Assembly (NCBI RefSeq): GCF_023546765.1
Contig: NZ_CP097484.1
Location: 2,078,001 to 2,142,000 of the forward strand
Direction of reading: 5' to 3'
Length of the DNA: 64,000 nucleotides
From: Methylobacterium tardum
GTDB lineage: Bacteria; Pseudomonadota; Alphaproteobacteria; Rhizobiales; Beijerinckiaceae
In this document: piece by piece, positions 1 through 64,000 of the stretch
Layout: the number at the start of each line of letters is the position of its first letter
Position numbering within the stretch: the stretch's first letter is position 1
Made by a program: the position numbers and the translations under genes
Notes under the pieces: generated by a model
Told to the model about the DNA's origin: nothing
The model's input: only the letters and a program-made list of their open reading frames with translations
Databases searched by the model: none

Positions 1-159
1 GGTTTCCTCGTTCGTGATCTTCATGAGCCACAGGACGAGGAAGAGGGCCATCATCGTGGTCATGAAGTCCGCAAGGGCGATCTTCCAGACACCCCCGTGA
101 TGAACGGGTTCCTCCTCGGCCGTCCGCCGAACGATGATGATCTCGGATGGGGGGGCCAT
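1..159 (-). CDS. motB: MotB flagellar stator protein, N-terminal part (cut by window edge)
   Basis: The first 53 codons are present and the frame is open to the window edge. The residues include GVWKIALADFMTTMMALFLV followed by LWLMKI, the cytoplasmic tail and single membrane segment typical of MotB. The Asp in ALADF is the conserved proton-binding aspartate of the family (established knowledge). MotB pairs with MotA to form the proton-driven stator and anchors it to peptidoglycan through a C-terminal OmpA-like domain that lies outside the window. It follows the fliH-like gene by two bases on the same strand, so the two are probably co-transcribed. The ATG at 159 gives the start. Confidence 0.9.
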   Translation of the reverse strand, partial: MAPPSEIIIVRRTAEEEPVHHGGVWKIALADFMTTMMALFLVLWLMKITNEET

Positions 160-161
160 GC

Positions 162-788
162 TCAACGCTCCTCGACCAAGGCGGCGATGCGCTCGCCCCA
201 AGCCTTGAGCCGTGTCTCAATCACGGTTCCATTCGTCCGGATGCGCACGTCAGGGCTGCCGTTGGAATCCACCGTGAGCCGGCCCGATGGCAGGTCCAGG
301 CGCCGCGCGAGCGCCGCGACGAGATCCGCCGGGCCCGTCACGTCGAGAGTCCCCGAGGGGCCGTCCGCCAAAATGGACGCGAGCGTCGCGTGCAGGTCGC
401 CAATCGCCTCTTGGCGGAGGGCCTCCGCCAGGAAGGGCTGCAGAACCCGCGCCAAGCTCTGGGCCAAGCGCGTCTCCAGGGCCTCGGCCTGCGCGGTGAA
501 AGCGCTCGCCAGGACCGCCGATTCGGCTTCCACCCAAAGCTGCCGCGCTTCCGCCAGAGCGGCGGCGGCTGCGTCCCGTTCCGCCGCCACGGCCGCTTCG
601 ACGGCCTGCTGCGCCAACGCCTCGCCCTGGCGGCGGCCTTCGTCCCGCGCGGCTGCCGCGAGGGCCTCGAGATCCGGCGTCTGCGGCGGCTCCGCATCCA
701 CGCGCTTCGGGGCGAGCGCAGAGAAGGTCGAGGAGGATCGCTGACCCGTGCCCGAGAAGACGGTCCAGACCGGAGGCACGACCGCCAT
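162..788 (-). CDS. fliH: FliH-like flagellar assembly protein
   Basis: This 208-residue protein has an Ala/Glu-rich central segment (roughly residues 40-110: many Ala, Glu, Gln and Arg, predicted helical or coiled coil) and a C-terminal domain with LDVTGPADLVAALARRLDL. That is the layout of FliH, which holds the FliI ATPase at the flagellar export gate. The frame extends upstream to 815, but the ATG at 788 overlaps the fliF stop as TGATG, so translational coupling favours 788. It sits between fliF and motB. FliH is poorly conserved in alphaproteobacteria, so the name rests on shape and position more than on motifs. Confidence 0.7.
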   Translation of the reverse strand: MAVVPPVWTVFSGTGQRSSSTFSALAPKRVDAEPPQTPDLEALAAAARDEGRRQGEALAQQAVEAAVAAERDAAAAALAEARQLWVEAESAVLASAFTAQAEALETRLAQSLARVLQPFLAEALRQEAIGDLHATLASILADGPSGTLDVTGPADLVAALARRLDLPSGRLTVDSNGSPDVRIRTNGTVIETRLKAWGERIAALVEER

Positions 789-2422
789 CACGCAGCCTCT
801 TCGCGAGTCAGCCACTGCTTCAGGATATTGGCGACCTGCTCCTCGTCGAGATCAACCAGCTGCTCCAGCTTGCGGATCGGCGAGCGCGCCATCTGATCCG
901 TCAGATCCTCGATGAGGTTGGTATTCGCCGCCGCACTCTGCTCCGTCTGCGCCATGTCGAATGCACCCTCGGCGGCCGATGTCGCGAGGGCGAGCTCCGT
1001 TCCGATCTCCGGCGGACGGGCGAGGATCGCGTTGACCGCCGGGCGCAGGCCGAACCAGATCAGCAGGCACCCCACGATGAGGATCGTGGCCGCGTTGATC
1101 AGCGTGCCGGACTGGCGCATCAGCGCGTCCCCGAACCCGAGAGCCGGGACGGGAGCGAGGGGCTGGCCGTCGTTCACGAAGCTGACGGCCGCCACCTTGA
1201 TCTGATCGCCCCGTGCCTTGTTGAAGCCGGATGCCGAAGCGACCAGTTGCTCGATCTCGGCGACCTTGGGCTCGATCTCGACCCGGGTTCCATCCTTGGC
1301 GCCGCCCGCGAGCGATTCCAGCCTGGACCGGTTGACCAGCACGGCGACCGAGAGGTTCTTCACGGAATAGCCGTCGCTGACGGTCGAGACCGTCTTGGAG
1401 GAGATCTCGAAATTGGACAGCTCCTCGCGGCGCTGGCTCTCGGAGTTCGAGCTCTCGGTTCCCTCGGCGCGGACGCGCTGATCCGGCAGGTTCTGCTGGG
1501 CCGTGGTCGGCCTCTGCGGCGCGCGGTTCTGCGCGCTCTCCGTTTCCTTGACGGTCCGCAGCGAGCGCTCGACCTTCTGGTCGGGATTGAAGATCGTCTC
1601 GTCGGTCTTGGTCTTGTCGGTGTTCAGCCGCGCCACCACGCTGACCTCGAAATTGTTCGGACCGAGATAAGGGGTGAGCGTCCGGCGGATGTTGTCCTGG
1701 ATCTCCCGATTGACCGTCTGCTCGAGGCTCGCCAAGCGGCCGGCCGGCGCGGTGGTGCTGTCGTCCCCGGCGAGTAGGACCGTCCCATCGGTGTTGAGCA
1801 CGGTGACCTTGTCGGGCTTCATGCCCGGGATGGCGGCCGCGACGAGCTGGCGGATGGCCGGCGCCACCGAGGGGTCGTTGGCGGGTTCGGTGCGGACCAC
1901 CACCGAGGCCGAGGCGGGCTGCTGCTCGCGGCGGAACGAGCCGGGATCCGGCATCACGATATGGACCCGCGCCGCCTTGACGCCCTTGAGCGTCTGGATC
2001 GTCCGGGCAATCTCGCCCTCCAGGGCGCGGACCCGGGTGATGTCCTGCATGAACGAGGTCAGGCCGAGGGAGCCCAGATCGTTGAAGAGCTCGTAGCCGG
2101 ACTTGCCGCTCTGCGGCAGGCCCTTCTCGGCCAGCAGCATGCGGGCCTGCGCGGTCTGCCCGTAGCTGACCAGCACCGCCGTGCCGTCCGCGCTGACGTC
2201 GAACGGGATGCCGGCATCCTTGAGCACGGAGCCCATCCGGCTCACGTCGTCTCGGCTGAGGCCGGAATAGAGGGTCTCGCGCAGGGGTCGGCTGAGATAA
2301 TAGGCGCCGAGGCCAACCGCCAGGAACACCGTGAGGCCGACCAGCCCGAGGGCGATCAGGCGTCTCGGACCCAGCTCCAGGACGTTGTGCCAAAGCTTCT
2401 CGAGGTGCTCGCGACCGGGCAT
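788..2422 (-). CDS. fliF: FliF flagellar MS-ring protein
   Basis: This is a 544-residue FliF, the membrane ring that templates the basal body and carries the switch. A membrane segment lies near residues 20-42 (ALGLVGLTVFLAVGLGAYYL), followed by the YscJ/FliF domain (SGLSRDDVSRMGSVLKDAGI; AEKGLPQSGKSGYELF) and the FliF C-terminal domain. A second membrane segment lies near residue 435 (TLINAATILIVGCLLIWFGL). The cytoplasmic tail ends in IRKLEQLVDLDEEQVANILK, the part known to bind FliG. Length is normal. It is coupled to the downstream fliH-like gene by a TGATG overlap. The flagellin terminator separates it from the upstream flagellin gene, so it needs its own promoter in 2423-2520; I could not identify a clear one. 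Confidence 0.96.
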   Translation of the reverse strand: MPGREHLEKLWHNVLELGPRRLIALGLVGLTVFLAVGLGAYYLSRPLRETLYSGLSRDDVSRMGSVLKDAGIPFDVSADGTAVLVSYGQTAQARMLLAEKGLPQSGKSGYELFNDLGSLGLTSFMQDITRVRALEGEIARTIQTLKGVKAARVHIVMPDPGSFRREQQPASASVVVRTEPANDPSVAPAIRQLVAAAIPGMKPDKVTVLNTDGTVLLAGDDSTTAPAGRLASLEQTVNREIQDNIRRTLTPYLGPNNFEVSVVARLNTDKTKTDETIFNPDQKVERSLRTVKETESAQNRAPQRPTTAQQNLPDQRVRAEGTESSNSESQRREELSNFEISSKTVSTVSDGYSVKNLSVAVLVNRSRLESLAGGAKDGTRVEIEPKVAEIEQLVASASGFNKARGDQIKVAAVSFVNDGQPLAPVPALGFGDALMRQSGTLINAATILIVGCLLIWFGLRPAVNAILARPPEIGTELALATSAAEGAFDMAQTEQSAAANTNLIEDLTDQMARSPIRKLEQLVDLDEEQVANILKQWLTREEAA

Positions 2423-2520
2423 CGACAGGACTCACGTCTCCACCGCAGTGGCTCGGCGCCAGCGTGGCGGATCAATCTTGCGTGGGGATGGTGACGCGGA
2501 GCGGTCCGGCGCCAAGGAAA

Positions 2521-2548
2521 AGGCCGCGCGCCCGGAGACGCGCGGCCT
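2521..2548 (-). terminator. Rho-independent terminator of the flagellin gene
   Basis: Perfect 10-bp arms (AGGCCGCGCG and its complement) flank an 8-base loop. On the minus strand the stem is followed by TTTTCC, using 2515-2521. It lies 43 bases past the flagellin stop codon and before fliF, so the flagellin mRNA is probably monocistronic. Confidence 0.85.
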
Positions 2549-2591
2549 GCACCGGCCCGAAGGCCGATGAGGTTGATCGCGAGATCCGGGC

Positions 2592-3785
2592 TTACGACCG
2601 GAACAGGCTGAGGATCTGCTGCGTGCTCTGGTTGGCGATCGTGAGCGACTGGATGCCGAGCTGCTGCTGGACCTGGAGGGCCTTGAGCTTGGTCGACTCG
2701 TCTTCCATGCCGGCGTCCACCAGGATGCCGATGCTCTTCTCGTTGTTCTTGATCAGCGTGTCGACGTAGTTCGACTGCGACTGGATCAGGCTCTGCACGG
2801 CGCCGAGCTTGGTGGCGACGTCGGTGATGGCGGTCAGCACCTTGTCGGCCATGTTGACGTAGGCGCGCAGCTTCGAGAGGTCGCTGTTCTGGATCGGCGA
2901 GATGTCGATCTTGTCGACGGAGAGTTCGTAGGCGTGGTTGAAGCCCTTCTCGTCGGCGCCGGTGACCGCCCAGTTCTTGTCGAGGATGCCGCCCTTGCCG
3001 TCGACGCCCGCGGTCGCACCCTTGTTGATGGTCGCAACCGAGGTCTGATAGCTCGCCGCTGCGTTGTCGTAGGCGACCTTCGCAGCGTCGCGGGTTGCCA
3101 CGGCGGTCGCGCCGAAATCGCTCGCCGCGAAGGTCGCCTGGGCCGCGGCCCAGTTATTCTGGGCGGTAGTCCAGGTGTTGATCGCAGCCGTCGCGCCCGC
3201 GGTGCTGTACGCTTGGGCGCCGGTGGTGCCGGCCGCCGCACCCGTCGCCGCCTTGGCGTCGTAGAGCTTGGTCTCGTCGATATTGACCGTGACGGTGCCG
3301 ACCGAGATCTGGCCCTGGACGCGGGTGAAGGACGCGACGATCTTCCGATCGGCCGAGAAGTTGCCGGCGCCCGAATCGGTGGCGAGCCATGATTCGCCGT
3401 TCAGCGTCGCGCTGGTGGCCGAGGTCTTCAGGTCGGTCTGGCGGGCATTGATTTCGGACTGGATCTTGTTCCGGTCCACGCTCGGGCTGAGCGCGGCGGT
3501 TAGCTTGTTCTTGAGATCCAGGAACGTGTTCTTGACCTGCTCGAGGCCGTTGACCGCGGAGTTGACGGTGGCGAGGCCCAGACCGATCGAATCTCGAACG
3601 GCGTTCAGCGAGCCGTTGTCGGCGCGGATGGTGGTGGCGATCGACCAGTAGGCGGCGTTGTCGGCGGCGGTGGCCACCTTCAGGCCGGTCGAGACGCGGT
3701 TGCTGGACCGCTCGAGATCCTGGTTGGTGATCTTGAGCGTGGTGAGCGCCGTCATCGCGGCGGTATTGGTGAACAGGCTCGACAT
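2592..3785 (-). CDS. Flagellin
   Basis: This 397-residue flagellin forms the filament after export through the flagellar gate. The N-terminal D0/D1 region starts SSLFTNTAAMTALTTL and contains the conserved LERSSNRVSTGLKVATAADN stretch. The C-terminal D0/D1 region ends with LGIQSLTIANQSTQQILSLF. The centre (about residues 180-290) is Ala/Thr/Gly-rich and variable, the surface-exposed part in this family. The open frame reaches 3821, but ATG 3785 begins the canonical flagellin N-terminus and has an AAGGGA ribosome site 6 bases upstream. The gene is monocistronic, bounded by a long leader and a strong terminator, and interrupts the flagellar operons. No flaF or flbT is visible nearby. Confidence 0.96.
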   Translation of the reverse strand: MSSLFTNTAAMTALTTLKITNQDLERSSNRVSTGLKVATAADNAAYWSIATTIRADNGSLNAVRDSIGLGLATVNSAVNGLEQVKNTFLDLKNKLTAALSPSVDRNKIQSEINARQTDLKTSATSATLNGESWLATDSGAGNFSADRKIVASFTRVQGQISVGTVTVNIDETKLYDAKAATGAAAGTTGAQAYSTAGATAAINTWTTAQNNWAAAQATFAASDFGATAVATRDAAKVAYDNAAASYQTSVATINKGATAGVDGKGGILDKNWAVTGADEKGFNHAYELSVDKIDISPIQNSDLSKLRAYVNMADKVLTAITDVATKLGAVQSLIQSQSNYVDTLIKNNEKSIGILVDAGMEDESTKLKALQVQQQLGIQSLTIANQSTQQILSLFRS

Positions 3786-4060
3786 CAGATGTCCCTTTGA
3801 GGAAATAACAAGGTGGGACATGCCGGATTCTCACCGGCATAGCAGAGCGGCGTCATGTCTTTGATCTGCCGCGCAGCGCACAGAAGATCAATCTGCTATG
3901 ATATCGTGGGCGAACCGAGGGTGAGATCGCTCACCGATTTCGATTGTTCGCTCGCCGACAAGACTGAGATGACCAAGTCTGAGTTGAAAGTCAACGCCTG
4001 CTCACTCGATCCTGCGCTTTAAGGCGGATTGGCGCTTAACTTTCGATAAAAACTAGAATC
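3786..4060 (-). promoter_or_regulatory. Flagellin promoter/leader region with a 5' UTR hairpin
   Basis: This gene-free 275-base stretch is clearly AT-richer than its surroundings. An inverted repeat at 3820-3840 (7-bp arms ATGCCGG/CCGGCAT, 7-base loop) lies 35 bases upstream of the flagellin ATG, where it would fold in the mRNA leader. A weaker pair TGATCT/AGATCA spans about 3861-3890. In Caulobacter and relatives FlbT binds the flagellin leader to control mRNA stability (established knowledge), so the hairpin is a candidate site; that link is inference. I could not assign a sigma factor to the promoter. Confidence 0.5.
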
Positions 4061-4798
4061 TTACAGATACGAGCGGACAAGCCCGCTTATCAGTAGGTTC
4101 CATCCGTCAATGAGTACAAAAAATAAGATTTTGAACGGGAGCGAAATCGCGGTCGGTGGCAGCATCATCATGCCCATGGACATGACCAGCACGGCGACGA
4201 CCAAGTCGATGACCAGGAAGGGCAGCGCGATCAGGAACCCGATCTCGAAGCCGCGACGCAGTTCCGAGATCATGAAGGCCGGGATCAGAATCCTCAGATC
4301 GGTCCTGCCGCCATCCGGCGCTTTGGAGAGATTCGCCGATGCGATGTCCGCGAAGGTATCGAGATCCTTCGGGCGGACATGCGCCAGCATGAAGTCCCGG
4401 AACGGCGCCGTCACCTTGGCGAACGCCTCCTCCTCGGTGATCCGGTTCTCGGTGAGCGGCCGGACGCCGTCCTGCCACGCGCGGTCGAAGGTCGGCCCCA
4501 TGACGTAGAAGGTCATGAACAGCGACAGGCTGATGAGCACCAGATTCGCCGGGGCGCTCTGCAATCCGAGCCCCGAGCGCAGGAAGGAGAGCGCGACGAC
4601 GAATCGGGTGAAGCTCGTCACCATGACCAGGAGGCCCGGCGCGATCGACAGGACGGTCATCAGCGCGATGAGCTGGATCATCCGCCCGCTGGCCGACCCG
4701 TTCCCGGGGGGCAGCACTTGGTCGAGGCTGAAGCCCTGGGCGCTCGCAGCCGTGGCGACGAGGAGCAACGGGCTCGCCAGAAATACGCGACGCAGCAT
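4061..4798 (-). CDS. fliP: FliP flagellar export gate protein
   Basis: This 245-residue protein has a cleavable signal peptide (LLLVATAASAQG) and the FliP core: IQLIALMTVLSIAPGLLVMV, then TSFTRFVVALSFLR, and near the C-terminus IPAFMISELRRGFEIGFLI and MSMGMMMLPP. FliP forms the FliPQR pore of the flagellar type III export apparatus in the inner membrane. Length and membrane layout match the family. It is the last gene of the flgG-to-fliP block, 60 bases after the fliL stop. Just before it lies the AT-rich flagellin promoter. Confidence 0.97.
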   Translation of the reverse strand: MLRRVFLASPLLLVATAASAQGFSLDQVLPPGNGSASGRMIQLIALMTVLSIAPGLLVMVTSFTRFVVALSFLRSGLGLQSAPANLVLISLSLFMTFYVMGPTFDRAWQDGVRPLTENRITEEEAFAKVTAPFRDFMLAHVRPKDLDTFADIASANLSKAPDGGRTDLRILIPAFMISELRRGFEIGFLIALPFLVIDLVVAVLVMSMGMMMLPPTAISLPFKILFFVLIDGWNLLISGLVRSYL

Positions 4799-4858
4799 GG
4801 CGTGACCGGTCCTGATGTTCGTCGGCGAGGCCCGCGGACGGGACGCCGGCCGGCCGCC

Positions 4859-5340
4859 CTACTGGACGACGAGCGTTTCGATGAAGAAGTCGCGGGCCGG
4901 CCCTTGCTCCGGACCTGGACCCGCTCGGTCAGGTCCTCTCGCAGATGGCTCAGGCCGCTCGGCCCTTCGATCTGAGCGATCGACAGCGTCCGCAGGTAAC
5001 CGAGGATGTCCTGGCGGATCTCGGCGGCCATGGCCTCGGGATTGGTGAACGTCCCGGTCTTCACGACGACCGATGATTCGAGGCGGATCCAGACATCGCT
5101 GGGGCTCGCCAGATTCGTCACCACGGTGCCGAGATGGGTCAGCGTGGAGCCCGCATCGTAAGTGGCCACCCGTTGGACCTGTTCCTCCTCGGCCTTCTTC
5201 CGCTCGTCCACGGCCTTCTCGACCTTCGCGATCATGTAGAGGCCGCTCGCCCCCCCGACCCCGACCGCCAGGACGGTGAGCATCGCGAGGAGGAGCAGCC
5301 AGCGGAGCACGGCGCTTCGGGCGGCTTTGTCGGAGGCCAT
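4859..5340 (-). CDS. fliL: FliL basal-body-associated protein (one -1 frameshift)
   Basis: FliL is a single-span inner-membrane protein that associates with the stator and supports motor output. The N-terminal part has a membrane segment at about residues 13-36 (LRWLLLLAMLTVLAVGVGGA) and a periplasmic FliL domain (VWIRLESSVVVK). The 5340 frame stays good up to RVQVRSKGR. The expected ending RDFFIETLVVQ then appears in another frame, stopping at 4859. One missing base near 4894-4901 (a GGG/CCC run read short) restores a 160-residue protein of normal size. Without correction the frame runs into fliP to 4678. It lies between flgH and fliP as in other Rhizobiales. Confidence 0.88.
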
Positions 5341-5354
5341 GGATCGTGTCCGGA

Positions 5355-6053
5355 TCAGAACGGAGAGACGAGGTCGTAGACCTGCTGGACGACCCCGGGC
5401 TGCTGGACTTCCATGAGACGCCCGCGGCCACCGTAGGAGACCCGCGCCTCCGCGATCTTGTCGTAGTCGATCGTGTTCCGGCGGGAGATGTCGCGCGGCC
5501 GGACAATGCCGGCGATGTTGAGGACGCGGACCTCGAAGTTGACCCGCACCTCCTGCGAGCCGCTGATCAGCATGTTGCCGTTGGGGAAGACATGCGTGAC
5601 GACCGCGGCCACGGAGAGCCGCAGCTGTTCCTTGCGGTCGATCGTGCCCTGCCCCTTGGTCGATGAATTACCGTTGACCTCGTAATGGTTCTTCGATTCC
5701 GGCGTGAGGCCGAAGAGGTCGAACTGCAGGTCGACGCTCGACTTGGCCCGCGAATCGCGGGACCGGTCGGTGGCGTTGTCGAACTGCGCCTTGTCGTTCA
5801 TCGCGATGAGCACGGTCAGCACGTCACCGACATTCTTCGCGCGCGGGTCCTGAAACAGGTCGGCGCTCTGCTGGGCCCAGGTCGAGTGGTAGCCCTGCGC
5901 CTGCGACGCCACGTAGAGCGGCGGCACGGTGTCGTGGTTCGGATCGATACCGAGGCCCACCGGGCTCAGGGCCGGTGCCCGGCCGATCTCTTGGACGGGG
6001 GTCGCGCAGGCCCCGAGGGTCGTGAGCGCCGCGATGGCGGCCAGCCGCTTCAT
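5355..6053 (-). CDS. flgH: FlgH flagellar L-ring lipoprotein
   Basis: This 232-residue protein forms the outer-membrane L ring around the flagellar rod. It has a lipoprotein signal with lipobox LGAC, so Cys15 or thereabouts is lipidated. FlgH-typical stretches follow: QSADLFQDPRAKNVGDVLTV, SSTKGQGTIDRKEQLRLSVA, VTHVFPNGNMLISGSQEVRV and VRPRDISRRNTI. Length is normal. It overlaps motE by 4 bases, so translation is coupled. Another start is unlikely because the signal peptide begins at the first Met (MKRLAAIAALTTLGAC). Confidence 0.97.
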   Translation of the reverse strand: MKRLAAIAALTTLGACATPVQEIGRAPALSPVGLGIDPNHDTVPPLYVASQAQGYHSTWAQQSADLFQDPRAKNVGDVLTVLIAMNDKAQFDNATDRSRDSRAKSSVDLQFDLFGLTPESKNHYEVNGNSSTKGQGTIDRKEQLRLSVAAVVTHVFPNGNMLISGSQEVRVNFEVRVLNIAGIVRPRDISRRNTIDYDKIAEARVSYGGRGRLMEVQQPGVVQQVYDLVSPF

Positions 6054-6673
6054 CCTGATTTCTCGCTGTCCTGCGGGCGGCGCTCCCCCTCGTCCGAGCG
6101 CGGCTCGGGCGACGCCTTGGATGTATCGTCAAGCCTGGACGGCGCCGGCTTCTTCGGGGGCGTGTTGGTGATGACGTTGGCGAGGCGCGCGGCCCGCCCG
6201 GGCTCCATCTCGTTCAGGATGGCGCTGGCGGTCCGCGCGTCGAGGCGGGTCAGGATGGCGGCGGCGGCCTCGCTGTCCATGGCGGTCAGCTGCTGCGACG
6301 CCGCCTCGGGCCGCATCTTGGCGTAGATCGCCGTGACGCTCTCGTCCGCCTTCGCGAGGAAGGCCTGCCGGCGCCGGAGCCACTCCTCGTACTCGGCACG
6401 CTTGGCCTCCAGCTGGCCGATGCGCACCTCGACATCCTTGGCGAGCGCGGTCAGCGCTTCCTTCTGCCATGTGAAGCGGGCGTCGGCGGCGGCGTTGGCG
6501 ATGCCGGCACAGTACTGCGCCGGCCGGCCGTCCTCCGCCTTGGTCGGCTCGGCCGGCTTCTGCTGGGCCTCCGCCCGGGAGCCCGGCAGCAGAGCGGCCG
6601 CCGCGAAGGCAAGCCCGAGCCAGCCGGGCAGGCCGCCTCCGACGAGACGGCGCCTGTGAGCCGGACGGGTCAT
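6050..6673 (-). CDS. motE: MotE-type periplasmic flagellar chaperone
   Basis: This 207-residue exported protein has an Arg-rich N-terminus and a hydrophobic signal segment ending near residue 36 (GSRAEAQQ). A helical/coiled-coil segment (WQKEALTALAKDVEVRIGQL to EWLRRRQAFLAKADESVTAI) follows, then the MgtE-N-like domain (IYAKMRPEAASQQLTAMDSE; ILTRLDARTASAILNEMEPG). In Sinorhizobium MotE is the chaperone that folds MotC and is encoded between flgI and flgH, the same position as here. It overlaps flgI (ATGA) and flgH, so it is translationally coupled on both sides. The Pro/Ser/Arg-rich tail is low-complexity. Confidence 0.85.
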   Translation of the reverse strand: MTRPAHRRRLVGGGLPGWLGLAFAAAALLPGSRAEAQQKPAEPTKAEDGRPAQYCAGIANAAADARFTWQKEALTALAKDVEVRIGQLEAKRAEYEEWLRRRQAFLAKADESVTAIYAKMRPEAASQQLTAMDSEAAAAILTRLDARTASAILNEMEPGRAARLANVITNTPPKKPAPSRLDDTSKASPEPRSDEGERRPQDSEKSG

Positions 6674-7770
6674 TGGATCACCAGCTCCGCCTGCAAGGCG
6701 CCCGCTGTCTTGACCGCCTGGAGGATGGCGATCACGTCCGTGGGCTTCATCCCGACATTGTTCAGGCCGCGAATCAGCGTCTGCAGGTCGGGTCCCGAGA
6801 CAATGGCGAGGCGCGCCATCCGCTCGCCGGCCTCGATGTCGGTGCGGGGCACGACCGTGGTCTGCCCATCGGAGAACGGCGCGGGCTGCGACACCTGCGG
6901 CGTCTCGGTGATGCGCACCGTCAGGTCGCCATGGCTCACCGCAACGGTGGAGACTTGGACATTCCGGCCGATGACCACGGTTCCGGTCCGCTGGTCGATC
7001 ACCACCTTCGCGGGGATGTCGGGCTGGACCTGCAGCTCGCCGATCTCGGCCATGAACCGCGTCCGCCCGACATGGCCGGGGCGGGACAGGACCACGGTGC
7101 GGTAGTCGCGCGGGCTCGCCGCGCGCCGTCCATATTTCTGCAGCGTGTAGGCGTTGATGGCGTCGGAGATCAGGACCGCGGTGTGGAAGTCCGGATTCTT
7201 CAGCTCGAGCGCCATGCCGGGCAGCTCGCTGAACGTGCCGGCGACCGCGTGTTCGACCAGGGCCCCATTGGGGATGCGGGCTGCCGTCGCCACACCGGAG
7301 ACCAGCGATTCCGCTTGACCCGTGACGCTGAAGCCGGAAACGACGAGGGCGCCCTGCGCCACGGCGTAGACCTGCCCGTCGCCCCCAGATAGGGGCGTCA
7401 TCAGCAGCGTGCCGCCGCGCAGGGAGGTCGCGTCACCCATGGAGTTCACGGCGACATCGACGCGCGAGCCCGGCTCGACATAGGCCGGGAGATTGGCCGT
7501 CACCATCACGGCCGCGACGTTTCGGGTCCGCAGCCGCTGGTCGCGCACATTGATGCCCAGCCGATCGAGCATCGATTGCAGGGATTGTTCGGTGAACTGC
7601 GAGTTCCGCAGGGTGTCGCCGGTGCTCTGCAGGCCGGTGACGAGCCCGTAGCCGACGATCTGGTTATCGCGCACCCCCTGGAGCGACGCGATGTCCTTGA
7701 TGCGCGTCGCCGCCGCGGGTGCCGGCCAGAGCGCGAGACCGGCCAGGAGAGCGAGGATCAGCCGGCGCAT
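6670..7770 (-). CDS. flgI: FlgI flagellar P-ring protein
   Basis: FlgI forms the periplasmic P ring around the rod. The 366-residue protein begins with a signal peptide (MRRLILALLAGLALWPAPAA). The hallmark TRIKDIASLQGVRDNQIVGY, then GLVTGLQSTGDTL, follows. The C-terminus has LIRGLNNVGMKPTDVIAILQ, also family-typical. The open frame runs upstream to 8241, but that extension is out-of-frame flgA sequence; ATG 7770 overlaps the flgA stop as TGATG. Length is normal. Confidence 0.97.
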   Translation of the reverse strand: MRRLILALLAGLALWPAPAAATRIKDIASLQGVRDNQIVGYGLVTGLQSTGDTLRNSQFTEQSLQSMLDRLGINVRDQRLRTRNVAAVMVTANLPAYVEPGSRVDVAVNSMGDATSLRGGTLLMTPLSGGDGQVYAVAQGALVVSGFSVTGQAESLVSGVATAARIPNGALVEHAVAGTFSELPGMALELKNPDFHTAVLISDAINAYTLQKYGRRAASPRDYRTVVLSRPGHVGRTRFMAEIGELQVQPDIPAKVVIDQRTGTVVIGRNVQVSTVAVSHGDLTVRITETPQVSQPAPFSDGQTTVVPRTDIEAGERMARLAIVSGPDLQTLIRGLNNVGMKPTDVIAILQAVKTAGALQAELVIQ

Positions 7771-8276
7771 CACGGCTGTCCCGTCCGCACGCGGCCGTCC
7801 TGCAGGACGATGCCCTGGACAACCCGCCCCGTAGCGGTGTTCCGCACGCTGACCGCTTCGTTCACGGCCGCATTGGCCAGGGCAGTGCCCAGCGTCGAGA
7901 TCGTGACGCCGTGCTCCTCGAAGACGATCACGGTCGGCGCGCCGCGGGTCACGAGCTTCGCCTCTTCCAGGGCGATGGCGGGAATCGTCTCGCCCGGCAG
8001 GAGCGTTCGCCGCGCGATTCGGCCGACCACGCGCGCCGCCGTGTCGGCGACCGGCTGACGCGGCTTGTAGCTCTCCGGGAAAGCCTGATCGCGCAGCATC
8101 GTCGGCTTGATGACGTCGCCCGCGTAGATCGTCGCGACCGGCACCAGCAGCACCTGCTCGGCCGCGGCGGCCGGACCGGCCGCCAAGCTGGCCGCAAACG
8201 CGAACGGCAAGCCGGCGGCGCCCAGCGCCCAGGCTTTCCACGCCGCGATCCTCACGAGGCGAGCATCTCGGGGCAT
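7770..8276 (-). CDS. flgA: FlgA P-ring assembly chaperone
   Basis: This 168-residue exported protein has a signal peptide ending at about AAGPAAAAEQ. The mature part has the SAF/FlgA pattern: VPVATIYAGDVIKPTMLRDQ, RVVGRIARRTLLPGETIPAI, and a C-terminal SVRNTATGRVVQGIVLQDGR. FlgA is the periplasmic chaperone for FlgI subunits. It lies 4 bases after flgG and overlaps flgI, keeping partner genes coupled. It is slightly short for the family but has both expected domains. Confidence 0.93.
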   Translation of the reverse strand: MPRDARLVRIAAWKAWALGAAGLPFAFAASLAAGPAAAAEQVLLVPVATIYAGDVIKPTMLRDQAFPESYKPRQPVADTAARVVGRIARRTLLPGETIPAIALEEAKLVTRGAPTVIVFEEHGVTISTLGTALANAAVNEAVSVRNTATGRVVQGIVLQDGRVRTGQP

Positions 8277-8280
8277 GATG

Positions 8281-9069
8281 TTAGCGAAGGCCCTTCGAGA
8301 CCGTGCCGGCCATCTCGTCCGCGGCCTGGATCACCTTCGAGTTCATCTCGAACGCCCGTTGGGCTGAGATCAGGTTGGTGATTTCCCGGACCGGATCGAC
8401 GTTGGACATCTCCAGATAGCCCTGGTGGAGCTTGCCGAAGCCCGGCCCGGCGGCGAAGCCGGTCACGGGCAGGCCCGAGGCCGGGGTCTCGCGGTACAGG
8501 CCGTTGCCCAGCGGCTCGAGCCCTGCATCGTTGGTGAAGTTGGCGAGCTGAAGCTGGCCGATCGTCTGCGGCAATTGCTGCCCGTCGACCTTGACCATCA
8601 CCTGGCCGGTCTCGTTGATCACCACATCGACCGCGTTCTGCGGGATGATGATTGCCGGATCGACGCTGTAGCCTTCCGCGGTGACGAGGCGTCCGTCCGC
8701 GTTCTTGTTGAAGGAGCCGGCGCGCGTGTAGTTGATCTCGCCGTTCGGCATCGTCACCTGGAACCAGCCGCGGCCGTTGATCGCCAGGTCCAGCGGGTTC
8801 GTCGTGTTGGAGAGCGGACCCTGCCGGTGCAGGTTCCGGATCGCCGTGTTGCGAACGCCAAGTCCCAGCATGGCGCCTTCGGGAATCGCCGATTCGCCGG
8901 CCTGGATCGGCACGCCCGCCGGGCGTTCCGCCTGGTAGATCAGATCCTTGAATTCCGCGCGGGCCGCCTTGAATGCCGTCGTGTTCAGGTTCGAGATGTT
9001 GTTGGCGATGACTTCCACGTTCAGCTGCTGGGCGTTCATGCCCGTAGCCGCGATGGCGAGCGCTCTCAT
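8281..9069 (-). CDS. flgG: FlgG flagellar distal rod protein
   Basis: FlgG builds the distal rod. The 262-residue protein has the rod/hook N-terminal motif ([20 protein letters not shown], then LNTTAFK). The central segment has [20 protein letters not shown] and YTRAGSF, and the C-terminal rod motif is [20 protein letters not shown] with EMNSKVIQ. Length is exactly that expected for FlgG rather than FlgF. It is the first gene of the flgG-flgA-flgI-motE-flgH-fliL-fliP block; 101 bases separate it from fliE, so the whole 10.3 to 4.06 kb run may be one operon. Confidence 0.97.
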
Positions 9070-9170
9070 GATCGGATCCTTGCGCCGGAGCGGAATGTGC
9101 GTGTGTTCGGGGAGTTTGCGGCGTGTCCCGCCGGGAGAGGCGGGCTTCTGCCGGTGAGGCGGGCGCCGCG

Positions 9171-9503
9171 TCAGATCGTCATGCGGACGATTTCGAGGTA
9201 GGCGGCAACGACCTTGTCGCGGATCGCGACGGCGGTCTGGAGCGTCTGCTCGGCCGACATCACCGCCTCGACCACGGCCTGGGTCGAGGCCTTGCCCTGG
9301 ATCCCGGAGATCGCGGCCGCCTCGCCGGTCTTCACCGTGTCGCGCATCTGCCCGGCCATCTGCGTCAGGAGATCGCCGAAACTGGAGACGGACGCCCCCG
9401 GATTCGTCTGCCGGACTCCCGGCATCGACAGGCCGAGTTCGGACGCGCCGAAGACGGAGTTCTTGTCGGAGACACTGGTGAGGGCGGCGAGGGACTGGAT
9501 CAT
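9171..9503 (-). CDS. fliE: FliE rod-MS ring adapter protein
   Basis: FliE is the first exported rod component, joining the MS ring to the rod. The 110-residue product ends with the FliE signature: [20 protein letters not shown], then [23 protein letters not shown] lies one codon upstream, but ATG 9503 overlaps the flgC stop (TGATG) and is preferred. The gene order flgB-flgC-fliE is the standard rod operon. Confidence 0.95.
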
Positions 9504-9919
9504 CACGGCCTCAGAAGTTCGATGATGCTGGCGATCATCGAGCGGGTCTGCTTGATCATCTGCAGGTTGGCCTCATACGAGCGGTTGGCCTCTCGCATGT
9601 CGGCCATCTCGATCAGCATGTTGACGTTCGGCAGCTTGACGTTGCCGTCGGCATTCGCGGCCGGGTTGCCGGGATCGTACTCGACCCGGAACGGTGCCTT
9701 GTCCTCACCGATCTGGCGCACGGCGACCGCCGTGGTCCCCGAGGCACGATCGAGCGCCGTACGGAATGTGATCGTCTTGCGGGTGTAGGGATCCGACCCG
9801 GCGGTCTGTCCGGTCGACTGCGCGTTCGCGATGTTCTCCGCGATGACCCGCATGCGCTCGGATTGCGCCTCCATGCCGGAGCCCGCGATCCGCGAGGAGG
9901 CGGCCAGGGGATCGATCAT
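9503..9919 (-). CDS. flgC: FlgC proximal rod protein
   Basis: This is a 138-residue proximal rod subunit. The N-terminal rod motif is [20 protein letters not shown], and the middle has [14 protein letters not shown]. The C-terminus has [20 protein letters not shown] followed by [12 protein letters not shown]. It overlaps flgB by ATGA and fliE by TGATG. Length is normal for FlgC. Confidence 0.97.
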
Positions 9920-10302
9920 TGTCCGGCCTTCACGCTCAGGGCCAGCATCCGGTTGAACGCCTTGACCACACTGCCGTTGAGGGCCTGATCACGGCTCACC
10001 TCGCCGGACTTCATCAGCTGTTCCTCGATGCTGACCGAGTTGCCGGAATGGACCACATCCCAGCCCTGTGAGGCGCTCGCCCGCGCCGGGCGCGCGCCGG
10101 GACCCTCGCTCTCAAGATGGCCGGCACGGGTCGCCGCCATCGTCAGCATCGTCTTGTCCAGCAGATCCCGGAACGGGGTCAGATCGCGCGCGCGATACCC
10201 GGGCGTGTTGGCGTTCGCGATGTTGCCCGAGATCACGGCCTGACGCGCGGTCAAGTGCTGCAGCTGTCGGGACGCGAGATTGAACAGAAAGACTGGGTTC
10301 AT
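9916..10302 (-). CDS. flgB: FlgB proximal rod protein
   Basis: This is a 128-residue FlgB. The N-terminus carries the rod motif ARQAVISGNIANANTPGYRA, then RDLTPF. The C-terminus has SVSIEEQLMKSGEVSRDQAL and the helix [16 protein letters not shown]. FlgB is the first rod ring subunit. It is the first gene of the rod operon on the minus strand and follows a 383-base gap that presumably holds the promoter. Confidence 0.96.
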   Translation of the reverse strand: MNPVFLFNLASRQLQHLTARQAVISGNIANANTPGYRARDLTPFRDLLDKTMLTMAATRAGHLESEGPGARPARASASQGWDVVHSGNSVSIEEQLMKSGEVSRDQALNGSVVKAFNRMLALSVKAGQ

Positions 10303-10685
10303 GACCTATCGGTTTCCCGTCTTGGCAAAGTCTGCGGCAGAAGTCGTCCCGCTCGGTTGGAACATGCTCCTGATCGACGCGTTGGTTTCACCGTCGAGTC
10401 CGTGGCAACAGTTTCCTGTCGGCGGATCTTTGCGCGCCCTGTCTTGTCCGAAGCTTGCGCGGGCGGTCTTCCGAGTGCCTCGTACCTTGCGGCTGTGGCG
10501 CCCGCCGACATCGCTGGCGAGCATCGCCGACGGACGCGGTCGCTGGCGCGTCGCAGCGGTGGCGCAGGACGTGGCTCCGACGGGCGGGCGCATCCCTGCG
10601 AGCACCCGCAGCTGGGGGCCCGCCTGATCCGGCCGGTCGATCGTGCCGAGGCACTCAGGCGAGCCCGACGGCCGGCCCCGAACGG
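10303..10685. other. Intergenic region upstream of flgB
   Basis: These 383 bases between ftcR and flgB show no convincing gene. Short open frames on both strands are low-complexity, Arg/Pro-rich, and look like GC-driven shadows. The segment next to flgB (10303-10420) is less GC-rich and probably holds the flgB promoter, a likely FtcR target by analogy with Brucella and Sinorhizobium. I could not identify a terminator for ftcR or a clear promoter sequence. Confidence 0.4.
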
Positions 10686-11369
10686 TCAGTTGACGAAGGC
10701 GTATCCGAGATAGCGTCGGACCTCGATCGGATCGAAGCTCAGCTTCTGTCGGAGCTTCTTCCGCAGCTTGCTGATGTGACCCTCGATCACGCTCTCATCC
10801 ACGTCGCTCGTGAACGCGCCGTAGACTGCGTTGAACACCTGTTCCTTCGTCATCCGGCGTCCGCGGTTGCGGACCAGGAACTCGAGGATCTGACGTTCGC
10901 GACGGGGCAGTGTCATCTTCTCCCCGTCGATGTCGGGGTCGCGCCCATCGAAGTACACCTTCAGCCGCGCGGACCGGTCGATCACCGTCGTGTCCTTCGC
11001 GGCCTCGCGCTGCGATCGGCGCCACACCGCTTCGGTTCGGGCGAGAATTTCTCGGACGTGAACCGGCTTGCGGACGACGTCGTCGATGCCGGCGCCGAAG
11101 AGATTCAGCGTCTCGGTCAGGCAGCGCGTCTCGATCATCGCGATGATGGGTGCGCGGGACCGCTTGTGGATCAACTCCGGCAAGTCCGGCCGCTGCTCGC
11201 AATCGCCGAGCAGGAATCCCTGGACCGCATCCAGATCGGTTGCAGGCGCCGTCTGCAGCCAGTCTTCGAAATCGTCGCCCAGTAAACCGACGGACGTGAT
11301 GCCTTCTCTGCTGAAGTTGGCAACGTATCCATCGGTCACTATCGGTCGCTCATCGACAATGACATACAT
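10686..11369 (-). CDS. ftcR: FtcR/Rem-type flagellar transcription regulator
   Basis: This 227-residue OmpR-like response regulator begins YVIVDERPIVTDGYVANFSR, then EGI. It also has GAGIDDVVRKPVHVREILAR and a winged-helix DNA-binding domain with LPRRERQILEFLVRNRGRRM and VIEGHISKLRKKLRQKL. These features match FtcR of Brucella and Rem of Sinorhizobium, atypical regulators that switch on flagellar genes. The receiver lacks the usual acidic cluster and the expected phospho-acceptor Asp, as known for this family, so phosphorylation is doubtful. A GTG two codons upstream (11375) is an alternative start. The gene is divergent from the surface-polysaccharide genes and upstream of the rod operon. 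Confidence 0.9.
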   Translation of the reverse strand: MYVIVDERPIVTDGYVANFSREGITSVGLLGDDFEDWLQTAPATDLDAVQGFLLGDCEQRPDLPELIHKRSRAPIIAMIETRCLTETLNLFGAGIDDVVRKPVHVREILARTEAVWRRSQREAAKDTTVIDRSARLKVYFDGRDPDIDGEKMTLPRRERQILEFLVRNRGRRMTKEQVFNAVYGAFTSDVDESVIEGHISKLRKKLRQKLSFDPIEVRRYLGYAFVN

Positions 11370-11683
11370 TGTCACAAGACTCCGTCGGTATAAAAGTTTC
11401 GCGAGCTGTCTTATGCAGCTGCGATGAAAGTTGTTTGCCCGGCTTTCCTCACATGCCGTAAGCAGGAGATTGGGTCAACGGTTCGGTACGAGTCTCGACG
11501 ATGAGATTTTTTCTGACGGGCGCGTCAAAAACTCAAACTTCGTGGCGGGATTGATCGAATTTTTACAGAAATTGTTTTCAAAATTCGGAGGCCTGGAGAC
11601 GATGGTGGGCCGCAATTCGGAGGATCCAAGGTGATCTTTTCCCAGCTCTTCCGCCCTGATTCTGCAACATCCTCTCAGGCCTC
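11370..11683. promoter_or_regulatory. Divergent promoter region between ftcR and the heparinase-like gene
   Basis: These 314 bases are noticeably AT-richer than their surroundings, especially 11380-11600 (for example ATGAGATTTTTTCTGACG around 11499 and TTTTTACAGAAATTG around 11560), typical of promoter DNA. A 67-codon open frame at 11431-11634 has no recognisable features and I do not call it. Exact promoters could not be fixed. Confidence 0.4.
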
Positions 11684-14358
11684 ATGAACGATCGTTCCGC
11701 CTCCATGCCGGCCGCAGTGAGACACGATGCGGGCTCGGTGAGCACGGTCGGCGCCGATTACGTCGTGGGCAGCAGGAATCGCTGGTCGCGCGTCATGTTA
11801 AGCTTTGAGCGCCTGACCGCCGGCCAATGGTATGAGTTTAGCGCATATGTGGTTTGCGACGGTGCCGAGTCGGCCTCGGATGCCAGGGACTTCGCGATGC
11901 TCGGCGTCGTGTTCCTGTCGCAGGACGGATCGGAGATCGATTTCGCGCGGGTGCCCGGGCTGGCCCGGACCTCGATGGATGCGCATGGCGACTGGCTCGC
12001 CGGGCCGGCCTGGGAGGGCGGCGCGGGTGCCCGCGCCGTCTCCGTGCGACGCTGCTTCTACCTGCCGGCTCCCGCCGCCGGGGTGGCCGTGGTCATCCGG
12101 AGCTGGCGCAACGCGCACCCCTTCCGAATCATTGGTCCCGAGATCCGGCCGGCCGGCGCGACCGCGTCCTCCGCAGAGGACGCGCTCGCTGACCGAGCCG
12201 CTCCACCGCGGGGCCGGCTGGCCCAGGACGGACGGATCGACCTCGGTCCCCATCCTGTCTGGTTCCGGCATGGCCTCGTCCCGGGGCGCCCGCTCGTCTT
12301 CCGGGGGCAGGTGATCGCGCAGGGGCGGACGGAGGGCGCCCTAGCCCAGATCTGCTTCCGCGATGCCGGCGGCAGCCCGATCCCGCCCCCTACCCCGACA
12401 CCCTGTCCACGCTGTCGGTTCCGGCCTTCCTGGACATCCCGGTCCACCGACAGGCCTACCGCTTCACCCTGAAGGTCTCTCCGCCGCCGCAGGCCGCAAC
12501 CCTGGAGATCGGCTTCGGGACCTGGGAGGCGGATCCGGGTCTCGCGCTGGCGGCCGCGCCCGACGCACTTCTCGGCGATGACCTGCGCCTGGCGAATCTG
12601 ACGGACGACTCAGATCCGGGGGCCGAGGCAGTCCTGGCACGGCTGCTCGGCCGCCTCGGCCCTCTTCTCGACGGCGGTGCCGGGGCGGGATCGATCCGGC
12701 CCTACCTCGATGCCGCCCTCCTGGCTGAGCGGCCGTCGCCGCTGCGCAGCTTCGCGCGCCTGCGGGACGGGGCCGAGGCCTGCGTCTGGGCGGAGGGAGC
12801 CATCCGCCTCGCATCCCGGCCGGCCGGCCGCTTCCGGACGTCCCGGACTGGGCGGCCGACCCGTTCCGGTCGCAGGCTTGGCGCCTGGCGTTCCAGTCCC
12901 TGGACTGGACCTGGGGCGCTGCCGAGAGTTCGGAGCGCGCGGTTCGGGAGCGGGCGGTCGCCGTCGCCGTGTCCTGGTCCCGCGCGAACCCTTGGGGCCA
13001 ACCGGCGGATTCGCTGAGCCAGCATCCCGCCTGCACGGCGCGGCGCCTGGAGGCGCTGCTGAGCCTCCTGCAGGCGGCGGCGCGAGACGCGGCCGGCGCG
13101 GACGGGCGCGCGATCGATATCCTGGGCGGTGAGGTCGTACGTCACGCCGTGGCTCTGGCGGAGATCCTGGCGCAGCACACGGTGGCAGGCTCGCTTCTGG
13201 AGCTTCAGGTCGCAGCCGCTCTGCTGGCGGCCGGTCTGGCCCTCCCCGCCTTTCCGATGGCGCGGCACTGGACGGCCCTCGCGGTGCTCGCCCTGCAGCG
13301 CGGCTTCGAGGCGATGATCGACCCAGACGGCGCCGTCGCGGAGGCCTCGTATCACCGGAGCCTCGAGATCCTCACCCTCGCTCTGGTTCTCATCCCCATC
13401 CTGAAGGCCCGGCCGGATCTGACGCCGCTGGCCGTGATTCTCGACGCGCGCGTCCCGAAGGCCTGGGCCGGGATGGTCGCCCTGTTCGAGCCGGACGGTG
13501 CCCTGCCCCCTTCGGCGACACGCCCGGCCATGCCGACCGGTATCGCTGGCTGGAGCGGGTGGCCGCCGCGCATGGCCGGCCCGGGATGGCCGCGCCCGAC
13601 TCCGGGCGGGCGGGCGACGGATGGCCCCACGCCGCCGGAGCGAGCCGGCCCGGAACCCTCATCGTGCGCCGGTCGGGGGATGGGGCGGGCTGGTCCGCCT
13701 TCACGGCCGATTTCTCCGAGCAGGTCGACCCACAGGATCACCGGGACTGCACCTCCTTCACCTTCGCCACCGGCGGCCTGCGCTGGATCACCGAGAGCGC
13801 GGGCCAGCACCGGCGACGGCGCGGGCGCACAATGTCGCCTTCCCGGACGGCCGGGAACCGGGTGCGGGAGCGGGCTTCGCGCGGGCGGCCTTCCGCTTGG
13901 GCGATGCTGTCGTGCACTGCATCGAGACGCAGGTGCACGGGCCCGATTACCGGCATGTCCGGGCTTTCGTGCTGCTGGACGATCTCTCGGGTCTCGCCGT
14001 GTTCGATCGCTTCCGGGCGGGACATCGCCCGCTCACGGCGGAAGGCTTCCTGCACCTCGACGCCGGGGTCACGGTCGCCCTCGACCCGTCCCGGCGGGTC
14101 TTCGGCCTGCGCGATGAGAGGCGTCTGCAGATCGTGCCCCACGCGATCAGCGGCCGACTCGGCGACTTGGCCTTGAGCCGGGCCTCGTTCGGCCCGCGGG
14201 AGAATCACGGGGCGCCAGCCGGACCGGTCCTGCGCTACGGCCTGTCAGGCACGGGCATTCTGGCCGGGGGCCTGCTGATCGCGTCATCCGCTGGCGGCGT
14301 GAGCCGGCTCGCGGCCGCGATCGAGGAGGAGGCATTCCGGAGCGCCCTGACGGACTGA
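11684..14358 (+). CDS. Heparinase II/III-like polysaccharide lyase candidate (four -1 frameshifts)
   Basis: Reading through four frameshifts gives one protein of about 892 residues. The shifts are near 12386-12390 (C run), 12815-12840, 13506-13510 (C run) and 13801-13803 (G run); each is one missing base, and adding four restores the frame throughout. The N-terminal third is beta-rich (SVSTVGADYVVGSRNRWSRV; VSVRRCFYLPAPAAGVAVVI). The middle is helical with IDPDGAVAEASYHRSLEILT, resembling the toroid domain of heparinase II/III-like proteins. The C-terminal part is a likely beta-sandwich (HCIETQVHGPDYRHVRAFVL; DRFRAGHRPLTAEGFLHLDA). The family is inferred from this order and from the neighbouring capsule export gene; a role in trimming or modifying surface polysaccharide is a guess. 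If the shifts were real it would be a pseudogene. Confidence 0.5.
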
Positions 14359-14605
14359 CTGTCGTAGGGCCGGATGCGGGCCGATAGCCCGACCTCACCA
14401 GACCATGTCACAGGCGAGCGGTCGCCCTGAGACAGGCTGGAGATTCCCAAGGGTGGATCGACTCGCGCCGGGGCGGGCGCGAGGCCGGAGTTGCGGGCGT
14501 GTCACGGACATGCTTTCGCCGCCTGTCCGTGCCACTGACCCCGGCCACGTCCCGGACGCGTCCGGGGATCGCGGGCAGGACAGCTCCACAGTCGAGAAGC
14601 AGGCG

Positions 14606-15850
14606 ATGAACATGCAGGCTCGGAGAGCCGAGGGGCGGCTTCTCAAGGCTGCCGATCGGCAGAATGGGATTTCGCAGTCGCTGCGGCAGATCGCGCGGGT
14701 GCCCGGACTCGCGGAACGCAAGAAGGGCGTCCGATCCTACCAGAGCCACATCAAGAGCGATCCCTGGCTTCCGATCCTGTTCGTCCTCTGCTTCGTGCTG
14801 CCGACGCTGGCCGGCGGTCTGTATTATGGCCTCCTGGCCTCCGACCGCTACGTCACGGAGGCACAGTTCGCGATCCGACCCATGTTCGGGACGGCCGACA
14901 AGGCCACGCCCGACGCGGTCGGCACCAATGCCGGCGTTCCGAAGGAGATGATCGCCCAGGATACGCTGATCGCGCAGGAATACATCCTGAGCCGGCCGAT
15001 GCTGGAGGCGATCGAGGCGCAACTGCCGATCCGCAAGTGGTTCAGCAGCGACAGCATCGACTATCCGTCCCGTCTCAACCCCGACAAGCCGATCGAGAAA
15101 CTCCTCCGTTACTGGAAGCGGCGCGTCAGCGTCGACATCGAGTCCGGCACCGGCATCATGACGCTGTCCGTCGAAGCCTTCGATCCGGACGAGTCGCTCG
15201 CGATCACACAAGCCGTGATGGCGGAAGCCGAGCGGATGGTGAACGAGCTGAGCATCAAGCCGCGCCAGGATGCGGTGGACGAGAGCGCGCGCGAGCTGAA
15301 GCTCGCCGACGAGCGCGTGGCGGCGGCGCGCGCAGCCCTGAACGCGCTGCGCAATCGCGAGGGTGTGCTGGACGCGGTGAAATCGAACGAGGTCACGCTC
15401 AAGACCGTCTCAGAGCTTCAGCTGTCCCGCGCCAAGCTGTCCATCCAGCTCGCAGTCCTTCAGCGCGACCTCAACCCCGAGGCGCGGCCTGTCGTCGATC
15501 TGAAGCAGCAGATCAAGGATCTCGATAACAACATTGCGCGCATCCAGCGGGAGTTGGCGACCGTCGATCCGGATCAGAAGCGGCGGCTCTCGAACGCGCT
15601 GACGCAGTCCGAAGCCCTCGAGAGCAAGCGCACCTACGAAGAGAAGTATCGTGAGCAGGTGCGCTTGGCGTTCGAGCGCGCGCGCATCCTCGCGGCCCAG
15701 AAGGCCGAGGCCTTCGTGCCCATCGTCCCGGCGATCAGGGCCCAATCCGCCACCGAGCCGCGCCGGATCCTGATGACCAGCCTGATTACCGCCGCTGCAG
15801 CGATGGTCTTCGCCGCGGCGATGTTTGCCCGGAAGTTGCTGGCGCATTGA
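14606..15850 (+). CDS. KpsE/BexC-type capsule polysaccharide export inner-membrane protein
   Basis: This 414-residue protein has a membrane segment at about 53-76 (WLPILFVLCFVLPTLAGGLY) and a periplasmic part with YVTEAQFAIRP and QEYILSRPMLEAIEAQLPIR. A long coiled coil (about 200-340) and a C-terminal membrane segment (LITAAAAMVFAAAMFARKLL) follow. This is the polysaccharide co-polymerase-3 layout of KpsE, BexC and CtrB, which bridge the ABC exporter and the outer-membrane channel in group 2/3 capsule export. No ABC transporter or Wza-like gene is in the window, so partners must lie elsewhere. The frame opens at 14405, but ATG 14606 gives the usual short cytoplasmic tail; the exact start is uncertain. 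Confidence 0.85.
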   Translation: MNMQARRAEGRLLKAADRQNGISQSLRQIARVPGLAERKKGVRSYQSHIKSDPWLPILFVLCFVLPTLAGGLYYGLLASDRYVTEAQFAIRPMFGTADKATPDAVGTNAGVPKEMIAQDTLIAQEYILSRPMLEAIEAQLPIRKWFSSDSIDYPSRLNPDKPIEKLLRYWKRRVSVDIESGTGIMTLSVEAFDPDESLAITQAVMAEAERMVNELSIKPRQDAVDESARELKLADERVAAARAALNALRNREGVLDAVKSNEVTLKTVSELQLSRAKLSIQLAVLQRDLNPEARPVVDLKQQIKDLDNNIARIQRELATVDPDQKRRLSNALTQSEALESKRTYEEKYREQVRLAFERARILAAQKAEAFVPIVPAIRAQSATEPRRILMTSLITAAAAMVFAAAMFARKLLAH

Positions 15851-15944
15851 GTCGCGGCCAAGCGCTGTGGGCGTCCGGTAAACGGGCGGCCGCTTCGCCG
15901 GCCGTGCGGCTGCAGCCAGCGCGGCCGGAACCCGGCGCCGCGAC

Positions 15945-18900
15945 TCACGGACCCGCGATGATCTCGCGGATCCGCGCCCCCAGCGTCTCGATCACGAACG
16001 GCTTGGTGAGCACGGCCATGCCCGCCGCCAGCTGGCCGCTGCCGAGGGCCGAGGTCTCCGCGTAGCCGGTGATGAACAGAACCTTCAGACCGGGCCGCTG
16101 CGCGCGCGCGGCATCGGCCATCTGGCGGCCGTTCATCCCGCCCGGCAGGCCGATATCCGTGATCAGAAGGTCGATCCGGGCGTCCGATTGCAGCACCTGC
16201 AGGCCTGACGCGCTGTCGGTGGCCTCGATCGCCGTGTAACCCAGCTCGTCCAGCACCTCGGTCACGAGCATGCGCACCGTCGGCTCGTCGTCGACGACGA
16301 GAACCGTCTCTCCCTGCTCGGCGCGCGGCGGCTGCGTGACGCCTGAGGGCGCTGCCTCAGCGTCCGCGCGCCCATCATGGCGCGGCAGGTAGAGGCATAC
16401 CGTCGTGCCCTGCCCGATCTCCGAGGTGATGCGGACCTGCCCGCCGGATTGCTGGGCGAAGCCGTAGATCATCGAGAGGCCCAGGCCTGTGCCCTGGCCG
16501 ATCGGCTTGGTGGTGAAGAACGGCTCGAAGGCCTTGGCCATCACGTCCGGCGCCATGCCGGTGCCGGTATCGGTCACGCACAGGCTGACATACGGGCCGG
16601 GTGCCAGGTCGCGTTCCCGGGCCGGGCCGGGATCGAGCCAGCGATTGGCGGTCGCTATGGTGATGCGGCCGCCGTCCGGCATCGCGTCGCGGGCGTTGAT
16701 GCAGAGGTTGAGGAGCGCGTTCTCCAGCTGGTTGGGGTCGGCGAGCGCGGCCCAGAGGTCGGCCGCCTCCGTCACCGCGACGGCGATGCCGGGTCCGACC
16801 GTGCGCCGGATCAGGTCCTCCATGCCGGTGATGCGGTCATGGACGTTCGTCGGCTTGGGATCGAGCGTCTGGCGGCGCGAGAAGGCGAGCAGCCGGTGGG
16901 TCAGGGCGGCGGCCCGCTTGGCGGCGCCCTGCGCGGCCGCCATGTAGCGGCCGATATCGTCGAGCCGGCCCTGGCCGATGCGGGTCTGCATCAGCTCAAG
17001 CGAGCCGGAGATGCCGGCCAGCAGATTGTTGAAGTCATGGGCCGGCCGCCGGTGAGCTGGCCGACGGCCTCCATCTTCTGGGCCTGGCGGAGGGCATCCT
17101 CGGCCTTCAGCCGCTCGCCCACCTCCTCGGTGATGCGCTGCTCCAGGCGCTCGTTCAGCGCCTGCAGGGCCTGCTCGACGTGCCGCTGCTCGGTGACGTC
17201 GATGATCACGCCCGCCAGCCGCCGGCCCCGCTCGAGCTCTGACGAGAGCCTTCCCATGGCCAGCACGATGCGCTCCCGGTCGCTGCCGGTGACGCGGTAC
17301 TCGGCCTGGTAGGGTGTCGAGGTCGCGATGGCCCCGGAGATCGCCTCCTGCACGCGGGACCGGTCCTGCGGGTGGATGCCCGCCACGAAGGAGGCGAGCG
17401 GCAGCCCGGCGGCTTCGGCCTCCGCGCGGTTTACCCCGAACAGCTCCGCGATCGGCCCGAGCACGGCCACGGTGTCGGTGTCGATCTCCCATTCGAAGAT
17501 CCCGACGCCCCCGGTCGAGAGCGCCATGGAGAGCCGGTCCTGGCTGATGCGGAAACGCTGCTCGCTGGCCCAGATCGCCCGGCTGGCCTCGCGGCGCATC
17601 TCGGCCATCTGGATGTTCGCGTTGACTCGGGCGACGAGTTCGCGGGCCGCGAAGGGCTTCACGAGGTAATCGTCGGCCCCGGCATCGAGACCCTCGATCT
17701 TGGCCTCCTCGCCGGCGCGCGCCGAGAGCATGATCACCGGAATTCCGGCCGTGCGGGGCTCCTGGCGCACCGCCCGCAGCAATCCGAAGCCGTCGAGCTT
17801 CGGCATCATCACATCCGTCAGGATCAGGTCAGGCGGCGCCGCGGCGGCGGCGGCGAAGGCCTCCGCCCCGTCGCCCACGGCCGTCACCCGATAGCCCTGG
17901 CCTTCGAGCAGCCGCGCCACGTAGCTGCGCATGTCGGCATTGTCGTCGGCGAGCAGCACGTCCTTCCCGGCGCCGGCCCGGAGGGCCCCGTCGGGGGTGA
18001 TCGCGCCGAGCCCGGCCGTCGACAGCGCGCCGGCGGTCTCCATCGGCGCGGCCTCCGGCAGCCACCGCAGCGCCTCATCCAGGTACTCGTGCGCGCGCAC
18101 GACGGCGGTGGCCGCATCCGCGCGGTCGCGGACCTGAGCGGCCGGGAGGTGGGCGCGTCCCAGGGGAAGAACGACCGTGAAGGTCGTCCCCTGGCCGACG
18201 ATGCTCTCGACCGTGATCTCGCCGCCGTGGAGCCGGACGAGTTCCGCCACCAGCGCGAGCCCGATCCCGCTGCCCTCGAAGCTGCGCCCGTGCGCGCCTT
18301 CGACCCGGTAGAAGCGCTCGAACAGGCGGGGGATCTCGCCGGCCGGGATTCCGATGCCCGTATCGGCGACCGAGACGCGGGCCGATCGTCCGTCTGCCGC
18401 GGGTTCGGTCGTCACCCGGATGCCGCCGCTGAGCGTGAACTTGAACGCGTTGGAGAGGAGATTGAGGACGATCTTCTCCCACATCTCCCGGTCGACGTAG
18501 GACGACAGCGGCAGCGGCTGGCAGCGGACGTCCAGCTCGAGACCGGCCCGCTCCACGGCCGAGCGGAAACCGGAGGCGATCTCGGCGGTGAGCGCGCCCA
18601 GATCCACCGGCTCGAAGGCGGCGCGCACGCGGCCCGCCTCGATCCGCGAGAAGTCGAGCAGGCTGTTGACCAGCCGGAGCAGGCGCGTGCCGTTCCGGTG
18701 CGCGAGCTCGACCTGGGCGCGTACGGCCGCGCCGGCCGTGCCGCTCGCCAGCACCTCCTCGAGGGGGCCGAGCATCAGGGTGAGCGGCGTACGGAACTCA
18801 TGGCTGACATTGGAGAAGAACGCGGTCTTGGCCCGGTCGAGCTCGGCCAGGGCCTCGGCGCGCCGGCGCTCTTCCTCGTAGGCGTCGGCGCTGGCAATGG

Positions 18901-19912
18901 CGGCCGAGATCTGCCCCGCCACGAGGCTGAGGAACGCGCTGTAATCCGCGTCGAACAGCCGGTAGGGATTGAGGCCCACGATCAGGACGCCGCCACGTCC
19001 GGTGTCGCTGCTGGCGGGGACGGGCAGGAGGGCTGCCCGCTCGGACGGGCGGTTCCAGATTCCGGTCGCGCCGCCGAGGCCGGCCGCCTCCAGATTTGCG
19101 ACGACCGTCACCGTGTGGTTGCGCGCCACGGACCCGATCGGCCAGGGGCCGGCCGCGTCGAGGGCGATCCGGTCGCCGGGGCCGGCCGCTCCCGGGTCCA
19201 GGCCGACCTTGGCGGCGAGTTCGGCCACGTCCTGCCCGGGCTCGATGACGTAGAGCAGCGCGAAGGTGATGTCGTGCGGATCGCGCGCCAGGGCGGTCGC
19301 GCTGCGTTCGCAGGCGGCCCGCCAGGACCGCGCCTGCACGGTCTCGGCGGCCAGCTCCCGCAGCAGGGCGAGCTGTCGGTCGCCCACGACCCTGTGGGTG
19401 TCCTCGCTGTTGGCGCAGATGATCCCGCCCGGCTGGCCGTCGTCGCCGGGGATCGGGCTGTACGAGAAGGTGTAGTAGGTCTCTTCCGGATAGCCGTTGC
19501 GCTCCATGATCAGGAGCTGCTCCTCGACATAGGTCCCCTCGACGCCGCCCATGGCGGTCGCCAGCAGGGGGCCGATATCGGCCCAGATCTCGCGCCAGAC
19601 ATCCGCGGTCGGCCGCCCCAGGGCGTTCGGATGCTTCCCGCCGATGATGGACTTGTAGGCGTCGTTGTACAGGAAGGTCAGGCCGGGCCCCCAGCCGATC
19701 CAGATCGGCTGCCGCGAGGTGAGCATGATGCGCACCGCGGTCTTGAGGCTTTGGGGCCACGCGGGCGCCGGGCCGAGCGGTGTGTCGGCCCAATCATGGC
19801 CGCGAATGAGGGCCCCGAGCTCGCCTCCCCCCGCGAGGAAACTGAGTTCCGGATGGCCTCCGGAGGGCGGAAGATCGGCCAATGCGGTGTTCACGGGCTC
19901 GGGCTGCGGCAA
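15945..19912 (-). CDS. Hybrid sensor kinase with two kinase cores and two receivers (one -1 frameshift)
   Basis: The composite of about 1,322 residues contains, in order: a PAS-like region (45-165), a GAF-like region (180-345), kinase core 1 (His in FFSNVSHEFRTPLTLM near 370; G box FEGSGIGLALV near 545), receiver 1 (VLLADDNAD, LILTDVMMP near 700, LVKPFA near 750) and a PAS region (790-870). Kinase core 2 follows (His in AHDFNNLLAGISGSLEL; FTTKPIGQGTGLGLSMIYGF), then receiver 2 (VLVVDDEPT, LLITDIGLPG). The break is at 17040-17046: the upstream frame reads AVGQLTGG and loses AHDFNNLL unless one base is restored. The start is TTG 19912 or GTG 19894. No membrane segment is visible, so the sensor is probably cytoplasmic. 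It stands alone, antisense to both neighbours; its signal is unknown. Confidence 0.85.
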
Positions 19913-20109
19913 TCCAGGCGTTTACGAGGGATCGCGCGGTCGCGCCAGCGTGATCGGGGTCGGCTCTCGCCCCGGCGTGACGGCGTGACGGCGCGCCCGG
20001 CGCCCGGCGCGGGCCCGCGCGCTCACAGGACGTCAGCCCGCGGGTCGAGACCGTCCGCCTCCGCCGAAGGTCCGGGTTCCGGACCGGGCATGGGGATTCC
20101 CGCGACGCG

Positions 20110-20703
20110 TCACTTGGGACAGGGCTTTCCACTGGGCAGAACGATCTCGCTCTGCCCGTTGTAGATGTCGCCGCCCCGTACGGGCCACGTCCTCTTGTAC
20201 CGGAACGTCCATCCGACGAGCGACGAGAAGACCGGGAAGATCGGGCGATACGGCATCGTCACCTCCGACATCACGAAACGGTCGCCGGCCCGGTCCAGGC
20301 CGGCCGGCGGAAGGCCGAGGGACGATCCGGCCAGGCGGGCCTGACCATTGGATTGAGCACTCGAACAGACCTGCGTCGTGGCCGCAGCGCCGCTCTGGGT
20401 CTGGTACGTGCCCCCCGCCGTCAGGACGATGCTCGCGCGGGACACATCGTACGGGTTGGCGATCGCCTCCAGGGCCGCGAAGACCGGTGACAAGTCCGTG
20501 TAGTTGCCGCGGGAGATCAGGTCGGCCATCGTGGCCGTCGCGTTGTCGAGGCGCTTGCCGATCATGTAGGCGCGCGGCAACTCGATCGAGGCCATGAACA
20601 TCAGGAGCAGGATCGGCGCGATCAGGCTGAACTCGACGGCGCTGACCCCGTTCCGGCTGGCGGTGAAGTCGATCAGGCCGGTGCGCAGACCACCGCTCAG
20701 CAC
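20110..20703 (-). CDS. TadE/TadG-like pilus assembly (pseudopilin-like) protein
   Basis: This 197-residue protein has the TadE N-terminus: a short basic lead with NGVSAVEFSLIAPILLLMFM (about residues 18-37), where the Glu in AVEF sits at the start of a membrane helix. The rest is periplasmic and contains two Cys residues. TadE and TadF are minor pseudopilins of the Tad/Flp pilus (established knowledge). It starts at GTG 20703, overlapping the upstream TadE-like stop by 7 bases, so the pair is co-translated. No tadA, tadB, tadC, cpaB or flp gene is in the window. Confidence 0.8.
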   Translation of the reverse strand: MLSGGLRTGLIDFTASRNGVSAVEFSLIAPILLLMFMASIELPRAYMIGKRLDNATATMADLISRGNYTDLSPVFAALEAIANPYDVSRASIVLTAGGTYQTQSGAAATTQVCSSAQSNGQARLAGSSLGLPPAGLDRAGDRFVMSEVTMPYRPIFPVFSSLVGWTFRYKRTWPVRGGDIYNGQSEIVLPSGKPCPK

Positions 20704-21338
20704 GGTTTCGGCTCGTAATCCTCGGCCCGGAAGATCTCCGTCGTGACCAGCATCTGCGACTTGTCCGACATGATCCGGCCCGTGAAGTCCATCACCTGAA
20801 ACAGACGCATCACCGGGACCGCGACGCGCACCGTCACGGTGTCGCCGCCCTGAGGACAGTCGAAACGCGTGCCGAACCCGACCGTCCAGGTCTTCTTTGT
20901 CCGGTCGAACGGCTCCGTGGGCTTGGTCGCGGCGAACGAGGCTGCCCGCGAGACGTCGAGGCGCAGGTCCGTGCAGGGGAACAGGACCGAGGGCCCGCTG
21001 CAGACGATCTTGCGGAAGCGCTGGCTCGGATCGCTGCCGTCGGCGGCATCCTGGAAGATCCCCGTCCGCAATTGACGGACGCCCCGGTCCACCGCCATGT
21101 CCAGCGTCTGCTGCTCCAGGGCGACGAGACCGGATTCCGCGACGACGCCCAGCAGGGCCAGGAACGGGGCCGCGAGAAGCGCGAACTCCACCGCGGAGGC
21201 GCCGCCCCGGTGGCGGGCGAAACGCCCGACGCGAAACCGCGAATGCACCCGCGCAAGCCGCGCGTCAGAGGAAGCGACCGGGATGACTCGTCCGGGGCCG
21301 AGAGCCGGGATAGCGAGACGCCTGAGGATGCCTGTCAT
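20697..21338 (-). CDS. TadE-like pilus assembly protein
   Basis: This 213-residue protein has a longer basic N-terminal region than its neighbour, then RGGASAVEFALLAAPFLALL and a hydrophobic helix (VVAESGLVALEQQTLDMAVD), the TadE signature with Glu at the helix boundary. The periplasmic part has several Cys residues (KIVCSGPSVLFPCTDLRL; FDCPQGG; C-terminal Cys), which may form disulfides. It is the first gene of a two-gene minus-strand operon and is divergent from the TadG-like gene at 21736. The start could be internal, since the first 40 residues have no clear function. Confidence 0.8.
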   Translation of the reverse strand: MTGILRRLAIPALGPGRVIPVASSDARLARVHSRFRVGRFARHRGGASAVEFALLAAPFLALLGVVAESGLVALEQQTLDMAVDRGVRQLRTGIFQDAADGSDPSQRFRKIVCSGPSVLFPCTDLRLDVSRAASFAATKPTEPFDRTKKTWTVGFGTRFDCPQGGDTVTVRVAVPVMRLFQVMDFTGRIMSDKSQMLVTTEIFRAEDYEPKPC

Positions 21339-21735
21339 ACGCGGGAACTCTGCAGGTCGTGCGCCGGCGCCGTCTCTTCGCAGGGCACGATCTCGGGCGA
21401 GTTTGCCGGCTGCCCGTTTAGAAAGCGTTCCAGACAGCCAATAATCGTCCGGCTTTCAGAGGGGCGCGTGGTAAAACTTCGCTTTTCCCACAAGCAGCAG
21501 CATTAGTTCCGCCGCCCACAAGGACAAGGCAGAATAACATGCATCAACTCTGGCAACGATTTAAGGTTGCTTAGAGCAGCGTTGACCATATCCCCTCGGG
21601 CGTGGCGGGGATCCCTGCCGATCGGAACCTGCCTGCACGCACTGGGGCCCGGCGCGACGAATTCTTTAAGGGGCCGCCTGATAATGCGGAGCGTCAGCCC
21701 GTCCCGAGGACACGATCATTTCCTACCTGCGGCGC
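21339..21735. promoter_or_regulatory. Divergent promoter region between TadE-like and TadG-like genes
   Basis: These 397 bases hold no convincing gene. The central part (about 21470-21590) is AT-richer, with TTAAGGTTGCTTAGA near 21560. That loosely resembles a CtrA half-site pair (TTAA with 7-base spacing), which would fit the cell-cycle control of Tad pili in alphaproteobacteria; the match is imperfect and only suggestive. The three Tad-like genes read outwards from this region. Confidence 0.35.
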
Positions 21736-23100
21736 ATGCTCCTGGGCTTGGTGAGCGCTCTGCCGAACCGGTCCGGCAGCGTGGCGGTGACCTTCGGCCT
21801 GAGCGCGGTTGTCCTGCTCGGCCTTGTCGGCGGCGGCATCGACTACGCGCGCGTCGCGTCGCGCCGTGCGCAGCTGCAGAACGCCGCCGACGTGGGCGTG
21901 CTGTCCGGTGGAAACACCATGAAGCTTGCCGCGTCCAGCATCGCCGCCGTGCAGGGCGTGACCGAGCAGGCCATCCGCACCAATGCGCCGTCGTCGCCCG
22001 ACCAGCCGTTCACGGTGACCGTGGCGGTGGCGAGCGACAAGACCAGCGTGGCGGCGCAGGTCCAAGACACGGTGAAGCTCGCCTTCGGACCCTTCCTCGG
22101 TATCCGTTCACAGACCATCTCGGTGCGCGCCAAGGCCAGCGTCGTCGGCAAGATGCGGTTGTGCATGCTTACCCTCGACCCGTCGGCGCCGGGCGCCTTC
22201 AATCTGCAGAAGAACGCGCAAGTCACCGCCAACGGCTGCTCGCTCTACTCCAACTCGACCAACCCGACCGGCATGGTCGGCGGCGACAGCTCGCTGGCGA
22301 GGGCCGACACCATCTGCTCGGCCGGCGGTTACCTCGGGGTTCGCGCGAACTTCGCGCCGCCGCCGCAGACCGGATGCCCGGTGATCGCGGATCCGCTGCT
22401 GGGCCGCGCCAACCCTCCGGTCGGCGCCTGCGCGAGCCTGCCCTTCCCGTTCAACCTGCTGCCGCTCACCCAGATGCAGACGATCGACAAGGACGTCACG
22501 CTCGATCCCGGGACCTACTGCTTCGGCCTCCAGATCAAGAAGAAGGCCGTGGTGACGATGAAGCCCGGCATCTACGTGTTCAAGGACGGCCCTCTGATCG
22601 TGAAGGACAGTGCCACGCTCACCGGCGCGGATGTCGGCTTCTATTTCGTGGGCGACAAGGCGGGCCTGCTCTTCGACAAGAAGACGACCGTCAGCCTCAC
22701 GGCGCCGACCACCGGCGATATGGCGGGCTTGCTGATGGCCGAGCAGACGACCGTCTCCAACCCGATCGATCCGGCCCTGGGCGTCGTCGACGATGTCACC
22801 GGGCTGCTGCTGCCGCCGACGCCGCCGCCGCTCGGCCAGACGAAGCCGATGCGGATCTACCGGATCATCAGCAACAACGCCCGCACGATGCTGGGCACGA
22901 TCTACCTGCCGGCCGGACGCCTCGTCATCGATGCCGACAAGCCGGTGGCGGATCAATCCGCCTACACCGTCGTGGTGGCGCAGCAGGTGAATCTCTACGA
23001 GGGGCCGAACCTCTACCTCAACGCCAATTACGACGCGACGAGCGTCCCGGTGCCCAAGGGCGTGGGACCGATCAGCGGCAAGCTGCTGATCACGCAGTGA
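21736..23100 (+). CDS. TadG-like pilus-associated protein with repetitive beta-rich C-terminus
   Basis: This 454-residue protein starts with the TadG N-terminus (NRSGSVAVTFGLSAVVLLGL, then VGGGIDYARVASRRAQLQNA), a single membrane helix with a GIDYAR boundary. The periplasmic part carries several Cys residues, then a repetitive beta-rich stretch at about residues 255-440: LDPGTYCFGLQIKKKAVVTM, KPGIYVFKDGPLIVKDSATL, GADVGFYFVGDKAGLLF and LSAPTTGDMAGLLMA. That rhythm suggests a parallel beta-helix or similar adhesin-type fold (inference). No von Willebrand A motif is present, unlike classic TadG. The start is ATG 21736; the frame is open back to 21685 without an ATG. It is probably exported and surface- or periplasm-associated. 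Confidence 0.75.
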   Translation: MLLGLVSALPNRSGSVAVTFGLSAVVLLGLVGGGIDYARVASRRAQLQNAADVGVLSGGNTMKLAASSIAAVQGVTEQAIRTNAPSSPDQPFTVTVAVASDKTSVAAQVQDTVKLAFGPFLGIRSQTISVRAKASVVGKMRLCMLTLDPSAPGAFNLQKNAQVTANGCSLYSNSTNPTGMVGGDSSLARADTICSAGGYLGVRANFAPPPQTGCPVIADPLLGRANPPVGACASLPFPFNLLPLTQMQTIDKDVTLDPGTYCFGLQIKKKAVVTMKPGIYVFKDGPLIVKDSATLTGADVGFYFVGDKAGLLFDKKTTVSLTAPTTGDMAGLLMAEQTTVSNPIDPALGVVDDVTGLLLPPTPPPLGQTKPMRIYRIISNNARTMLGTIYLPAGRLVIDADKPVADQSAYTVVVAQQVNLYEGPNLYLNANYDATSVPVPKGVGPISGKLLITQ

Positions 23101-23154
23101 GTGGAGTGACGATGCCGGGCCTGCGCCGATGGAACCTCGTCCGGGAGTGACGCG

Positions 23155-24192
23155 ATGCTCGCTCTGATCCTCGGCGATTCCGAGATGAACAACCTGCTGA
23201 TGCTGCAGGCGCTGAAGCCCGTGGCCGATTGCGAGCCCGTGGCCTTCACCTGTCCTCGGGCGGCGCTCGAATTCCTGCGGGCGCATGTCGACCGGATCGG
23301 CGTCGTCGTCACCGATTACGACATGCACGGCCTGACCGGTCTCGAGGTCATCGCGGCCGCCCGGGCGGTGCCGGGCTTCGCGCATGTGCCGATCGTCATG
23401 GTGACGAGCCTCGATCAGCGCAGCCTGCGTCACGAGGCCCTGCGCGCCGGCGCCACCGACTTCCTCGGCAAGCCCTGCGATCCGGTCGAGATCCAGGCGC
23501 GCATCACCAACCTGATGCGGATCAGTACGGCGCACCGGCAGGAGCAGGACCGCACCGTCTGGCTCGCCCGCGAGGTTGCGGCCGCGGTCTCGGTGATCGA
23601 GGCGCGGGAACACGAGATCATCGCCCTGCTGATGCGCGCCGCCGAGCACCGCGACACCGATACCGGCGATCACATCGCCCGGGTGGCGGGCTATGTGGGC
23701 GTGATCGCCCGGAACCTCGGCTTCGAGCCCGCCGCGATCCAGACCCTGAAGCTCGCCTCCACGATGCACGATGTCGGCAAGATCGGGGTCCCCGACTCGA
23801 TCCTGCTGAAGCGCGGGCCACTCTCCGCCGACGAGCGCGCCGAGATGGAGAAGCACGCCGAGCGCGGGCGCCGGATCCTGGAGGGCAGCAGCTCCGACGT
23901 CGTGCGGCTCGCCGCCGAGATCGCCGAGAGCCACCACGAGCGCTGGGACGGCACGGGCTATCCGAAGGGCCTCAAAGGCGAGGCGATCCCGCTCTCCGGC
24001 CGCATCGTGGCGGTGGCCGACGTGTTCGACGCCTTGGTGACGGAGCGCCCCTACAAGACCGCGTGGCCCCTCGATCGCGCGCGGGCCTTCGTGGCCGATC
24101 AGGCCGGCCTCCATTTCGACCCGCGCTGCGTCGAAGCCTTCCTCTCCGGCTGGGACGAGGTGGAGCAGACCTGGATCCGGGCCGCCGCCTGA
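23155..24192 (+). CDS. RpfG-type response regulator with HD-GYP phosphodiesterase domain
   Basis: This 345-residue protein has an N-terminal receiver (1-125: VVVTDYDMHGLTG with the phospho-acceptor Asp near 54, VMVTSLD, FLGKPCDP) and a C-terminal HD-GYP domain. The catalytic motifs are intact: EHRDTDTGDHIARVAGY, STMHDVGKIGVPDSIL (HD near 205) and HHERWDGTGYPKGLKGEAIP (GYP near 265). HD-GYP enzymes hydrolyse cyclic-di-GMP to GMP or pGpG. It lies just downstream of the TadG-like gene and 65 bases upstream of a hybrid kinase, its likely phosphodonor. Confidence 0.93.
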   Translation: MLALILGDSEMNNLLMLQALKPVADCEPVAFTCPRAALEFLRAHVDRIGVVVTDYDMHGLTGLEVIAAARAVPGFAHVPIVMVTSLDQRSLRHEALRAGATDFLGKPCDPVEIQARITNLMRISTAHRQEQDRTVWLAREVAAAVSVIEAREHEIIALLMRAAEHRDTDTGDHIARVAGYVGVIARNLGFEPAAIQTLKLASTMHDVGKIGVPDSILLKRGPLSADERAEMEKHAERGRRILEGSSSDVVRLAAEIAESHHERWDGTGYPKGLKGEAIPLSGRIVAVADVFDALVTERPYKTAWPLDRARAFVADQAGLHFDPRCVEAFLSGWDEVEQTWIRAAA

Positions 24193-24257
24193 TCCGACCC
24201 GCCGCCTCCCGCCCTCCCCTCGATCAGGCCCGTCCGGGCCCCGTACAGGAGCGTACC

Positions 24258-26956
24258 GTGCACCTCGCCTGGCTCAGGCCGAAACGCTCCCTGGCCGGCC
24301 GGCTCGCCCTGGCCGTCACCGGCGCCGTCACGGCGGCGCTCATCCTGGCCGCGGCCCTGTCGGTCTGGCGCGAGGTGTCCCGCTACGCCGCCGACAAGCA
24401 CGCCGCGCTCGAGGCGGTCGCACAGGTCTTCGCCCATGGGGGCGCCCGGGCGACGGCGGAGAACGACGCCGACGCGGCGGCCGCGTCCCTGCGGGCGATC
24501 GGCGAGGTGCCGTCCATCGTCTACGGCGCGATCGAGCGGCTCGACGGGTCCGTGCTCGCCGAGCAGGGACTCGGCCTGCGCCTGATTCAGGACGCCGCCC
24601 AGGACGGCGAGGATTTGTCCCTCCTGCGCATGCTCGCCACCCGGACCCTGCGAGCGGCCGCAACCATCAAGGAGAATGGCCGCCCGGTCGGCCGCGTCGT
24701 CCTGATCGGCGAGACCGACGACATCCTCGACCACGTCCGGGCCGCCGGCGAGAACGCCGCGCTGGCCGCGCTCCTCGCCATCGCCATCGGCCTCGGCGTC
24801 TCGCTGTACCTGCAGCGCAGCGTCACGCGCCCGCTGGCGGCGCTCGCCCGCACCATGGACGCGGCGCGCCTGCGCCACGATTACGCGCAGCGCGCCCCGG
24901 TGGAGAGCGACGACGAGGTCGGCGCGCTGGCGCGCACCTTCAACGACCTGCTCTCGGCCGTGAACGCGCGCGACCACCAGCTCGCCGCCCACAGTGCCCA
25001 CCTCGAAGAGGAGGTCCGCGCCCGGACCGCGGACCTGAGCGAGGCCAAGCAGGTCGCCGAGAGCGCCAACGCCGCCAAGTCGAGCTTCCTCGCCACGATG
25101 AGCCACGAGATCCGGACGCCGATGAACGGCGTGCTGGTGATGGCCGAGCTGCTGGCGAGTTCCGACCTGCCGGTGCGCCAGCGCCGCTACGCCGAGGTAA
25201 TCGCCCGGTCCGGCCAGTCGCTGATGGCAATCATCAACGACATCCTCGACTTCGCGAAGGTCGAGGCCGGCAAGCTCGACCTCGAGCGCGTGGCCGTGAA
25301 CCCCGCCGAGATCGTCGACACGGCCATCACCCTGTTCGCCGAGCGGGCCCGGTCGGCCGGGCTCGACCTCGCGGCCTCGGTGGCGCCGGACTTGCCGCGG
25401 GCGATCCTCGGCGATCCGGTCCGCCTCGGGCAGGTGGTGAGCAACTTCGTGTCGAACGCCCTGAAGTTCACCGAGGCCGGACACGTTTCCGTCCGTCTGG
25501 CGATCGAGGCCGACGGATGCCTGCTCGTCGCCGTGACCGATACCGGCATCGGCATCCCGCAGGACAAGCTCGCCACGATCTTCTCGGCCTTCGCGCAGGC
25601 CGACCAATCCACCACCCGGCGCTTCGGCGGCACCGGGCTCGGGCTCTCGATCGCCCAGCGGATCGTCGAGGCGATGGGCGGCACCGTGGCGGTCGCGAGC
25701 CGCGTCGGCGTGGGATCGACCTTCTCGGCGCGCATCCCCGGGAGATCGTCGAGGCCGCCCGGCCGATCCGGCGGCAACCGGGCGTGCCGGCTCCGGTCGT
25801 CCTGCGCATGGCCGGTCCCGCCACCCGGGATGCCCTCGCGTCGAGCCTCGCGGCGACCGGGTTCGAGGCCGTCGAGGCGGCCGGCGGCGCGAAGGCCCAC
25901 TGGATCCTCGACGCCGCCGCCCTCGCGGCGACGGGCCGCCGGCCGGAGGGCGCGGCGCGCGTCCTCGCCCTCGGGCCGCCGGGGGACGAGGCCGCCGACC
26001 GGGTGCTCCGGGCCGGGCTCGCCGACGAGGTCCTGCGCTGGCCCGTGGTCCAGGCGGAGTGGCAGCCCGTCCTCGCGGCGCTCGCGGAGGGCGGCGCCCT
26101 CGCTGCCCCCACCGCGCGCGCCGTGCCGACCGAGGCTTTGCCGCGCTTCCCCGGCTTGCGCGTGCTCGTGGCCGACGACAGCGCGGTCAACCGCGAGGTC
26201 GCCCTGGAGGCCCTGGCACGCTGCGGCGTCACGGACGTCGTGGCGGTGGAGGACGGGGCCGCGGCCGTACAGGAAGCCGGCGCGCAGCCGTTCGACCTGA
26301 TCCTGATGGACGGCAGCATGCCGGTGCTCGACGGTTTCGCCGCCGCCCGGGCGATCCGTCAGCGCGAGGCGTCCGCCGGAGGCCGCCGCACCCCGATCAT
26401 CGCGCTCACCGCCCATGTCCTGGCCGAGGCGGCCGAGTCGGCAGCGGCGGCCGGCATGGACGGGACGCTCGCGAAGCCCTTCACCCTGCGGCAGCTGGCC
26501 GAGCTCCTGCAGGCGCACGCGCCTGAGCTCCGGGACGGGGCACCGGACGCCATCACCCCGGCGCAACCGGAAGGATTGTCGGCGGCCGTGCCGGCGCCCG
26601 ACGATCTGCTCGACGCCGAGGTGCTGGACGGCCTCCTCGGCCTCGGGGACGGCGCTTTCCTGGACCGCATTCTCGGCCTGTACCGGGCGCAGGCCCCCCA
26701 GGCGCTGTCCGCTCTGCGCGCCGCTCTCACCGACTCGGACCAGCCGGCCATCGCCAGGGCCGCGCACAGCTTGAAATCCATGAGCGCCAACATCGGCGCG
26801 CGGGCCCTGGTCGAGCCGCTGCGGGCCATCGAGCTGGCGGCCCGGGATTCGGCCTGCGCCGAAGCGCCGTCCGCGTGCGACGCGCTGGAGCGGCTGCTCG
26901 ACGCGACGGTGGCGGGGCTCGACCGGCGGACACGGGGCCACAGGGCCGCGGCCTAG
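24258..26956 (+). CDS. Membrane hybrid histidine kinase with receiver and HPt domains (one -1 frameshift)
   Basis: The composite is about 899 residues. It has two membrane segments (about 14-36 and 167-185) around a periplasmic sensor, HAMP (about 186-238), a kinase core (SFLATMSHEIRTPMNGVLVM with the His near 283; G box RFGGTGLGLSIAQRI near 458), a degenerate receiver-like region, a receiver (LRVLVADDSAVN, DLILMDGSMPVLDG, LAKPFTL) and a C-terminal HPt with AAHSLKSMSANIGA. This is the BarA/ArcB-type phosphorelay layout. The shift at 25738-25744 is a CCCCGGG run one G short. The start is GTG 24258 with AGGAG 6 bases upstream. It is likely co-transcribed with the HD-GYP regulator. Confidence 0.9.
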
Positions 26957-27223
26957 GATCCGCGCCGACACCTTCGGGGCTGCCGGTCCCTTGCGCTGAC
27001 GCAGGCGGATGCGCGCTCAGATGGCACTGGCGCCGAGAGCCGGCCCGAGATTCCCTCGGCATCCTGACGCGCTGACGAGGCTGCGGGTGCAACGCGCGCA
27101 CGGCTGGGCGCGTCCGGACGCGCGGGTCGCGACGGTCCGAGTGTGATGGATGGGGTCGAGAGGGGGGCCGCGTCGAGTCTCCGGACCGGCGATGCGACGG
27201 ATCCGAAGCGTATCCTCACGGGG

Positions 27224-28783
27224 TCAGGAGGCGCTCACCAGCTGCAGGGTTCCCCGCGGGGGCGTCGCCGGCACGCCCTGCGGCGCGGCGCAGCGGGTCT
27301 GATTGCGGCCGCCCGCCTTGGCCTCGTAGAGCGCGCCGTCGGCCAGCCGGTACAGGTCCGGCACGGACGGGCCCCGGCCATGGCTCGGCACCGCGCAGGC
27401 GAGCCCGATGCTCACCGTGACGGCGCCTGCACCGATCCCCGCAGAGGCCACCGTGAGCGCGCGGATTTCGGCATGGACCCTGTCGGCGATGCGCAGGGCG
27501 CCGGCCTCGTCGGTGTCCGGCAGCAGGATCGCGAATTCCTCGCCGCCGATGCGGCTGACGAGATCCTCCGGGCGGTGGACGCTCGCGGACAGGCGGCGCG
27601 CAAGCCCCTTCAGCACCTCGTCGCCCACCGGATGCCCGTACCGGTCGTTGTAGCGCTTGAAATGGTCGGCATCGGCGATCAGCAGTGCCAGTGGTCGGCC
27701 CGCGTCGCGGGCCGCCGCGCGCGCCAGCGCGAACCTGTCCTCGAAGCAGCGGCGGTTCGGCAGGCCCGTCAGGGCGTCCGTGCGCGACAGCGTCGCCAGC
27801 TCGGCCCGCATCGCCTCCCGCCGGCGCAGCTCGCGCCCGAACAGCAGGGAGAGCGCGATCGTGAGCCCGCAGAGCACCAGCAGGACGCTGCCGATCACGG
27901 TCGCCCGCGCGTACCAGTCGGCCTCGACGTCCCGCGTGGACAGGGCGACGTTCAGGATCAGCGGTAGGGCGCCGATGCGCGTGAAGGTGTAGTAGCGCTC
28001 GATCCCGTCGCGCACGGAGGTGGCGACGAAGCTGCCGCGTCCCTCCCGCATGAATCTCCGGAAGGTGGGCGCCTGCGCGATGTTCGCCCCGATATCGGCC
28101 TGCTCGGATGGGTAGCGCATCAGGCGGGTGCCGTCGTTCAGGTAGAGGTTGATCGCGCCGCCGCGGCCGAGATCGATCTCGCCGAACAGGTGCGCGAAGT
28201 ACGACAGCTTCAGGCTGCCCAGGACCACGCCGCCGAAGCTTCCGTCCGGCTTGTCGACGCGCCGGCTGAACGGCAGCATGGGCTCGCCGGTCAGGCGCGA
28301 GACGATCGGCGTTCCGACATGAAGGCCCAGCCCGGCGCGCGCCCTGTGAACCTGGAAGTACTCCCGGTCCGCGTAATTGCCCTTGCGGGCCGGCACGGCA
28401 TCAATGTCGTCCACCGCGTCGCCGCGCTCATCCAGGATGAGCATCACGCCCATGTCGCGGGCGGTGGCCGCGCGATCGAACAGGATGAGCTGGCGCATCT
28501 GCGCGCTGGCCTGACCCAGGCCCGGAGCCCGCAGATTTTCGACGGCGGCCCGGATCGAGAGATCATACATCTCGACATTGCGCGCGATGTCGCGCTCCAG
28601 CACCTGCAGGAGGTTCCGCGAGGTCTGCTCGGCCCTGTCCCAGGCATCCCGGCGCAGATCGAGCAGCATCAGGCCGGACGCCGCCAGCATGCCGACCGGC
28701 GCGAGGACGCCGAGCGCGATCCAGGTCCGGGCCGACCTGAGGCACGCGTTCAAGTGCCGCAACAGAATCATCGGCACATCCAC
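27224..28783 (-). CDS. Membrane diguanylate cyclase with Cache-type sensor
   Basis: This 519-residue protein has a membrane segment at about 21-40, a periplasmic Cache-like sensor (about 41-285; ADREYFQVHRARAGLGLHVG and GEPMLPFSRRVDKPDGSFGG are typical), a second membrane segment near 295-312 and a C-terminal GGDEF domain. The domain has LSRTDALTGLPNRRCFEDRF and the active-site loop SRIGGEEFAILLPDTD, a functional GGEEF variant, so it should make cyclic-di-GMP from GTP. The usual I-site RxxD upstream of the loop reads HRPED, so product inhibition may persist. It starts at GTG 28783 or ATG 28771. It is convergent with the kinase/HD-GYP pair. Confidence 0.93.
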   Translation of the reverse strand: MDVPMILLRHLNACLRSARTWIALGVLAPVGMLAASGLMLLDLRRDAWDRAEQTSRNLLQVLERDIARNVEMYDLSIRAAVENLRAPGLGQASAQMRQLILFDRAATARDMGVMLILDERGDAVDDIDAVPARKGNYADREYFQVHRARAGLGLHVGTPIVSRLTGEPMLPFSRRVDKPDGSFGGVVLGSLKLSYFAHLFGEIDLGRGGAINLYLNDGTRLMRYPSEQADIGANIAQAPTFRRFMREGRGSFVATSVRDGIERYYTFTRIGALPLILNVALSTRDVEADWYARATVIGSVLLVLCGLTIALSLLFGRELRRREAMRAELATLSRTDALTGLPNRRCFEDRFALARAAARDAGRPLALLIADADHFKRYNDRYGHPVGDEVLKGLARRLSASVHRPEDLVSRIGGEEFAILLPDTDEAGALRIADRVHAEIRALTVASAGIGAGAVTVSIGLACAVPSHGRGPSVPDLYRLADGALYEAKAGGRNQTRCAAPQGVPATPPRGTLQLVSAS

Positions 28784-28919
28784 GCCAAGCCGCCGGTCGG
28801 GTCAGACGGATTGGCATGGCGGGACTTAACCACCGCTTTCGCTCGGGGTTAGACTCGAGGTCATCGTGTGGAGGACTGGTATTCGAGCGCGAAGGTGAGA
28901 CAGGTGCTCGGATCCGAGG

Positions 28920-30331
28920 CTAGCGTGCCGGATTGTGGCCGGACCGACCCGTATCGGCCTGGGCCTCGGCCGCTTGGGCCATCGGGAAGCGCAGCGCGAC
29001 ATGGCAGCCGCCGCCCGGCGCGTCCCGGATCGTCACGCCCGCGCCGTGGAGCTTCACGATCGCCGCCACGAGACTCAAGCCCAGCCCGTGACCCGGCGTG
29101 TGGCGCGCCGCCTCGGAGCGATAGAAGCGGTGGAACACGGTGGTGCGCTCCCCTGGCGGCAGGCCGGGCCCGGTATCGCTGATCGTCACGACGACCGCGT
29201 CGTCGGTGCGCTGCAGGCCGGCGCGTACGCGGCCGCCGGGCGGCGTGAATTTCAGCGCGTTGTCGACCAGGTTCGAGACCGCCTCGAAGCACAGGTCGCG
29301 GTCGCCGTCGATGACATGCGCACCGGTGGGACCGAGAGCGCGAGGTCGATGTCCTTCTCCTCGGCGAGCGGCGCGAAGAACTCGACCGCGACCGCCGCGA
29401 CCTCGCCGAGGTCGACCCGGGCGAACGCCCCGCGGCGGCGCCCGTCCTCCATCTCGCCGATCCGCAGCACGGCGGTGACCATGGCGAGCGTCTGGTCGAT
29501 CCAGATGAGGCCCTGGTCGATCGCCTCGTGGAACTCCGCGACGCTCCGGGCCTGCGAGCGCGTGCGCTCCAGCCGGGCGCGCAGACGGGTGAGCGGCGTG
29601 CGCAGGTCGTGCGCCACCGCGTCGCCGACGCTGCGGACCTCGCCCATCAGGTGCTCGATCTCGTCGAGCATCCGGTTGACCGTCCGGGTCAGCCGGTCGA
29701 ACTCGTCGTCGTGATCGCCGACCGGCAGGCGCCGGCGCAGGTCGCCGCGCATGACCTCGGCCACGGCGGCCTCGGTGGCGGCGAGGCGCCGGCGCGCGCG
29801 GCTCGTGAGCAGCAGGCCGCCGAGGACGGAGAGCGCCAGCGTCGGCACCAGCCCGAGCCCGAGGGCCCGCAGGGTCGTGGCCTTCACCCGGTCGATCTCG
29901 TCGGTGTCGTGCGCGATCACCACGATGCGGCCGTCGGCGAGGGTCAGTGCGGCCGCCCAGATCTCATCCTGAAGCGTGCGTCCCGCGAGGTCGACCGTCG
30001 CGCTCACCCGGTAGGCGTCGCCGTCGCGGGCCAGATGCTCCGGCACCGCGCCGAGATTGCCCGCCCGGCGCGTCCCGTCCGGGCCGAACAGGCCGCCATA
30101 ATGGGTGGCGTGGGGATCCATCGCGATCCACGTGTCCACGCGGTTCGCGGCGGCCGCGTCGTCGGCCGCCGCCGCCCGGACCTCCAGCCGCAGCGTCTCG
30201 GCGAGTTCCTCGCGGAGATAGTCGGCCGTCTGCCAGTAGACGAAGGCGAACATCGCCAGGGCGAGCAGCGCGGACCACAGGGCGATGCCGAGCGCCCAGC
30301 GGAAGGCGGTGGAGCGCAGCAGGTCAGCCAT
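28920..30331 (-). CDS. Two-component sensor histidine kinase (one -1 frameshift)
   Basis: The composite is about 470 residues. It has a membrane segment at 13-32 (LGIALWSALLALAMFAFVYW), a periplasmic sensor, a second membrane segment (LGLGLVPTLALSVLGGLLLT), HAMP, HisKA (VGDAVAHDLRTPLTRLRARL near 243) and HATPase (AVSNLVDNALKFTPPGG, ISDTGPGLPPGER, HGLGLSLVAAIVKLHG). The frame breaks at 29325-29333: the upstream frame reads DIDLALS, then goes off; one missing base in a CCC run restores GPTGAHVIDGDRDLCFEA. It overlaps the cognate regulator gene by 8 bases, so they are co-translated. The neighbouring divergent RND pump suggests metal sensing (inference). Confidence 0.88.
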
Positions 30332-31001
30332 CGGGCGCGAGCGTGAACCCCGTGCCGCGCACGCTGTGGATCAGCGGAGCCTCGCCGCCCGCTTCCAGCT
30401 TCCGGCGCAGGCGCCCGACATGGACGTCGATCAGGTTGGATTTCGGCGTGAAGCGGTAGTTCCAGACCTCCTCGAACAGCATTGCCCGGGTCACGATCTG
30501 GCCGGGGCGGCGCATGAGGTAGGCGAGGAGCTTGAGTTCGCGCGGCAGGAGCTCGAGGTCGCGCGCGCCGCGCCGGCCGGTGCCGGCGATCAGGTCGATC
30601 TCCAGGCTGCCGACACGCAGGACCGTCTCGGGGCTGTCGACCGGCCGCCGCAGCAGCGCCTCGATGCGCGCAGCGAGTTCGCCCAGCGCGAAGGGTTTGG
30701 CGAGGTAGTCGTCGCCGCCCGCCCGGAGGCCGCGGATCCGCTCGTCGACGTCGCCCAGCGCGCTCAGGACCAGCGCCGGGGTGCGGTCCCCCTCCAGGCG
30801 GAGATCCTGGAGCACGCTGAGGCCGTCGCGGCCGGGCAGCATCCGGTCGAGGATGATCGCCCCCCAGCCGCCCTCCCGTGCCGCCCGCGCGCCCTCGGGT
30901 CCGGTCGCGGCCCAGGCGACGTCGTGGCCGCGCCCGCGCAGGTCGTCGCGCACGTCCGCCGCCGTCTCGGAATCGTCCTCGATGAGCAGCAGCCTCGCCA
31001 C
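30324..31001 (-). CDS. OmpR/PhoB-family response regulator
   Basis: This 225-residue regulator has a receiver domain (RLLLIEDDSETAADVRDDLR; phospho-Asp in AIILDRMLPGRDG; DDYLAKPFALGELAARIEAL) and a winged-helix domain with RRGARDLELLPRELKLLAYL, then MLFEEVWNYRFTPKSNLIDV and HVGRLRRKLEA. The open frame extends to 31292 but the receiver begins at GTG 31001, which has GGAGG 7 bases upstream. It is the first gene of the pair with the sensor kinase. It is divergent from the PhaR-like/efflux genes and is the natural candidate to control them, as CusR or CzcR do in other bacteria. Confidence 0.95.
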   Translation of the reverse strand: MARLLLIEDDSETAADVRDDLRGRGHDVAWAATGPEGARAAREGGWGAIILDRMLPGRDGLSVLQDLRLEGDRTPALVLSALGDVDERIRGLRAGGDDYLAKPFALGELAARIEALLRRPVDSPETVLRVGSLEIDLIAGTGRRGARDLELLPRELKLLAYLMRRPGQIVTRAMLFEEVWNYRFTPKSNLIDVHVGRLRRKLEAGGEAPLIHSVRGTGFTLAPDG

Positions 31002-31041
31002 GCCCCCGCCTCCGGTCCACGCGTGAACCGCCTCGACTCCC

Positions 31042-31064
31042 TTGTGCCGGACTTCGCGGCACAA
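31042..31064. promoter_or_regulatory. Inverted repeat in the divergent regulator/efflux promoter region
   Basis: Perfect 8-bp arms TTGTGCCG and CGGCACAA are separated by 7 bases. The element lies 41 bases upstream of the response-regulator GTG and about 195 bases upstream of the PhaR-like gene, so a bound regulator could affect both directions. A repeated GTGAACC occurs at about 31023 and 31085. Assigning it to the local OmpR-type regulator is inference; that family more often uses direct repeats. Confidence 0.45.
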
Positions 31065-31257
31065 ATCGCCCCGCGGCCGCCACTGTGAACCCGAATTTAA
31101 TGGCACCACATCACGTTGCCCCCTTTGTTGGAATGACTCTAGCCCGTTACCGCGCGCCGCGCCGGACGGCGCGCTCTTCGGATTCCAGCGATGCGGCCCC
31201 GGTCCCGATGCCCCTGCCCGATCCAAGCCGCCCCGTTCGGCGGGAGGCCGGCGGGCA

Positions 31258-31455
31258 ATGCCTAGGAAGCGGCGCCCGCGGCGCCTGATCAACCGCTACG
31301 CGCAGAGCCGCCTGTATGACGTCGAGACCGGGACCTACGTCTCCCTCGCGCGGCTCAGGGAGCTGCGCTGCGAAGGCTACGAGGTCGTAATCCGCGAGGT
31401 CGAGACCGGCCGGTTCGTCACCGAGGATGTCCTGCCGCCGGGCCTCGACGCATGA
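31258..31455 (+). CDS. Stand-alone PhaR-type (PHA regulator) DNA-binding domain protein
   Basis: This 65-residue protein contains RRLINRYAQSRLYDVETGTY, then VSLARLRELRCEGYEVVIRE and VETGRFVTEDVL. That is the N-terminal DNA-binding domain of polyhydroxyalkanoate accumulation regulators (family pattern: IKRYxNRKLYDTxxxxYVTL). PhaR proteins are normally about 150-200 residues with a second granule-binding domain; here only the DNA-binding domain exists. ATG 31258 has GGGAGG upstream. It precedes the metal-efflux genes on the same strand by 58 bases. A repressor role is inferred, target unknown. Confidence 0.75.
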   Translation: MPRKRRPRRLINRYAQSRLYDVETGTYVSLARLRELRCEGYEVVIREVETGRFVTEDVLPPGLDA

Positions 31456-31513
31456 GGCAGCGCAAATTCCGGGGCTTGGCCGCCTCCCTGCCCGGCCGGT
31501 TGCGGCGTCGCGC

Positions 31514-32862
31514 ATGTCGCTGAACGCCGAGCCGCGATCGGCCGCCCCGGATTCCGAAGCGGACGATCGCGCCGCGCCCGCCGGGCCGGCGCGCGCGGAG
31601 GATCGCGAATCGGCCCGACCGCCGACCCGGCGCTCGGGGCGCGTCCTCCCGCGCCTCGTCCTGCTGGCCGCGGCGCTCGCCGTCGCGGGCTGGTTCGGCC
31701 GCGCGCCGATCCGCGACCGGCTGGGTCTGTCGCCCGCCACGCCCGTGACGGAGGCGTCCGACACGAAGGGCGGCGAGGCCCCGGCCGATCCGGACAGCGT
31801 CACCCTCGACGCGGCCGGCCAGACGCGGATCGGCCTCGCCGTCGGGCAGGCCGAGGCCCGCCGGATCGTGCTGCCGGTTCGCGCCCCCGGCACCGTCGCG
31901 TTCGGCGAGCGGCGGATGACGCATCTGAAGCCGCGGACCCCGGGGCGCGTCCTGAGCCTCGCGGTCCAGCCGGGCGACCCGGTCGAGGCCGGCCGGTGCT
32001 GGCGACCCTCGACGCCGCCGGCCTCCTCGACGCGCGCAACGGCCTCACGGCCGCGCAGGCGGCCCTCGGCGAGGCGCAGGCCTCCGAGGCGGTGGCGGCG
32101 CTGCAGCTCAAGCGCGGCCAGGAGCAGCTCAAGTTCGGCGGTGTCGCCCAGGCGGAGGTCGAGCGGCGTCAGGTGGACCTCGCCAAGGCCCGGGCCGCCA
32201 TCCAATCGGCCGAGGCCAATGTCGAGCTGTACCGGGCGCAGTACCGGCGCCTCGCCCCCGCCGAGGGGGCCGCGCCCGGCACCAGCGCCGTGGTCACCCC
32301 GATTTCCGGCATCGTGACCAGCGTCGGCGTCACCCTCGGCGAGGTGGTCGATACCGGACGCGACGCCGTCACGGTCGCCGACCCGACCCGCATCCTGGTG
32401 CTGGCGAACCTCTACGGGCCGGATACCGCGCGGGTGAAGGCCGGCGACTCCGCCGCGGTGGAGAGCCCGATCCCGGGTCATCCTCCCTTCGAGGGACGTG
32501 TCCGCTCGGTGAACGCCGCCCTCGATCCGGCGACCAGCACGGCGCCGGCGCGGATCGAGCTCGACAATCCGGGCGATCTCCTGCGCGCCAACATGTTCGT
32601 CTCCGTCACCATCGCGGCGGATCTCGGCCGGGACGGCGTCACCGTGCCGGCGGCCTCCGTCCAGCAGACCGAGCAGGGACCGATCGCTTTCGTGCGCGTC
32701 GCCCCCGACCGGTTCGAGCGGCGCGCCCTCCGGCTCGGGATCCAGCGCTCGGACTGGGTCGAGGTCCAGAGCGGCGTCGCGGCCGGCGAGAGCGTGGCGA
32801 CCGCGGGCAGCTTCGGGCTCAAGGCGATCCTGTTGCGCAGCCTGCTCGGCGCGACGGATTGA
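31514..32862 (+). CDS. RND efflux periplasmic adaptor, CusB/CzcB-like (one -1 frameshift)
   Basis: The composite is about 449 residues. It has an N-terminal membrane anchor (VLPRLVLLAAALAVAGWFG), lipoyl-like segments (RAPGTVAFGERRMTHLKPRT, then GRVLSLAVQPGDPVEAG), a coiled-coil hairpin (AALQLKRGQEQLKFGGVAQA), and barrel and membrane-proximal domains (VVTPISGIVTSVGVTLGEVV; LGIQRSDWVEVQSGVAAGES). The shift at 31992-31996 is a GG that should be GGG: EAGRVLATLDAAGLLDARNG is restored. It joins the inner pump to an outer-membrane channel. The stop overlaps the pump region closely (pump ATG 9 bases later). The start is uncertain; ATG 31514 lacks a clear ribosome site. His/Met-rich metal motifs are not evident. 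Confidence 0.88.
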
Positions 32863-32870
32863 GGCGCCCG

Positions 32871-35800
32871 ATGCGCGCCTGGTTCGCCCTGCTGATCCGC
32901 CGCCGTTTCCTGGTCCTGGTGGTGGCGCTCGCCGCCGCGGCGGGAGGCGTCGCCAACCTCGACGGCCTGTCGATCGACGCGGTGCCGGACATCTCGCCCA
33001 AGCAGGTGATGATCCTGACCCTGTCGCCGGGCCTGGGCCCCCTGGAGGTCGAGCGCCTCGTCACCTTCCCGGTGGAGAACGCCATGGCGGGGGCGCCGGC
33101 CCTGACGGGGATCCGCTCCACGTCGCGCGCCGGTGTCTCGGCGGTCTACGTCACCTTCGCCGACGGCATGCCACTCGCGGAGGCGCGCAGCCAAGTGTTC
33201 CAGCGCCTGCCCGCCGCCAAGAGCCTGATGCCGGCCGGAATCGGCGACCCGCAGATGGGCCCGATGGCCACCGGACTCGGCGAGATCTACCAGTTCGAGC
33301 TGCGCGGGCCCGCCTACACGCCGATGCAGCTTCGGCGCACCCTGCAATGGACGATCGCGCCGAAGCTGAAGCTCACGTCGGGCATCGCCGACGTGAACAT
33401 CTACGGCGGCGAGATGCCGACCTACGAGGTCCGGGTCTCCGCCGACGCCCTGCGCCGCTACGGCGTCACCCTCGCCCAGGTCTTCACGGCGCTCGCCGAC
33501 AACAACGCCGCCCGCGGCGGCGCCTACATCGCGCACAACGACCAGCAGGAGGTGATCCGCGGCCTCGGCCTCGCCAAGGGGCCGGACGACATCGCCGCCA
33601 TCGTCGTCGCCACCGGCCCGGGCGGCGTCCCGGTGACGCTCGCGACGCTGGGCCAGGTGGTGGAATCGCCCAAGGTCCGGCTGGGGGCCGTGACCCACGA
33701 CGTGGCGGGCGAGACGGTCGTCGGCATCGCGCTGATGCAGGTCGGCGCGAATGCCAGCGCAGTGGTCGGAGAGGTCAAGAGGACGATCGACGACCTGCGC
33801 CCGCAGCTTCCGCCCGGGATGGCGATCGTCCCCTATTACGACCGCAGCGCGCTCGCCGACCGCACGATCCACACCGTGGCGCACAACCTCCTCGAAGGCG
33901 CAGTCCTCGTGGTCGTCGTCCTGCTGCTCCTGCTCGGCGACCTCCGGGCCGGGCTGATCGTGGCCGCGGCGATCCCGATGTCGATGCTGATGGCCTTTGC
34001 CGGCATGCGGCTCCTCGGCATCTCAGGCAACCTGATGAGTCTCGGCGCCATCGATTTCGGCCTGATCGCCGACGGCGCCGTGGTGATGATCGAGAACGTG
34101 CTGCGCGCCCGCGGCGCGCACCCGGACCGGCCGGCCCACGACCTCGTCCGGGACGCCGCCGCCGAGGTGGCGCGGCCGGTGATGTTCGCGGTGGCGATCA
34201 TCATTCTGGTCTACGTGCCGATCCTCGCGCTCCAGGGCGTCGCTGGGAAGATGTTCGTGCCGATGGCGCTGACCGTCATCCTGGCGCTGGGCAGCGCCTT
34301 GGTCGTGACCCTGACGCTGATGCCGGCGCTCGCCGCGATCTTCCTCGCCGGCCGCGGCGTCGGCGAGCGCGAGACGCGCCTCGTCCACTGGGTGCGCGGC
34401 GCCTACACGCCGATGCTGCGCGCCGCCGAGCGGCATGCCGGCCTGACCGTGCTGGCGACCCTCGCCCTGTTCGCGGGATCCTGGGTGCTGGCCACGCGGC
34501 TCGGCGGCGAGTTCCTGCCGAAGCTGTCGGAGGGCTCGATCGTCGTCACCTCCGAGAAGCTGCCCGGCATCGATCTCAGCGCCTCGCTGGCCGCAGTGAC
34601 CCGCATCGAGCGGGTGCTGAAGTCGTTTCCGGAGGTAAAGCGCGTCGTCTCGCTCACCGGCAGCGCCGAGATCCCCACCGACCCGATGGGCGTGGAATCG
34701 ACCGACAGCTTCATCACGCTGACCGATCCCGCCACTTGGGCGACCGCCGACACGCAGGACGGTCTCGTCGCGGCCTTCGACCGGCGGCTCAAGGAGGAGG
34801 TGCCGGGCGTGGCCTACACCTTCTCCCAGCCGATCCAGATGCGCATGGACGACCTGCTGGAGGGCGTGCGCGGCGACGTGGCGATCAGCCTCTACGGCGA
34901 CGACCTGACGGTCCTGAAGGAGACGGCCGACGCCATCGTGCGCACGGTGTCGGGGATCCCCGGCGCTGCGGACGTGAAGGCCGAGGCCCAGGCCGGCATG
35001 CCGGCGCTCGCGATCCAGGTCGACCGCGCCAAGGCGGCCCGCTACGGCATCAATGTCTCCGACGTGCTCGACGTGGTCGAGAGCCTCGGCGGCCGCACCA
35101 GCGGCGTGGTCTACGGCGACGACAACGCGATCACCGAGATCGTGGTGCGCCTGGATCCGGCCGACCGCAGCGACATCGAGCGGATCCGCGCCCTGCCGGT
35201 TGGACGCAACGAGCCCGGCCGCGCGGCGGGCAGCCGGATGATGGTGCCGCTGGCGCTGGTTGCCAGCGTGGACGTGGCCTCCGGTCCGGCGCAGATCAGC
35301 CGGGAGCGCCTGCAGCGGCGGATCTCCGTGCAGGCGAATGTCCGCGGCCGCGACGTCCGGAGCTTCGTCGAGGCCGCCCGCGCCGCCGTCGACCGGCAGG
35401 TGACGCTGCCGCCGCGCTATTCCCTGGTCTGGAGCGGGCAGTTCCAGACCCTGCAGGAGGCGACCGCCCGCCTCTCCGTCGTCGTCCCCGCCGCCCTGGC
35501 GGCGATCCTGGTCCTGTTGGTGGTGATGTTCGCCGACATCCGCCTCGCCGGCCTGATCTTCCTGAACGTCCCGATCGCCGCCACCGGCGGCATCCTGGCG
35601 CTCACCCTGCGCGACATGCCGTTCTCGATCTCGGCGGCGATCGGCTTCATCGCGACCTTCGGCATCGCGATCCTCAACGGCGTCGTGCTGACGAGCTACA
35701 TCCGCGACCTGGAGGCGACCGGCCTGGCGCCTCGGGAGGCCGCGACGCGCGCCGCCGGGATGCGGCTGCGGCCGGTGATCATGACCGCGCTGGTGGCCGC

Positions 35801-36038
35801 CCTCGGCTTCCTGCCCATGGCCCTCTCCACGAGCGCCGGGGCGGAGGTTCAGCGACCGCTGGCGACCGTGGTGATCGGCGGCCTGATCTCCGCGACGCTG
35901 CTCACCCTCGTCGTGCTGCCGGCGGTCTATCCGGTCGTCGCCGGCCTGCGCCTGCCCTTCGACCGCCGGTCCCTGCCCGCCTCCGACAGGACGGGCGAGA
36001 CGGTCAGGGCGCGGCATCGCGGGAACCTCGACGCCTGA
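32871..36038 (+). CDS. Heavy-metal RND efflux pump, CusA/CzcA family
   Basis: This 1,055-residue protein has twelve predicted membrane segments and two large periplasmic loops. It begins RRRFLVLVVALAAAAGGVAN and contains IDAVPDISPKQVMILTLSPG, then GLGPLEVERLVTFPVENAMA, both family hallmarks. In the proton-relay helix GAIDFGLIADGAVVMIENVL carries the two essential acidic residues. The C-terminal half has AIGFIATFGIAILNGVVLTS. It moves metal ions (Cu/Ag or Co/Zn/Cd) from periplasm to outside by proton antiport; the metal is not resolved by sequence. No outer-membrane CusC/CzcC gene is present nearby, unlike the standard order. ATG 32871 is preferred over TTG 32859. Confidence 0.95.
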   Translation: MRAWFALLIRRRFLVLVVALAAAAGGVANLDGLSIDAVPDISPKQVMILTLSPGLGPLEVERLVTFPVENAMAGAPALTGIRSTSRAGVSAVYVTFADGMPLAEARSQVFQRLPAAKSLMPAGIGDPQMGPMATGLGEIYQFELRGPAYTPMQLRRTLQWTIAPKLKLTSGIADVNIYGGEMPTYEVRVSADALRRYGVTLAQVFTALADNNAARGGAYIAHNDQQEVIRGLGLAKGPDDIAAIVVATGPGGVPVTLATLGQVVESPKVRLGAVTHDVAGETVVGIALMQVGANASAVVGEVKRTIDDLRPQLPPGMAIVPYYDRSALADRTIHTVAHNLLEGAVLVVVVLLLLLGDLRAGLIVAAAIPMSMLMAFAGMRLLGISGNLMSLGAIDFGLIADGAVVMIENVLRARGAHPDRPAHDLVRDAAAEVARPVMFAVAIIILVYVPILALQGVAGKMFVPMALTVILALGSALVVTLTLMPALAAIFLAGRGVGERETRLVHWVRGAYTPMLRAAERHAGLTVLATLALFAGSWVLATRLGGEFLPKLSEGSIVVTSEKLPGIDLSASLAAVTRIERVLKSFPEVKRVVSLTGSAEIPTDPMGVESTDSFITLTDPATWATADTQDGLVAAFDRRLKEEVPGVAYTFSQPIQMRMDDLLEGVRGDVAISLYGDDLTVLKETADAIVRTVSGIPGAADVKAEAQAGMPALAIQVDRAKAARYGINVSDVLDVVESLGGRTSGVVYGDDNAITEIVVRLDPADRSDIERIRALPVGRNEPGRAAGSRMMVPLALVASVDVASGPAQISRERLQRRISVQANVRGRDVRSFVEAARAAVDRQVTLPPRYSLVWSGQFQTLQEATARLSVVVPAALAAILVLLVVMFADIRLAGLIFLNVPIAATGGILALTLRDMPFSISAAIGFIATFGIAILNGVVLTSYIRDLEATGLAPREAATRAAGMRLRPVIMTALVAALGFLPMALSTSAGAEVQRPLATVVIGGLISATLLTLVVLPAVYPVVAGLRLPFDRRSLPASDRTGETVRARHRGNLDA

Positions 36039-36218
36039 GCCGAGCCGGGCTCACGTCCGGCAAGGGTCTCGCGATTCCGTCCCGAACCGCCATCGCCGGG
36101 GATGGAGGCAGCTTGGAGGATAAATATCAACAAACGAGGCGTGGATACGTAGTTCTGTCCTGATGTTGGAAGTTTGCGAAGAAGATTATTCTGATCTGAT
36201 TCGCTTCGGGAGGCCGGC

Positions 36219-36446
36219 ATGTCGGATGGCGATGCCTTCGCTCATGAAATCGCGGCGCTTCTGATCGCCGATATCAAGACCTCGGGGGCGCGCACCCAGG
36301 CCGAACTCGAGGCGGCCTGCCGGATCTCCCTCGAGAGCCTTCTGGGCGATGCCGAGATTCCGCACCAGATCGCGGTCCTGATGCCGATCGGCCTCGACCG
36401 CTGGCCGCGGGTCGTCGTGAAGGGACGGCGCCTGCCGGACGTGTAG
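36219..36446 (+). CDS. Small hypothetical protein
   Basis: This 75-residue protein has no recognised family. It is acidic and helical at the N-terminus (AHEIAALLIADIKTSGARTQ) and ends with a basic segment (DRWPRVVVKGRRLPDV). ATG 36219 has GGAGG 5 bases upstream, which supports real translation. It follows a 180-base AT-rich stretch (36039-36218) that probably contains its own promoter and the end of the efflux transcript. It is probably cytoplasmic. Confidence 0.55.
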   Translation: MSDGDAFAHEIAALLIADIKTSGARTQAELEAACRISLESLLGDAEIPHQIAVLMPIGLDRWPRVVVKGRRLPDV

Positions 36447-36618
36447 CAGATCCGGAGGCCGGCGCGGCGACGACGAGCGACGGGTTCAACCTCGACAGTG
36501 CGCGGCCCTGCAGTGTCGCAATCATCTGCGCCCACACGGCCGACGTCTCACCGACTGCGTCGCCGGGCGTGTTCAGGCGATTCGCTCCTGTCGGCGAACG
36601 ATCAAGCTGCACGGCGTC

Positions 36619-36717
36619 CAGCCGCCCTTCTTGGACCCCCCACTTCATGAAGTGCAGCAGGTTGACGCCCGCGTCGCGAGCGTCCGGGTAGACCGACAGG
36701 TCCAGTTTGCCGTCGAA
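36619..36717 (-). pseudogene. Orphan fragment of the glycosyltransferase N-terminal repeat
   Basis: On the minus strand this segment reads FDGKLDLSVYPDARDAGVNL, then LHFMKWGVQEGRLD. It matches the repeat found six times in the nearby giant glycosyltransferase (pattern: FDxxxYxxxYPDVxxxGxxPxxHYxxxGWxEGRxP), with about one residue missing at the centre. No glycosyltransferase domain follows. The surrounding 36447-36963 has no other gene. It looks like the remnant of a deleted or rearranged paralogue, or a single-repeat leftover. Confidence 0.5.
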
Positions 36718-36963
36718 GCCTGGGTTGGGCGCACGCCCCGCTGCACCACTATGGGTGCGATAGTGTCTGACGGGGCTCGATCCGGATCTGTCCGCACATA
36801 GCACGCAAATTGAGGCCTCGAATGCGCCGGTAAGGCCGGTACGATCGCGTCCGGCACGGATAGGGTGCACAATCCGCTGCCATGTCGTGAAGCACGGCCT
36901 GCGACCGGGAATTCCGGAAACGAACCGAAGCGTGGCGGGCCAATGTGCCGCCGGAGAGCGGTG

Positions 36964-39900
36964 TCAGGGCGTAAAACCGTAATAGTCGCGCATGAGGCTC
37001 TGGTACGCGGCGGCCTGGATCGGCCCGGAGAGCCGCCCGGTTTCCGAGATGTCGATGGTCAGCAGGCGGTCGTTGCAGGCGGCCGGGTCGGTGACCAGTG
37101 CGTAGGGCAGGCGGTGGCCGTTCGGGTAGGCGGAGAGCCGTTCGCCCTGCGCGCCGAGGTCGAAGGCCACCACCGGCAGGCCGGTGCGCAGAGCCAGTGT
37201 CAGCGTGTACGCGTACGTCTCCGGCCAGATCGACGGAAGCAGGATCAGGTCGGCTGAAATCTGGTTCACGAGGTCGAGGACCTCGTCGTCGTCCCAGTGG
37301 CGGTCGGTCTGGGCGATCTGGAGGGCCGCGCGTGCCGGCCGGTCGAGGGTCGTGTCGTCGGTGGAGTAGCATCCCGTCTCGGTGACCCCGGCGCGTTCCA
37401 GGCCGCCCGTGAGCGCCGGGTCGGAGAAGCCCACGATCGAGAACCGCAGCGGCAGATCCCGCTTGCGCGCATCCGTTGCCAGTGCCTGCAGCAGGAGCCC
37501 GCCTTCGGGCAGGTTGATGGCGCCGAGCACCGCGACCCGCCGGACGCGTCCGGGCCGCTGCAGGGTGGTGTCGCGCACCGTGCGCTCCGGCTCCAGATGC
37601 GGCCGCACCGTGATCGCCAGGTCCGGGTACACCCCCGGATCCGCGCCGCCGTGTCGGCGGACGGCGCAAACACCCGCGCCGCCCCGGCCAGGAACGCCCC
37701 GAACGCCGCCCGCCGCTCACCCGGATCCGGCTCCTCGAACCCCTCCGCATCCGCCGCCAGGCACGCCCGGCATTCGGCGACCGGCGCCAGGCCGCAATAG
37801 CGCCCGTCCGGCTGCACCAGGTGGTTGCGGTGGCAGACCGGCGAGTAGTCGTGCAGCGTCCAGGCATAGGGCCGGCCCGAGCCCGCCACCAGCTCCATCA
37901 GCGCCCGCGCCGCCGCCCAGCGCAGCCCCGCCAGCGAGTGCACGTGGATCAGGACCGGCGCCAGCGCCGCGATGAAGCCCGACACCGTCGCGGCGTCGCG
38001 CGGCAGGTACAGGCTGCCGAGGTTGGGCAGGTACAGGAACTCGGCGCCGCGGTAGGCGACCTGGACCTCGAGGTTGCGGGTCCGGTCGATCTGCAGCAGC
38101 ACCACCGACAGGCCCTCGGCCCGGGCCTTTGCGATCATGTCGTCGATGTGCCGCTGGATGCCCCCGCCCCAGCTGTGGGTCACGTACAGCAGCGCCCGGC
38201 CGGCGCAGTGCCGGGCCAGCCGGGCGAGGTCGAGGCGCGCCCGCCCGCCCCGGCCCGGATCGGCCTGGACGAACTGCCCGACACGCGCCGGGTAGTCGGG
38301 GTGCTTGGACAGCAGCGCCGCCTGGCCCTGGTCGTACTCGCCGCCCTCATCCAGCCCGAACGAGATCTGGCCGGCATGGTAGACGTAGACGTCCTCGGCG
38401 AGCAGGTTGACGAAGCCGGCCTTGGTGGCGCGCAGGCACCAGTCGTTCTCCTCGCCGTAGCCCTTGCCGAAGGCCTCGGCGTCGAGGGGGCCGACGGCGT
38501 CGAGCGCTTCGGCGGTCATGTACATGCAGAAGCCGACGCCGGTGGGCACGGGCACGGCGCGGCCGCGGTTGATCCGGGCGGCCAAGCGGTCGAGATCGGG
38601 CCGGTCGATCTCCAGCGGCATGGTGTTGTTGGCGTTGAAGCGCGGGTAGGAGCAGATCGTGGCGTTGTTGGACAGCGGCGTGACGCTGCCCACGCGCGGG
38701 CGGGCGGCGTCCGCGGGTTCAGCCTCGGGTTCGGCATCGGGCTCGGCATGGGCGACGAGGCGGTCGAGCCAGTCGCCGAAGACCTGGGCGTCGGAGTTGA
38801 GCAGGACGACGGCGCGGCCCTGGCGGAGGCTGAGGGCGCGGTTGACCGAGCGGACGAAGCCGAGGTTCTGCTCGTTCTCGGCGAGGTGGAACAGGCCCTT
38901 GCGGGCGAGGTCGGCCAGCTCGGCGGTGAGCTGCGGGTCGGGGGAGCGGTCGTTGACGGCCAGCAGGGTGAAGGGGGTTTGCTGCGGGGCCGACAGGCAG
39001 GCGTGGATGGCGCGCAGGGTCTCGCCGCGTCCCTTGTAGACGGGGACGATGACGACGACGCGGGCCTGAGCGATGGGCAGGGCTTGCGGCAGGCCGTCCC
39101 AGTCCTGGGCTGCGGGGGCGGTCATGGGCGGGGCGGTGCCCAGATCCTCGGGCGCGGCCAGCAGCCCGGCCGCCCGCCCGGTCCGGACGTAGTGCAGGAA
39201 CGGCGACTCCCCAGGACCCAACAGGTGACCGTAGGCCCGGCGGTAGAACCGGGTCACGAAGGCCTTGCTGGGATCGCGATCCTCTTCCTGTCCGTGCGAC
39301 AGGAAGTGCATGGCGGGACCGTTCTCGAACCCGCGCGTGTCGGGGTAGCGCTTCAGGTACCAGGGGGCGTCGAAATAGGGCTCGATCAGCCGCGCCTGCT
39401 CCATCAGCTCCGCATCTTCCTCAGGCGGCGGGCTGCCGTTGCGCGGATCGAAGGCGGGATCCGTGAGGTCGACGCCGCGAAGCAGCGCCGTGGCGAGGAA
39501 GTGGACGAAGGGGGCGAGACCCGTCGCCTCGACGTGGGGGTGATGCGCCCGGTAGGCCCAGCCGTTGAAGTCGGGCCGTGGGTTTCGGCCCCTGCGCCAG
39601 CCGGTGTCGCAATAGTCGCGCACCGCGTCGGCCTCCGCGGGCAGCCCGTAGCGTGCCCGGTAGAAGCCGTGGTCGAAATGCCCCGCCACCAGCCGCGCCT
39701 GCAGGTCCAGGAACGCCGCCCGCTCCACCGGCTCGGCCCCGATCGCCCCCAGCCAGCCCGTGTCCTCGACAGGCGCCCGCGCCGGACGCAACCCGCACAC
39801 CCGCAGCAGCGCCGCCAGCGTCGAGCGCCCCGGCCCCGGATCGCGCAGCTCCCGCCAGCCCAGACCGGCAAAGTGCAGGTACGGCTCACGCCCGCCCACA

Positions 39901-40898
39901 TCCGGGTAGGTCGCCCGGTACCAGGCCTCATCCACCGCCGGCACGTTCAGCCGCTCCGGCTCGGCAAACGGCTCCCGCCCGGACAGACGCGTCTCGGCCA
40001 CGTAGCGGAAGAACGGGTCGTCCGCGACCGCCCGGCTGCCGGCGCGCGCCTGCACGAAGCCGGCCGGGTCGAAGTCCGGACGCGGGCTGACGAGCCGCCG
40101 CCAGCCCTCCGCCACGTAGAAGCGCAGCAGCTCCGCGTCCGTGGCGCCGGCCCACGCCTCCGGCTGCGCGGCGTTCAGGCGCCGCCGGTAGTGGGCGGCG
40201 TCGAAATAGGGCGCGAGCGTCGCGACCCGCAGCGCCAGCGCCTCGGCCGGCTCCGGCCGGGCGGCTCCGCCGTGCAGGACGTAGTGCACCAGCGGGTTCT
40301 GGGTGGCGTAGGTGATCCCGCGGGTCAGGCAGTAGGCCAGGGTGTCGAAGCGGGGCGACGGCTCGCGGCCCTCGCGCCAGCCCGAGGCCATGTAGTGGTC
40401 GACCGGATCGACGCCGGCTTCCCGCAGGTCGGGGTTGCCGGCGAGGTAGAACGGCCCGTCGGCGAGGCGGCGGGCGAGGCGCTGGACCTCGGCGGTGTCG
40501 GGCTTCGGCAGGGCCGCGCCCGTGTCCGCGCCGCCGGCCGCACCGGACCGGCGCCTGTGTGTCGAGAGGGCGTGCAGGAACGGGTTGATGCCGGCTTTGG
40601 CGAGATGGGGCCGGGCGGCGAGGTAGGCGGCGGAGGAGAAGTCGGGCCGCGGGTCGCGGCCCTCGCGCCAGCCCTGGACGAGGTAGTCGCGCACCGGATC
40701 GGCCGTGATCCCGTACCAGCTCGCGTAGAAGCCCGCGTCGAAAGACGGCGCCAGCGCCGCGATCTGCGCCTCCGCGGTGGCGAGGTCGTTCGCGGCCGGG
40801 AGGCCGCCGCGCGCTGCGAGCCGGACCAGCGGGTTGCTGCTCGCGCGGACGGAGCCCGTACCGGCCCAGCGGAGATACAGTCCGTAGAGCGTCCTCAA
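36964..40898 (-). CDS. Giant two-domain glycosyltransferase with N-terminal repeats (one -1 frameshift)
   Basis: The composite is about 1,311 residues. Residues 1-600 hold about six divergent repeats marked by GWREGRDPRPDF, SGWREGREP, GWRELRDP, GWRRGRNPRPDF and HGQEEDRDP, each after a YPDV-like segment. Residues 610-855 are a GT2 domain (RVVVIVPVYKGRGETLRAIH; NEQNLGFVRSVNRALSLRQG; VVLLNSDAQVFGDWLDRL; KGYGEENDWCLRATKAGF). Residues 900-1311 are a GT-B/GT4-like domain (ALLYVTHSWGGGIQRHIDDM; ILLPSIWPETYAYTLTLALR). The break at 37634-37640 is a G run one base short (RIR, then GVYPDLAITVRPHLEPE). It probably adds two sugars to a surface glycan. The start is TTG 40898 (uncertain). Transcribed alone, downstream of an acyltransferase gene. 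Confidence 0.85.
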
Positions 40899-41204
40899 AG
40901 CACCGCTCTCGGCTCATCGGCCGATGCGCCCGGCATCGGGATCGGCGGCGCTCCGTCGATCATCGTGCCGCCGTCGACCGATGCCGCACGATCGGTCCGT
41001 GCCGACGCGCGGCTCGCGCTGGCGGATCGATCGGGACCTGAAGCTCGGATGAGCATGTGTTCGCGCAGGCTGGATTGAAGGCCGGGCGCCGCGTCGGCCC
41101 GGGAGGCGCAGCGGCGGCCCACCGCCCTATCGGAACGCGCGCGCGGGGTAAACAACGCTGGTCACGCCGACCGGGAGCACGGAGTTCCGCGCGCGCAGAC
41201 GCGC

Positions 41205-41807
41205 TCAGATGAGGTCCGAGCGCCAGGTCACGTTCTCCCGCACGATACGCGCAGGATTTCCTGCGGCCACGCAATGGGGCGGCACGGTTCCGGTCACGAC
41301 CGCATGGGCGCCGACGATAGCGTTGTCGCCGATGACGGAGCCCTTGAGGAGCGTGGCCTGGTTGGCGATCCAGACGTGATGGCCGACGCGGACAGGCTTG
41401 GCTGGGTTCAGCCGCGCGCCGGTATCCAGGCTGACGACGGAGTGGAAGTCGCTCGTCGTCATCCACACACCGGAAGCGATCGAGCAGTTCGTCCCGATCT
41501 CGATCGTCTTCGCCTCGATGAGGTTGAGGTGGACCAAACCGGTGAAGCCCGTCCGGTCGCCGATGCTGAGCACCGAGCCCGGACCGATATAGATGTTGGC
41601 CATCGAGAGACGAACATCCTCCCCAACATCGAACCGGCAATTCGATTCGATGACGATGTGCATATCCTTGTCCGAAACGCAGCCTCTTCCGATGCGGACG
41701 TAATTGTTGCTGCCGTTTATGTATATCTTTCCGGCCTGGTTTTGCTGGTCGCGGACATCGATATCGATGACGTTATTTTCGCCTTTATCGAAGATGTTCA
41801 GCGACAT
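41205..41807 (-). CDS. Left-handed beta-helix acyl/acetyltransferase (CatB/WbbJ-like)
   Basis: This 200-residue protein is built of hexapeptide repeats (YIGPGSVLSIGDRTGFTGLV; EIGTNCSIASGVWMTTSDFH), then KPVRVGHHVWIANQATLLKG and VIGDNAIVGAHAVVTGTVPP with CVAAGNPARIVR at the end, the typical sugar O-acetyltransferase tail. The catalytic His is probably in TSDFHS. It transfers acetyl or another acyl group to a sugar hydroxyl, likely during surface-glycan synthesis. The frame opens at 42032 but ATG 41807 (MSLNIFDKGENN) begins the conserved part. It lies 300 bases upstream of the giant glycosyltransferase on the same strand. Confidence 0.85.
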   Translation of the reverse strand: MSLNIFDKGENNVIDIDVRDQQNQAGKIYINGSNNYVRIGRGCVSDKDMHIVIESNCRFDVGEDVRLSMANIYIGPGSVLSIGDRTGFTGLVHLNLIEAKTIEIGTNCSIASGVWMTTSDFHSVVSLDTGARLNPAKPVRVGHHVWIANQATLLKGSVIGDNAIVGAHAVVTGTVPPHCVAAGNPARIVRENVTWRSDLI

Positions 41808-42158
41808 ACTGTTCTCTGTGGGGTTGACGTCTGCGTCCCCGCGCGATGCGGTCTGTGCCGGCGCCCGGAGGGCCGCGCTTCGAGGCCGGGGAAGTAGCCC
41901 CGTCTTCTGCCGTGGCAGCCACGGGATCGGAGCGCTGTGATCGGAACCGTTGCCGCGCGACGCTACGCGAGTGCGTTCGAATCCGGTAGAGGTGTTTCCG
42001 GATGTCTCTAGGCCATGTAGCGCCGGCGTCACAACTCGCGCTGACGCCCACCGATTCTGCCTCCCGACAGAGTGGCAACAGGTCTGCCGCGTGTTGACGT
42101 CCGAAGGGGCCTATGACGTATGGCCGGCCTTGAGCGATCTTGAGGATGAGGCCATCCC
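41808..42158. promoter_or_regulatory. Divergent intergenic region
   Basis: These 351 bases separate the minus-strand acyltransferase from the plus-strand winged-helix-like protein. The acyltransferase frame is open through most of it but lacks conserved features. No inverted repeats or terminators were recognised. It presumably holds both promoters. Confidence 0.3.
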
Positions 42159-42695
42159 GTGGCTGAAGACAACACGCTGACAAAGGCTCTGGTCGACGTC
42201 AGGGCGCGCCGCGCGGCCCTGCAGAGCGATTACGATCGGATCGCGGCGGAGTTGACGAAGCTCCGCGCGGCAGAGGCCGCGCTGACCTCGATCGTGGAGG
42301 GCGTTCCGCTCGAGGAGACAGGGCATCCGCGTTCCTCGGAGGCCCCGCGGCCGACCGCCGGTGATCGCGCTGCGCCACAGCAGGGCGGACGGCGCGGCGC
42401 CCGCGGTCCGCGGGCGAACTCGGCCAAGGGCCGGTTGAAGGGGCTGCTCGGCAGCGCGGGTCCGCAGGGCCTGTCGCATGCCGAGATCGCCGAACGGCTC
42501 CCCGACGTCGCACCCAACACCCTCAACACCTATCTGAGCATGATGGTGACGGGCGGCGAAGCGGTCCGGAACGGCGACTTCTTCACCGCCGCACTGGGCT
42601 CGGACCGGGAACCCGACGCGGCCGCGGGCGAGGCTGATCCGGCCGAGGACAGGTCTGCCGAGGACGAGCCTCACAGCGACGCCGCGGCCGAGTGA
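42159..42695 (+). CDS. Hypothetical coiled-coil / winged-helix-like protein
   Basis: This 178-residue protein has a coiled coil (about 5-47: KALVDVRARRAALQSDYDRI, then AAELTKLRAAEAALTSIVEG), a Pro/Gly/Arg-rich linker, and a compact domain at about 90-150 (AKGRLKGLLGSAGPQGLSHA; EIAERLPDVAPNTLNTYLSM; GEAVRNGDFFTAA) that looks like a small winged helix. The tail is acidic and disordered. This layout suggests a DNA-binding or replication-associated protein, but no family is assigned. It starts at GTG 42159. It lies next to the acyl cassette, so a local regulatory role is possible but unproven. Confidence 0.6.
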   Translation: MAEDNTLTKALVDVRARRAALQSDYDRIAAELTKLRAAEAALTSIVEGVPLEETGHPRSSEAPRPTAGDRAAPQQGGRRGARGPRANSAKGRLKGLLGSAGPQGLSHAEIAERLPDVAPNTLNTYLSMMVTGGEAVRNGDFFTAALGSDREPDAAAGEADPAEDRSAEDEPHSDAAAE

Positions 42696-42731
42696 GCGGG
42701 GCCGCTCGTCCCGGGCTGGTCGGTGTGCGGG

Positions 42732-44165
42732 TCAGGCCGTCGCCGACATCTGCCGGATGATCGGCAGCATCAGCGCGCCGGGGGAAGCGGCCGGGACGGG
42801 GAAGATCGTGGCCGTCTGATCCGTCCGCACCCGCGGCAGGCGCTCGATCACGGTCCGCAGGTTCGGGATCGTCCGCGCCATCGTCGCGGCGAGGGTCTCG
42901 CCGGCACTCTTCGCCATGACGTATTCGAGCGTGTCGCGGGGCGCCTCGTCGATGGCCGTGGTCGAGGGATAGAAGGCCGCCACCGCATCCCGGCGTCCGA
43001 GGCAGAACAGGCTCAATTCGTAGAAGGCGTAATTGTAGACGCGCATCATCTCCTCGAAGCAGGACGGCTCGAACGGCGCGCGCTTCTGGCGGAAGATGCG
43101 GGGTGTCGCGAAATGGTAGAGCTGGGATGGGCGCATCGCCAGGGCATCGAGCTGGGCGGCGACCGGACCCGCGGCGTCGTAGCGGAGCACCTGGCAGCGG
43201 CCGCCGCCGTCCCGGATCTCCCGGGCGACCGCCTCCGCCTCCTCGACGCCCGACGCGTAGGTGATGCAGACCGCACCGCCCCCCGCGGCGATCAGCACGG
43301 CCGTCGCCGCGCCCAGGCCCCGCGAACCGCCGATGACGAGGGCGGACACCTCGGAGAACGCGCCCGGCTGCACCAGCGCGGCGATGTCCTGCAGGCTCTC
43401 CTGCTCGACCGGGCGCGGACGGACGAAGGCTTCGACCCGCGCGGTGAGGCCCGGCCCCTTCGCCTCGAGGGTTACCGATTGCAGCATCGGCTGGAACCGC
43501 TTGACCGCGTAGGCAAGGCGCGATCCGTGCGCCGCGTCGGTGACCGTCACGTCGATCTTCGAGAGGATCGAATGCAGCCCGGGCACGAACATGCCGACGA
43601 GGGTCGAGAGGCCACCCAGCCCGGCGACGCGGGCGGGGCCGATCGCCTGCGCGAGCCGCGGCGCCAGCGCGGCGATTGCCGCAGGATCGGGAAGCCGGAA
43701 CGTGCCCGCCAGACTGGCGATCGTCGCCGGATCGATCACGTCCGGCGCGTCCGGGATCTCGGTCGGTGCCGCATCGACCGTCTCGGCCGGTGCCCGCTCG
43801 GACGCGAATGTTCCCTGGATCGTGACCGTACGGACTCCATCGACCGACACCGAGAGGCGCATCTGCCGCGCATCCGCGTCGTGGACCGTGACCTCGGCCC
43901 GATCTCCGACCAGCACGAAGCGCTCGAACCGCATCTGCAGCGTCGCGAGCCGCGCGAGCGGCTGCTTGTCCGCGCAGGCATCCAGGGCCCAGAGGGCGGC
44001 ATGAACGCCGTGAACGGCCCTGTCGCCGGCGAGCGTCCGGCGGGCCACGCGCGCATCCATGTGCATCGGGTTCACGTCGCCGGTGGCCCGCGCGAAGGCG
44101 ATCTGATGCGCCTCGGTCCAGACCCGCGTCATCGCGGGGGGATCGTCCGACCCGGGTCCGTTCAT
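42732..44165 (-). CDS. MaoC-like hydratase fused to a short-chain dehydrogenase/reductase
   Basis: This 477-residue fusion has an N-terminal hot-dog MaoC domain (about 15-115) with AFARATGDVNPMHMD and RAVHGVHAALWALDA, the (R)-hydratase pattern with Asp/His catalytic residues. The C-terminal SDR domain (about 265-470) has a Gly-rich cofactor site (SALVIGGSRGLGAATAVLIA) and a Tyr-x-x-x-Lys pair in LEYVMAKSAGE. Together they could dehydrate and reduce an acyl-thioester. The start is ATG 44165, with AGGAG 7 bases upstream; the first Met of the open frame (44180) overlaps this ribosome site. It is divergent from the FkbH-ACP-KAS genes and is probably part of the same cassette. Confidence 0.85.
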   Translation of the reverse strand: MNGPGSDDPPAMTRVWTEAHQIAFARATGDVNPMHMDARVARRTLAGDRAVHGVHAALWALDACADKQPLARLATLQMRFERFVLVGDRAEVTVHDADARQMRLSVSVDGVRTVTIQGTFASERAPAETVDAAPTEIPDAPDVIDPATIASLAGTFRLPDPAAIAALAPRLAQAIGPARVAGLGGLSTLVGMFVPGLHSILSKIDVTVTDAAHGSRLAYAVKRFQPMLQSVTLEAKGPGLTARVEAFVRPRPVEQESLQDIAALVQPGAFSEVSALVIGGSRGLGAATAVLIAAGGGAVCITYASGVEEAEAVAREIRDGGGRCQVLRYDAAGPVAAQLDALAMRPSQLYHFATPRIFRQKRAPFEPSCFEEMMRVYNYAFYELSLFCLGRRDAVAAFYPSTTAIDEAPRDTLEYVMAKSAGETLAATMARTIPNLRTVIERLPRVRTDQTATIFPVPAASPGALMLPIIRQMSATA

Positions 44166-44373
44166 CGGGAAGCTCCTCATCCGCGGCCTCGGCCCCGACG
44201 GGGCCGCGACCGAGCGCCCGCGTGCAGCACGGAGGCACCGGCGCGAACCGCTTCGCCCCTTGCTTTATGACAGGGGATCTCGCAAGAGGGCGGCACGCGC
44301 ACGCACGGAAAGGGGCCGGTCGACCGCCGGAGGGCAGGCATCCACCGGGACGCCGCAGGAACCGGTATCGAGG

Positions 44374-45981
44374 ATGACCACGGCTCGCGCCCTGTCGATC
44401 GGCTTCGTCGGAAACGTCGTCACCAACCCGTTCGGGAAAGTGTCCGGCCGCCTCGCGGACCTCGCGGACGCGAGCTGCGAACACTTCCCCATCGGGCAGA
44501 TCGAGCAGGTCCTGGCGGGGCCGGCCTCCGTCGACGTCCTGATCGTGCATCTCGACCATCGCTGGTTCTTCGACGTCGCCCCGGATGCCGGCGCGGTCGC
44601 CCGCGCGCGGGCCCTCGCCGAGCTGGTCTCGGCCCGGCTCGAGCGCGGCCCCGGCACCGTCATCCTCAACACGGTGCCGTTCGTGCCGGTCTCGTCGGTG
44701 GAGAGCGATCTCCACGATCAGCTCGAAGCCCTGGCCCGGGTGAACGCGGTGCTGTTCGACCTCGCCCGGTCGCAGGAACGGGTCAGCGTCGCCGACGCGG
44801 CAGGCGCCCTCGCGATCCTCGGCTTCGCCAACGCGTTCCGCGAGCGGAACCGCCTCCTCTACCAGATGCCCTACGCCCCGGCCGCCGTGGACGCGCTGGT
44901 GGAGCGCTACGCGGACGCCGTCGCGGTCCGGCTGCGGGCGCGCCGGAAGGTCGTGGTGGTCGACGCCGACAACACGCTCTGGGGCGGCGTCGTGGGCGAG
45001 GACGGCGTGGAGAACCTCGAGGTCGACACCGACTATCCGGGGATCGTCCACACGCAGCTCCAGCGCCAGCTGCTGCGCCTGAAGAGCCTGGGCATCCTGC
45101 TCTGCGCGGTGACCAAGAACAACGACGAGGATTTCCGCTCGGTCTTCGCGCAGCGCGCGATGCCGCTGCGCCTCGACGATTTCGTGGCCTACCGCAGCAA
45201 CTGGTCGGAGAAGAGCGACAACATCCGCGAACTCGCCGAGACGCTCAATCTCGGCCTCGACAGCTTCATCTTCCTCGGCGACAACCCCTTCGAGATCGAG
45301 GAGGTCCGGGCGCGGCTGCCCGGCGTCGAGTGCCACCTGTTCGACCGGACGCGTCCGGAGCTGGCCCTCGCGCTCCTCGACGGGATCGCGTCCCTGCGGG
45401 CCCGGAACGTCACCGCCGAGGATCTGGCCAAGACCGAGCAGTACCGGGGCGAGGCGCAGCGGCAGGAGCTGCAGCGCTCGGCCGCCTCGATGGAGGATTA
45501 CCTCGCTTCTCTCGACATCCGCGTGCACATGGCCCGCAACAATCCGGGCTCGTTACGGCGGGTCACGCAGCTGATCAACAAGACCAACCAGTTCAATCTC
45601 ACCACGCGCCGCTACACCGAGGACGAGGTCGCCTCCGCGATGCGGCAGGGCAGCGTCTATGCGGCCCGGGTGGTCGACCGGTTCGGCGACATGGGTGTCG
45701 TCGGGGTCGCCATCGTCCGGGACGGCGCGCTCGAGACCTTCCTGATGAGCTGCCGGGCGCTTGGGCGCCGCATTGAGAGCCAAGTCCTGCGCTACATCTG
45801 CCAGCAGGAGGCCGATCCGGCGCTGCGGGCCCACTACCGCCCGAGCCCGAAGAACCGCATGGTCGAGACCTTCCTGGACGAGAACGGGTTCGCGCTCATC
45901 GGCTCTGGCCCCGAGGGCAAGGACTATCGACTGACCCGAGGACCGGATGACACCGCCTACATCCACATCGTCGCGGAGTGA
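44374..45981 (+). CDS. FkbH-like HAD-superfamily protein (glyceryl-ACP-forming type)
   Basis: This 535-residue protein has an N-terminal SGNH-like region, then the HAD motif KVVVVDADNTLWGGVVGEDG (nucleophile Asp near 195), followed by ILLCAVTKNNDEDFRSVF and FIFLGDNPFEIEEVRARLPG. A C-terminal GNAT-like domain has LINKTNQFNLTTRRYTEDEV and VYAARVVDRFGDMGVVGVAI. In polyketide pathways FkbH proteins take 1,3-bisphosphoglycerate and load a glyceryl unit on an acyl carrier protein (established knowledge). The frame opens at 44260; ATG 44374 begins conserved sequence. Its end overlaps the next ACP gene by 35 bases, a strong sign of a functional pair. Confidence 0.92.
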   Translation: MTTARALSIGFVGNVVTNPFGKVSGRLADLADASCEHFPIGQIEQVLAGPASVDVLIVHLDHRWFFDVAPDAGAVARARALAELVSARLERGPGTVILNTVPFVPVSSVESDLHDQLEALARVNAVLFDLARSQERVSVADAAGALAILGFANAFRERNRLLYQMPYAPAAVDALVERYADAVAVRLRARRKVVVVDADNTLWGGVVGEDGVENLEVDTDYPGIVHTQLQRQLLRLKSLGILLCAVTKNNDEDFRSVFAQRAMPLRLDDFVAYRSNWSEKSDNIRELAETLNLGLDSFIFLGDNPFEIEEVRARLPGVECHLFDRTRPELALALLDGIASLRARNVTAEDLAKTEQYRGEAQRQELQRSAASMEDYLASLDIRVHMARNNPGSLRRVTQLINKTNQFNLTTRRYTEDEVASAMRQGSVYAARVVDRFGDMGVVGVAIVRDGALETFLMSCRALGRRIESQVLRYICQQEADPALRAHYRPSPKNRMVETFLDENGFALIGSGPEGKDYRLTRGPDDTAYIHIVAE

Positions 45982-46258
45982 GAGCGCCGCCGCCGCGGCC
46001 CGCGCCACCCTGGATCGCCTCGCCGACACCTGGGGCCGCCCGGAGCTGGGCGCGCTCGGGCCCGAGGACGACCTGTTCGACAAGATCGATTCCTTCGCGG
46101 TGGTCGAGTTGCTGCTCGAGACCGAGTCCGAGGTCGAGAAGGCCGTGGGCCGCTACGTCCCGCTGGCCGATGAGAGCATCCTCGACAGCACGCGCTCGCC
46201 GCTGCGCCGGATCCAGAGCTGGTTCGACTACGTGGCGGAAGCCGTGAACCGTGGCTGA
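45947..46258 (+). CDS. Acyl carrier protein (first of two)
   Basis: This 103-residue protein has the carrier-protein fold pattern: LGPEDDLFDKIDSFAVVELL, then LETESEVEKAVGRYVPLADE. The Ser in IDSF corresponds to the phosphopantetheine site (usual motif DSL, here DSF). It is acidic and helical. The gene overlaps the FkbH-like gene by 35 bases and KAS III by 8, so all three are coupled. It is the likely acceptor of the acyl unit loaded by the FkbH-like protein. Confidence 0.85.
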   Translation: MTPPTSTSSRSESAAAAARATLDRLADTWGRPELGALGPEDDLFDKIDSFAVVELLLETESEVEKAVGRYVPLADESILDSTRSPLRRIQSWFDYVAEAVNRG

Positions 46259-47288
46259 GCTCCGGTTCCGGAACGCGGGCCTCGCCGGCCTCGTCACCAC
46301 GGTCGGCGGCCGGGCGCTGGCCTTCGACGCGGAGGCGGCGGATCTCGGGATGGCGCCGGAGGAGGCCGAGCGGCTCAAGCGCGCCATGGGGTTCACCACG
46401 CGCCACGTCGTCGTGCGCGACGCCACCACGACGGCCGACCTCTGCCTGCATTCCGCCCGGCACCTCCTCGACGGCCTCGGCCTGCGGCCGGAGGATCTCG
46501 ACGGGCTGATCCTGGTCACCCAGACGCCGGATTACAGCTCGCCCTCGACGGCGATCGGCCTGCAGCACCGGCTCGGCCTGCGCACCGACACGCTCTGCTT
46601 CGACATGCGGCTGGGCTGCAGCGGCTTCGTGTACGGCCTCTCGGTCGCCTACAGCCTCGCCGAATCCGGGCTGAGGCGGATCCTGCTCTGCGTCGGCGAC
46701 GTGGCGAGCCGGATGGTCGCCAAGGACGACCGGGCCATCACCCCCATCATGGGCGATGCCGGCGCCGCCGTGCTGATCGAGCGGCGCGCGACCGAGAGCG
46801 TGTTCCAGCTCCACAGCGACGGGTCCGGCGAGAAGGCCCTGTTCATCCCGCATAGCGGCCTGCGCGCCGATGCCGAGGACCGCGACAAGCCCGCCTCCAT
46901 GCAGATGGACGGTGCGCAGGTGTTCAACTTCACACTGAAGCGCGTGCCGTCCCTGATCACCGACATCCTGGCGGCCGCCGACCTGCGGCCGGAGGAGCCG
47001 GACTTCTACGTCCTGCACCAGCCGAACAAGTATATCCTGAAGAACCTGCAGCGGCGCCTGAGCCTCGACGACGGCAAGCTTCCCTCGGGCACGCAATCCG
47101 TCTACGGGAACCAGAACTCGGCCTCGATCCCGGGCACGATCTCGGGTTTCCTGGCGGAGGATTTCTCACACCGGCCCTTGCGCGCGGTGCTGGCCGGATT
47201 CGGCGTGGGGCTGAGCTGGGGTGCGTGCGCGATCACCACCGACCGGATCTACGCACCGCCCGTCCTGAAGTTCGAGGAGACCGCGTGA
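46251..47288 (+). CDS. 3-oxoacyl-ACP synthase III-like (KAS III/FabH family)
   Basis: This 345-residue thiolase-fold enzyme has the catalytic triad in family positions: Cys near 123 in DMRLGCSGFVYGLSVAYSLA, His near 256 in YVLHQPNKYILKNLQR, and Asn near 287 in YGNQNSASIPGTISGFLA. The Cys-His-Asn set means it should start or condense acyl chains. LILVTQTPDYSSPSTAIGLQ is typical of FabH relatives in secondary metabolism. It starts at GTG 46251 inside the ACP gene end; its stop overlaps the next ACP gene (TGATG). It is likely specific to this cassette rather than housekeeping fatty-acid synthesis. Confidence 0.93.
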   Translation: MAELRFRNAGLAGLVTTVGGRALAFDAEAADLGMAPEEAERLKRAMGFTTRHVVVRDATTTADLCLHSARHLLDGLGLRPEDLDGLILVTQTPDYSSPSTAIGLQHRLGLRTDTLCFDMRLGCSGFVYGLSVAYSLAESGLRRILLCVGDVASRMVAKDDRAITPIMGDAGAAVLIERRATESVFQLHSDGSGEKALFIPHSGLRADAEDRDKPASMQMDGAQVFNFTLKRVPSLITDILAAADLRPEEPDFYVLHQPNKYILKNLQRRLSLDDGKLPSGTQSVYGNQNSASIPGTISGFLAEDFSHRPLRAVLAGFGVGLSWGACAITTDRIYAPPVLKFEETA

Positions 47289-47515
47289 TGACCGAGGCTG
47301 GGTTCCTGGACGAGCTCGGCGCGATCCTGGATCGGCCGGGGCCGCTCGCGCGCGGCCAGAAGCTCGGCGAGATCGAGACCTTCGACTCTCTCGGCATCCT
47401 CAACATCATGGCGCTGTTCGACACGCTGGGCCTGGAGGTCGAGCCGTCGCGGATCGCGGAGGCCGCGACCACCGACGATCTCCTCGGCATCGCCGGCGCG
47501 AAGCTGCAAGCCTGA
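47288..47515 (+). CDS. Acyl carrier protein (second of two)
   Basis: This 75-residue small acidic protein has the canonical carrier motif: GQKLGEIETFDSLGILNIMA, with the phosphopantetheine Ser in DSL, then LFDTLGLEVEPSRIAEAATT. It overlaps the KAS III stop by one base. Having two separate carriers suggests one holds the starter or glyceryl unit and the other the extender (inference). It is shorter than the first carrier, of standard ACP size. Confidence 0.85.
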   Translation: MTEAGFLDELGAILDRPGPLARGQKLGEIETFDSLGILNIMALFDTLGLEVEPSRIAEAATTDDLLGIAGAKLQA

Positions 47516-47525
47516 GGCCGGGACC

Positions 47526-48248
47526 ATGGCGGAGGCCGAGGGGCACATCCTCGTCGTCGGCGCGAGCAGCGGCATCGGACGGGCCGTGGCCGAGCGGTTC
47601 GCCCAGCAGGGGGCGGTCACCGCCCTCGCCCGTCGGACGGACCGCTTGGCCGAACTCGCCGCGGCCGGGATCGCCACCATCGCGGCGGACGTGACCGATC
47701 TCGCGGCGATCGGCGGCGTGCTGCAGGCGGCCGTCGCCGAGCGTGGCCCGCTCACGGGCCTCGTCTACTGCGCCGGAGTCCAGATCATCAAGCCGATGCG
47801 CAGCCTCAGCGTGGACGAGGTCGAGCGGCTCTACAAGACGAACCTCGTCGCCCCGACCCTGTTCGCCGCCGCCTTCGGCAGCGCCCGGATCTCGACCCGC
47901 GACGCCGTGTTCTGCGCCGTGTCGTCGGTGGCCGCCCAGCGCCCGGAGCCGGCCATCGTGCCCTATTCCGCCTCCAAGGCGGGGCTCGACGCGCTGATCC
48001 GGGGGCTGGCCCGCGAACTCGCCCCCCGGCGGGCGGTCGCCGTCGCGCCGGGCTGGCTCGACACCGAGATGACCCAGGCCCATGCCCGCATGTACGGCGC
48101 GGAGTTCAAGGAGGCGCTGGAGAAGCGCAGCCCCGCGGGCGCCGCGACCGTCGAGTCGGTGGTCGAAGCCATCGCGTTCCTGATGTCGCCGCAGGCGCGG
48201 CACGTGACCGGCGAGATCCTGCGGGTCGACGGCGGGGCGACGCTGTGA
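47526..48248 (+). CDS. FabG-like short-chain dehydrogenase (3-oxoacyl-ACP reductase type)
   Basis: This 240-residue classical SDR has the cofactor motif VGASSGIGRAVAERFA, NAG-like YCAGVQIIKPM (Cys replaces the usual Asn), Ser-Tyr-Lys in SSVAAQRPEPAIVPYSASKA and APGWLDTEMTQAHARM. It ends with the FabG-style HVTGEILRVDGGATL. The expected job is NADPH-dependent reduction of a 3-ketoacyl-ACP to the 3-hydroxy form, after the KAS III condensation. It lies 10 bases after the second ACP. Confidence 0.92.
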   Translation: MAEAEGHILVVGASSGIGRAVAERFAQQGAVTALARRTDRLAELAAAGIATIAADVTDLAAIGGVLQAAVAERGPLTGLVYCAGVQIIKPMRSLSVDEVERLYKTNLVAPTLFAAAFGSARISTRDAVFCAVSSVAAQRPEPAIVPYSASKAGLDALIRGLARELAPRRAVAVAPGWLDTEMTQAHARMYGAEFKEALEKRSPAGAATVESVVEAIAFLMSPQARHVTGEILRVDGGATL

Positions 48249-48261
48249 CGGACAGAGTTCG

Positions 48262-48921
48262 GTGACGCGCGCGACCAAGCGCCTGGCCCTGATCGGCGGC
48301 GGCGGCTTCTCCAAGGAGATCGCCGAAGTCGCGCAGATGCGCGGCTACACGGTGGAGGCGACCTACTCGAGCCAGCCGACCGCCCAGGTCGGATCCTATC
48401 GGGGCTACCTCGACGAGCTGCTGGCCGATCGCGCGGAGTTCGACGGTGTGGCCCTCGCGGTGGGCGGCGTGAGCCGGGCCGCGATCCAGGCGCGCGCCGA
48501 GATCATCGCCTGGCTCGACCGGCATGCGCTCCCCTGCCCGCCCCTGGTGTCGCCGCATGCGATCGTCAGCCAGGGCGTCGCGCTCGGCGCGGGAGCGTTC
48601 GTCGCGCATGGGGTGATCGTCAACGTCGATGCCCGGTTGGGCCGGTTCTGCGTCGTCAACACCGGCGCGATCATCGGCCACGATGCGGCGATCGGCGACA
48701 ACACGACGATCTCGCCCGCGGCCTTCATCGGCGGCCGCTGCGCGATCGGTGCGGACAGCCTGGTCGGTCCCCTCGCCAAAGTGCTCCAGGGTCTGAAGAT
48801 CGGCGAGCGGGCCATGATCGGCATGGGCTGCACGGTGCTGCGCACCCTGCCCGACGATGCCGCGGTCTGGCCTCGGCCCGACAACCCGGTCGCCGCGGCG
48901 GATCGGCGCTCCGTCGATTGA
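48262..48921 (+). CDS. NeuD/PglD-like sugar acyltransferase
   Basis: This 219-residue protein has an N-terminal Rossmann-like part (RLALIGGGGFSKEIAEVAQM) and a left-handed beta-helix (SPHAIVSQGVALGAGAFVAH; VNTGAIIGHDAAIGDNTTIS; AAFIGGRCAIGADSLVGPLA), ending GMGCTVLRTLPDDAAVWPRP. This is the NeuD/PglD layout, in which an amino or hydroxyl of a nucleotide-activated sugar is acylated. The catalytic His is in IIGHDA. It starts at GTG 48262, 13 bases after the SDR. As the last gene, it could hand the cassette acyl group to the sugar; that is inference. Confidence 0.9.
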   Translation: MTRATKRLALIGGGGFSKEIAEVAQMRGYTVEATYSSQPTAQVGSYRGYLDELLADRAEFDGVALAVGGVSRAAIQARAEIIAWLDRHALPCPPLVSPHAIVSQGVALGAGAFVAHGVIVNVDARLGRFCVVNTGAIIGHDAAIGDNTTISPAAFIGGRCAIGADSLVGPLAKVLQGLKIGERAMIGMGCTVLRTLPDDAAVWPRPDNPVAAADRRSVD

Positions 48922-49533
48922 ACCCGGCTGAGCGGCTTGGCGGCGCTCCGGCGCGCTCCAGGTTACGCTGGGCTGGTCACCATGCGCTCACTGCTGCTCG
49001 CCGTCTCCCTTATCGCTGCTACCGGCCCCTGCGTCAGCCCTCTGCCGCTGCACGTGCGTCCAGGGCACGATGAGACCGATCTGCCAGCCGACCGACGTGA
49101 TGATCCCGATCTGTCAGCGTCTGTGTGAGACCGAGATTCGGCCCGATCGCGTCGTCATTCCTCTCGCTGGGGGCAAGGCGGCCTCTGAACCTATCCAGCC
49201 GTCCAATCCAGCCCCTGGCGGCCTCGTCGCCCCAGAGCTGAGCCTGGACACCAAGCCGAACGGTACGCAGCTCGGAACACCGAGTCAGCTCTCGGGCCAC
49301 GTCGGATCGAGCCTTTCGGGCCGGTAGCCGGTCTTGATCGATCCGGACGCACGCCTCCAGAGCCGCCCCCGATCAGGTGATCGCGCAGGCGGCAGCCAGA
49401 AGCACGGCCTTCGGCCGGTCGCGGAGGACACCACCGAAGCCGTCTTGGCGCCGCGACCGTTCGTGTTGCGACATGCTCTGGGAGTGGGGCGCGCTGGCGA
49501 GCCGCGACGACCAAGTTGTTTCCGTGTCCACCC
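48922..49533. other. Gene-free stretch downstream of the acyl cassette
   Basis: About 610 bases without a convincing gene. Short frames at 48937-49128 (plus) and 49034-49300 (minus) lack ribosome sites and conserved features; one has a signal-peptide-like start (MRSLLLAVSLIAATGPCVS) but no sensible mature protein. No clear terminator was found. The palindromic repeat at 49534-49641 follows it. Confidence 0.35.
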
Positions 49534-49641
49534 CCTCATCCTGAGGTGCCCGCGTCAGCGGGCCCTGAAGGAGCGCCCCAGGGATCGCGCGGCTGGCTGA
49601 AGCCCCTCTTCGAGGCGGCTTCGCCGCACCTCAGGATGAGG
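49534..49641. repeat. REP-like palindromic repeat, copy 1
   Basis: A perfect 15-bp inverted repeat (CCTCATCCTGAGGTG and its complement) bounds a 108-base element with an internal GGGATCGCGCGGCTGGCTGA block and a nested hairpin GGCGGCTTCGCCGC. A second copy lies at 61031-61142. Such CCTCATCCTGAGG elements are dispersed in many Rhizobiales genomes. It is intergenic and has no coding capacity. Confidence 0.85.
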
Positions 49642-49712
49642 ACGCGGGTGGGATGATCCAACACCACGCAGGCGTCCCGTCGCCGACCGGCTCAACGGGG
49701 CCGGGAACAGCT

Positions 49713-49979
49713 CTAGCGCCCCATGGGGCCCGGCCGACCACCGACAGGGCCGATTGCGTTGGGGCCGGTGTTCGGGGCCGGCGTCGCGGCCTCGTTCCGC
49801 TGGATGTTCATCCGGAGCGTATCGCTCTGGGTCGTCTGCTCCTGCTGCAGGGTGCGCATCTGGCTGTTCAGGCCCATCGACTGGTTGGCGGCATTGGGAT
49901 TGTTCTGCTGCACCTGTGCCAGGACGGGGGTGGTGACGGCTGACGACAGGCAGAGGCCAGCCAGGAGAAGCGCGCGCAT
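49713..49979 (-). CDS. Small secreted hypothetical protein
   Basis: This 88-residue protein has a signal peptide (MRALLLAGLCLSSAVTTPVL, then AQV) and a polar, Gln/Asn-rich mature part (QVQQNNPNAANQSMGLNSQM), ending with a Pro/Gly tail (NAIGPVGGRPGPMGR). ATG 49979 has GGGAG about 9 bases upstream. It is probably periplasmic; no family recognised. It stands alone. Confidence 0.6.
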   Translation of the reverse strand: MRALLLAGLCLSSAVTTPVLAQVQQNNPNAANQSMGLNSQMRTLQQEQTTQSDTLRMNIQRNEAATPAPNTGPNAIGPVGGRPGPMGR

Positions 49980-50105
49980 GAGGAACTCCCGTGGTGAAGG
50001 GTCACGCAGATCCGACACCTGGGGGCCCGCCAAGTTCCATCCGGTCTCGCCCGCTCGGTGACCGACGCCGGCTCCGGCGCGGGCATCGCGCGCCGGATGC
50101 CAGCG

Positions 50106-50117
50106 CCCCCCCCCCCC
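50106..50117. repeat. Twelve-base poly-C tract
   Basis: A run of twelve C lies between divergent genes (secreted protein at 49979 and the hypothetical at 50219), about 125 bases upstream of the former and 100 bases upstream of the latter. Such tracts can vary in length by slippage and so alter promoter spacing. Because other G/C runs here seem miscounted, the true length is uncertain. Confidence 0.6.
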
Positions 50118-50162
50118 GGATCCGATAGGTTAGCCGAGTCTTGCTTTGCGCCTGTCGTCTTC

Positions 50163-50179
50163 ACCTGTTGTTAACAGGT
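50163..50179. promoter_or_regulatory. Inverted repeat upstream of the 50219 gene
   Basis: Perfect 7-bp arms ACCTGTT and AACAGGT have a 3-base spacer, 40 bases upstream of ATG 50219. Size and position fit an operator for a dimeric regulator; the binding protein is unknown. Confidence 0.4.
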
Positions 50180-50218
50180 CCGGGCGACGCTGCCGGCAGT
50201 GGGGTCAAGAGGCGCGAC

Positions 50219-50509
50219 ATGCGGGCACTGGCGGCGGAGGACGAGCAAGCGGTCGAGCGGTTGACGCTCCGGCTTCTTCACGACGCCTATTGCGACCTCG
50301 CGGCGGTGCTGCGCGGCGCGCAGCCCCAGGCGGCCGCGGCGATCCTCGGCGTGATGGAGCAGCGGGTGACCGACGTCCTCGACCGGATCTGCCGGCAGGG
50401 CTTGGAAGGGCCGGCCTCGGTGGCGATCGCGGTCGCGGTCGGCGAGCGGATCGGCGAGATCATGGACCAGGCGCACGGCCGGGACGGTCAGGCGGCGCTC
50501 GCGGCTTGA
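50219..50509 (+). CDS. Small hypothetical helical protein
   Basis: This 96-residue protein appears all-helical (VERLTLRLLHDAYCDLAAVL; AAAAILGVMEQRVTDVLDRI; SVAIAVAVGERIGEIMDQAH). No family recognised and no signal peptide. The frame extends upstream to 50141, but ATG 50219 has AGAGG about 7 bases upstream. It lies just upstream of the phosphohexomutase gene with a gap of 220 bases. Confidence 0.5.
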   Translation: MRALAAEDEQAVERLTLRLLHDAYCDLAAVLRGAQPQAAAAILGVMEQRVTDVLDRICRQGLEGPASVAIAVAVGERIGEIMDQAHGRDGQAALAA

Positions 50510-50729
50510 GCGACGCGGCTGAGGGGCCGCCGCTTCAGGATCCGCAACGACACATCCGCGCCTTTCGCACACGGGCGCCGTGCCGTGCCTGAGATCGGCA
50601 GGAGAACCCAGCCATCGTCCTGACGGCGTTCGCGTCCGGCGTCGTGTCCGCACGCCGAGCGTTGTGACGGCGTGCGATTTTGGGCATGGGTCACGCGCAT
50701 GTCGCAGCGTCAGCATCGGTAGGAATGCC

Positions 50730-52157
50730 GTGAGCAGTCTGAAATTCGGGACGAGCGGGCTGCGGGGTCTTGTGACGGACCTCGTGGGCAGCCCGTGCTA
50801 CGCCTATGCCGGCGCTTTCTTCCGATCGGTTCCGGCCGGGAACGGCAGGCGCGAAGTCGTGATCGGGCGGGACCTGCGGGCGAGCAGTCCCGGCCTCGCC
50901 GCGACCGTGGCGCATGCGGCCGCGGCAGCCGGCTTCTCGGCGGTCGATTGCGGCGCCCTCCCCACCCCGGCCCTCGCCCTCGAGGCGATGCGGCGCGGCG
51001 CCTACGCCGTCATGGTCACCGGCAGCCACATCCCCGAGGACCGCAACGGTCTGAAATTCTATCGGCCCGACGGCGAGATCACCAAAGCCGACGAGGCCGC
51101 CATCCTGGCCGCTCTGGGCGATATCGAAGCGTCCGACGCGACGACGTCCCCCGTCCCGCCCGTGCCGGAGCCCGATGCCATCGCGCGCTATCGCCAGCGC
51201 TACCGCGCGGCCTTCGCGCCCCGGATCCTGGAGGGGCTGCGCATCGCGGTGTATCAGCAGAGCTCGGTCGCGCGCGATCTGCTGACGGATCTGCTGGCCG
51301 GCTTCGGTGCCAGCGCGACGCCGATCGGCCGGTCCGACACCTTCGTGCCGATCGATACCGAGGCGCACCGTCCCGAGGACGTCGCGTTCATCCGCGGCGT
51401 CATGGCGTCCGGCGACTACGACGCGCTGGTGACCACCGATGGTGACGCCGATCGGCCCCTGATGGCGGATGGCACCGGGCGGATCGTGCGGGGCGACGTG
51501 CTCGGGCTCATCACGGCCCGCTACCTGGGCGCCGATACGGCCGTGGTGCCGGTGACGGCCTGCTCGGCTCTCGAGCGATCGGGCGGCTTCAAGCAGGTCA
51601 TCCGCACCAAGGTCGGCTCGCCCTTCGTCATCGCCGGCATGGAGCAGGCGCGACGCGCCGGGGCCCGGGCTGTGATCGGCTTCGAGGCCAACGGCGGCTT
51701 CCTGCTGGGGTCAGACGTCCGCGTCGGCGAAAACGTTCTGGGTATCCTGCCGACCCGCGACGCGATGCTGCCCATCCTGGCGTCGCTCGCGGCGGCGCGC
51801 GCGGCCGGCCTGTCGCTGGCCGATCTGGTCGCCTCGCTCGATGCGGGCGAGATGGCGAGCGACCGGCTTCCGAACACGCCCGCGGAGCGGAGCAGCGCCT
51901 TTCTCGCCCGTCTCGGCGAGGCGGGTTTCCGGGACGATTTCCTCCGGCCGATCGGTTCGCCGCAGGCCGTCGATCAGCAGGACGGGATCAGGATCGATCT
52001 GGACGGTGGACGGACGATCCACTTCCGCGCCTCGGGCAACGCTCCGGAACTGCGATGCTACGCGGAGGCCAGATCGGCCCGGGACGCCGAGGACCTCGTG
52101 CGGTGGGGGCTGAAGGCCGCCGCTTCAGCCATGGCGGACGAGGGGGCTGGAGCTTGA
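50730..52157 (+). CDS. Phosphomannomutase/phosphoglucomutase-family enzyme
   Basis: This 475-residue alpha-D-phosphohexomutase has an N-terminal FGTSGLRGLVTD. The active-site phosphoserine is in VMVTGSHIPEDRNGLKFYRP (near 98), the metal loop is VTTDGDADRPLMADGTGRIV (near 236), the sugar loop is FEANGGFLLGSDVRVG, and the phosphate-binding loop is FRASGNAPELRCYAEARS. It interconverts mannose or glucose 6- and 1-phosphates to make GDP- or UDP-sugar precursors. The sugar loop EANGG differs from the common GE(M/Q)SGH, so substrate is uncertain. The start is GTG 50730 with AGGA 6 bases upstream; the frame opens at 50580. It fits the glycan region. Confidence 0.93.
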   Translation: MSSLKFGTSGLRGLVTDLVGSPCYAYAGAFFRSVPAGNGRREVVIGRDLRASSPGLAATVAHAAAAAGFSAVDCGALPTPALALEAMRRGAYAVMVTGSHIPEDRNGLKFYRPDGEITKADEAAILAALGDIEASDATTSPVPPVPEPDAIARYRQRYRAAFAPRILEGLRIAVYQQSSVARDLLTDLLAGFGASATPIGRSDTFVPIDTEAHRPEDVAFIRGVMASGDYDALVTTDGDADRPLMADGTGRIVRGDVLGLITARYLGADTAVVPVTACSALERSGGFKQVIRTKVGSPFVIAGMEQARRAGARAVIGFEANGGFLLGSDVRVGENVLGILPTRDAMLPILASLAAARAAGLSLADLVASLDAGEMASDRLPNTPAERSSAFLARLGEAGFRDDFLRPIGSPQAVDQQDGIRIDLDGGRTIHFRASGNAPELRCYAEARSARDAEDLVRWGLKAAASAMADEGAGA

Positions 52158-52376
52158 CGGCCGGGCGGAACGGTATGGCCCGCCACACGCCTCACGCGAG
52201 GATCGAACCGGGCCTTCGCGCGCGGTGATGCGCAAAACCGTCTCGACCGCCTGCACAGCGCTGCGGACCGTCGCTATGGTGCCTCGGATCTGGGGCACAC
52301 CGCGGCGTGCGATCGGCAACGCCGGTCGCCGTCCGTGTCCCGGCCTGATCCCCTTCCGGGCCCTCAAGGCTGCCGT

Positions 52377-52712
52377 ATGACGAAGAACCCCGCCCGCGAC
52401 CTCGACACGCGCTACATCCGCCAGATCCAGCAGCAGCAGATCGCGTTGGCGGTGATCAGGGCTGAGCGGGACGCGGCCCTGCGCGACCGCGACCAGGCCC
52501 GCGCGCGGTCCGACGCCATGGCCACGCTGGTCGACGCGCTGCTGGGCAGCCTGCGCCCCTACGGGTTCAGCCGGAAGCTCTTCCTGTCGGCCATCCGAAA
52601 GGCGGCGGGCGCCGTCCCCGACCAGGGGCCTGACTCGCTCCAGCACGCCGTTCTGTTCGACGGCTCGAACCGGATCCTGGGCACCCGGCCCCTCGGCCGC
52701 GTCCATCCCTGA
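52377..52712 (+). CDS. Hypothetical protein
   Basis: This 111-residue protein starts at ATG 52377 with a helical, Gln-rich segment (TRYIRQIQQQQIALAVIRAE, then RDAALRDRDQARARSDAMAT) and a globular-looking C-terminal part. No family recognised. It lies between the phosphomutase and the FkbM methyltransferase, 60 bases upstream of the latter, on the same strand. A coiled-coil adaptor role is possible but unsupported. Confidence 0.5.
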   Translation: MTKNPARDLDTRYIRQIQQQQIALAVIRAERDAALRDRDQARARSDAMATLVDALLGSLRPYGFSRKLFLSAIRKAAGAVPDQGPDSLQHAVLFDGSNRILGTRPLGRVHP

Positions 52713-52772
52713 CGCGATCGCACGGCCTCGTCGGTATCGAGCAATGCTAGCCAGAAGGTGCAACCGCGGACC

Positions 52773-53525
52773 ATGAGTGCCGAGCTTCTGACGGTCTTCA
52801 ACGCGCTGATCCATCTCAGAGACAACCTGGACGAGAAGCCCCACATCCTCCAGTCCGATCTCGAATTCCTGTCGTTCGCCGCGCGGATGGCCCCCTACTC
52901 CAACGCGCAGCTGCTGCAGGATCTGTGGGTCCTCTACGAGCTGAAGGAGAAGCGGAACGGCTATTTCGCCGAGTTCGGTGCCTGTGACGGCGTCAGCCTC
53001 AGCAACACGCTCCTGCTCGAGAAGACCTTCGGCTGGCAGGGGGCTCTGGCGGAGCCGGCCCGCGCCTGGCACGCGGCGCTGTATCGCAATCGCAATTGCT
53101 ACATCACCGATCAGTGCGTCTACAAAACCGATGGCATTGAGGTCCTGTTCAACGAGGTCGACATCGGCGAGCTGTCGGGAGTCGAGGATCTCATCACGGG
53201 CGATTTCCACGCGGATGCGCGCCAGCAGGGCGTTCAATACGCGGTCAAGACGATCTCGCTCGACCGTTTCCTGTCGGAGGCCCGCGCACCCCGGCAGATC
53301 GACTACATGAGCCTCGACGTCGAAGGCGGCGAGTTCGATGTCCTGCAAAGCTTCGATTTCGCGAGTCGCGACGTCGCCCTGATCAGCGTCGAGCACAATT
53401 TCTCGGACAGTCGCGGGAAGATCTACGATCTTCTGACCGGCCTCGGATATCGCCGACGGTTCCGGCACCTCTCCCTGTTCGACGATTGGTACGCACGGCC
53501 CGATCTCCTCCCGGCGCAGGCGTGA
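52773..53525 (+). CDS. FkbM-family SAM-dependent methyltransferase
   Basis: This 250-residue protein has the FkbM motifs: GYFAEFGACDGVSLSNTLLL (SAM site), GWQGALAEPARAWHAALYRN and IDYMSLDVEGGEFDVLQSFD. These enzymes O-methylate sugars or polyketides. ATG 52773 is preferred; a GTG at 52758 lies within a plausible ribosome region. Its context with glycosyltransferases and an acyl cassette suggests methylation of a surface sugar (inference). Confidence 0.88.
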   Translation: MSAELLTVFNALIHLRDNLDEKPHILQSDLEFLSFAARMAPYSNAQLLQDLWVLYELKEKRNGYFAEFGACDGVSLSNTLLLEKTFGWQGALAEPARAWHAALYRNRNCYITDQCVYKTDGIEVLFNEVDIGELSGVEDLITGDFHADARQQGVQYAVKTISLDRFLSEARAPRQIDYMSLDVEGGEFDVLQSFDFASRDVALISVEHNFSDSRGKIYDLLTGLGYRRRFRHLSLFDDWYARPDLLPAQA

Positions 53526-53539
53526 CGGAGCGTTCTGCC

Positions 53540-53872
53540 ATGCCGACCCGTAGCGCGAACGAGATCCTCGACTCGATGTTCGACCTGTTCAGGCAGATGG
53601 GCAGCGGCATCGCCCTCGATCTGCACTGGCTCGCAATCTCCCGGCGCCTCCAGCAAGTCCGCGCGGAAGCCGTCTGGTCGGCGGACATGGATTTCATCGC
53701 CGTGAAGCTGAAAGCGTACGCCGCGCATTTTGCGGCCACCTATGAGCCCGATCTCGGATCGGAGGCGATCAAGGCGGCGAACGCCGCGAAACTCGACCGC
53801 GTCGTGGAGCAATACGCGATCCTGCGCGCCCACCTCGAACAGCAGCCCGGCGGGAGCGAGAGGCCGGCGTAG
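53540..53872 (+). CDS. Hypothetical protein
   Basis: This 110-residue protein appears helical (SANEILDSMFDLFRQMGSGI; ALDLHWLAISRRLQQVRAEA; MDFIAVKLKAYAAHFAATYE). No family recognised. It starts 15 bases after the FkbM gene at ATG 53540 with GGAG 9 bases upstream, so it is likely co-transcribed. No signal peptide or membrane segment seen. Confidence 0.5.
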   Translation: MPTRSANEILDSMFDLFRQMGSGIALDLHWLAISRRLQQVRAEAVWSADMDFIAVKLKAYAAHFAATYEPDLGSEAIKAANAAKLDRVVEQYAILRAHLEQQPGGSERPA

Positions 53873-54055
53873 AGCCGCGCGGTCGGCGGAATGTCCGAGC
53901 CGGATGTGCCAAAGGCGCAGACCTGCAGGTCGGGCAGGGTTGATGGTGTCCGGCGCAGGACGTCAGAGACGGACGAGGGAGACCGGCGGCGCGGGCTGCC
54001 GCCCGACGCATCCGTCGCCGGAGTGACCCCGCGATGACCTCGGCGGGCTCGAGTC

Positions 54056-55702
54056 TCAGCGCCGCCGGCTGCCGAGAAGGCGCAGCGCGCGCGCGAAGGG
54101 CGTCCGCGGGCGGGCTCGCTCCAGGGCGCCACGGATCTCGGTGGCCAACCGCGCCGCGACGATCTCGCGGGCCGGATCGTCGTAATGGACGATGTCGTAG
54201 AAGGTCCCCTCCTCCCGGTCGCGGAAGATGCCGCTGAGGTCCAGCGCCGTGAAGGTGCGCCGATACGGGCGCCGGGCCGCGAGCTGCGCCGTGAAGGCCT
54301 CCAGCTTGGTGTACTGGCGGTCGAGATAGGCCAGGAACGCCCCCGAGGCGACGCCGCGCTCGACCTCGGTGAGGTGGCGCTTGCGCAGGATCGTCGGCTG
54401 CAGCACGCTGACGATCGGCACCCGGTGATCGTGCGACAGCTTGGTCAGGCGGTGCGCGGCGCGCTCGTACTGGTGCACGACCGCGTCCTCCCAGCCCGGG
54501 CTCTGCCAGCCGACTTCCGCGCGCAGCCGCTTCAGCTCCCCGTAGATCAGCGTGATCAGCGCGTCGTAGGACAGACCGTCCTCGCGCGCCCGGGGGTCGT
54601 GCGTGTCGAAGAAATGATCATAGAGCCGCTCGGTGATGAAGGCGTTGTAGGGGTAGCCGGGCCGGGGATCGTAGGTCCAGGGCTGGAACAGGTCGGTGCT
54701 GCCGCTGACCACGATGAGCGCGTCCGGGCTGTAGTTCATCAGACGCGACCAGATCAGGTGCGTCATCTGCGTGAGGCAGCTCGACATCACCCCGAAATTG
54801 TAGACCTTCGCGCCCGCCAGCCCATCCGCCCGCAGGATCCGCTCGATGCGCCCCGGGAGGGTCTTGGCGATGTCGCCGCCGTCGATGGTGGTCGAGTCGC
54901 CGACGACCAGGATCCGGGTCTCACCGGCCGGCTTTCGCTCCACGATCGGCGCCGCGTTCAGGAAGCCGTTGGCGTCGAACGGGACGCCGTAATGGCTCGC
55001 CCCCGGCTTGCCGGCGAACTGGATGAACGGGCTCGGATAGCGCGTGTTCGAGTCGAGATAGCCGAAATGATGCAGGAACTTGCGCCGTCGCGCGGCATCC
55101 TCGCTCTCGGGCGGGGCCCAGATCTGCTCGACGCCCGGGGCGGTCAGGGCCGCCATCATCGTGGCCCGGAGCGCCGCCTCGCCGGCCGCATTGAGCCGGA
55201 TTCCGTCGTCGCTGAACGCGGGCCGGAGCGCGCCCGTCTCGGTGGCCAGGACGGGATCGTAGTCGATGAACTGCGCGCCGTAGGCCGGAGCGTGCTCGCG
55301 CAGCCACGCATTGACCTGCCCGATGCGCGCGGCCGGCAGCCCGGCCGTGGCCGGGGCGGCCGGATCGACCGGCGGGATCGAGCCGACCCAGGTCCGCACG
55401 TAGAGGTCGCGGGCGTCCTGCAGCATGGCGGCGATGTCGGCCGTGATCTGCTCCAGCGATGACGCGCCGTCGCCGCTGAGGATGTCGTCGCGGCCGGCGA
55501 TCAGGTGAAGGCCCCGGGCACCGTAGAGGGCGATGTCGGAGCGAAGCCGCCGCGCCATGTCCCGGGTCGATTGCCCGGCAATCCCGCGCGCGACCGTCTG
55601 AGGCCCGGAAAAGAGTTGTGGGGCCCCGGCCGTCAGCCCCGCCGTCACCGAATCGCCGAAGAACAGGATCGGCCCGAACGGGAAGAGCGGCGTGTCTGAC
55701 AT
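54056..55702 (-). CDS. Tandem SGNH/GDSL hydrolase-like protein
   Basis: This 548-residue protein has two SGNH-type units. The first (1-235) has the nucleophile motif PILFFGDSVTAG (Ser18) and a block V-type FSDDGIRLNAAGEAALR, in which the usual catalytic DxxH is not obvious. The second (about 255-540) has RILVVGDSTTIDGGDIAKTL (Ser near 266), DALIVVSGSTDLF and the C-terminal FYDIVHYDDPAREIVAARLA with Asp-x-x-His. SGNH enzymes are esterases that often deacetylate glycans. No signal peptide, so it is probably cytoplasmic or acts on lipid- or nucleotide-linked sugar. ATG 55702 is chosen because upstream sequence is not conserved-looking. Its gene follows the discoidin-domain gene by 34 bases. Confidence 0.8.
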   Translation of the reverse strand: MSDTPLFPFGPILFFGDSVTAGLTAGAPQLFSGPQTVARGIAGQSTRDMARRLRSDIALYGARGLHLIAGRDDILSGDGASSLEQITADIAAMLQDARDLYVRTWVGSIPPVDPAAPATAGLPAARIGQVNAWLREHAPAYGAQFIDYDPVLATETGALRPAFSDDGIRLNAAGEAALRATMMAALTAPGVEQIWAPPESEDAARRRKFLHHFGYLDSNTRYPSPFIQFAGKPGASHYGVPFDANGFLNAAPIVERKPAGETRILVVGDSTTIDGGDIAKTLPGRIERILRADGLAGAKVYNFGVMSSCLTQMTHLIWSRLMNYSPDALIVVSGSTDLFQPWTYDPRPGYPYNAFITERLYDHFFDTHDPRAREDGLSYDALITLIYGELKRLRAEVGWQSPGWEDAVVHQYERAAHRLTKLSHDHRVPIVSVLQPTILRKRHLTEVERGVASGAFLAYLDRQYTKLEAFTAQLAARRPYRRTFTALDLSGIFRDREEGTFYDIVHYDDPAREIVAARLATEIRGALERARPRTPFARALRLLGSRRR

Positions 55703-55736
55703 TTCTGCGCCCATGCCGTCGCGCGCTGCCGCGGCC

Positions 55737-56981
55737 TCAGCGCGCCGCGAAGATCTCGATGCCGTCGAGGTGCAGGTACTGCTCCTCGTCGAGATCGATC
55801 TTGAGGTAGCGGAACCGCGCGTTGTCGAACCGCAGATGGAGAGGCCAGCCGGGATGGCAGTGGGCATCCACGGCGTCGAAGACGAGGCGGTAGGCGTCCG
55901 CGGTCTCGCCCAGCCAGACCCGCATCAGCTGCGCCCGCTCGCTGAGCTGCCCCCAGCGATTGTAGATCCGGATCTCCGAGACCCGCTCCACCGCGCCGAG
56001 GTCGAGGACGAACCAGGGGTCCCGCTCCAGAGCCGTGTGGAAGAAGAACGACGGGTCGCCGGTGGTGCGCGTGCCGTAGACACCCGTCGTGCCGGACCAG
56101 GGCGAGGCGGAACTCGCCGTCCAGGTCTTGCCCAGCGCGATGTTGTCGGAGGGGCGGGTCGCCACCAGCGTGTCCGTCTCGAGCTCCTCGATCAGCGTCC
56201 GGATCTGCTTCGAGGGCTGCCGCAGCGGCGGGATCTCCAGGTCGAGCTTGTAGATCAGGTTCGACAGGATGCTCTGATCGAAGCGGTGGTCGGCGAAGCC
56301 GTCGAGGTCGGGCAGACCCATCTGGTTGGGGCTGTCGGTGACGACCCGCGGGTCTTCCGCGTAGCGCAGCCACTCGGCGACGAGGTGGCGCGTGGCCGGA
56401 CTCACCATGAAGGCGATCCAGGTGGCCTGGATCTGGTCGGCCTCCCAGTAGCGCTCCGCGTCGCAGTCCATGAGCACGAAGCAGTCGCGCTTGGTCCAGA
56501 CCCGCTGCGGCCGGCCGTGGAGCACGCCGACCGCCACCCGACGCCCGGACCCGGCGAGCCAGGTCAGGAGCGGCGCAACCGGCGGCAGCGGGTCGTCGCC
56601 GACCGCCTGCATCCCGGTATCGGTGAAGACGATGAAGTCGCCGTCGCGCCGCCCCATCAGGGCTTCCGCGATGATGTAGGGCTTCCAGGCCCAGTTCCCG
56701 GCGCCCCGGGACCGGTCGAGGATCTCCCGGTGCGCCCGGTAGAACGGCGTCTCGCGGAGCCGGTCCGGGGACCAGCTCTCGATCGTGTCGAAATCGCCCG
56801 TGACCGCGGCCGCGGCGACCAGCCGGCGCTGGCTCTCGACGTAATGGTACTTCGCCGCGAAGCTGACCAGGGTGGTGTGGCGGGAGCGGAGGCGCCGCCG
56901 CTGCATCATCAGCACCTCGGCCCGGTGCGTCGCGAAGGCGTTGACGCGCTGGGCTTCCGATGACGGGTCGGCGCTGGCCAA
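55737..56981 (-). CDS. Putative glycosyltransferase with C-terminal discoidin (F5/8C) domain
   Basis: This 414-residue protein has an N-terminal region resembling bacterial capsular glycosyltransferases (RAHREILDRSRGAGNWAWKP, then YIIAEALM; FIVFTDTGMQAV; RDCFVLMDCDAERYWEADQI). The C-terminal discoidin-like beta-sandwich (about 284-414) has NIALGKTWTASSASPWSG, WFVLDLGAVERVSEIRIYNR and FRYLKIDLDEEQYLHLDGIE. The start is TTG 56981: an excellent GGAGGAGAG ribosome site lies 6 bases (from its GGAGG core) upstream, and an intergenic hairpin (57024-57045) lies before it. The open frame itself runs to 57038. Discoidin domains usually bind carbohydrate. Confidence 0.75.
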   Translation of the reverse strand: MASADPSSEAQRVNAFATHRAEVLMMQRRRLRSRHTTLVSFAAKYHYVESQRRLVAAAAVTGDFDTIESWSPDRLRETPFYRAHREILDRSRGAGNWAWKPYIIAEALMGRRDGDFIVFTDTGMQAVGDDPLPPVAPLLTWLAGSGRRVAVGVLHGRPQRVWTKRDCFVLMDCDAERYWEADQIQATWIAFMVSPATRHLVAEWLRYAEDPRVVTDSPNQMGLPDLDGFADHRFDQSILSNLIYKLDLEIPPLRQPSKQIRTLIEELETDTLVATRPSDNIALGKTWTASSASPWSGTTGVYGTRTTGDPSFFFHTALERDPWFVLDLGAVERVSEIRIYNRWGQLSERAQLMRVWLGETADAYRLVFDAVDAHCHPGWPLHLRFDNARFRYLKIDLDEEQYLHLDGIEIFAAR

Positions 56982-57023
56982 ATCTCTCCTCCGGCGGAAC
57001 GGCTGGGCGCTTGTCACCGGTTT

Positions 57024-57045
57024 TCCCGCCTTCGGCAAGGCGGGA
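57024..57045 (-). promoter_or_regulatory. Intergenic stem-loop between two discoidin-domain genes
   Basis: A perfect 9-bp stem (TCCCGCCTT/AAGGCGGGA) closes a 4-base loop. It lies right after the 57054 stop and before the TTG start at 56981. On the minus strand it is followed by AAAAC rather than a U-tract, so it may be a processing or mRNA-stability site rather than a terminator. Confidence 0.5.
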
Positions 57046-57053
57046 CGGCCGGC

Positions 57054-58436
57054 TCAGGCGTCGTCGAAGGCGAGGTTCTCGGCCGGGTAGTCGATCATCA
57101 TGGCGCGCCGCTCGGGCGAGTTGTCCCACTCGCCGACCTTCGTGTAGGCGCCGGCCACGTCCAGGACCTCGGTAAGCTTCCCGATGGTCGGGATGCCCCG
57201 GAAGTGCTGCGGCCATCCCGAGGCAAAGTAGAACACGTGCTCGACGTGATCGGAGAGGTGGCACACGCCGGGCCCGAACGTCCCCAGACCGAAGACCAGA
57301 TAGCGGGCGTTGACGAGCGCCGCGACGTCGTCGGCGAGCGTTCCGCTCTGGGTCGTCAGCGGCAGGCCGATCTCGGCAATGTAGGCCTCGAGCGCGGGGA
57401 TCACCGGATTGAGCCGGTTCTCGAACACCATCTTGATCGACGTGATGCGCTTCTCCGCGAGCAGGCGCTGGATGACGAGCTTGTAGAAGGCGAGCGGCGG
57501 CTGTGGGTAGTGCGGCGCGACCCAGGTGCTGAAGATGTCGCCGGAGCGAATGTGGATGTGGAGCTGATCCGCCGGCTTCGCCTCGAACCGCGTCGGGATG
57601 CGGTTGAAGAGTGGGCGGATGTAGTTCCTGATGATGTGGCGCGACTCGTCCTGGTCGAGCTCGCCCGCGAGCTTCTGGACGCGGACGTCAAAGAACATCC
57701 CCGACAGGAAATAGCCGTCCGGCGGCAGGGGAGCCTGCGCGGGGAGGAAGGTGATCCCGCCGATCTCGCGGGCCTCCGCGAAGTCGAGGACCTCGCTCCT
57801 GTCCATGATGGACAGCTTGAGGTACTTGAGCTTGAGCGCGCGGCAGATCCCGATGGCGATCAGGCACTGGATGATGAAGTTCCCGAAGGCTCCGTTCTCG
57901 TAGAGATCGACGCCGACGAGGGAGAGGCCCGTCTGCTCCGGATTGCTCCGGAGCCGGTAGGCTCGGTACACGTCGCTGCCCGGCTGCTCGGACACGATGT
58001 CGAAATCGGCGTCCAGAAGCTTGCGCAGCACGATCAGGTCGAACGCGGCACGCTCGCACCAGATCTGCACGGCTGGGTCGTCTTGGGCCGCGAGGCTCGG
58101 GGTCGAGACGCGGATGTGTCGGGCCCAGGCGGCCTCGCCCGGAGCGATCCGGATCTCGGCTGCGGGCGCCGCGTCGTCGGCCGGCGGCACGCGCTCGGGC
58201 GGCGACCACGTCGTGCCGTCGTCGGAGAAGGCGACAAGGATGTCGGCCGCGCCCGCGTCCCCGGAGGTGCCGATCTGAAGGCTGTGAACGGGAAAGCGCT
58301 GGCCGAGGTCGATCGCGATCGCTGTGGCGTCCCCATCGGCTCCGGCCGGTGACGCGCCGTCCGGGCCGACGCGTGTCCACGCGCTGCCCTGCGCGAGATC
58401 GACGAAGTCCCGATGATGATCGACGTCCGCACCCAT
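57054..58436 (-). CDS. Glycosyltransferase with N-terminal discoidin-like domain
   Basis: This 460-residue protein has a discoidin-like N-terminal domain (about 15-125: TAIAIDLGQRFPVHSLQIGT; DILVAFSDDGTTWSPPERVP; ARHIRVSTPS). The remainder (about 150-440) is a fucosyltransferase-like GT-B region with LHIHIRSGDIFSTWVAPHYP, the H-x-R-x-G-D motif near 292, then FYKLVIQRLLAEKRITSIKM and YLVFGLGTFGPGVCHLSDHV. Its domain order is the mirror of the downstream gene. ATG 58436 is preceded by TTG 58439. It probably adds a (deoxy)hexose to a surface glycan; the sugar is unknown. Confidence 0.78.
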   Translation of the reverse strand: MGADVDHHRDFVDLAQGSAWTRVGPDGASPAGADGDATAIAIDLGQRFPVHSLQIGTSGDAGAADILVAFSDDGTTWSPPERVPPADDAAPAAEIRIAPGEAAWARHIRVSTPSLAAQDDPAVQIWCERAAFDLIVLRKLLDADFDIVSEQPGSDVYRAYRLRSNPEQTGLSLVGVDLYENGAFGNFIIQCLIAIGICRALKLKYLKLSIMDRSEVLDFAEAREIGGITFLPAQAPLPPDGYFLSGMFFDVRVQKLAGELDQDESRHIIRNYIRPLFNRIPTRFEAKPADQLHIHIRSGDIFSTWVAPHYPQPPLAFYKLVIQRLLAEKRITSIKMVFENRLNPVIPALEAYIAEIGLPLTTQSGTLADDVAALVNARYLVFGLGTFGPGVCHLSDHVEHVFYFASGWPQHFRGIPTIGKLTEVLDVAGAYTKVGEWDNSPERRAMMIDYPAENLAFDDA

Positions 58437-58701
58437 CAAATCGCGCCCGAGCCTTCCCGCCAGGATTTCGTGCCGAGCCCTCCGAAACGCGGGCGGGGCC
58501 GTCGGCGTCGCGAGGTGTAGCTGGCCGCAGCCGACTTCTCCACCCGCCTGGGACGACGAGTCCCTACAGGATCAGATCCCCCGATCCGCGCGCATGCGCG
58601 GACGGCGTCGGATGTCGACGTGAGGCCCCGCGCGGCGGCGGCGGACACGGGATCCGGTCCGCCGCGCGTCGTCTGCTGAGCCTCAGCGTACGGCCTGAGC
58701 C

Positions 58702-59652
58702 TCAGCCGTCGAGTCCGAGCATCAGCCCGAGATTCTGCACCGCCGCCCCGGAAGCGCCCTTGCCGAGATTGTCGAGCCGCGCCACCAGCACCGCCTGCCC
58801 GTGCTCGGACGAGCCGAACACCCGCAGCTCCAGCCGGTCGGTGTCGTTGAGATCCTCCGGCTCGATCTTCTCGCGGTGCGCGCCGGTTCCGGCGCCCGGC
58901 ACCACCTGCACCAGCGGCTGGCCGGCGTACCAGTCGCGCAGGGCGGCCTCCAGATCGGCGGCCGCGGGCCGGCCCGGCAGCGTGTCCAGGTGAAGCGGCA
59001 CGCTCACCAGCATGCCCTGCCGGAAATTGCCCACGGACGGCACGAAGATCGGCCGCCGTGAGAGACCGCTGTAGAGCTGCAGCTCCGGCAGGTGCTTGTG
59101 GGCGAAGCCCAGGCCGTAGAGCTGGAACGGCGGCGCCGTGCCCTGCTCGTAGGCCTCGATCATGCTCTTGCCGCCGCCGCTGTAGCCGCTGACCGCGTTG
59201 ACGCTGATCGGGTGGTCGGCCGGGATCAGGCCGCCTTCCACCAGCGGGCGCAGGAGCGCGACGCCGCCGGTCGGGTAGCAGCCGGGATTGGCCACCCGCC
59301 GGGCACGCGCCACGGCCGCCCCCTGCTCCCGGGTCAGCTCCGGGAAGCCGTAGGTCCAGCCGGGGGCGACCCGGTGGGCGGTGCTGGCGTCGAGGACGCG
59401 CGGCCCGCCGCCGGGCAGGCTGTCGGCGAGCGCCACCGTCTCCTTGGCGGCCTCGTCCGGCAGGCAGAGCACGACGAGGTCGACCTCGGCCAGCAGCGCG
59501 CGCTTCGCCTCCGGGTCCTTGCGGTGCTCCGGGGCGATACTGCGCAGGGCGACCCGCCCGTCGCGCTCCAGGCGCTCGCGGATGCCGAGGCCGGTGGTGC
59601 CGGCCTCGCCGTCGATGAACACGGTGGGCTTCGTCGCGCCTTGGCCAGCCAT
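58702..59652 (-). CDS. argC: N-acetyl-gamma-glutamyl-phosphate reductase, short type
   Basis: ArgC catalyses the NADPH-dependent reduction of N-acetylglutamyl-5-phosphate in arginine biosynthesis. The 316-residue type 2 enzyme begins [20 protein letters not shown]. The catalytic Cys is in [20 protein letters not shown], followed by [20 protein letters not shown] and [20 protein letters not shown]. Length is normal for the short type. It lies 176 bases downstream of rpsI on the same strand, past a hairpin terminator. The rplM-rpsI-argC order is common in Rhizobiales. Confidence 0.97.
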
Positions 59653-59774
59653 CGTCCGTCTCGCTTTCTCCGAAATGCATGCCGCCCGAGGCGGGCATCG
59701 CGGCCGGGGATCAGGTGCGCGCCGTGCGGCAGCCTGTCAACGGCCGAGCCTTGAACCGAGTCCTGAAACGCGAA

Positions 59775-59800
59775 AGGGCGGCCCCCGCAGGAACCGCCCT
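59775..59800 (-). terminator. Rho-independent terminator after rpsI
   Basis: A 7-bp perfect stem (AGGGCGG/CCGCCCT) with a 12-base loop is followed on the minus strand by TTTCGCGTTT. It lies 29 bases after the rpsI stop and before argC, so it should end or attenuate the ribosomal-protein transcript. Confidence 0.75.
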
Positions 59801-59828
59801 CTCCGTGACACCGGTATGACCGGATGTC

Positions 59829-60314
59829 TTAGCGCTTGGAGAACTGGAAGCTGCGGCGGGCCTTCTTGCGGCCGTACTTCTTACGCTCGACCACGCGGGC
59901 GTCGCGGGTGAGGAAGCCCTCACGCTTCAGCGGGCCGCGCAGCTCCGGCTCGTAGTAGGTCAGTGCCTTCGAGAGGCCGTGGCGCACCGCGCCGGCCTGG
60001 CCCGAGAGGCCGCCGCCCGCCACCGTGACGGTGATGTCGTACTGGTCGACGCGGCCGGCGATCTCCAGCGGCTGGCGCAGGATCATGCGCAGCACCGGAC
60101 GGGCGAAGTAGGTCTCCACCGGGCGCTTGTTGACCGTGACCGTGCCCTTGCCGGGCTTGATCCAGACGCGGGCGACCGCGTCCTTGCGCTTGCCGGTGGC
60201 GTAGGCGCGGCCCTGCGCGTCCAGCTTCTGGACGTGGATGGGGGCCTCGTTGGCGGGGTCGACCGCGCCGGTATTCGCCCGGTTGAGGTCGGCGAGGGAC
60301 TGCAGGGTCGCCAT
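59829..60314 (-). CDS. rpsI: Ribosomal protein S9
   Basis: This 161-residue S9 protein of the small ribosomal subunit contains [40 protein letters not shown] and [20 protein letters not shown]. It ends with the characteristic [14 protein letters not shown] tail that reaches the P site. The N-terminal extension before TGKRKDA is normal for alphaproteobacteria. ATG 60314 follows the rplM stop by 2 bases; the upstream TTG at 60320 is less likely. Confidence 0.98.
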
Positions 60315-60316
60315 GA

Positions 60317-60778
60317 TCAAGCGCTCACGTTCTTGCGGTTGAGGGCGCCGACGTCGAGCGCCTGCGGCTGCTGGGCCTCGTGCGGGTGCTCGGCGCCCTT
60401 GTAGACGCGGAGGTTGCCGAGGATCTGACGGAAGAGCGGGCCACGGGGCAGCATGCGCTCGACAGCCTTCTCGACCACGCGCTCGGGGAACCGGCCCTCG
60501 AGGATGAACTTGGCCGTGCGCTCCTTGATGCCGCCCGGATAGCCCGTGTGGTAGAAGTAGCTCTTCTGATTGTACTTACGCCCGGTGAACTTCACCTTCT
60601 CGGCGTTGATGACGATGACGTTGTCGCCGCAATCGACGTGGGGCGTGTAGGCGGCCTTGTGCTTGCCGCGCAGGCGCATCGCCACGATCGAGGCGAGACG
60701 GCCGACGACCAGGCCCTCCGCGTCGATCACGATCCACTTCTTGTCGACCTCGGCGGGCTTCAGCGAGGTGGTCTTCAT
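60317..60778 (-). CDS. rplM: Ribosomal protein L13
   Basis: This 153-residue L13 of the large subunit has [40 protein letters not shown] and [20 protein letters not shown]. It ends with RNKVYKG-like [22 protein letters not shown] 60778 is preferred over TTG 60784 because MKTTSLKP is the usual start. It is the first gene of rplM-rpsI, with a promoter at 60890-60918 and a structured leader in between. Confidence 0.98.
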
Positions 60779-60805
60779 AGCCAAATCCCAGGGGTTCCGA
60801 CGGAC

Positions 60806-60829
60806 CGGATCCCGACGCGTCGGGATCCG
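60806..60829 (-). promoter_or_regulatory. Perfect 24-base palindrome in the rplM leader
   Basis: CGGATCCCGACG is immediately followed by its own reverse complement. It lies 28 bases upstream of the rplM ATG, downstream of a terminator-like hairpin. It could be an operator or an mRNA hairpin controlling L13 translation. Ribosomal operons are commonly autoregulated through leader structures, but no known L13 motif was confirmed. Confidence 0.6.
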
Positions 60830-60854
60830 AAGGCATCGGGGTGCCGAAAAACGA

Positions 60855-60880
60855 GCCGCCGCGTGGGGGCACGCGGCGGC
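60855..60880 (-). terminator. Terminator-like hairpin at the start of the rplM leader
   Basis: A perfect 10-bp GC stem (GCCGCCGCGT/ACGCGGCGGC), 6-base loop, is followed on the minus strand by TCGTTTTTCGG, the form of an intrinsic terminator. It lies just downstream of the rplM promoter, so it would act as an attenuator in the leader rather than end an upstream gene, or stop read-through from upstream genes. Confidence 0.65.
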
Positions 60881-60889
60881 GGTGGCGGG

Positions 60890-60918
60890 TGCATAGCCGG
60901 ACCCGGTAACCGGGTCAA
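60890..60918 (-). promoter_or_regulatory. Housekeeping-type promoter of rplM-rpsI with palindromic spacer
   Basis: On the minus strand, TTGACC (60918-60913) and TATGCA (60895-60890) are separated by exactly 17 bases, close to the alphaproteobacterial housekeeping consensus. The spacer holds an inverted repeat ACCCGGT/ACCGGGT (60901-60915), overlapping the -35 edge, which may be an operator. Transcription would start near 60883. Confidence 0.75.
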
Positions 60919-61030
60919 CAGGAAAATCGACGATCGCGAAAAGGCAAGCAATCAGAGCGGCTTGATCGATGAGGTATCATAGTACCGCGCGATCTGTGGC
61001 GCGCGGCCGCGAAGGCTCGATCGTCCACCC

Positions 61031-61142
61031 CCTCATCCTGAGGTGCCGGAGCGCGGCGCAGGCCTCGAAGGAGACCGTCAGGGATCGCGCGGCTGGCTGA
61101 AGCCTCCCTTCGCGGCGGCTTCGCCGCACCGCAGGATGAGGG
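61031..61142. repeat. REP-like palindromic repeat, copy 2
   Basis: It shares CCTCATCCTGAGGTG at the left and CACCGCAGGATGAGG at the right (one mismatch in the 15-bp terminal repeat) with the copy at 49534-49641. The internal GGGATCGCGCGGCTGGCTGA block and GGCGGCTTCGCCGC hairpin are also shared. It lies between the rplM promoter and the CoA-binding protein gene. Confidence 0.85.
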
Positions 61143-61207
61143 CCGTGGATGGGATCACCCGATCAGCGCGCCACGGGACGCTGTCGGGGATCGTGAGGGA
61201 ATCGCGT

Positions 61208-61824
61208 TCAGTCGCCGCGCCGGCCCCGCTCCGCGATGGTGAGCTTCTGGACCCCCCGGCCCGCGAGGACCGGCTTCCTGGCGCTCAGGATCCGGGAATT
61301 CACCCCCGTCCAGCCGATCTCCCCCGAGAGGCGGCCGTACTCGATCTTGGGGCAGCGGTTCATGATCACCGTCAGCCCGCGGGCCTCGGCCCGGGCGGCG
61401 GCCGCATCATCGCGCACGCCGAGCTGCATCCAGATCACCTTCGGCAAGGGATCGAGGGCGAGCGCCTCGTCCACCAGCGGGCCGGCGGCGGCGGCATTGC
61501 GGAAGATCTCGACCATGTCGATCGGCTGCCCGCCCAAGCTCCCCTGGACCTCGGCGAGCGAGCCCGCCACCCGGCGCCCGAGCAGGTCCTGGCCGGCGAG
61601 GCCGGGATTGACCGGAATCACCGCGTAGCCCCGATCGAGCAGGTATTTGAGCACGATCCAGCTCGGGCGCGCCGGGTTCGCCGAGGCGCCCACCAGCGCG
61701 ATCGTGCGCGTGCTGTTCAGGATCGCGCGGATCTGCGCGTCGGGGTAGCGCGCATGCCGGTCCGCAATCGAAGCGGCGTCATGGCCTGTCTCGTTCATGG
61801 CGTGCGCCCTGATGTCCGATTCCG

Positions 61825-61828
<4 letters not shown>
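61208..61828 (-). CDS. CoA-binding domain protein (YccU-like)
   Basis: This 206-residue protein has a Rossmann CoA-binding fold: RTIALVGASANPARPSWIVL, then KYLLDRGYAVIPVNPGLAGQ; MVEIFRNAAAAGPLVDEALA; KVIWMQLGVRDDAAAARAEA; GLTVIMNRCPKIEY. YccU-type proteins bind CoA but have unclear function. GTG 61828 overlaps the upstream dehydrogenase stop by 4 bases; ATG 61798 is the alternative and gives a more usual N-terminus. It is coupled to the nucleotide-sugar dehydrogenase gene. Confidence 0.88.
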
Positions 61829-63111
<1,283 letters not shown>

Positions 63112-63252
63112 GCCGGATCCCCCGCGGGTTCGAAGGCACCGGTCACCGCCGCGCCCGCGATGCGCGTATAGGGGCGGCCCGGTCCCGCGTCGATCCGCAT
63201 CGGCCGAGTGCTATGACGCGGTCAACCCGAATCGCGCATGTGGGGCGTGAGG

Positions 63253-63515
63253 ATGCCTGATCTTCGCTGGGCTGACGGCCCGGTTCACTGCACCGACCTC
63301 GTGGACGGGACCGGCAAGGTGTTCGGCTATGTCGGGTCCGTTGCCGGCGGCATGCGGGGATACGTCGTGCAATCCGGCTCGGAATGGCCGCCGCGACCCC
63401 CGCCTATGCCGATCATCCCTCGATGGATGCGGCGCGCGCCTGGGTCGAGGCCGAGGTCGCGGCGCGCGCCTTCCGGCCCGTGCGCATCATCCGAGATGCG
63501 GGCGATCCGCGTTAG
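63253..63515 (+). CDS. Hypothetical protein (one -1 frameshift)
   Basis: The composite of 87 residues starts MPDLRWADGPVHCTDLVDGT and continues GKVFGYVGSVAGGMRGYVVQ, then SGS. At about 63378-63383 (GG that should be GGG) the frame shifts to give MAAATPAYADHPSMDAARAW, then VEAEVAARAFRPVRIIRDAG and a stop. Both halves look coding and soluble. No family recognised. An ATG at 63238 is an alternative start. It is divergent from the nucleotide-sugar dehydrogenase gene. Confidence 0.5.
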
Positions 63516-63546
63516 CGCGCCTCGCACGCGCAGGATCGGCGCCGTC

Positions 63547-63669
63547 TCAGGGATCGTCCCACGTGATGCGTCGGGGCCGGACGGAGGGGGCGGTCGCCGC
63601 GATGCCGATCCGGATCGCCGTCCCGACGATCGCCACGACGGCGCAGACGAGGAGCAGGGCGTCCAGCAT
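63547..63669 (-). CDS. Small predicted membrane protein
   Basis: This 40-residue protein is mostly one hydrophobic helix (MLDALLLVCAVVAIVGTAIR, then IGIAATA) with a short basic tail (PSVRPRRITWDDP). It begins 10 bases after the small hydrophilic frame at 63680-63856, so both may be expressed together. No family recognised. It is a hypothetical single-pass membrane peptide. Confidence 0.4.
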   Translation of the reverse strand: MLDALLLVCAVVAIVGTAIRIGIAATAPSVRPRRITWDDP

Positions 63670-63679
63670 GGCCGCGCGC

Positions 63680-63856
63680 TCAGAGCAGAGATCGGCCGGC
63701 GCGATGGTGCCGGGCGGCGCGCTCGCGGGCACGGGTGTTGTGCTGGCGGCGCATCTGCTGCTGACGGAGCTCGTCCTCGTGCGCCGGGTGACGTGCCGTC
63801 GCGGGCGGAATCGCTGCTCCTGGGCGGTCTTCCTCAAGGGGATAGACTGGTTTCAT
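63680..63856 (-). CDS. Small hydrophilic hypothetical protein with very strong ribosome site
   Basis: This 58-codon frame starts at ATG 63856 with GAGGAGG 6 bases upstream, the best Shine-Dalgarno match in this part of the window. The product is polar, rich in Arg, His and Gln (MKPVYPLEEDRPGAAIPPAT; HEDELRQQQMRRQHNTRARE). No family recognised. The ribosome site overlaps one arm of the inverted repeat at 63866-63886, so translation may be controlled by that structure. A TTGCAA-16-TAAGCT promoter-like pair lies further upstream (about 63883-63912). Confidence 0.45.
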   Translation of the reverse strand: MKPVYPLEEDRPGAAIPPATARHPAHEDELRQQQMRRQHNTRARERAARHHRAGRSLL

Positions 63857-63865
63857 GGTCGCCCT

Positions 63866-63886
63866 CCTCAGTATTCCATACCGAGG
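63866..63886 (-). promoter_or_regulatory. Inverted repeat overlapping the ribosome site of the 63856 gene
   Basis: Nine-base arms CCTCGGTAT and ATACTGAGG (one mismatch) with a 3-base spacer. The downstream arm contains GAGG of the GAGGAGG ribosome site. Folded in the mRNA it would mask the ribosome site; as DNA it could be an operator. Confidence 0.5.
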
Positions 63887-64000
63887 AGCTTAGCTGTTTA
63901 TGCTCGTATTGCAACCCGGCCGTGGCGACTGTCTGGCAGACAGGCTGATCCGTAGACGGAGGTCCTGTCGGTCAAGATGGCTGGCCTGCGTTGCGATGCC

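Follow-up and report, generated by a model that had tools for sequence, protein, structure and literature searches.

A cassette of seven genes was found in Methylobacterium tardum, within the 64,000-nucleotide stretch of DNA analysed here (the window). We put at about even chances the prediction that it makes a short polyhydroxy-acyl group that would be amide-linked to an amino sugar in a glycan of the cell surface or the flagellum; both product and acceptor are predicted from sequence. Two half-systems make up the cassette, KAS III-ACP-FabG-NeuD and FkbH-ACP-MaoC/SDR. The first is known from Pseudomonas, and its union with an FkbH starter module looks new.

Genes of the cassette

The seven genes proved genuine at the coordinates given in Table 1 and retain their catalytic residues, G302 of the FkbH protein apart. 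This set, including the intact Cys-His-Asn of KAS III (Cys123-His256-Asn287), had been read in the initial annotation, which was made from the letters of the window, and is confirmed by Pfam and NCBIfam matches and by the residues. Third-position GC was of the coding type in all seven window ORFs. The dN/dS values against four of the 16 congeners carrying the cassette ranged from 0.10 to 0.54 and were at most 0.26 in 23 of 26 cases; against the nearest congener, they were 0.15 for FkbH and 0.13-0.22 for the other genes, except for ACP2 (0.54), for which the ORF used included 20 extra codons. The MaoC/SDR gene is divergent from fkbH, and successive genes overlap by 35 nt (FkbH/ACP1), 8 nt (ACP1/KAS III), and 1 nt (KAS III/ACP2, from the ATG start).

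Table 1 Cassette genes and neighbouring genes in the window
Feature	Position	Strand	Remarks
Large GT2+GT4 glycosyltransferase	37266..40898	-	Pfam; C-terminal frame broken here
WbbJ/maltose-O-acetyltransferase-like hexapeptide protein	41205..42032	-	Hexapep 36.2 bits; NCBIfam WbbJ-like below cut-off; in 14/16 congeners
Conserved 178-aa protein	42159..42695	+	In 15/16 other cassette genomes
MaoC dehydratase/SDR ketoreductase fusion	42732..44180	-	482 aa; PF01575, adh_short below cut-off
FkbH-family HAD-IIIC protein, putative glyceryl loader	44374..45981	+	535 aa; TIGR01686
ACP1, probable carrier for FkbH and MaoC/SDR	45947..46258	+	DSF-motif Ser; family profile only
KAS III, VioS-like	46251..47288	+	PF08545, PF08541; C123/H256/N287
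ACP2	47285..47515	+	Probable ATG start 47288; DSL motif; family profile
FabG-type ketoreductase, VioR-like	47526..48248	+	PF13561; S-Y-K; FabG structures
NeuD/PglD/VioB-family hexapeptide N-acyltransferase	48262..48921	+	TIGR03570; nearest PDB VioB, PerB

The FkbH protein scored 269.7 bits against TIGR01686, above the curated cut-off of 146.65, and its start is better set at 44374 because relatives begin there. Residues D197, D199, K280, D303, and C460 were present in all 64 aligned rows. Residue 302, which is Asp in all 63 aligned relatives as well as in all 16 congeners, is Gly in M. tardum, a change that could leave the FkbH of this strain with weaker metal binding. The Gly-Asp version of the metal motif of HAD enzymes may still bind metal.

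In the fusion protein, the MaoC half matched PF01575 (E=1.7e-11), whereas the SDR half stayed below the adh_short cut-off (24.0 versus 26.6 bits). D35 and H40 were found in 79 of 81 aligned rows (two gaps), S406 and K424 in all 81, and Y420 in 79 (Phe in the other two). Its profile matched PDB entries for (R)-hydratases and FabG-type reductases; relatives begin 5 aa later than the window ORF. The separate FabG-type SDR matched PF13561 with E=1.8e-40. The NeuD-like protein is a borderline member of TIGR03570 (160.0 bits, 0.8 below the cut-off of 160.8) and likewise fell short in PglD_N (22.1 versus 23.4). The solved structures nearest to it are VioB (7txp) and PerB (4ea7), and its GHD-motif His aligns with a His that is replaced by Asn in PerB entry 4eaa.

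Taken singly, ACP1 and ACP2 had no Pfam or NCBIfam match at E<=0.001, and none in Pfam even at E<=5; they look like carrier proteins in family profiles only. The attachment Ser was kept in all 67 ACP rows, themselves selected by ACP profile, including both window ACPs, and the Ser of the ACP1 DSF motif aligned with the common ACP Ser column. Searched against PDB sequences, the ACP2-family profile gave 18 matches (best E=2.3e-5), 13 of them named acyl carrier protein and the remainder SDAP1, CurB (two), an uncharacterized protein, and a CRISPR subunit. The ACP1-family profile gave 47 matches, 45 of which are named carrier proteins, with a weak best E of only 0.0023; the other two are subunit 2 of D-alanine-poly(phosphoribitol) ligase, which we take to be the D-alanyl carrier. 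Each of the two profiles contains one row from L065, a locus described below.

Two modules in one cassette

The cassette had initially been regarded as a single self-contained unit. It appears instead to combine two modules whose histories are partly separate. FkbH was encoded in 63 of the 80 MaoC/SDR loci kept, an ACP in 55, and a KAS III in 7; FkbH and ACP occurred without KAS III in 44 of the 80, 15 of these with an MBOAT gene. FkbH was missing from 17 loci, 12 of which have less than 8 kb on one side while 5 do not. The FkbH-ACP-MaoC/SDR module was found, mostly in MAGs and isolates, in Pseudomonadota, Acidobacteriota, Chlorobiota, Bacteroidota, Planctomycetota, and others. Because the fusion travels with FkbH and ACP and not with KAS III, it probably acts on the FkbH-loaded C3 unit, which is a likelier substrate than the extended chain that its MaoC half was originally thought to dehydrate.

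The two halves are nevertheless joined beyond this strain. The best 120 FkbH and best 120 KAS III matches had 38 contigs longer than 4.5 kb in common (of 106 and 79, paired by size), against 0 or 1 in 14 shifted controls, which associates this type of FkbH with this type of KAS III. Comparison of the locus across relatives, as proposed at the outset, placed the cassette beside sugar genes. A DegT-family gene directly follows neuD in 6 of the 16 congeners; the one such protein that was scanned is DesI-like, with 348 bits against the DesI model (below its cut-off of 650). Locus L065 reads, on a single strand, Bac_transf-NeuD-ACP-KAS III-SDR-MaoC/SDR-ACP-FkbH-(129-aa ORF)-DegT, and in L067 the cassette genes are followed by a 347-aa ORF and then by NeuB and a NeuC-type epimerase. 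The KAS III proteins of L065 and of another locus, L035, share no more than 31% and 27% identity, respectively, with that of the window and thus are other types. One congener lacks the FabG-type SDR.

Surroundings in the window

The placement of the cassette in a surface-glycan region holds in part. The GT2+GT4, WbbJ-like, and phosphomutase-like genes nearby agree with it; on the other side, no DegT gene lies in the 64-kb window (there are 10 DegT-like places elsewhere in the genome), and a scan of 29 window proteins named neither a flippase nor a polymerase. Among 8 of the 10 places, no ortholog of the DegT carried by the congeners was found, the best match being 34%. The glycosyltransferase is present in 14 of the 16 congeners, several copies being cut by contig ends; in M. 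tardum, its frame changes near residue 1094 relative to three relatives. The hexapeptide protein probably starts inside its ORF, since relatives are mostly 200 aa long. The 178-aa neighbour had no Pfam or NCBIfam family match. The flagellin gene (2592-3821) lies about 39 kb from the cassette, and a flagellar linkage does not appear to be conserved across congeners: at 45% identity and 40% coverage, the window's flagellar genes had no match in the cassette flanks of the 16, which spanned about 6-21 kb on each side.

Likeness to known systems

The closest likeness by gene types is with the viosamine island (vioA, vioM, vioT, vioS, vioB, vioR, and acp) of P. syringae, which has a counterpart in P. 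aeruginosa PAK; the part of the report consulted gives evidence on vioR and vioM from mass spectrometry of mutants and cites earlier vioA, vioB, and vioT mutants (PMC3927599). Both clusters combine a KAS III, a small ACP, a 3-oxoacyl-ACP reductase, and a NeuD/VioB acyltransferase (VioS-Acp-VioR-VioB), and both have a very large glycosyltransferase (VioT, 1173 aa; 1303-1431 aa in uncut congener copies). Sequence comparison was confined to NeuD with VioB (PDB 7txp). A DegT aminotransferase gene stands beside neuD in the six congeners counted above, in contrast to the M. tardum window, and the cassette adds FkbH, a second ACP, and the MaoC/SDR fusion.

The initial annotation likened the set of ACP, KAS III, and FkbH to flagellin-glycosylation and O-antigen islands such as the P. 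aeruginosa a-type. The viosamine KAS III/ACP set (PMC3927599) and C. jejuni cj1302 (PMC7099621) bear this out in part; for the P. aeruginosa a-type, FkbH was not found in the literature excerpts examined. The C. jejuni flagellar glycan locus, likened by description, has the fkbH-domain gene cj1302 and a glyceric-acid-type group on a sugar, there pseudaminic acid (PMC7099621). Genes wfpC-wfpG for the O-polysaccharide R-group of Flavobacterium psychrophilum resemble the cassette in encoding KAS-type synthases, an ACP, a reductase, and a PglD homolog; they are predicted to make 3,5-dihydroxyhexanoyl, another chain, and to transfer it to an amino sugar, and the excerpt describes no FkbH (PMC6519341). 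Islands for flagellin glycosylation in Enterobacteriaceae and in Aeromonas share ACP and 3-oxoacyl-ACP reductase genes but have LuxE/LuxC and AMP-ligase genes instead, and FkbH is mentioned in neither text (PMC4875605, PMC7874193). FkbH with a stand-alone ACP also occurs in tetronate and methoxymalonyl pathways, the former with a FabH-like protein, yet these lead to polyketides whereas the cassette ends in NeuD (PMC7489565). The acyl-CoA-type dehydrogenase and O-methyltransferase of the methoxymalonyl set were absent from the seven genes in Pfam and NCBIfam.

Proposed pathway

FkbH proteins are credited with forming glyceryl-ACP (PMC7489565, PMC8949500), and by family membership the present one would load the glyceryl unit of 1,3-bisphosphoglycerate onto ACP1. 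The MaoC half might then dehydrate glyceryl-ACP1 to a pyruvyl enol, to be reduced to lactyl-ACP1 by the SDR half; this conversion, inferred from chemistry and an analogy with bryostatin, falls somewhat short of even chances, and otherwise the starter would stay glyceryl. In bryostatin loading of the BryA type, FkbH, dehydratase, ketoreductase, and carrier form a starter module believed to yield lactyl; in the glycan loci considered here, these functions are separate proteins. A literature search gave no confirmation of the analogy for this step. A point against the step is that the DH-MT-FkbH-ACP module of the oocydin pathway is considered nonfunctional in the section of the report consulted (PMC4552970).

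KAS III would condense the starter with malonyl on ACP2, adding two carbons, and the FabG-type SDR would reduce the 3-oxo group to give 3,4-dihydroxypentanoyl-ACP or its trihydroxy analogue. Neighbouring genes suggest that NeuD would acylate a nucleotide-activated amino sugar at its amino group, perhaps one of the viosamine type in relatives carrying the DesI-like aminotransferase. The early proposal of an ACP-dependent small hydroxyacyl moved by NeuD to an amino sugar thus gains support from the relatives' sugar genes and the Pseudomonas viosamine island; its remark that no acyltransferase for release was visible is beside the point, NeuD being an acyltransferase.

More broadly, and tentatively, FkbH, ACP, and MaoC/SDR may be widespread as a module of their own, one that converts glycolytic 1,3-bisphosphoglycerate to lactyl (or pyruvyl) in the form of an activated thioester. 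Various acyltransferases of unrelated kinds (MBOAT with AlgX-like partners, Acyl_transf_3, Antibiotic_NAT, and NeuD) would draw on this thioester when decorating bacterial glycans; in Methylobacterium the module would prime KAS III, leading to a dihydroxypentanoyl amino sugar. Searches for FkbH with flagellin glycosylation and with polysaccharide, which covered few subscription journals, found no account of this module. If the cassette works as proposed, its polyketide-type starter module would link glycan decoration directly with central carbon metabolism, and the acyl group predicted is a defined one that can be tested; the wider module would account for many "FkbH-like" genes in polysaccharide loci.

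Alternative explanations

A plain viosamine-type pathway, which we consider rather unlikely, would have KAS III use acetyl-CoA and malonyl-ACP2, FabG form 3-hydroxybutyryl, and NeuD transfer it, while FkbH, ACP1, and MaoC/SDR made a separate glyceryl or lactyl group placed elsewhere on the glycan, a task for which the hexapeptide protein (41205..42032) would be one candidate. In P. syringae, N-(3-hydroxybutyryl)viosamine is produced by VioS, VioR, VioB, and ACP, and FkbH is not among the seven island genes named in the part consulted (PMC3927599); the two ACPs of the cassette and the retention of the hexapeptide neighbour fit this too. The tie of this KAS III type to FkbH on 38 contigs (best 120 matches each) and the overlap of FkbH, ACP1, and KAS III within one operon argue against it.

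Less probable still is the original proposal that the glycerate-derived group stays glyceryl and is extended by KAS III or moved directly by NeuD, MaoC/SDR acting late or elsewhere. The glyceryl-ACP chemistry described for FkbH proteins favours it, as do the flagella of C. jejuni 11168, which bear dimethylglyceric-acid sugars that are missing in strain 12664, where cj1302 is a pseudogene. Strain 12661, said to lack cj1301, is also without these sugars, and a cj1295 mutant loses them (PMC7099621, in part), so the link with cj1302 is a correlation only. Association of MaoC/SDR with FkbH and ACP without KAS III, in the 44 loci counted above, suggests that it alters the C3 unit itself.

A decaying or silent cassette in M. 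tardum seems improbable: G302, unique among the 64 aligned FkbH rows, and the glycosyltransferase frame break point that way, against which stand the dN/dS values with the nearest congener, the other catalytic residues, and the possible metal binding of a Gly-Asp motif. Finally, condensation of glyceryl-ACP with a beta-ketoacyl thioester by KAS III, as in the tetronate glycerate-utilisation operon, is very improbable. That operon comprises FkbH, ACP, a FabH-like protein, and an acyltransferase/dehydratase pair (Agg4/Agg5) and goes with a polyketide chain (PMC7489565); the first three types are present in the cassette. Against this reading, neuD lies in the operon of M. tardum, sugar aminotransferases adjoin it in relatives, and the scan of 29 window proteins named no polyketide synthase.

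Cassette genes and catalytic residues

The seven genes grouped in the initial annotation as an ACP-dependent acyl-synthesis cassette were borne out by open reading frames and family scans. Residues with known functional roles in HAD, MaoC and SDR enzymes are kept, as are those of KAS III (see table), and the catalytic residues of the FabG-type SDR and the NeuD-like protein are also in place. The source genome (6.94 Mb, two contigs, with the window at C1:2078001-2142000) contains one match to TIGR01686, the cassette FkbH, and only one full-length copy of the MaoC/SDR fusion. Protein searches showed that the close relatives of the window proteins are from Methylobacterium. Two alignments, A1 and A2, were made from 22 and 20 selected sequences. 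FkbH of this strain carries an odd substitution: residue 302, which adjoins a second invariant Asp, is Gly in the window versus Asp in 63/63 aligned relatives and in all 16 congeners, the other Methylobacterium genomes with the cassette.

As single sequences, ACP1 and ACP2 matched no Pfam or NCBIfam model. All 67 ACP rows taken from the loci and the window have Ser in the attachment column. A profile built for the ACP2 family matched 18 PDB sequences (13 of them annotated as acyl carrier protein; lowest E=2.3e-5) and one of the ACP1 family gave 47 weak matches (45 named carrier proteins, best E=0.0023), each profile including one distant row from L065, a locus in a Chlorobiaceae MAG.

Features of the window and of two outside loci, with catalytic residues that are kept
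Feature	Position	Strand	Residues
Flagellin	2592-3821	-	
Flagellin, FliP, FlgH, FlgI, FlgE/F/G-type rod protein	2592-9069	-	
RND pump adaptor	31996-32862		
CzcA/CusA-type heavy-metal RND pump	32859-36038	+	
GT2+GT4 protein	37266-40898	-	
Hexapeptide gene	41205-42032	-	
178-aa gene	42159-42695	+	
MaoC/SDR fusion	42732-44180	-	MaoC half D35, H40; SDR half S406, Y420, K424
FkbH	44374-45981	+	D197, D199, K280, D303, C460
ACP1	45947-46258	+	
KAS III	46251-47288	+	C123, H256, N287
ACP2	47285-47515	+	
FabG-type SDR	47526-48248	+	
NeuD-like protein	48262-48921	+	
GDSL/SGNH-lipase and F5/8 type C-like genes	54056-58439	-	
Cassette without FabG SDR, genome G274	L152:8208-8586		
PhyH-type dioxygenase, Bacteroidetes MAG	L067:1612-2418		

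Conservation in Methylobacterium

KAS III of the window type is present in 17 of 111 genomes of the genus. When the flanks in the 16 congeners were compared by tblastn with the window proteins, MaoC/SDR, FkbH, both ACPs, KAS III and NeuD were each found in 16/16, the FabG SDR and the 178-aa gene in 15/16, and the hexapeptide gene in 14/16. The large glycosyltransferase is present in 14/16, several copies ending at contig edges. NeuD is the most variable cassette enzyme (64-96% identity across congeners). The FabG SDR is absent from G274, in which ACP2 immediately precedes NeuD; a cassette of this form would predict another acyl group. Pairwise dN/dS values of the cassette genes against four congeners ranged from 0.10 to 0.54 (23/26 were at most 0.26), with 38 extra upstream codons in the window FkbH and 20 in ACP2, the latter compared with two congeners only. 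Values for the glycosyltransferase were 0.39-0.53, with its out-of-frame tail included.

As a KAS III search at E<=1e-80 matched the source genome only (1/398 genomes in a phylum sample, 1/385 in a class sample), these samples provided no outside loci. Among the matches listed from a family-wide MaoC/SDR search of 199 genomes, with at most eight candidates scored per genome, the one full-length match was that of the source genome, the others being partial SDR or MaoC matches.

Two probable modules in the cassette

A wider set of MaoC/SDR loci was obtained from the best 80 of at least 319 confirmed relatives, one genome per species being scanned. FkbH was found in 63 of these 80 loci, at a median distance of 2.1 kb, and in 35 of the 40 with at least 8 kb on both sides. 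By custom profiles, whose sequences came in part from these loci themselves, an ACP was present in 55, an MBOAT acyltransferase in 23 and KAS III in 7; FkbH and ACP occurred without KAS III in 44, 15 of which have MBOAT. FkbH and KAS III matches (best 120 each) had 38 contigs larger than 4.5 kb in common, out of 106 and 79, judged by equal size only, versus 0-1 in 14 shifted controls.

In a MaoC/SDR tree made by a quick method (79/81 rows; two of at most 440 aa left out), the KAS III label needs four changes versus MBOAT-labelled rows, three forced by starred branches, counted among 30 labelled rows with 49 others unlabelled. This fits repeated joining, but the three forced changes could also come from a single gain with two losses. 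The comparisons suggest that the cassette consists of two modules, in place of the single unit first proposed; the reading of an ACP-made hydroxyacyl group that NeuD transfers stands in outline.

All seven cassette genes were matched in L020-L023 (Methylobacterium) and in L067 (Bacteroidetes MAG; identity to the window 56% for KAS III, 38% for FkbH and 30% for MaoC/SDR). Downstream of the L067 cassette are a 347-aa ORF that belongs to no recognised family and then NeuB and a NeuC-type epimerase. Between its MaoC/SDR and FkbH genes, L067 also encodes a PhyH-type dioxygenase, which might add a hydroxyl group to the acyl chain. L065 carries, on one strand, Bac_transf, NeuD, ACP, KAS III, SDR, MaoC/SDR, ACP, FkbH, a 129-aa ORF and DegT. 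The KAS III proteins of L065 (31% identity) and L035 (27%) are so distant from that of the window that they represent other types.

Proposed acyl group

The MaoC/SDR fusion would act on the FkbH-loaded C3 unit instead of the extended chain. The MaoC dehydratase would act on the 3-hydroxyl of 2,3-dihydroxypropionyl-ACP to give the enol of pyruvyl-ACP, and the ketoreductase would then yield lactyl-ACP. This glyceryl-to-lactyl step is proposed because of its chemistry and the co-occurrence of the genes. We take bryostatin to be a parallel; in the portions of the bryostatin literature consulted, no passage backing the lactyl step was found. KAS III, FabG and NeuD would then act, by analogy, according to the logic of the Pseudomonas viosamine island. 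The predicted product is a 3,4-dihydroxypentanoyl amide; a trihydroxy amide or a hydroxybutyryl amide would be an alternative product.

The acyl group reported for the viosamine island is 3-hydroxybutyryl on viosamine, and the modified sugar is gone in a vioR mutant (PMC3927599). The F. psychrophilum O-antigen is a second precedent for an ACP/KAS/reductase/acyltransferase route: an ACP/KAS/reductase/PglD route is predicted to lead to an NMR-assigned 3,5-dihydroxyhexanoyl group (PMC6519341).

Acceptor and neighbouring genes

In this strain the acceptor is only a putative amino sugar. A DegT aminotransferase follows NeuD in 6/16 congeners; in G289, the one of these six that was scanned, the first DegT is followed by a second one and by genes for GT61 and GNAT proteins. 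The bit score of this first DegT is 348 for DesI (dTDP-4-keto-6-deoxyglucose aminotransferase; cut-off 650) and 205 for the next model. No ortholog of the congeners' DegT was found among 8 of the 10 DegT-like places in the source genome (best 34%). Recurrent neighbours in the MaoC/SDR loci, named from one scanned member per family, include MBOAT, a GDP-mannose-dehydratase-like SDR, a glycosyltransferase, a polysaccharide deacetylase, UDP-glucose dehydrogenase, DegT, Antibiotic_NAT, Acyl_transf_3 and a Polysacc_synt protein. By neighbour clusters, each labelled from one scanned member, a sugar or glycosyltransferase family is present in 37/80 loci, an acyltransferase family in 36/80 and either in 56/80. 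An AlgX-like SGNH protein lies near MaoC/SDR in L045. The Antibiotic_NAT family (aminoglycoside 3-N-acetyltransferase-like, named from L075) occurs in L047, L068, L075, L086, L090 and L095, with FkbH in 5/6, and is perhaps another acyl route.

Flagellin had been among the acceptors first considered. The flagellin gene of the window lies about 39 kb from the cassette, and two more flagellin-type genes are located elsewhere in the genome. None of the window flagellar genes was matched in the flanks of the 16 congeners, and a conserved flagellar linkage was dropped.

A promoter scan gave no promoter-like sites, and a terminator scan one terminator-like site, no more than in shuffles. Compared with three relatives (1315-1339 aa), the GT2+GT4 protein shifts frame at about residue 1094, through either a strain-specific break or a sequencing error. 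The heavy-metal RND pump and its adaptor are located upstream of the glycan genes. Beyond the cassette, a GDSL/SGNH-lipase protein in two stretches and two proteins with below-cut-off F5/8 type C matches are possibly carbohydrate-active or acyl-processing.
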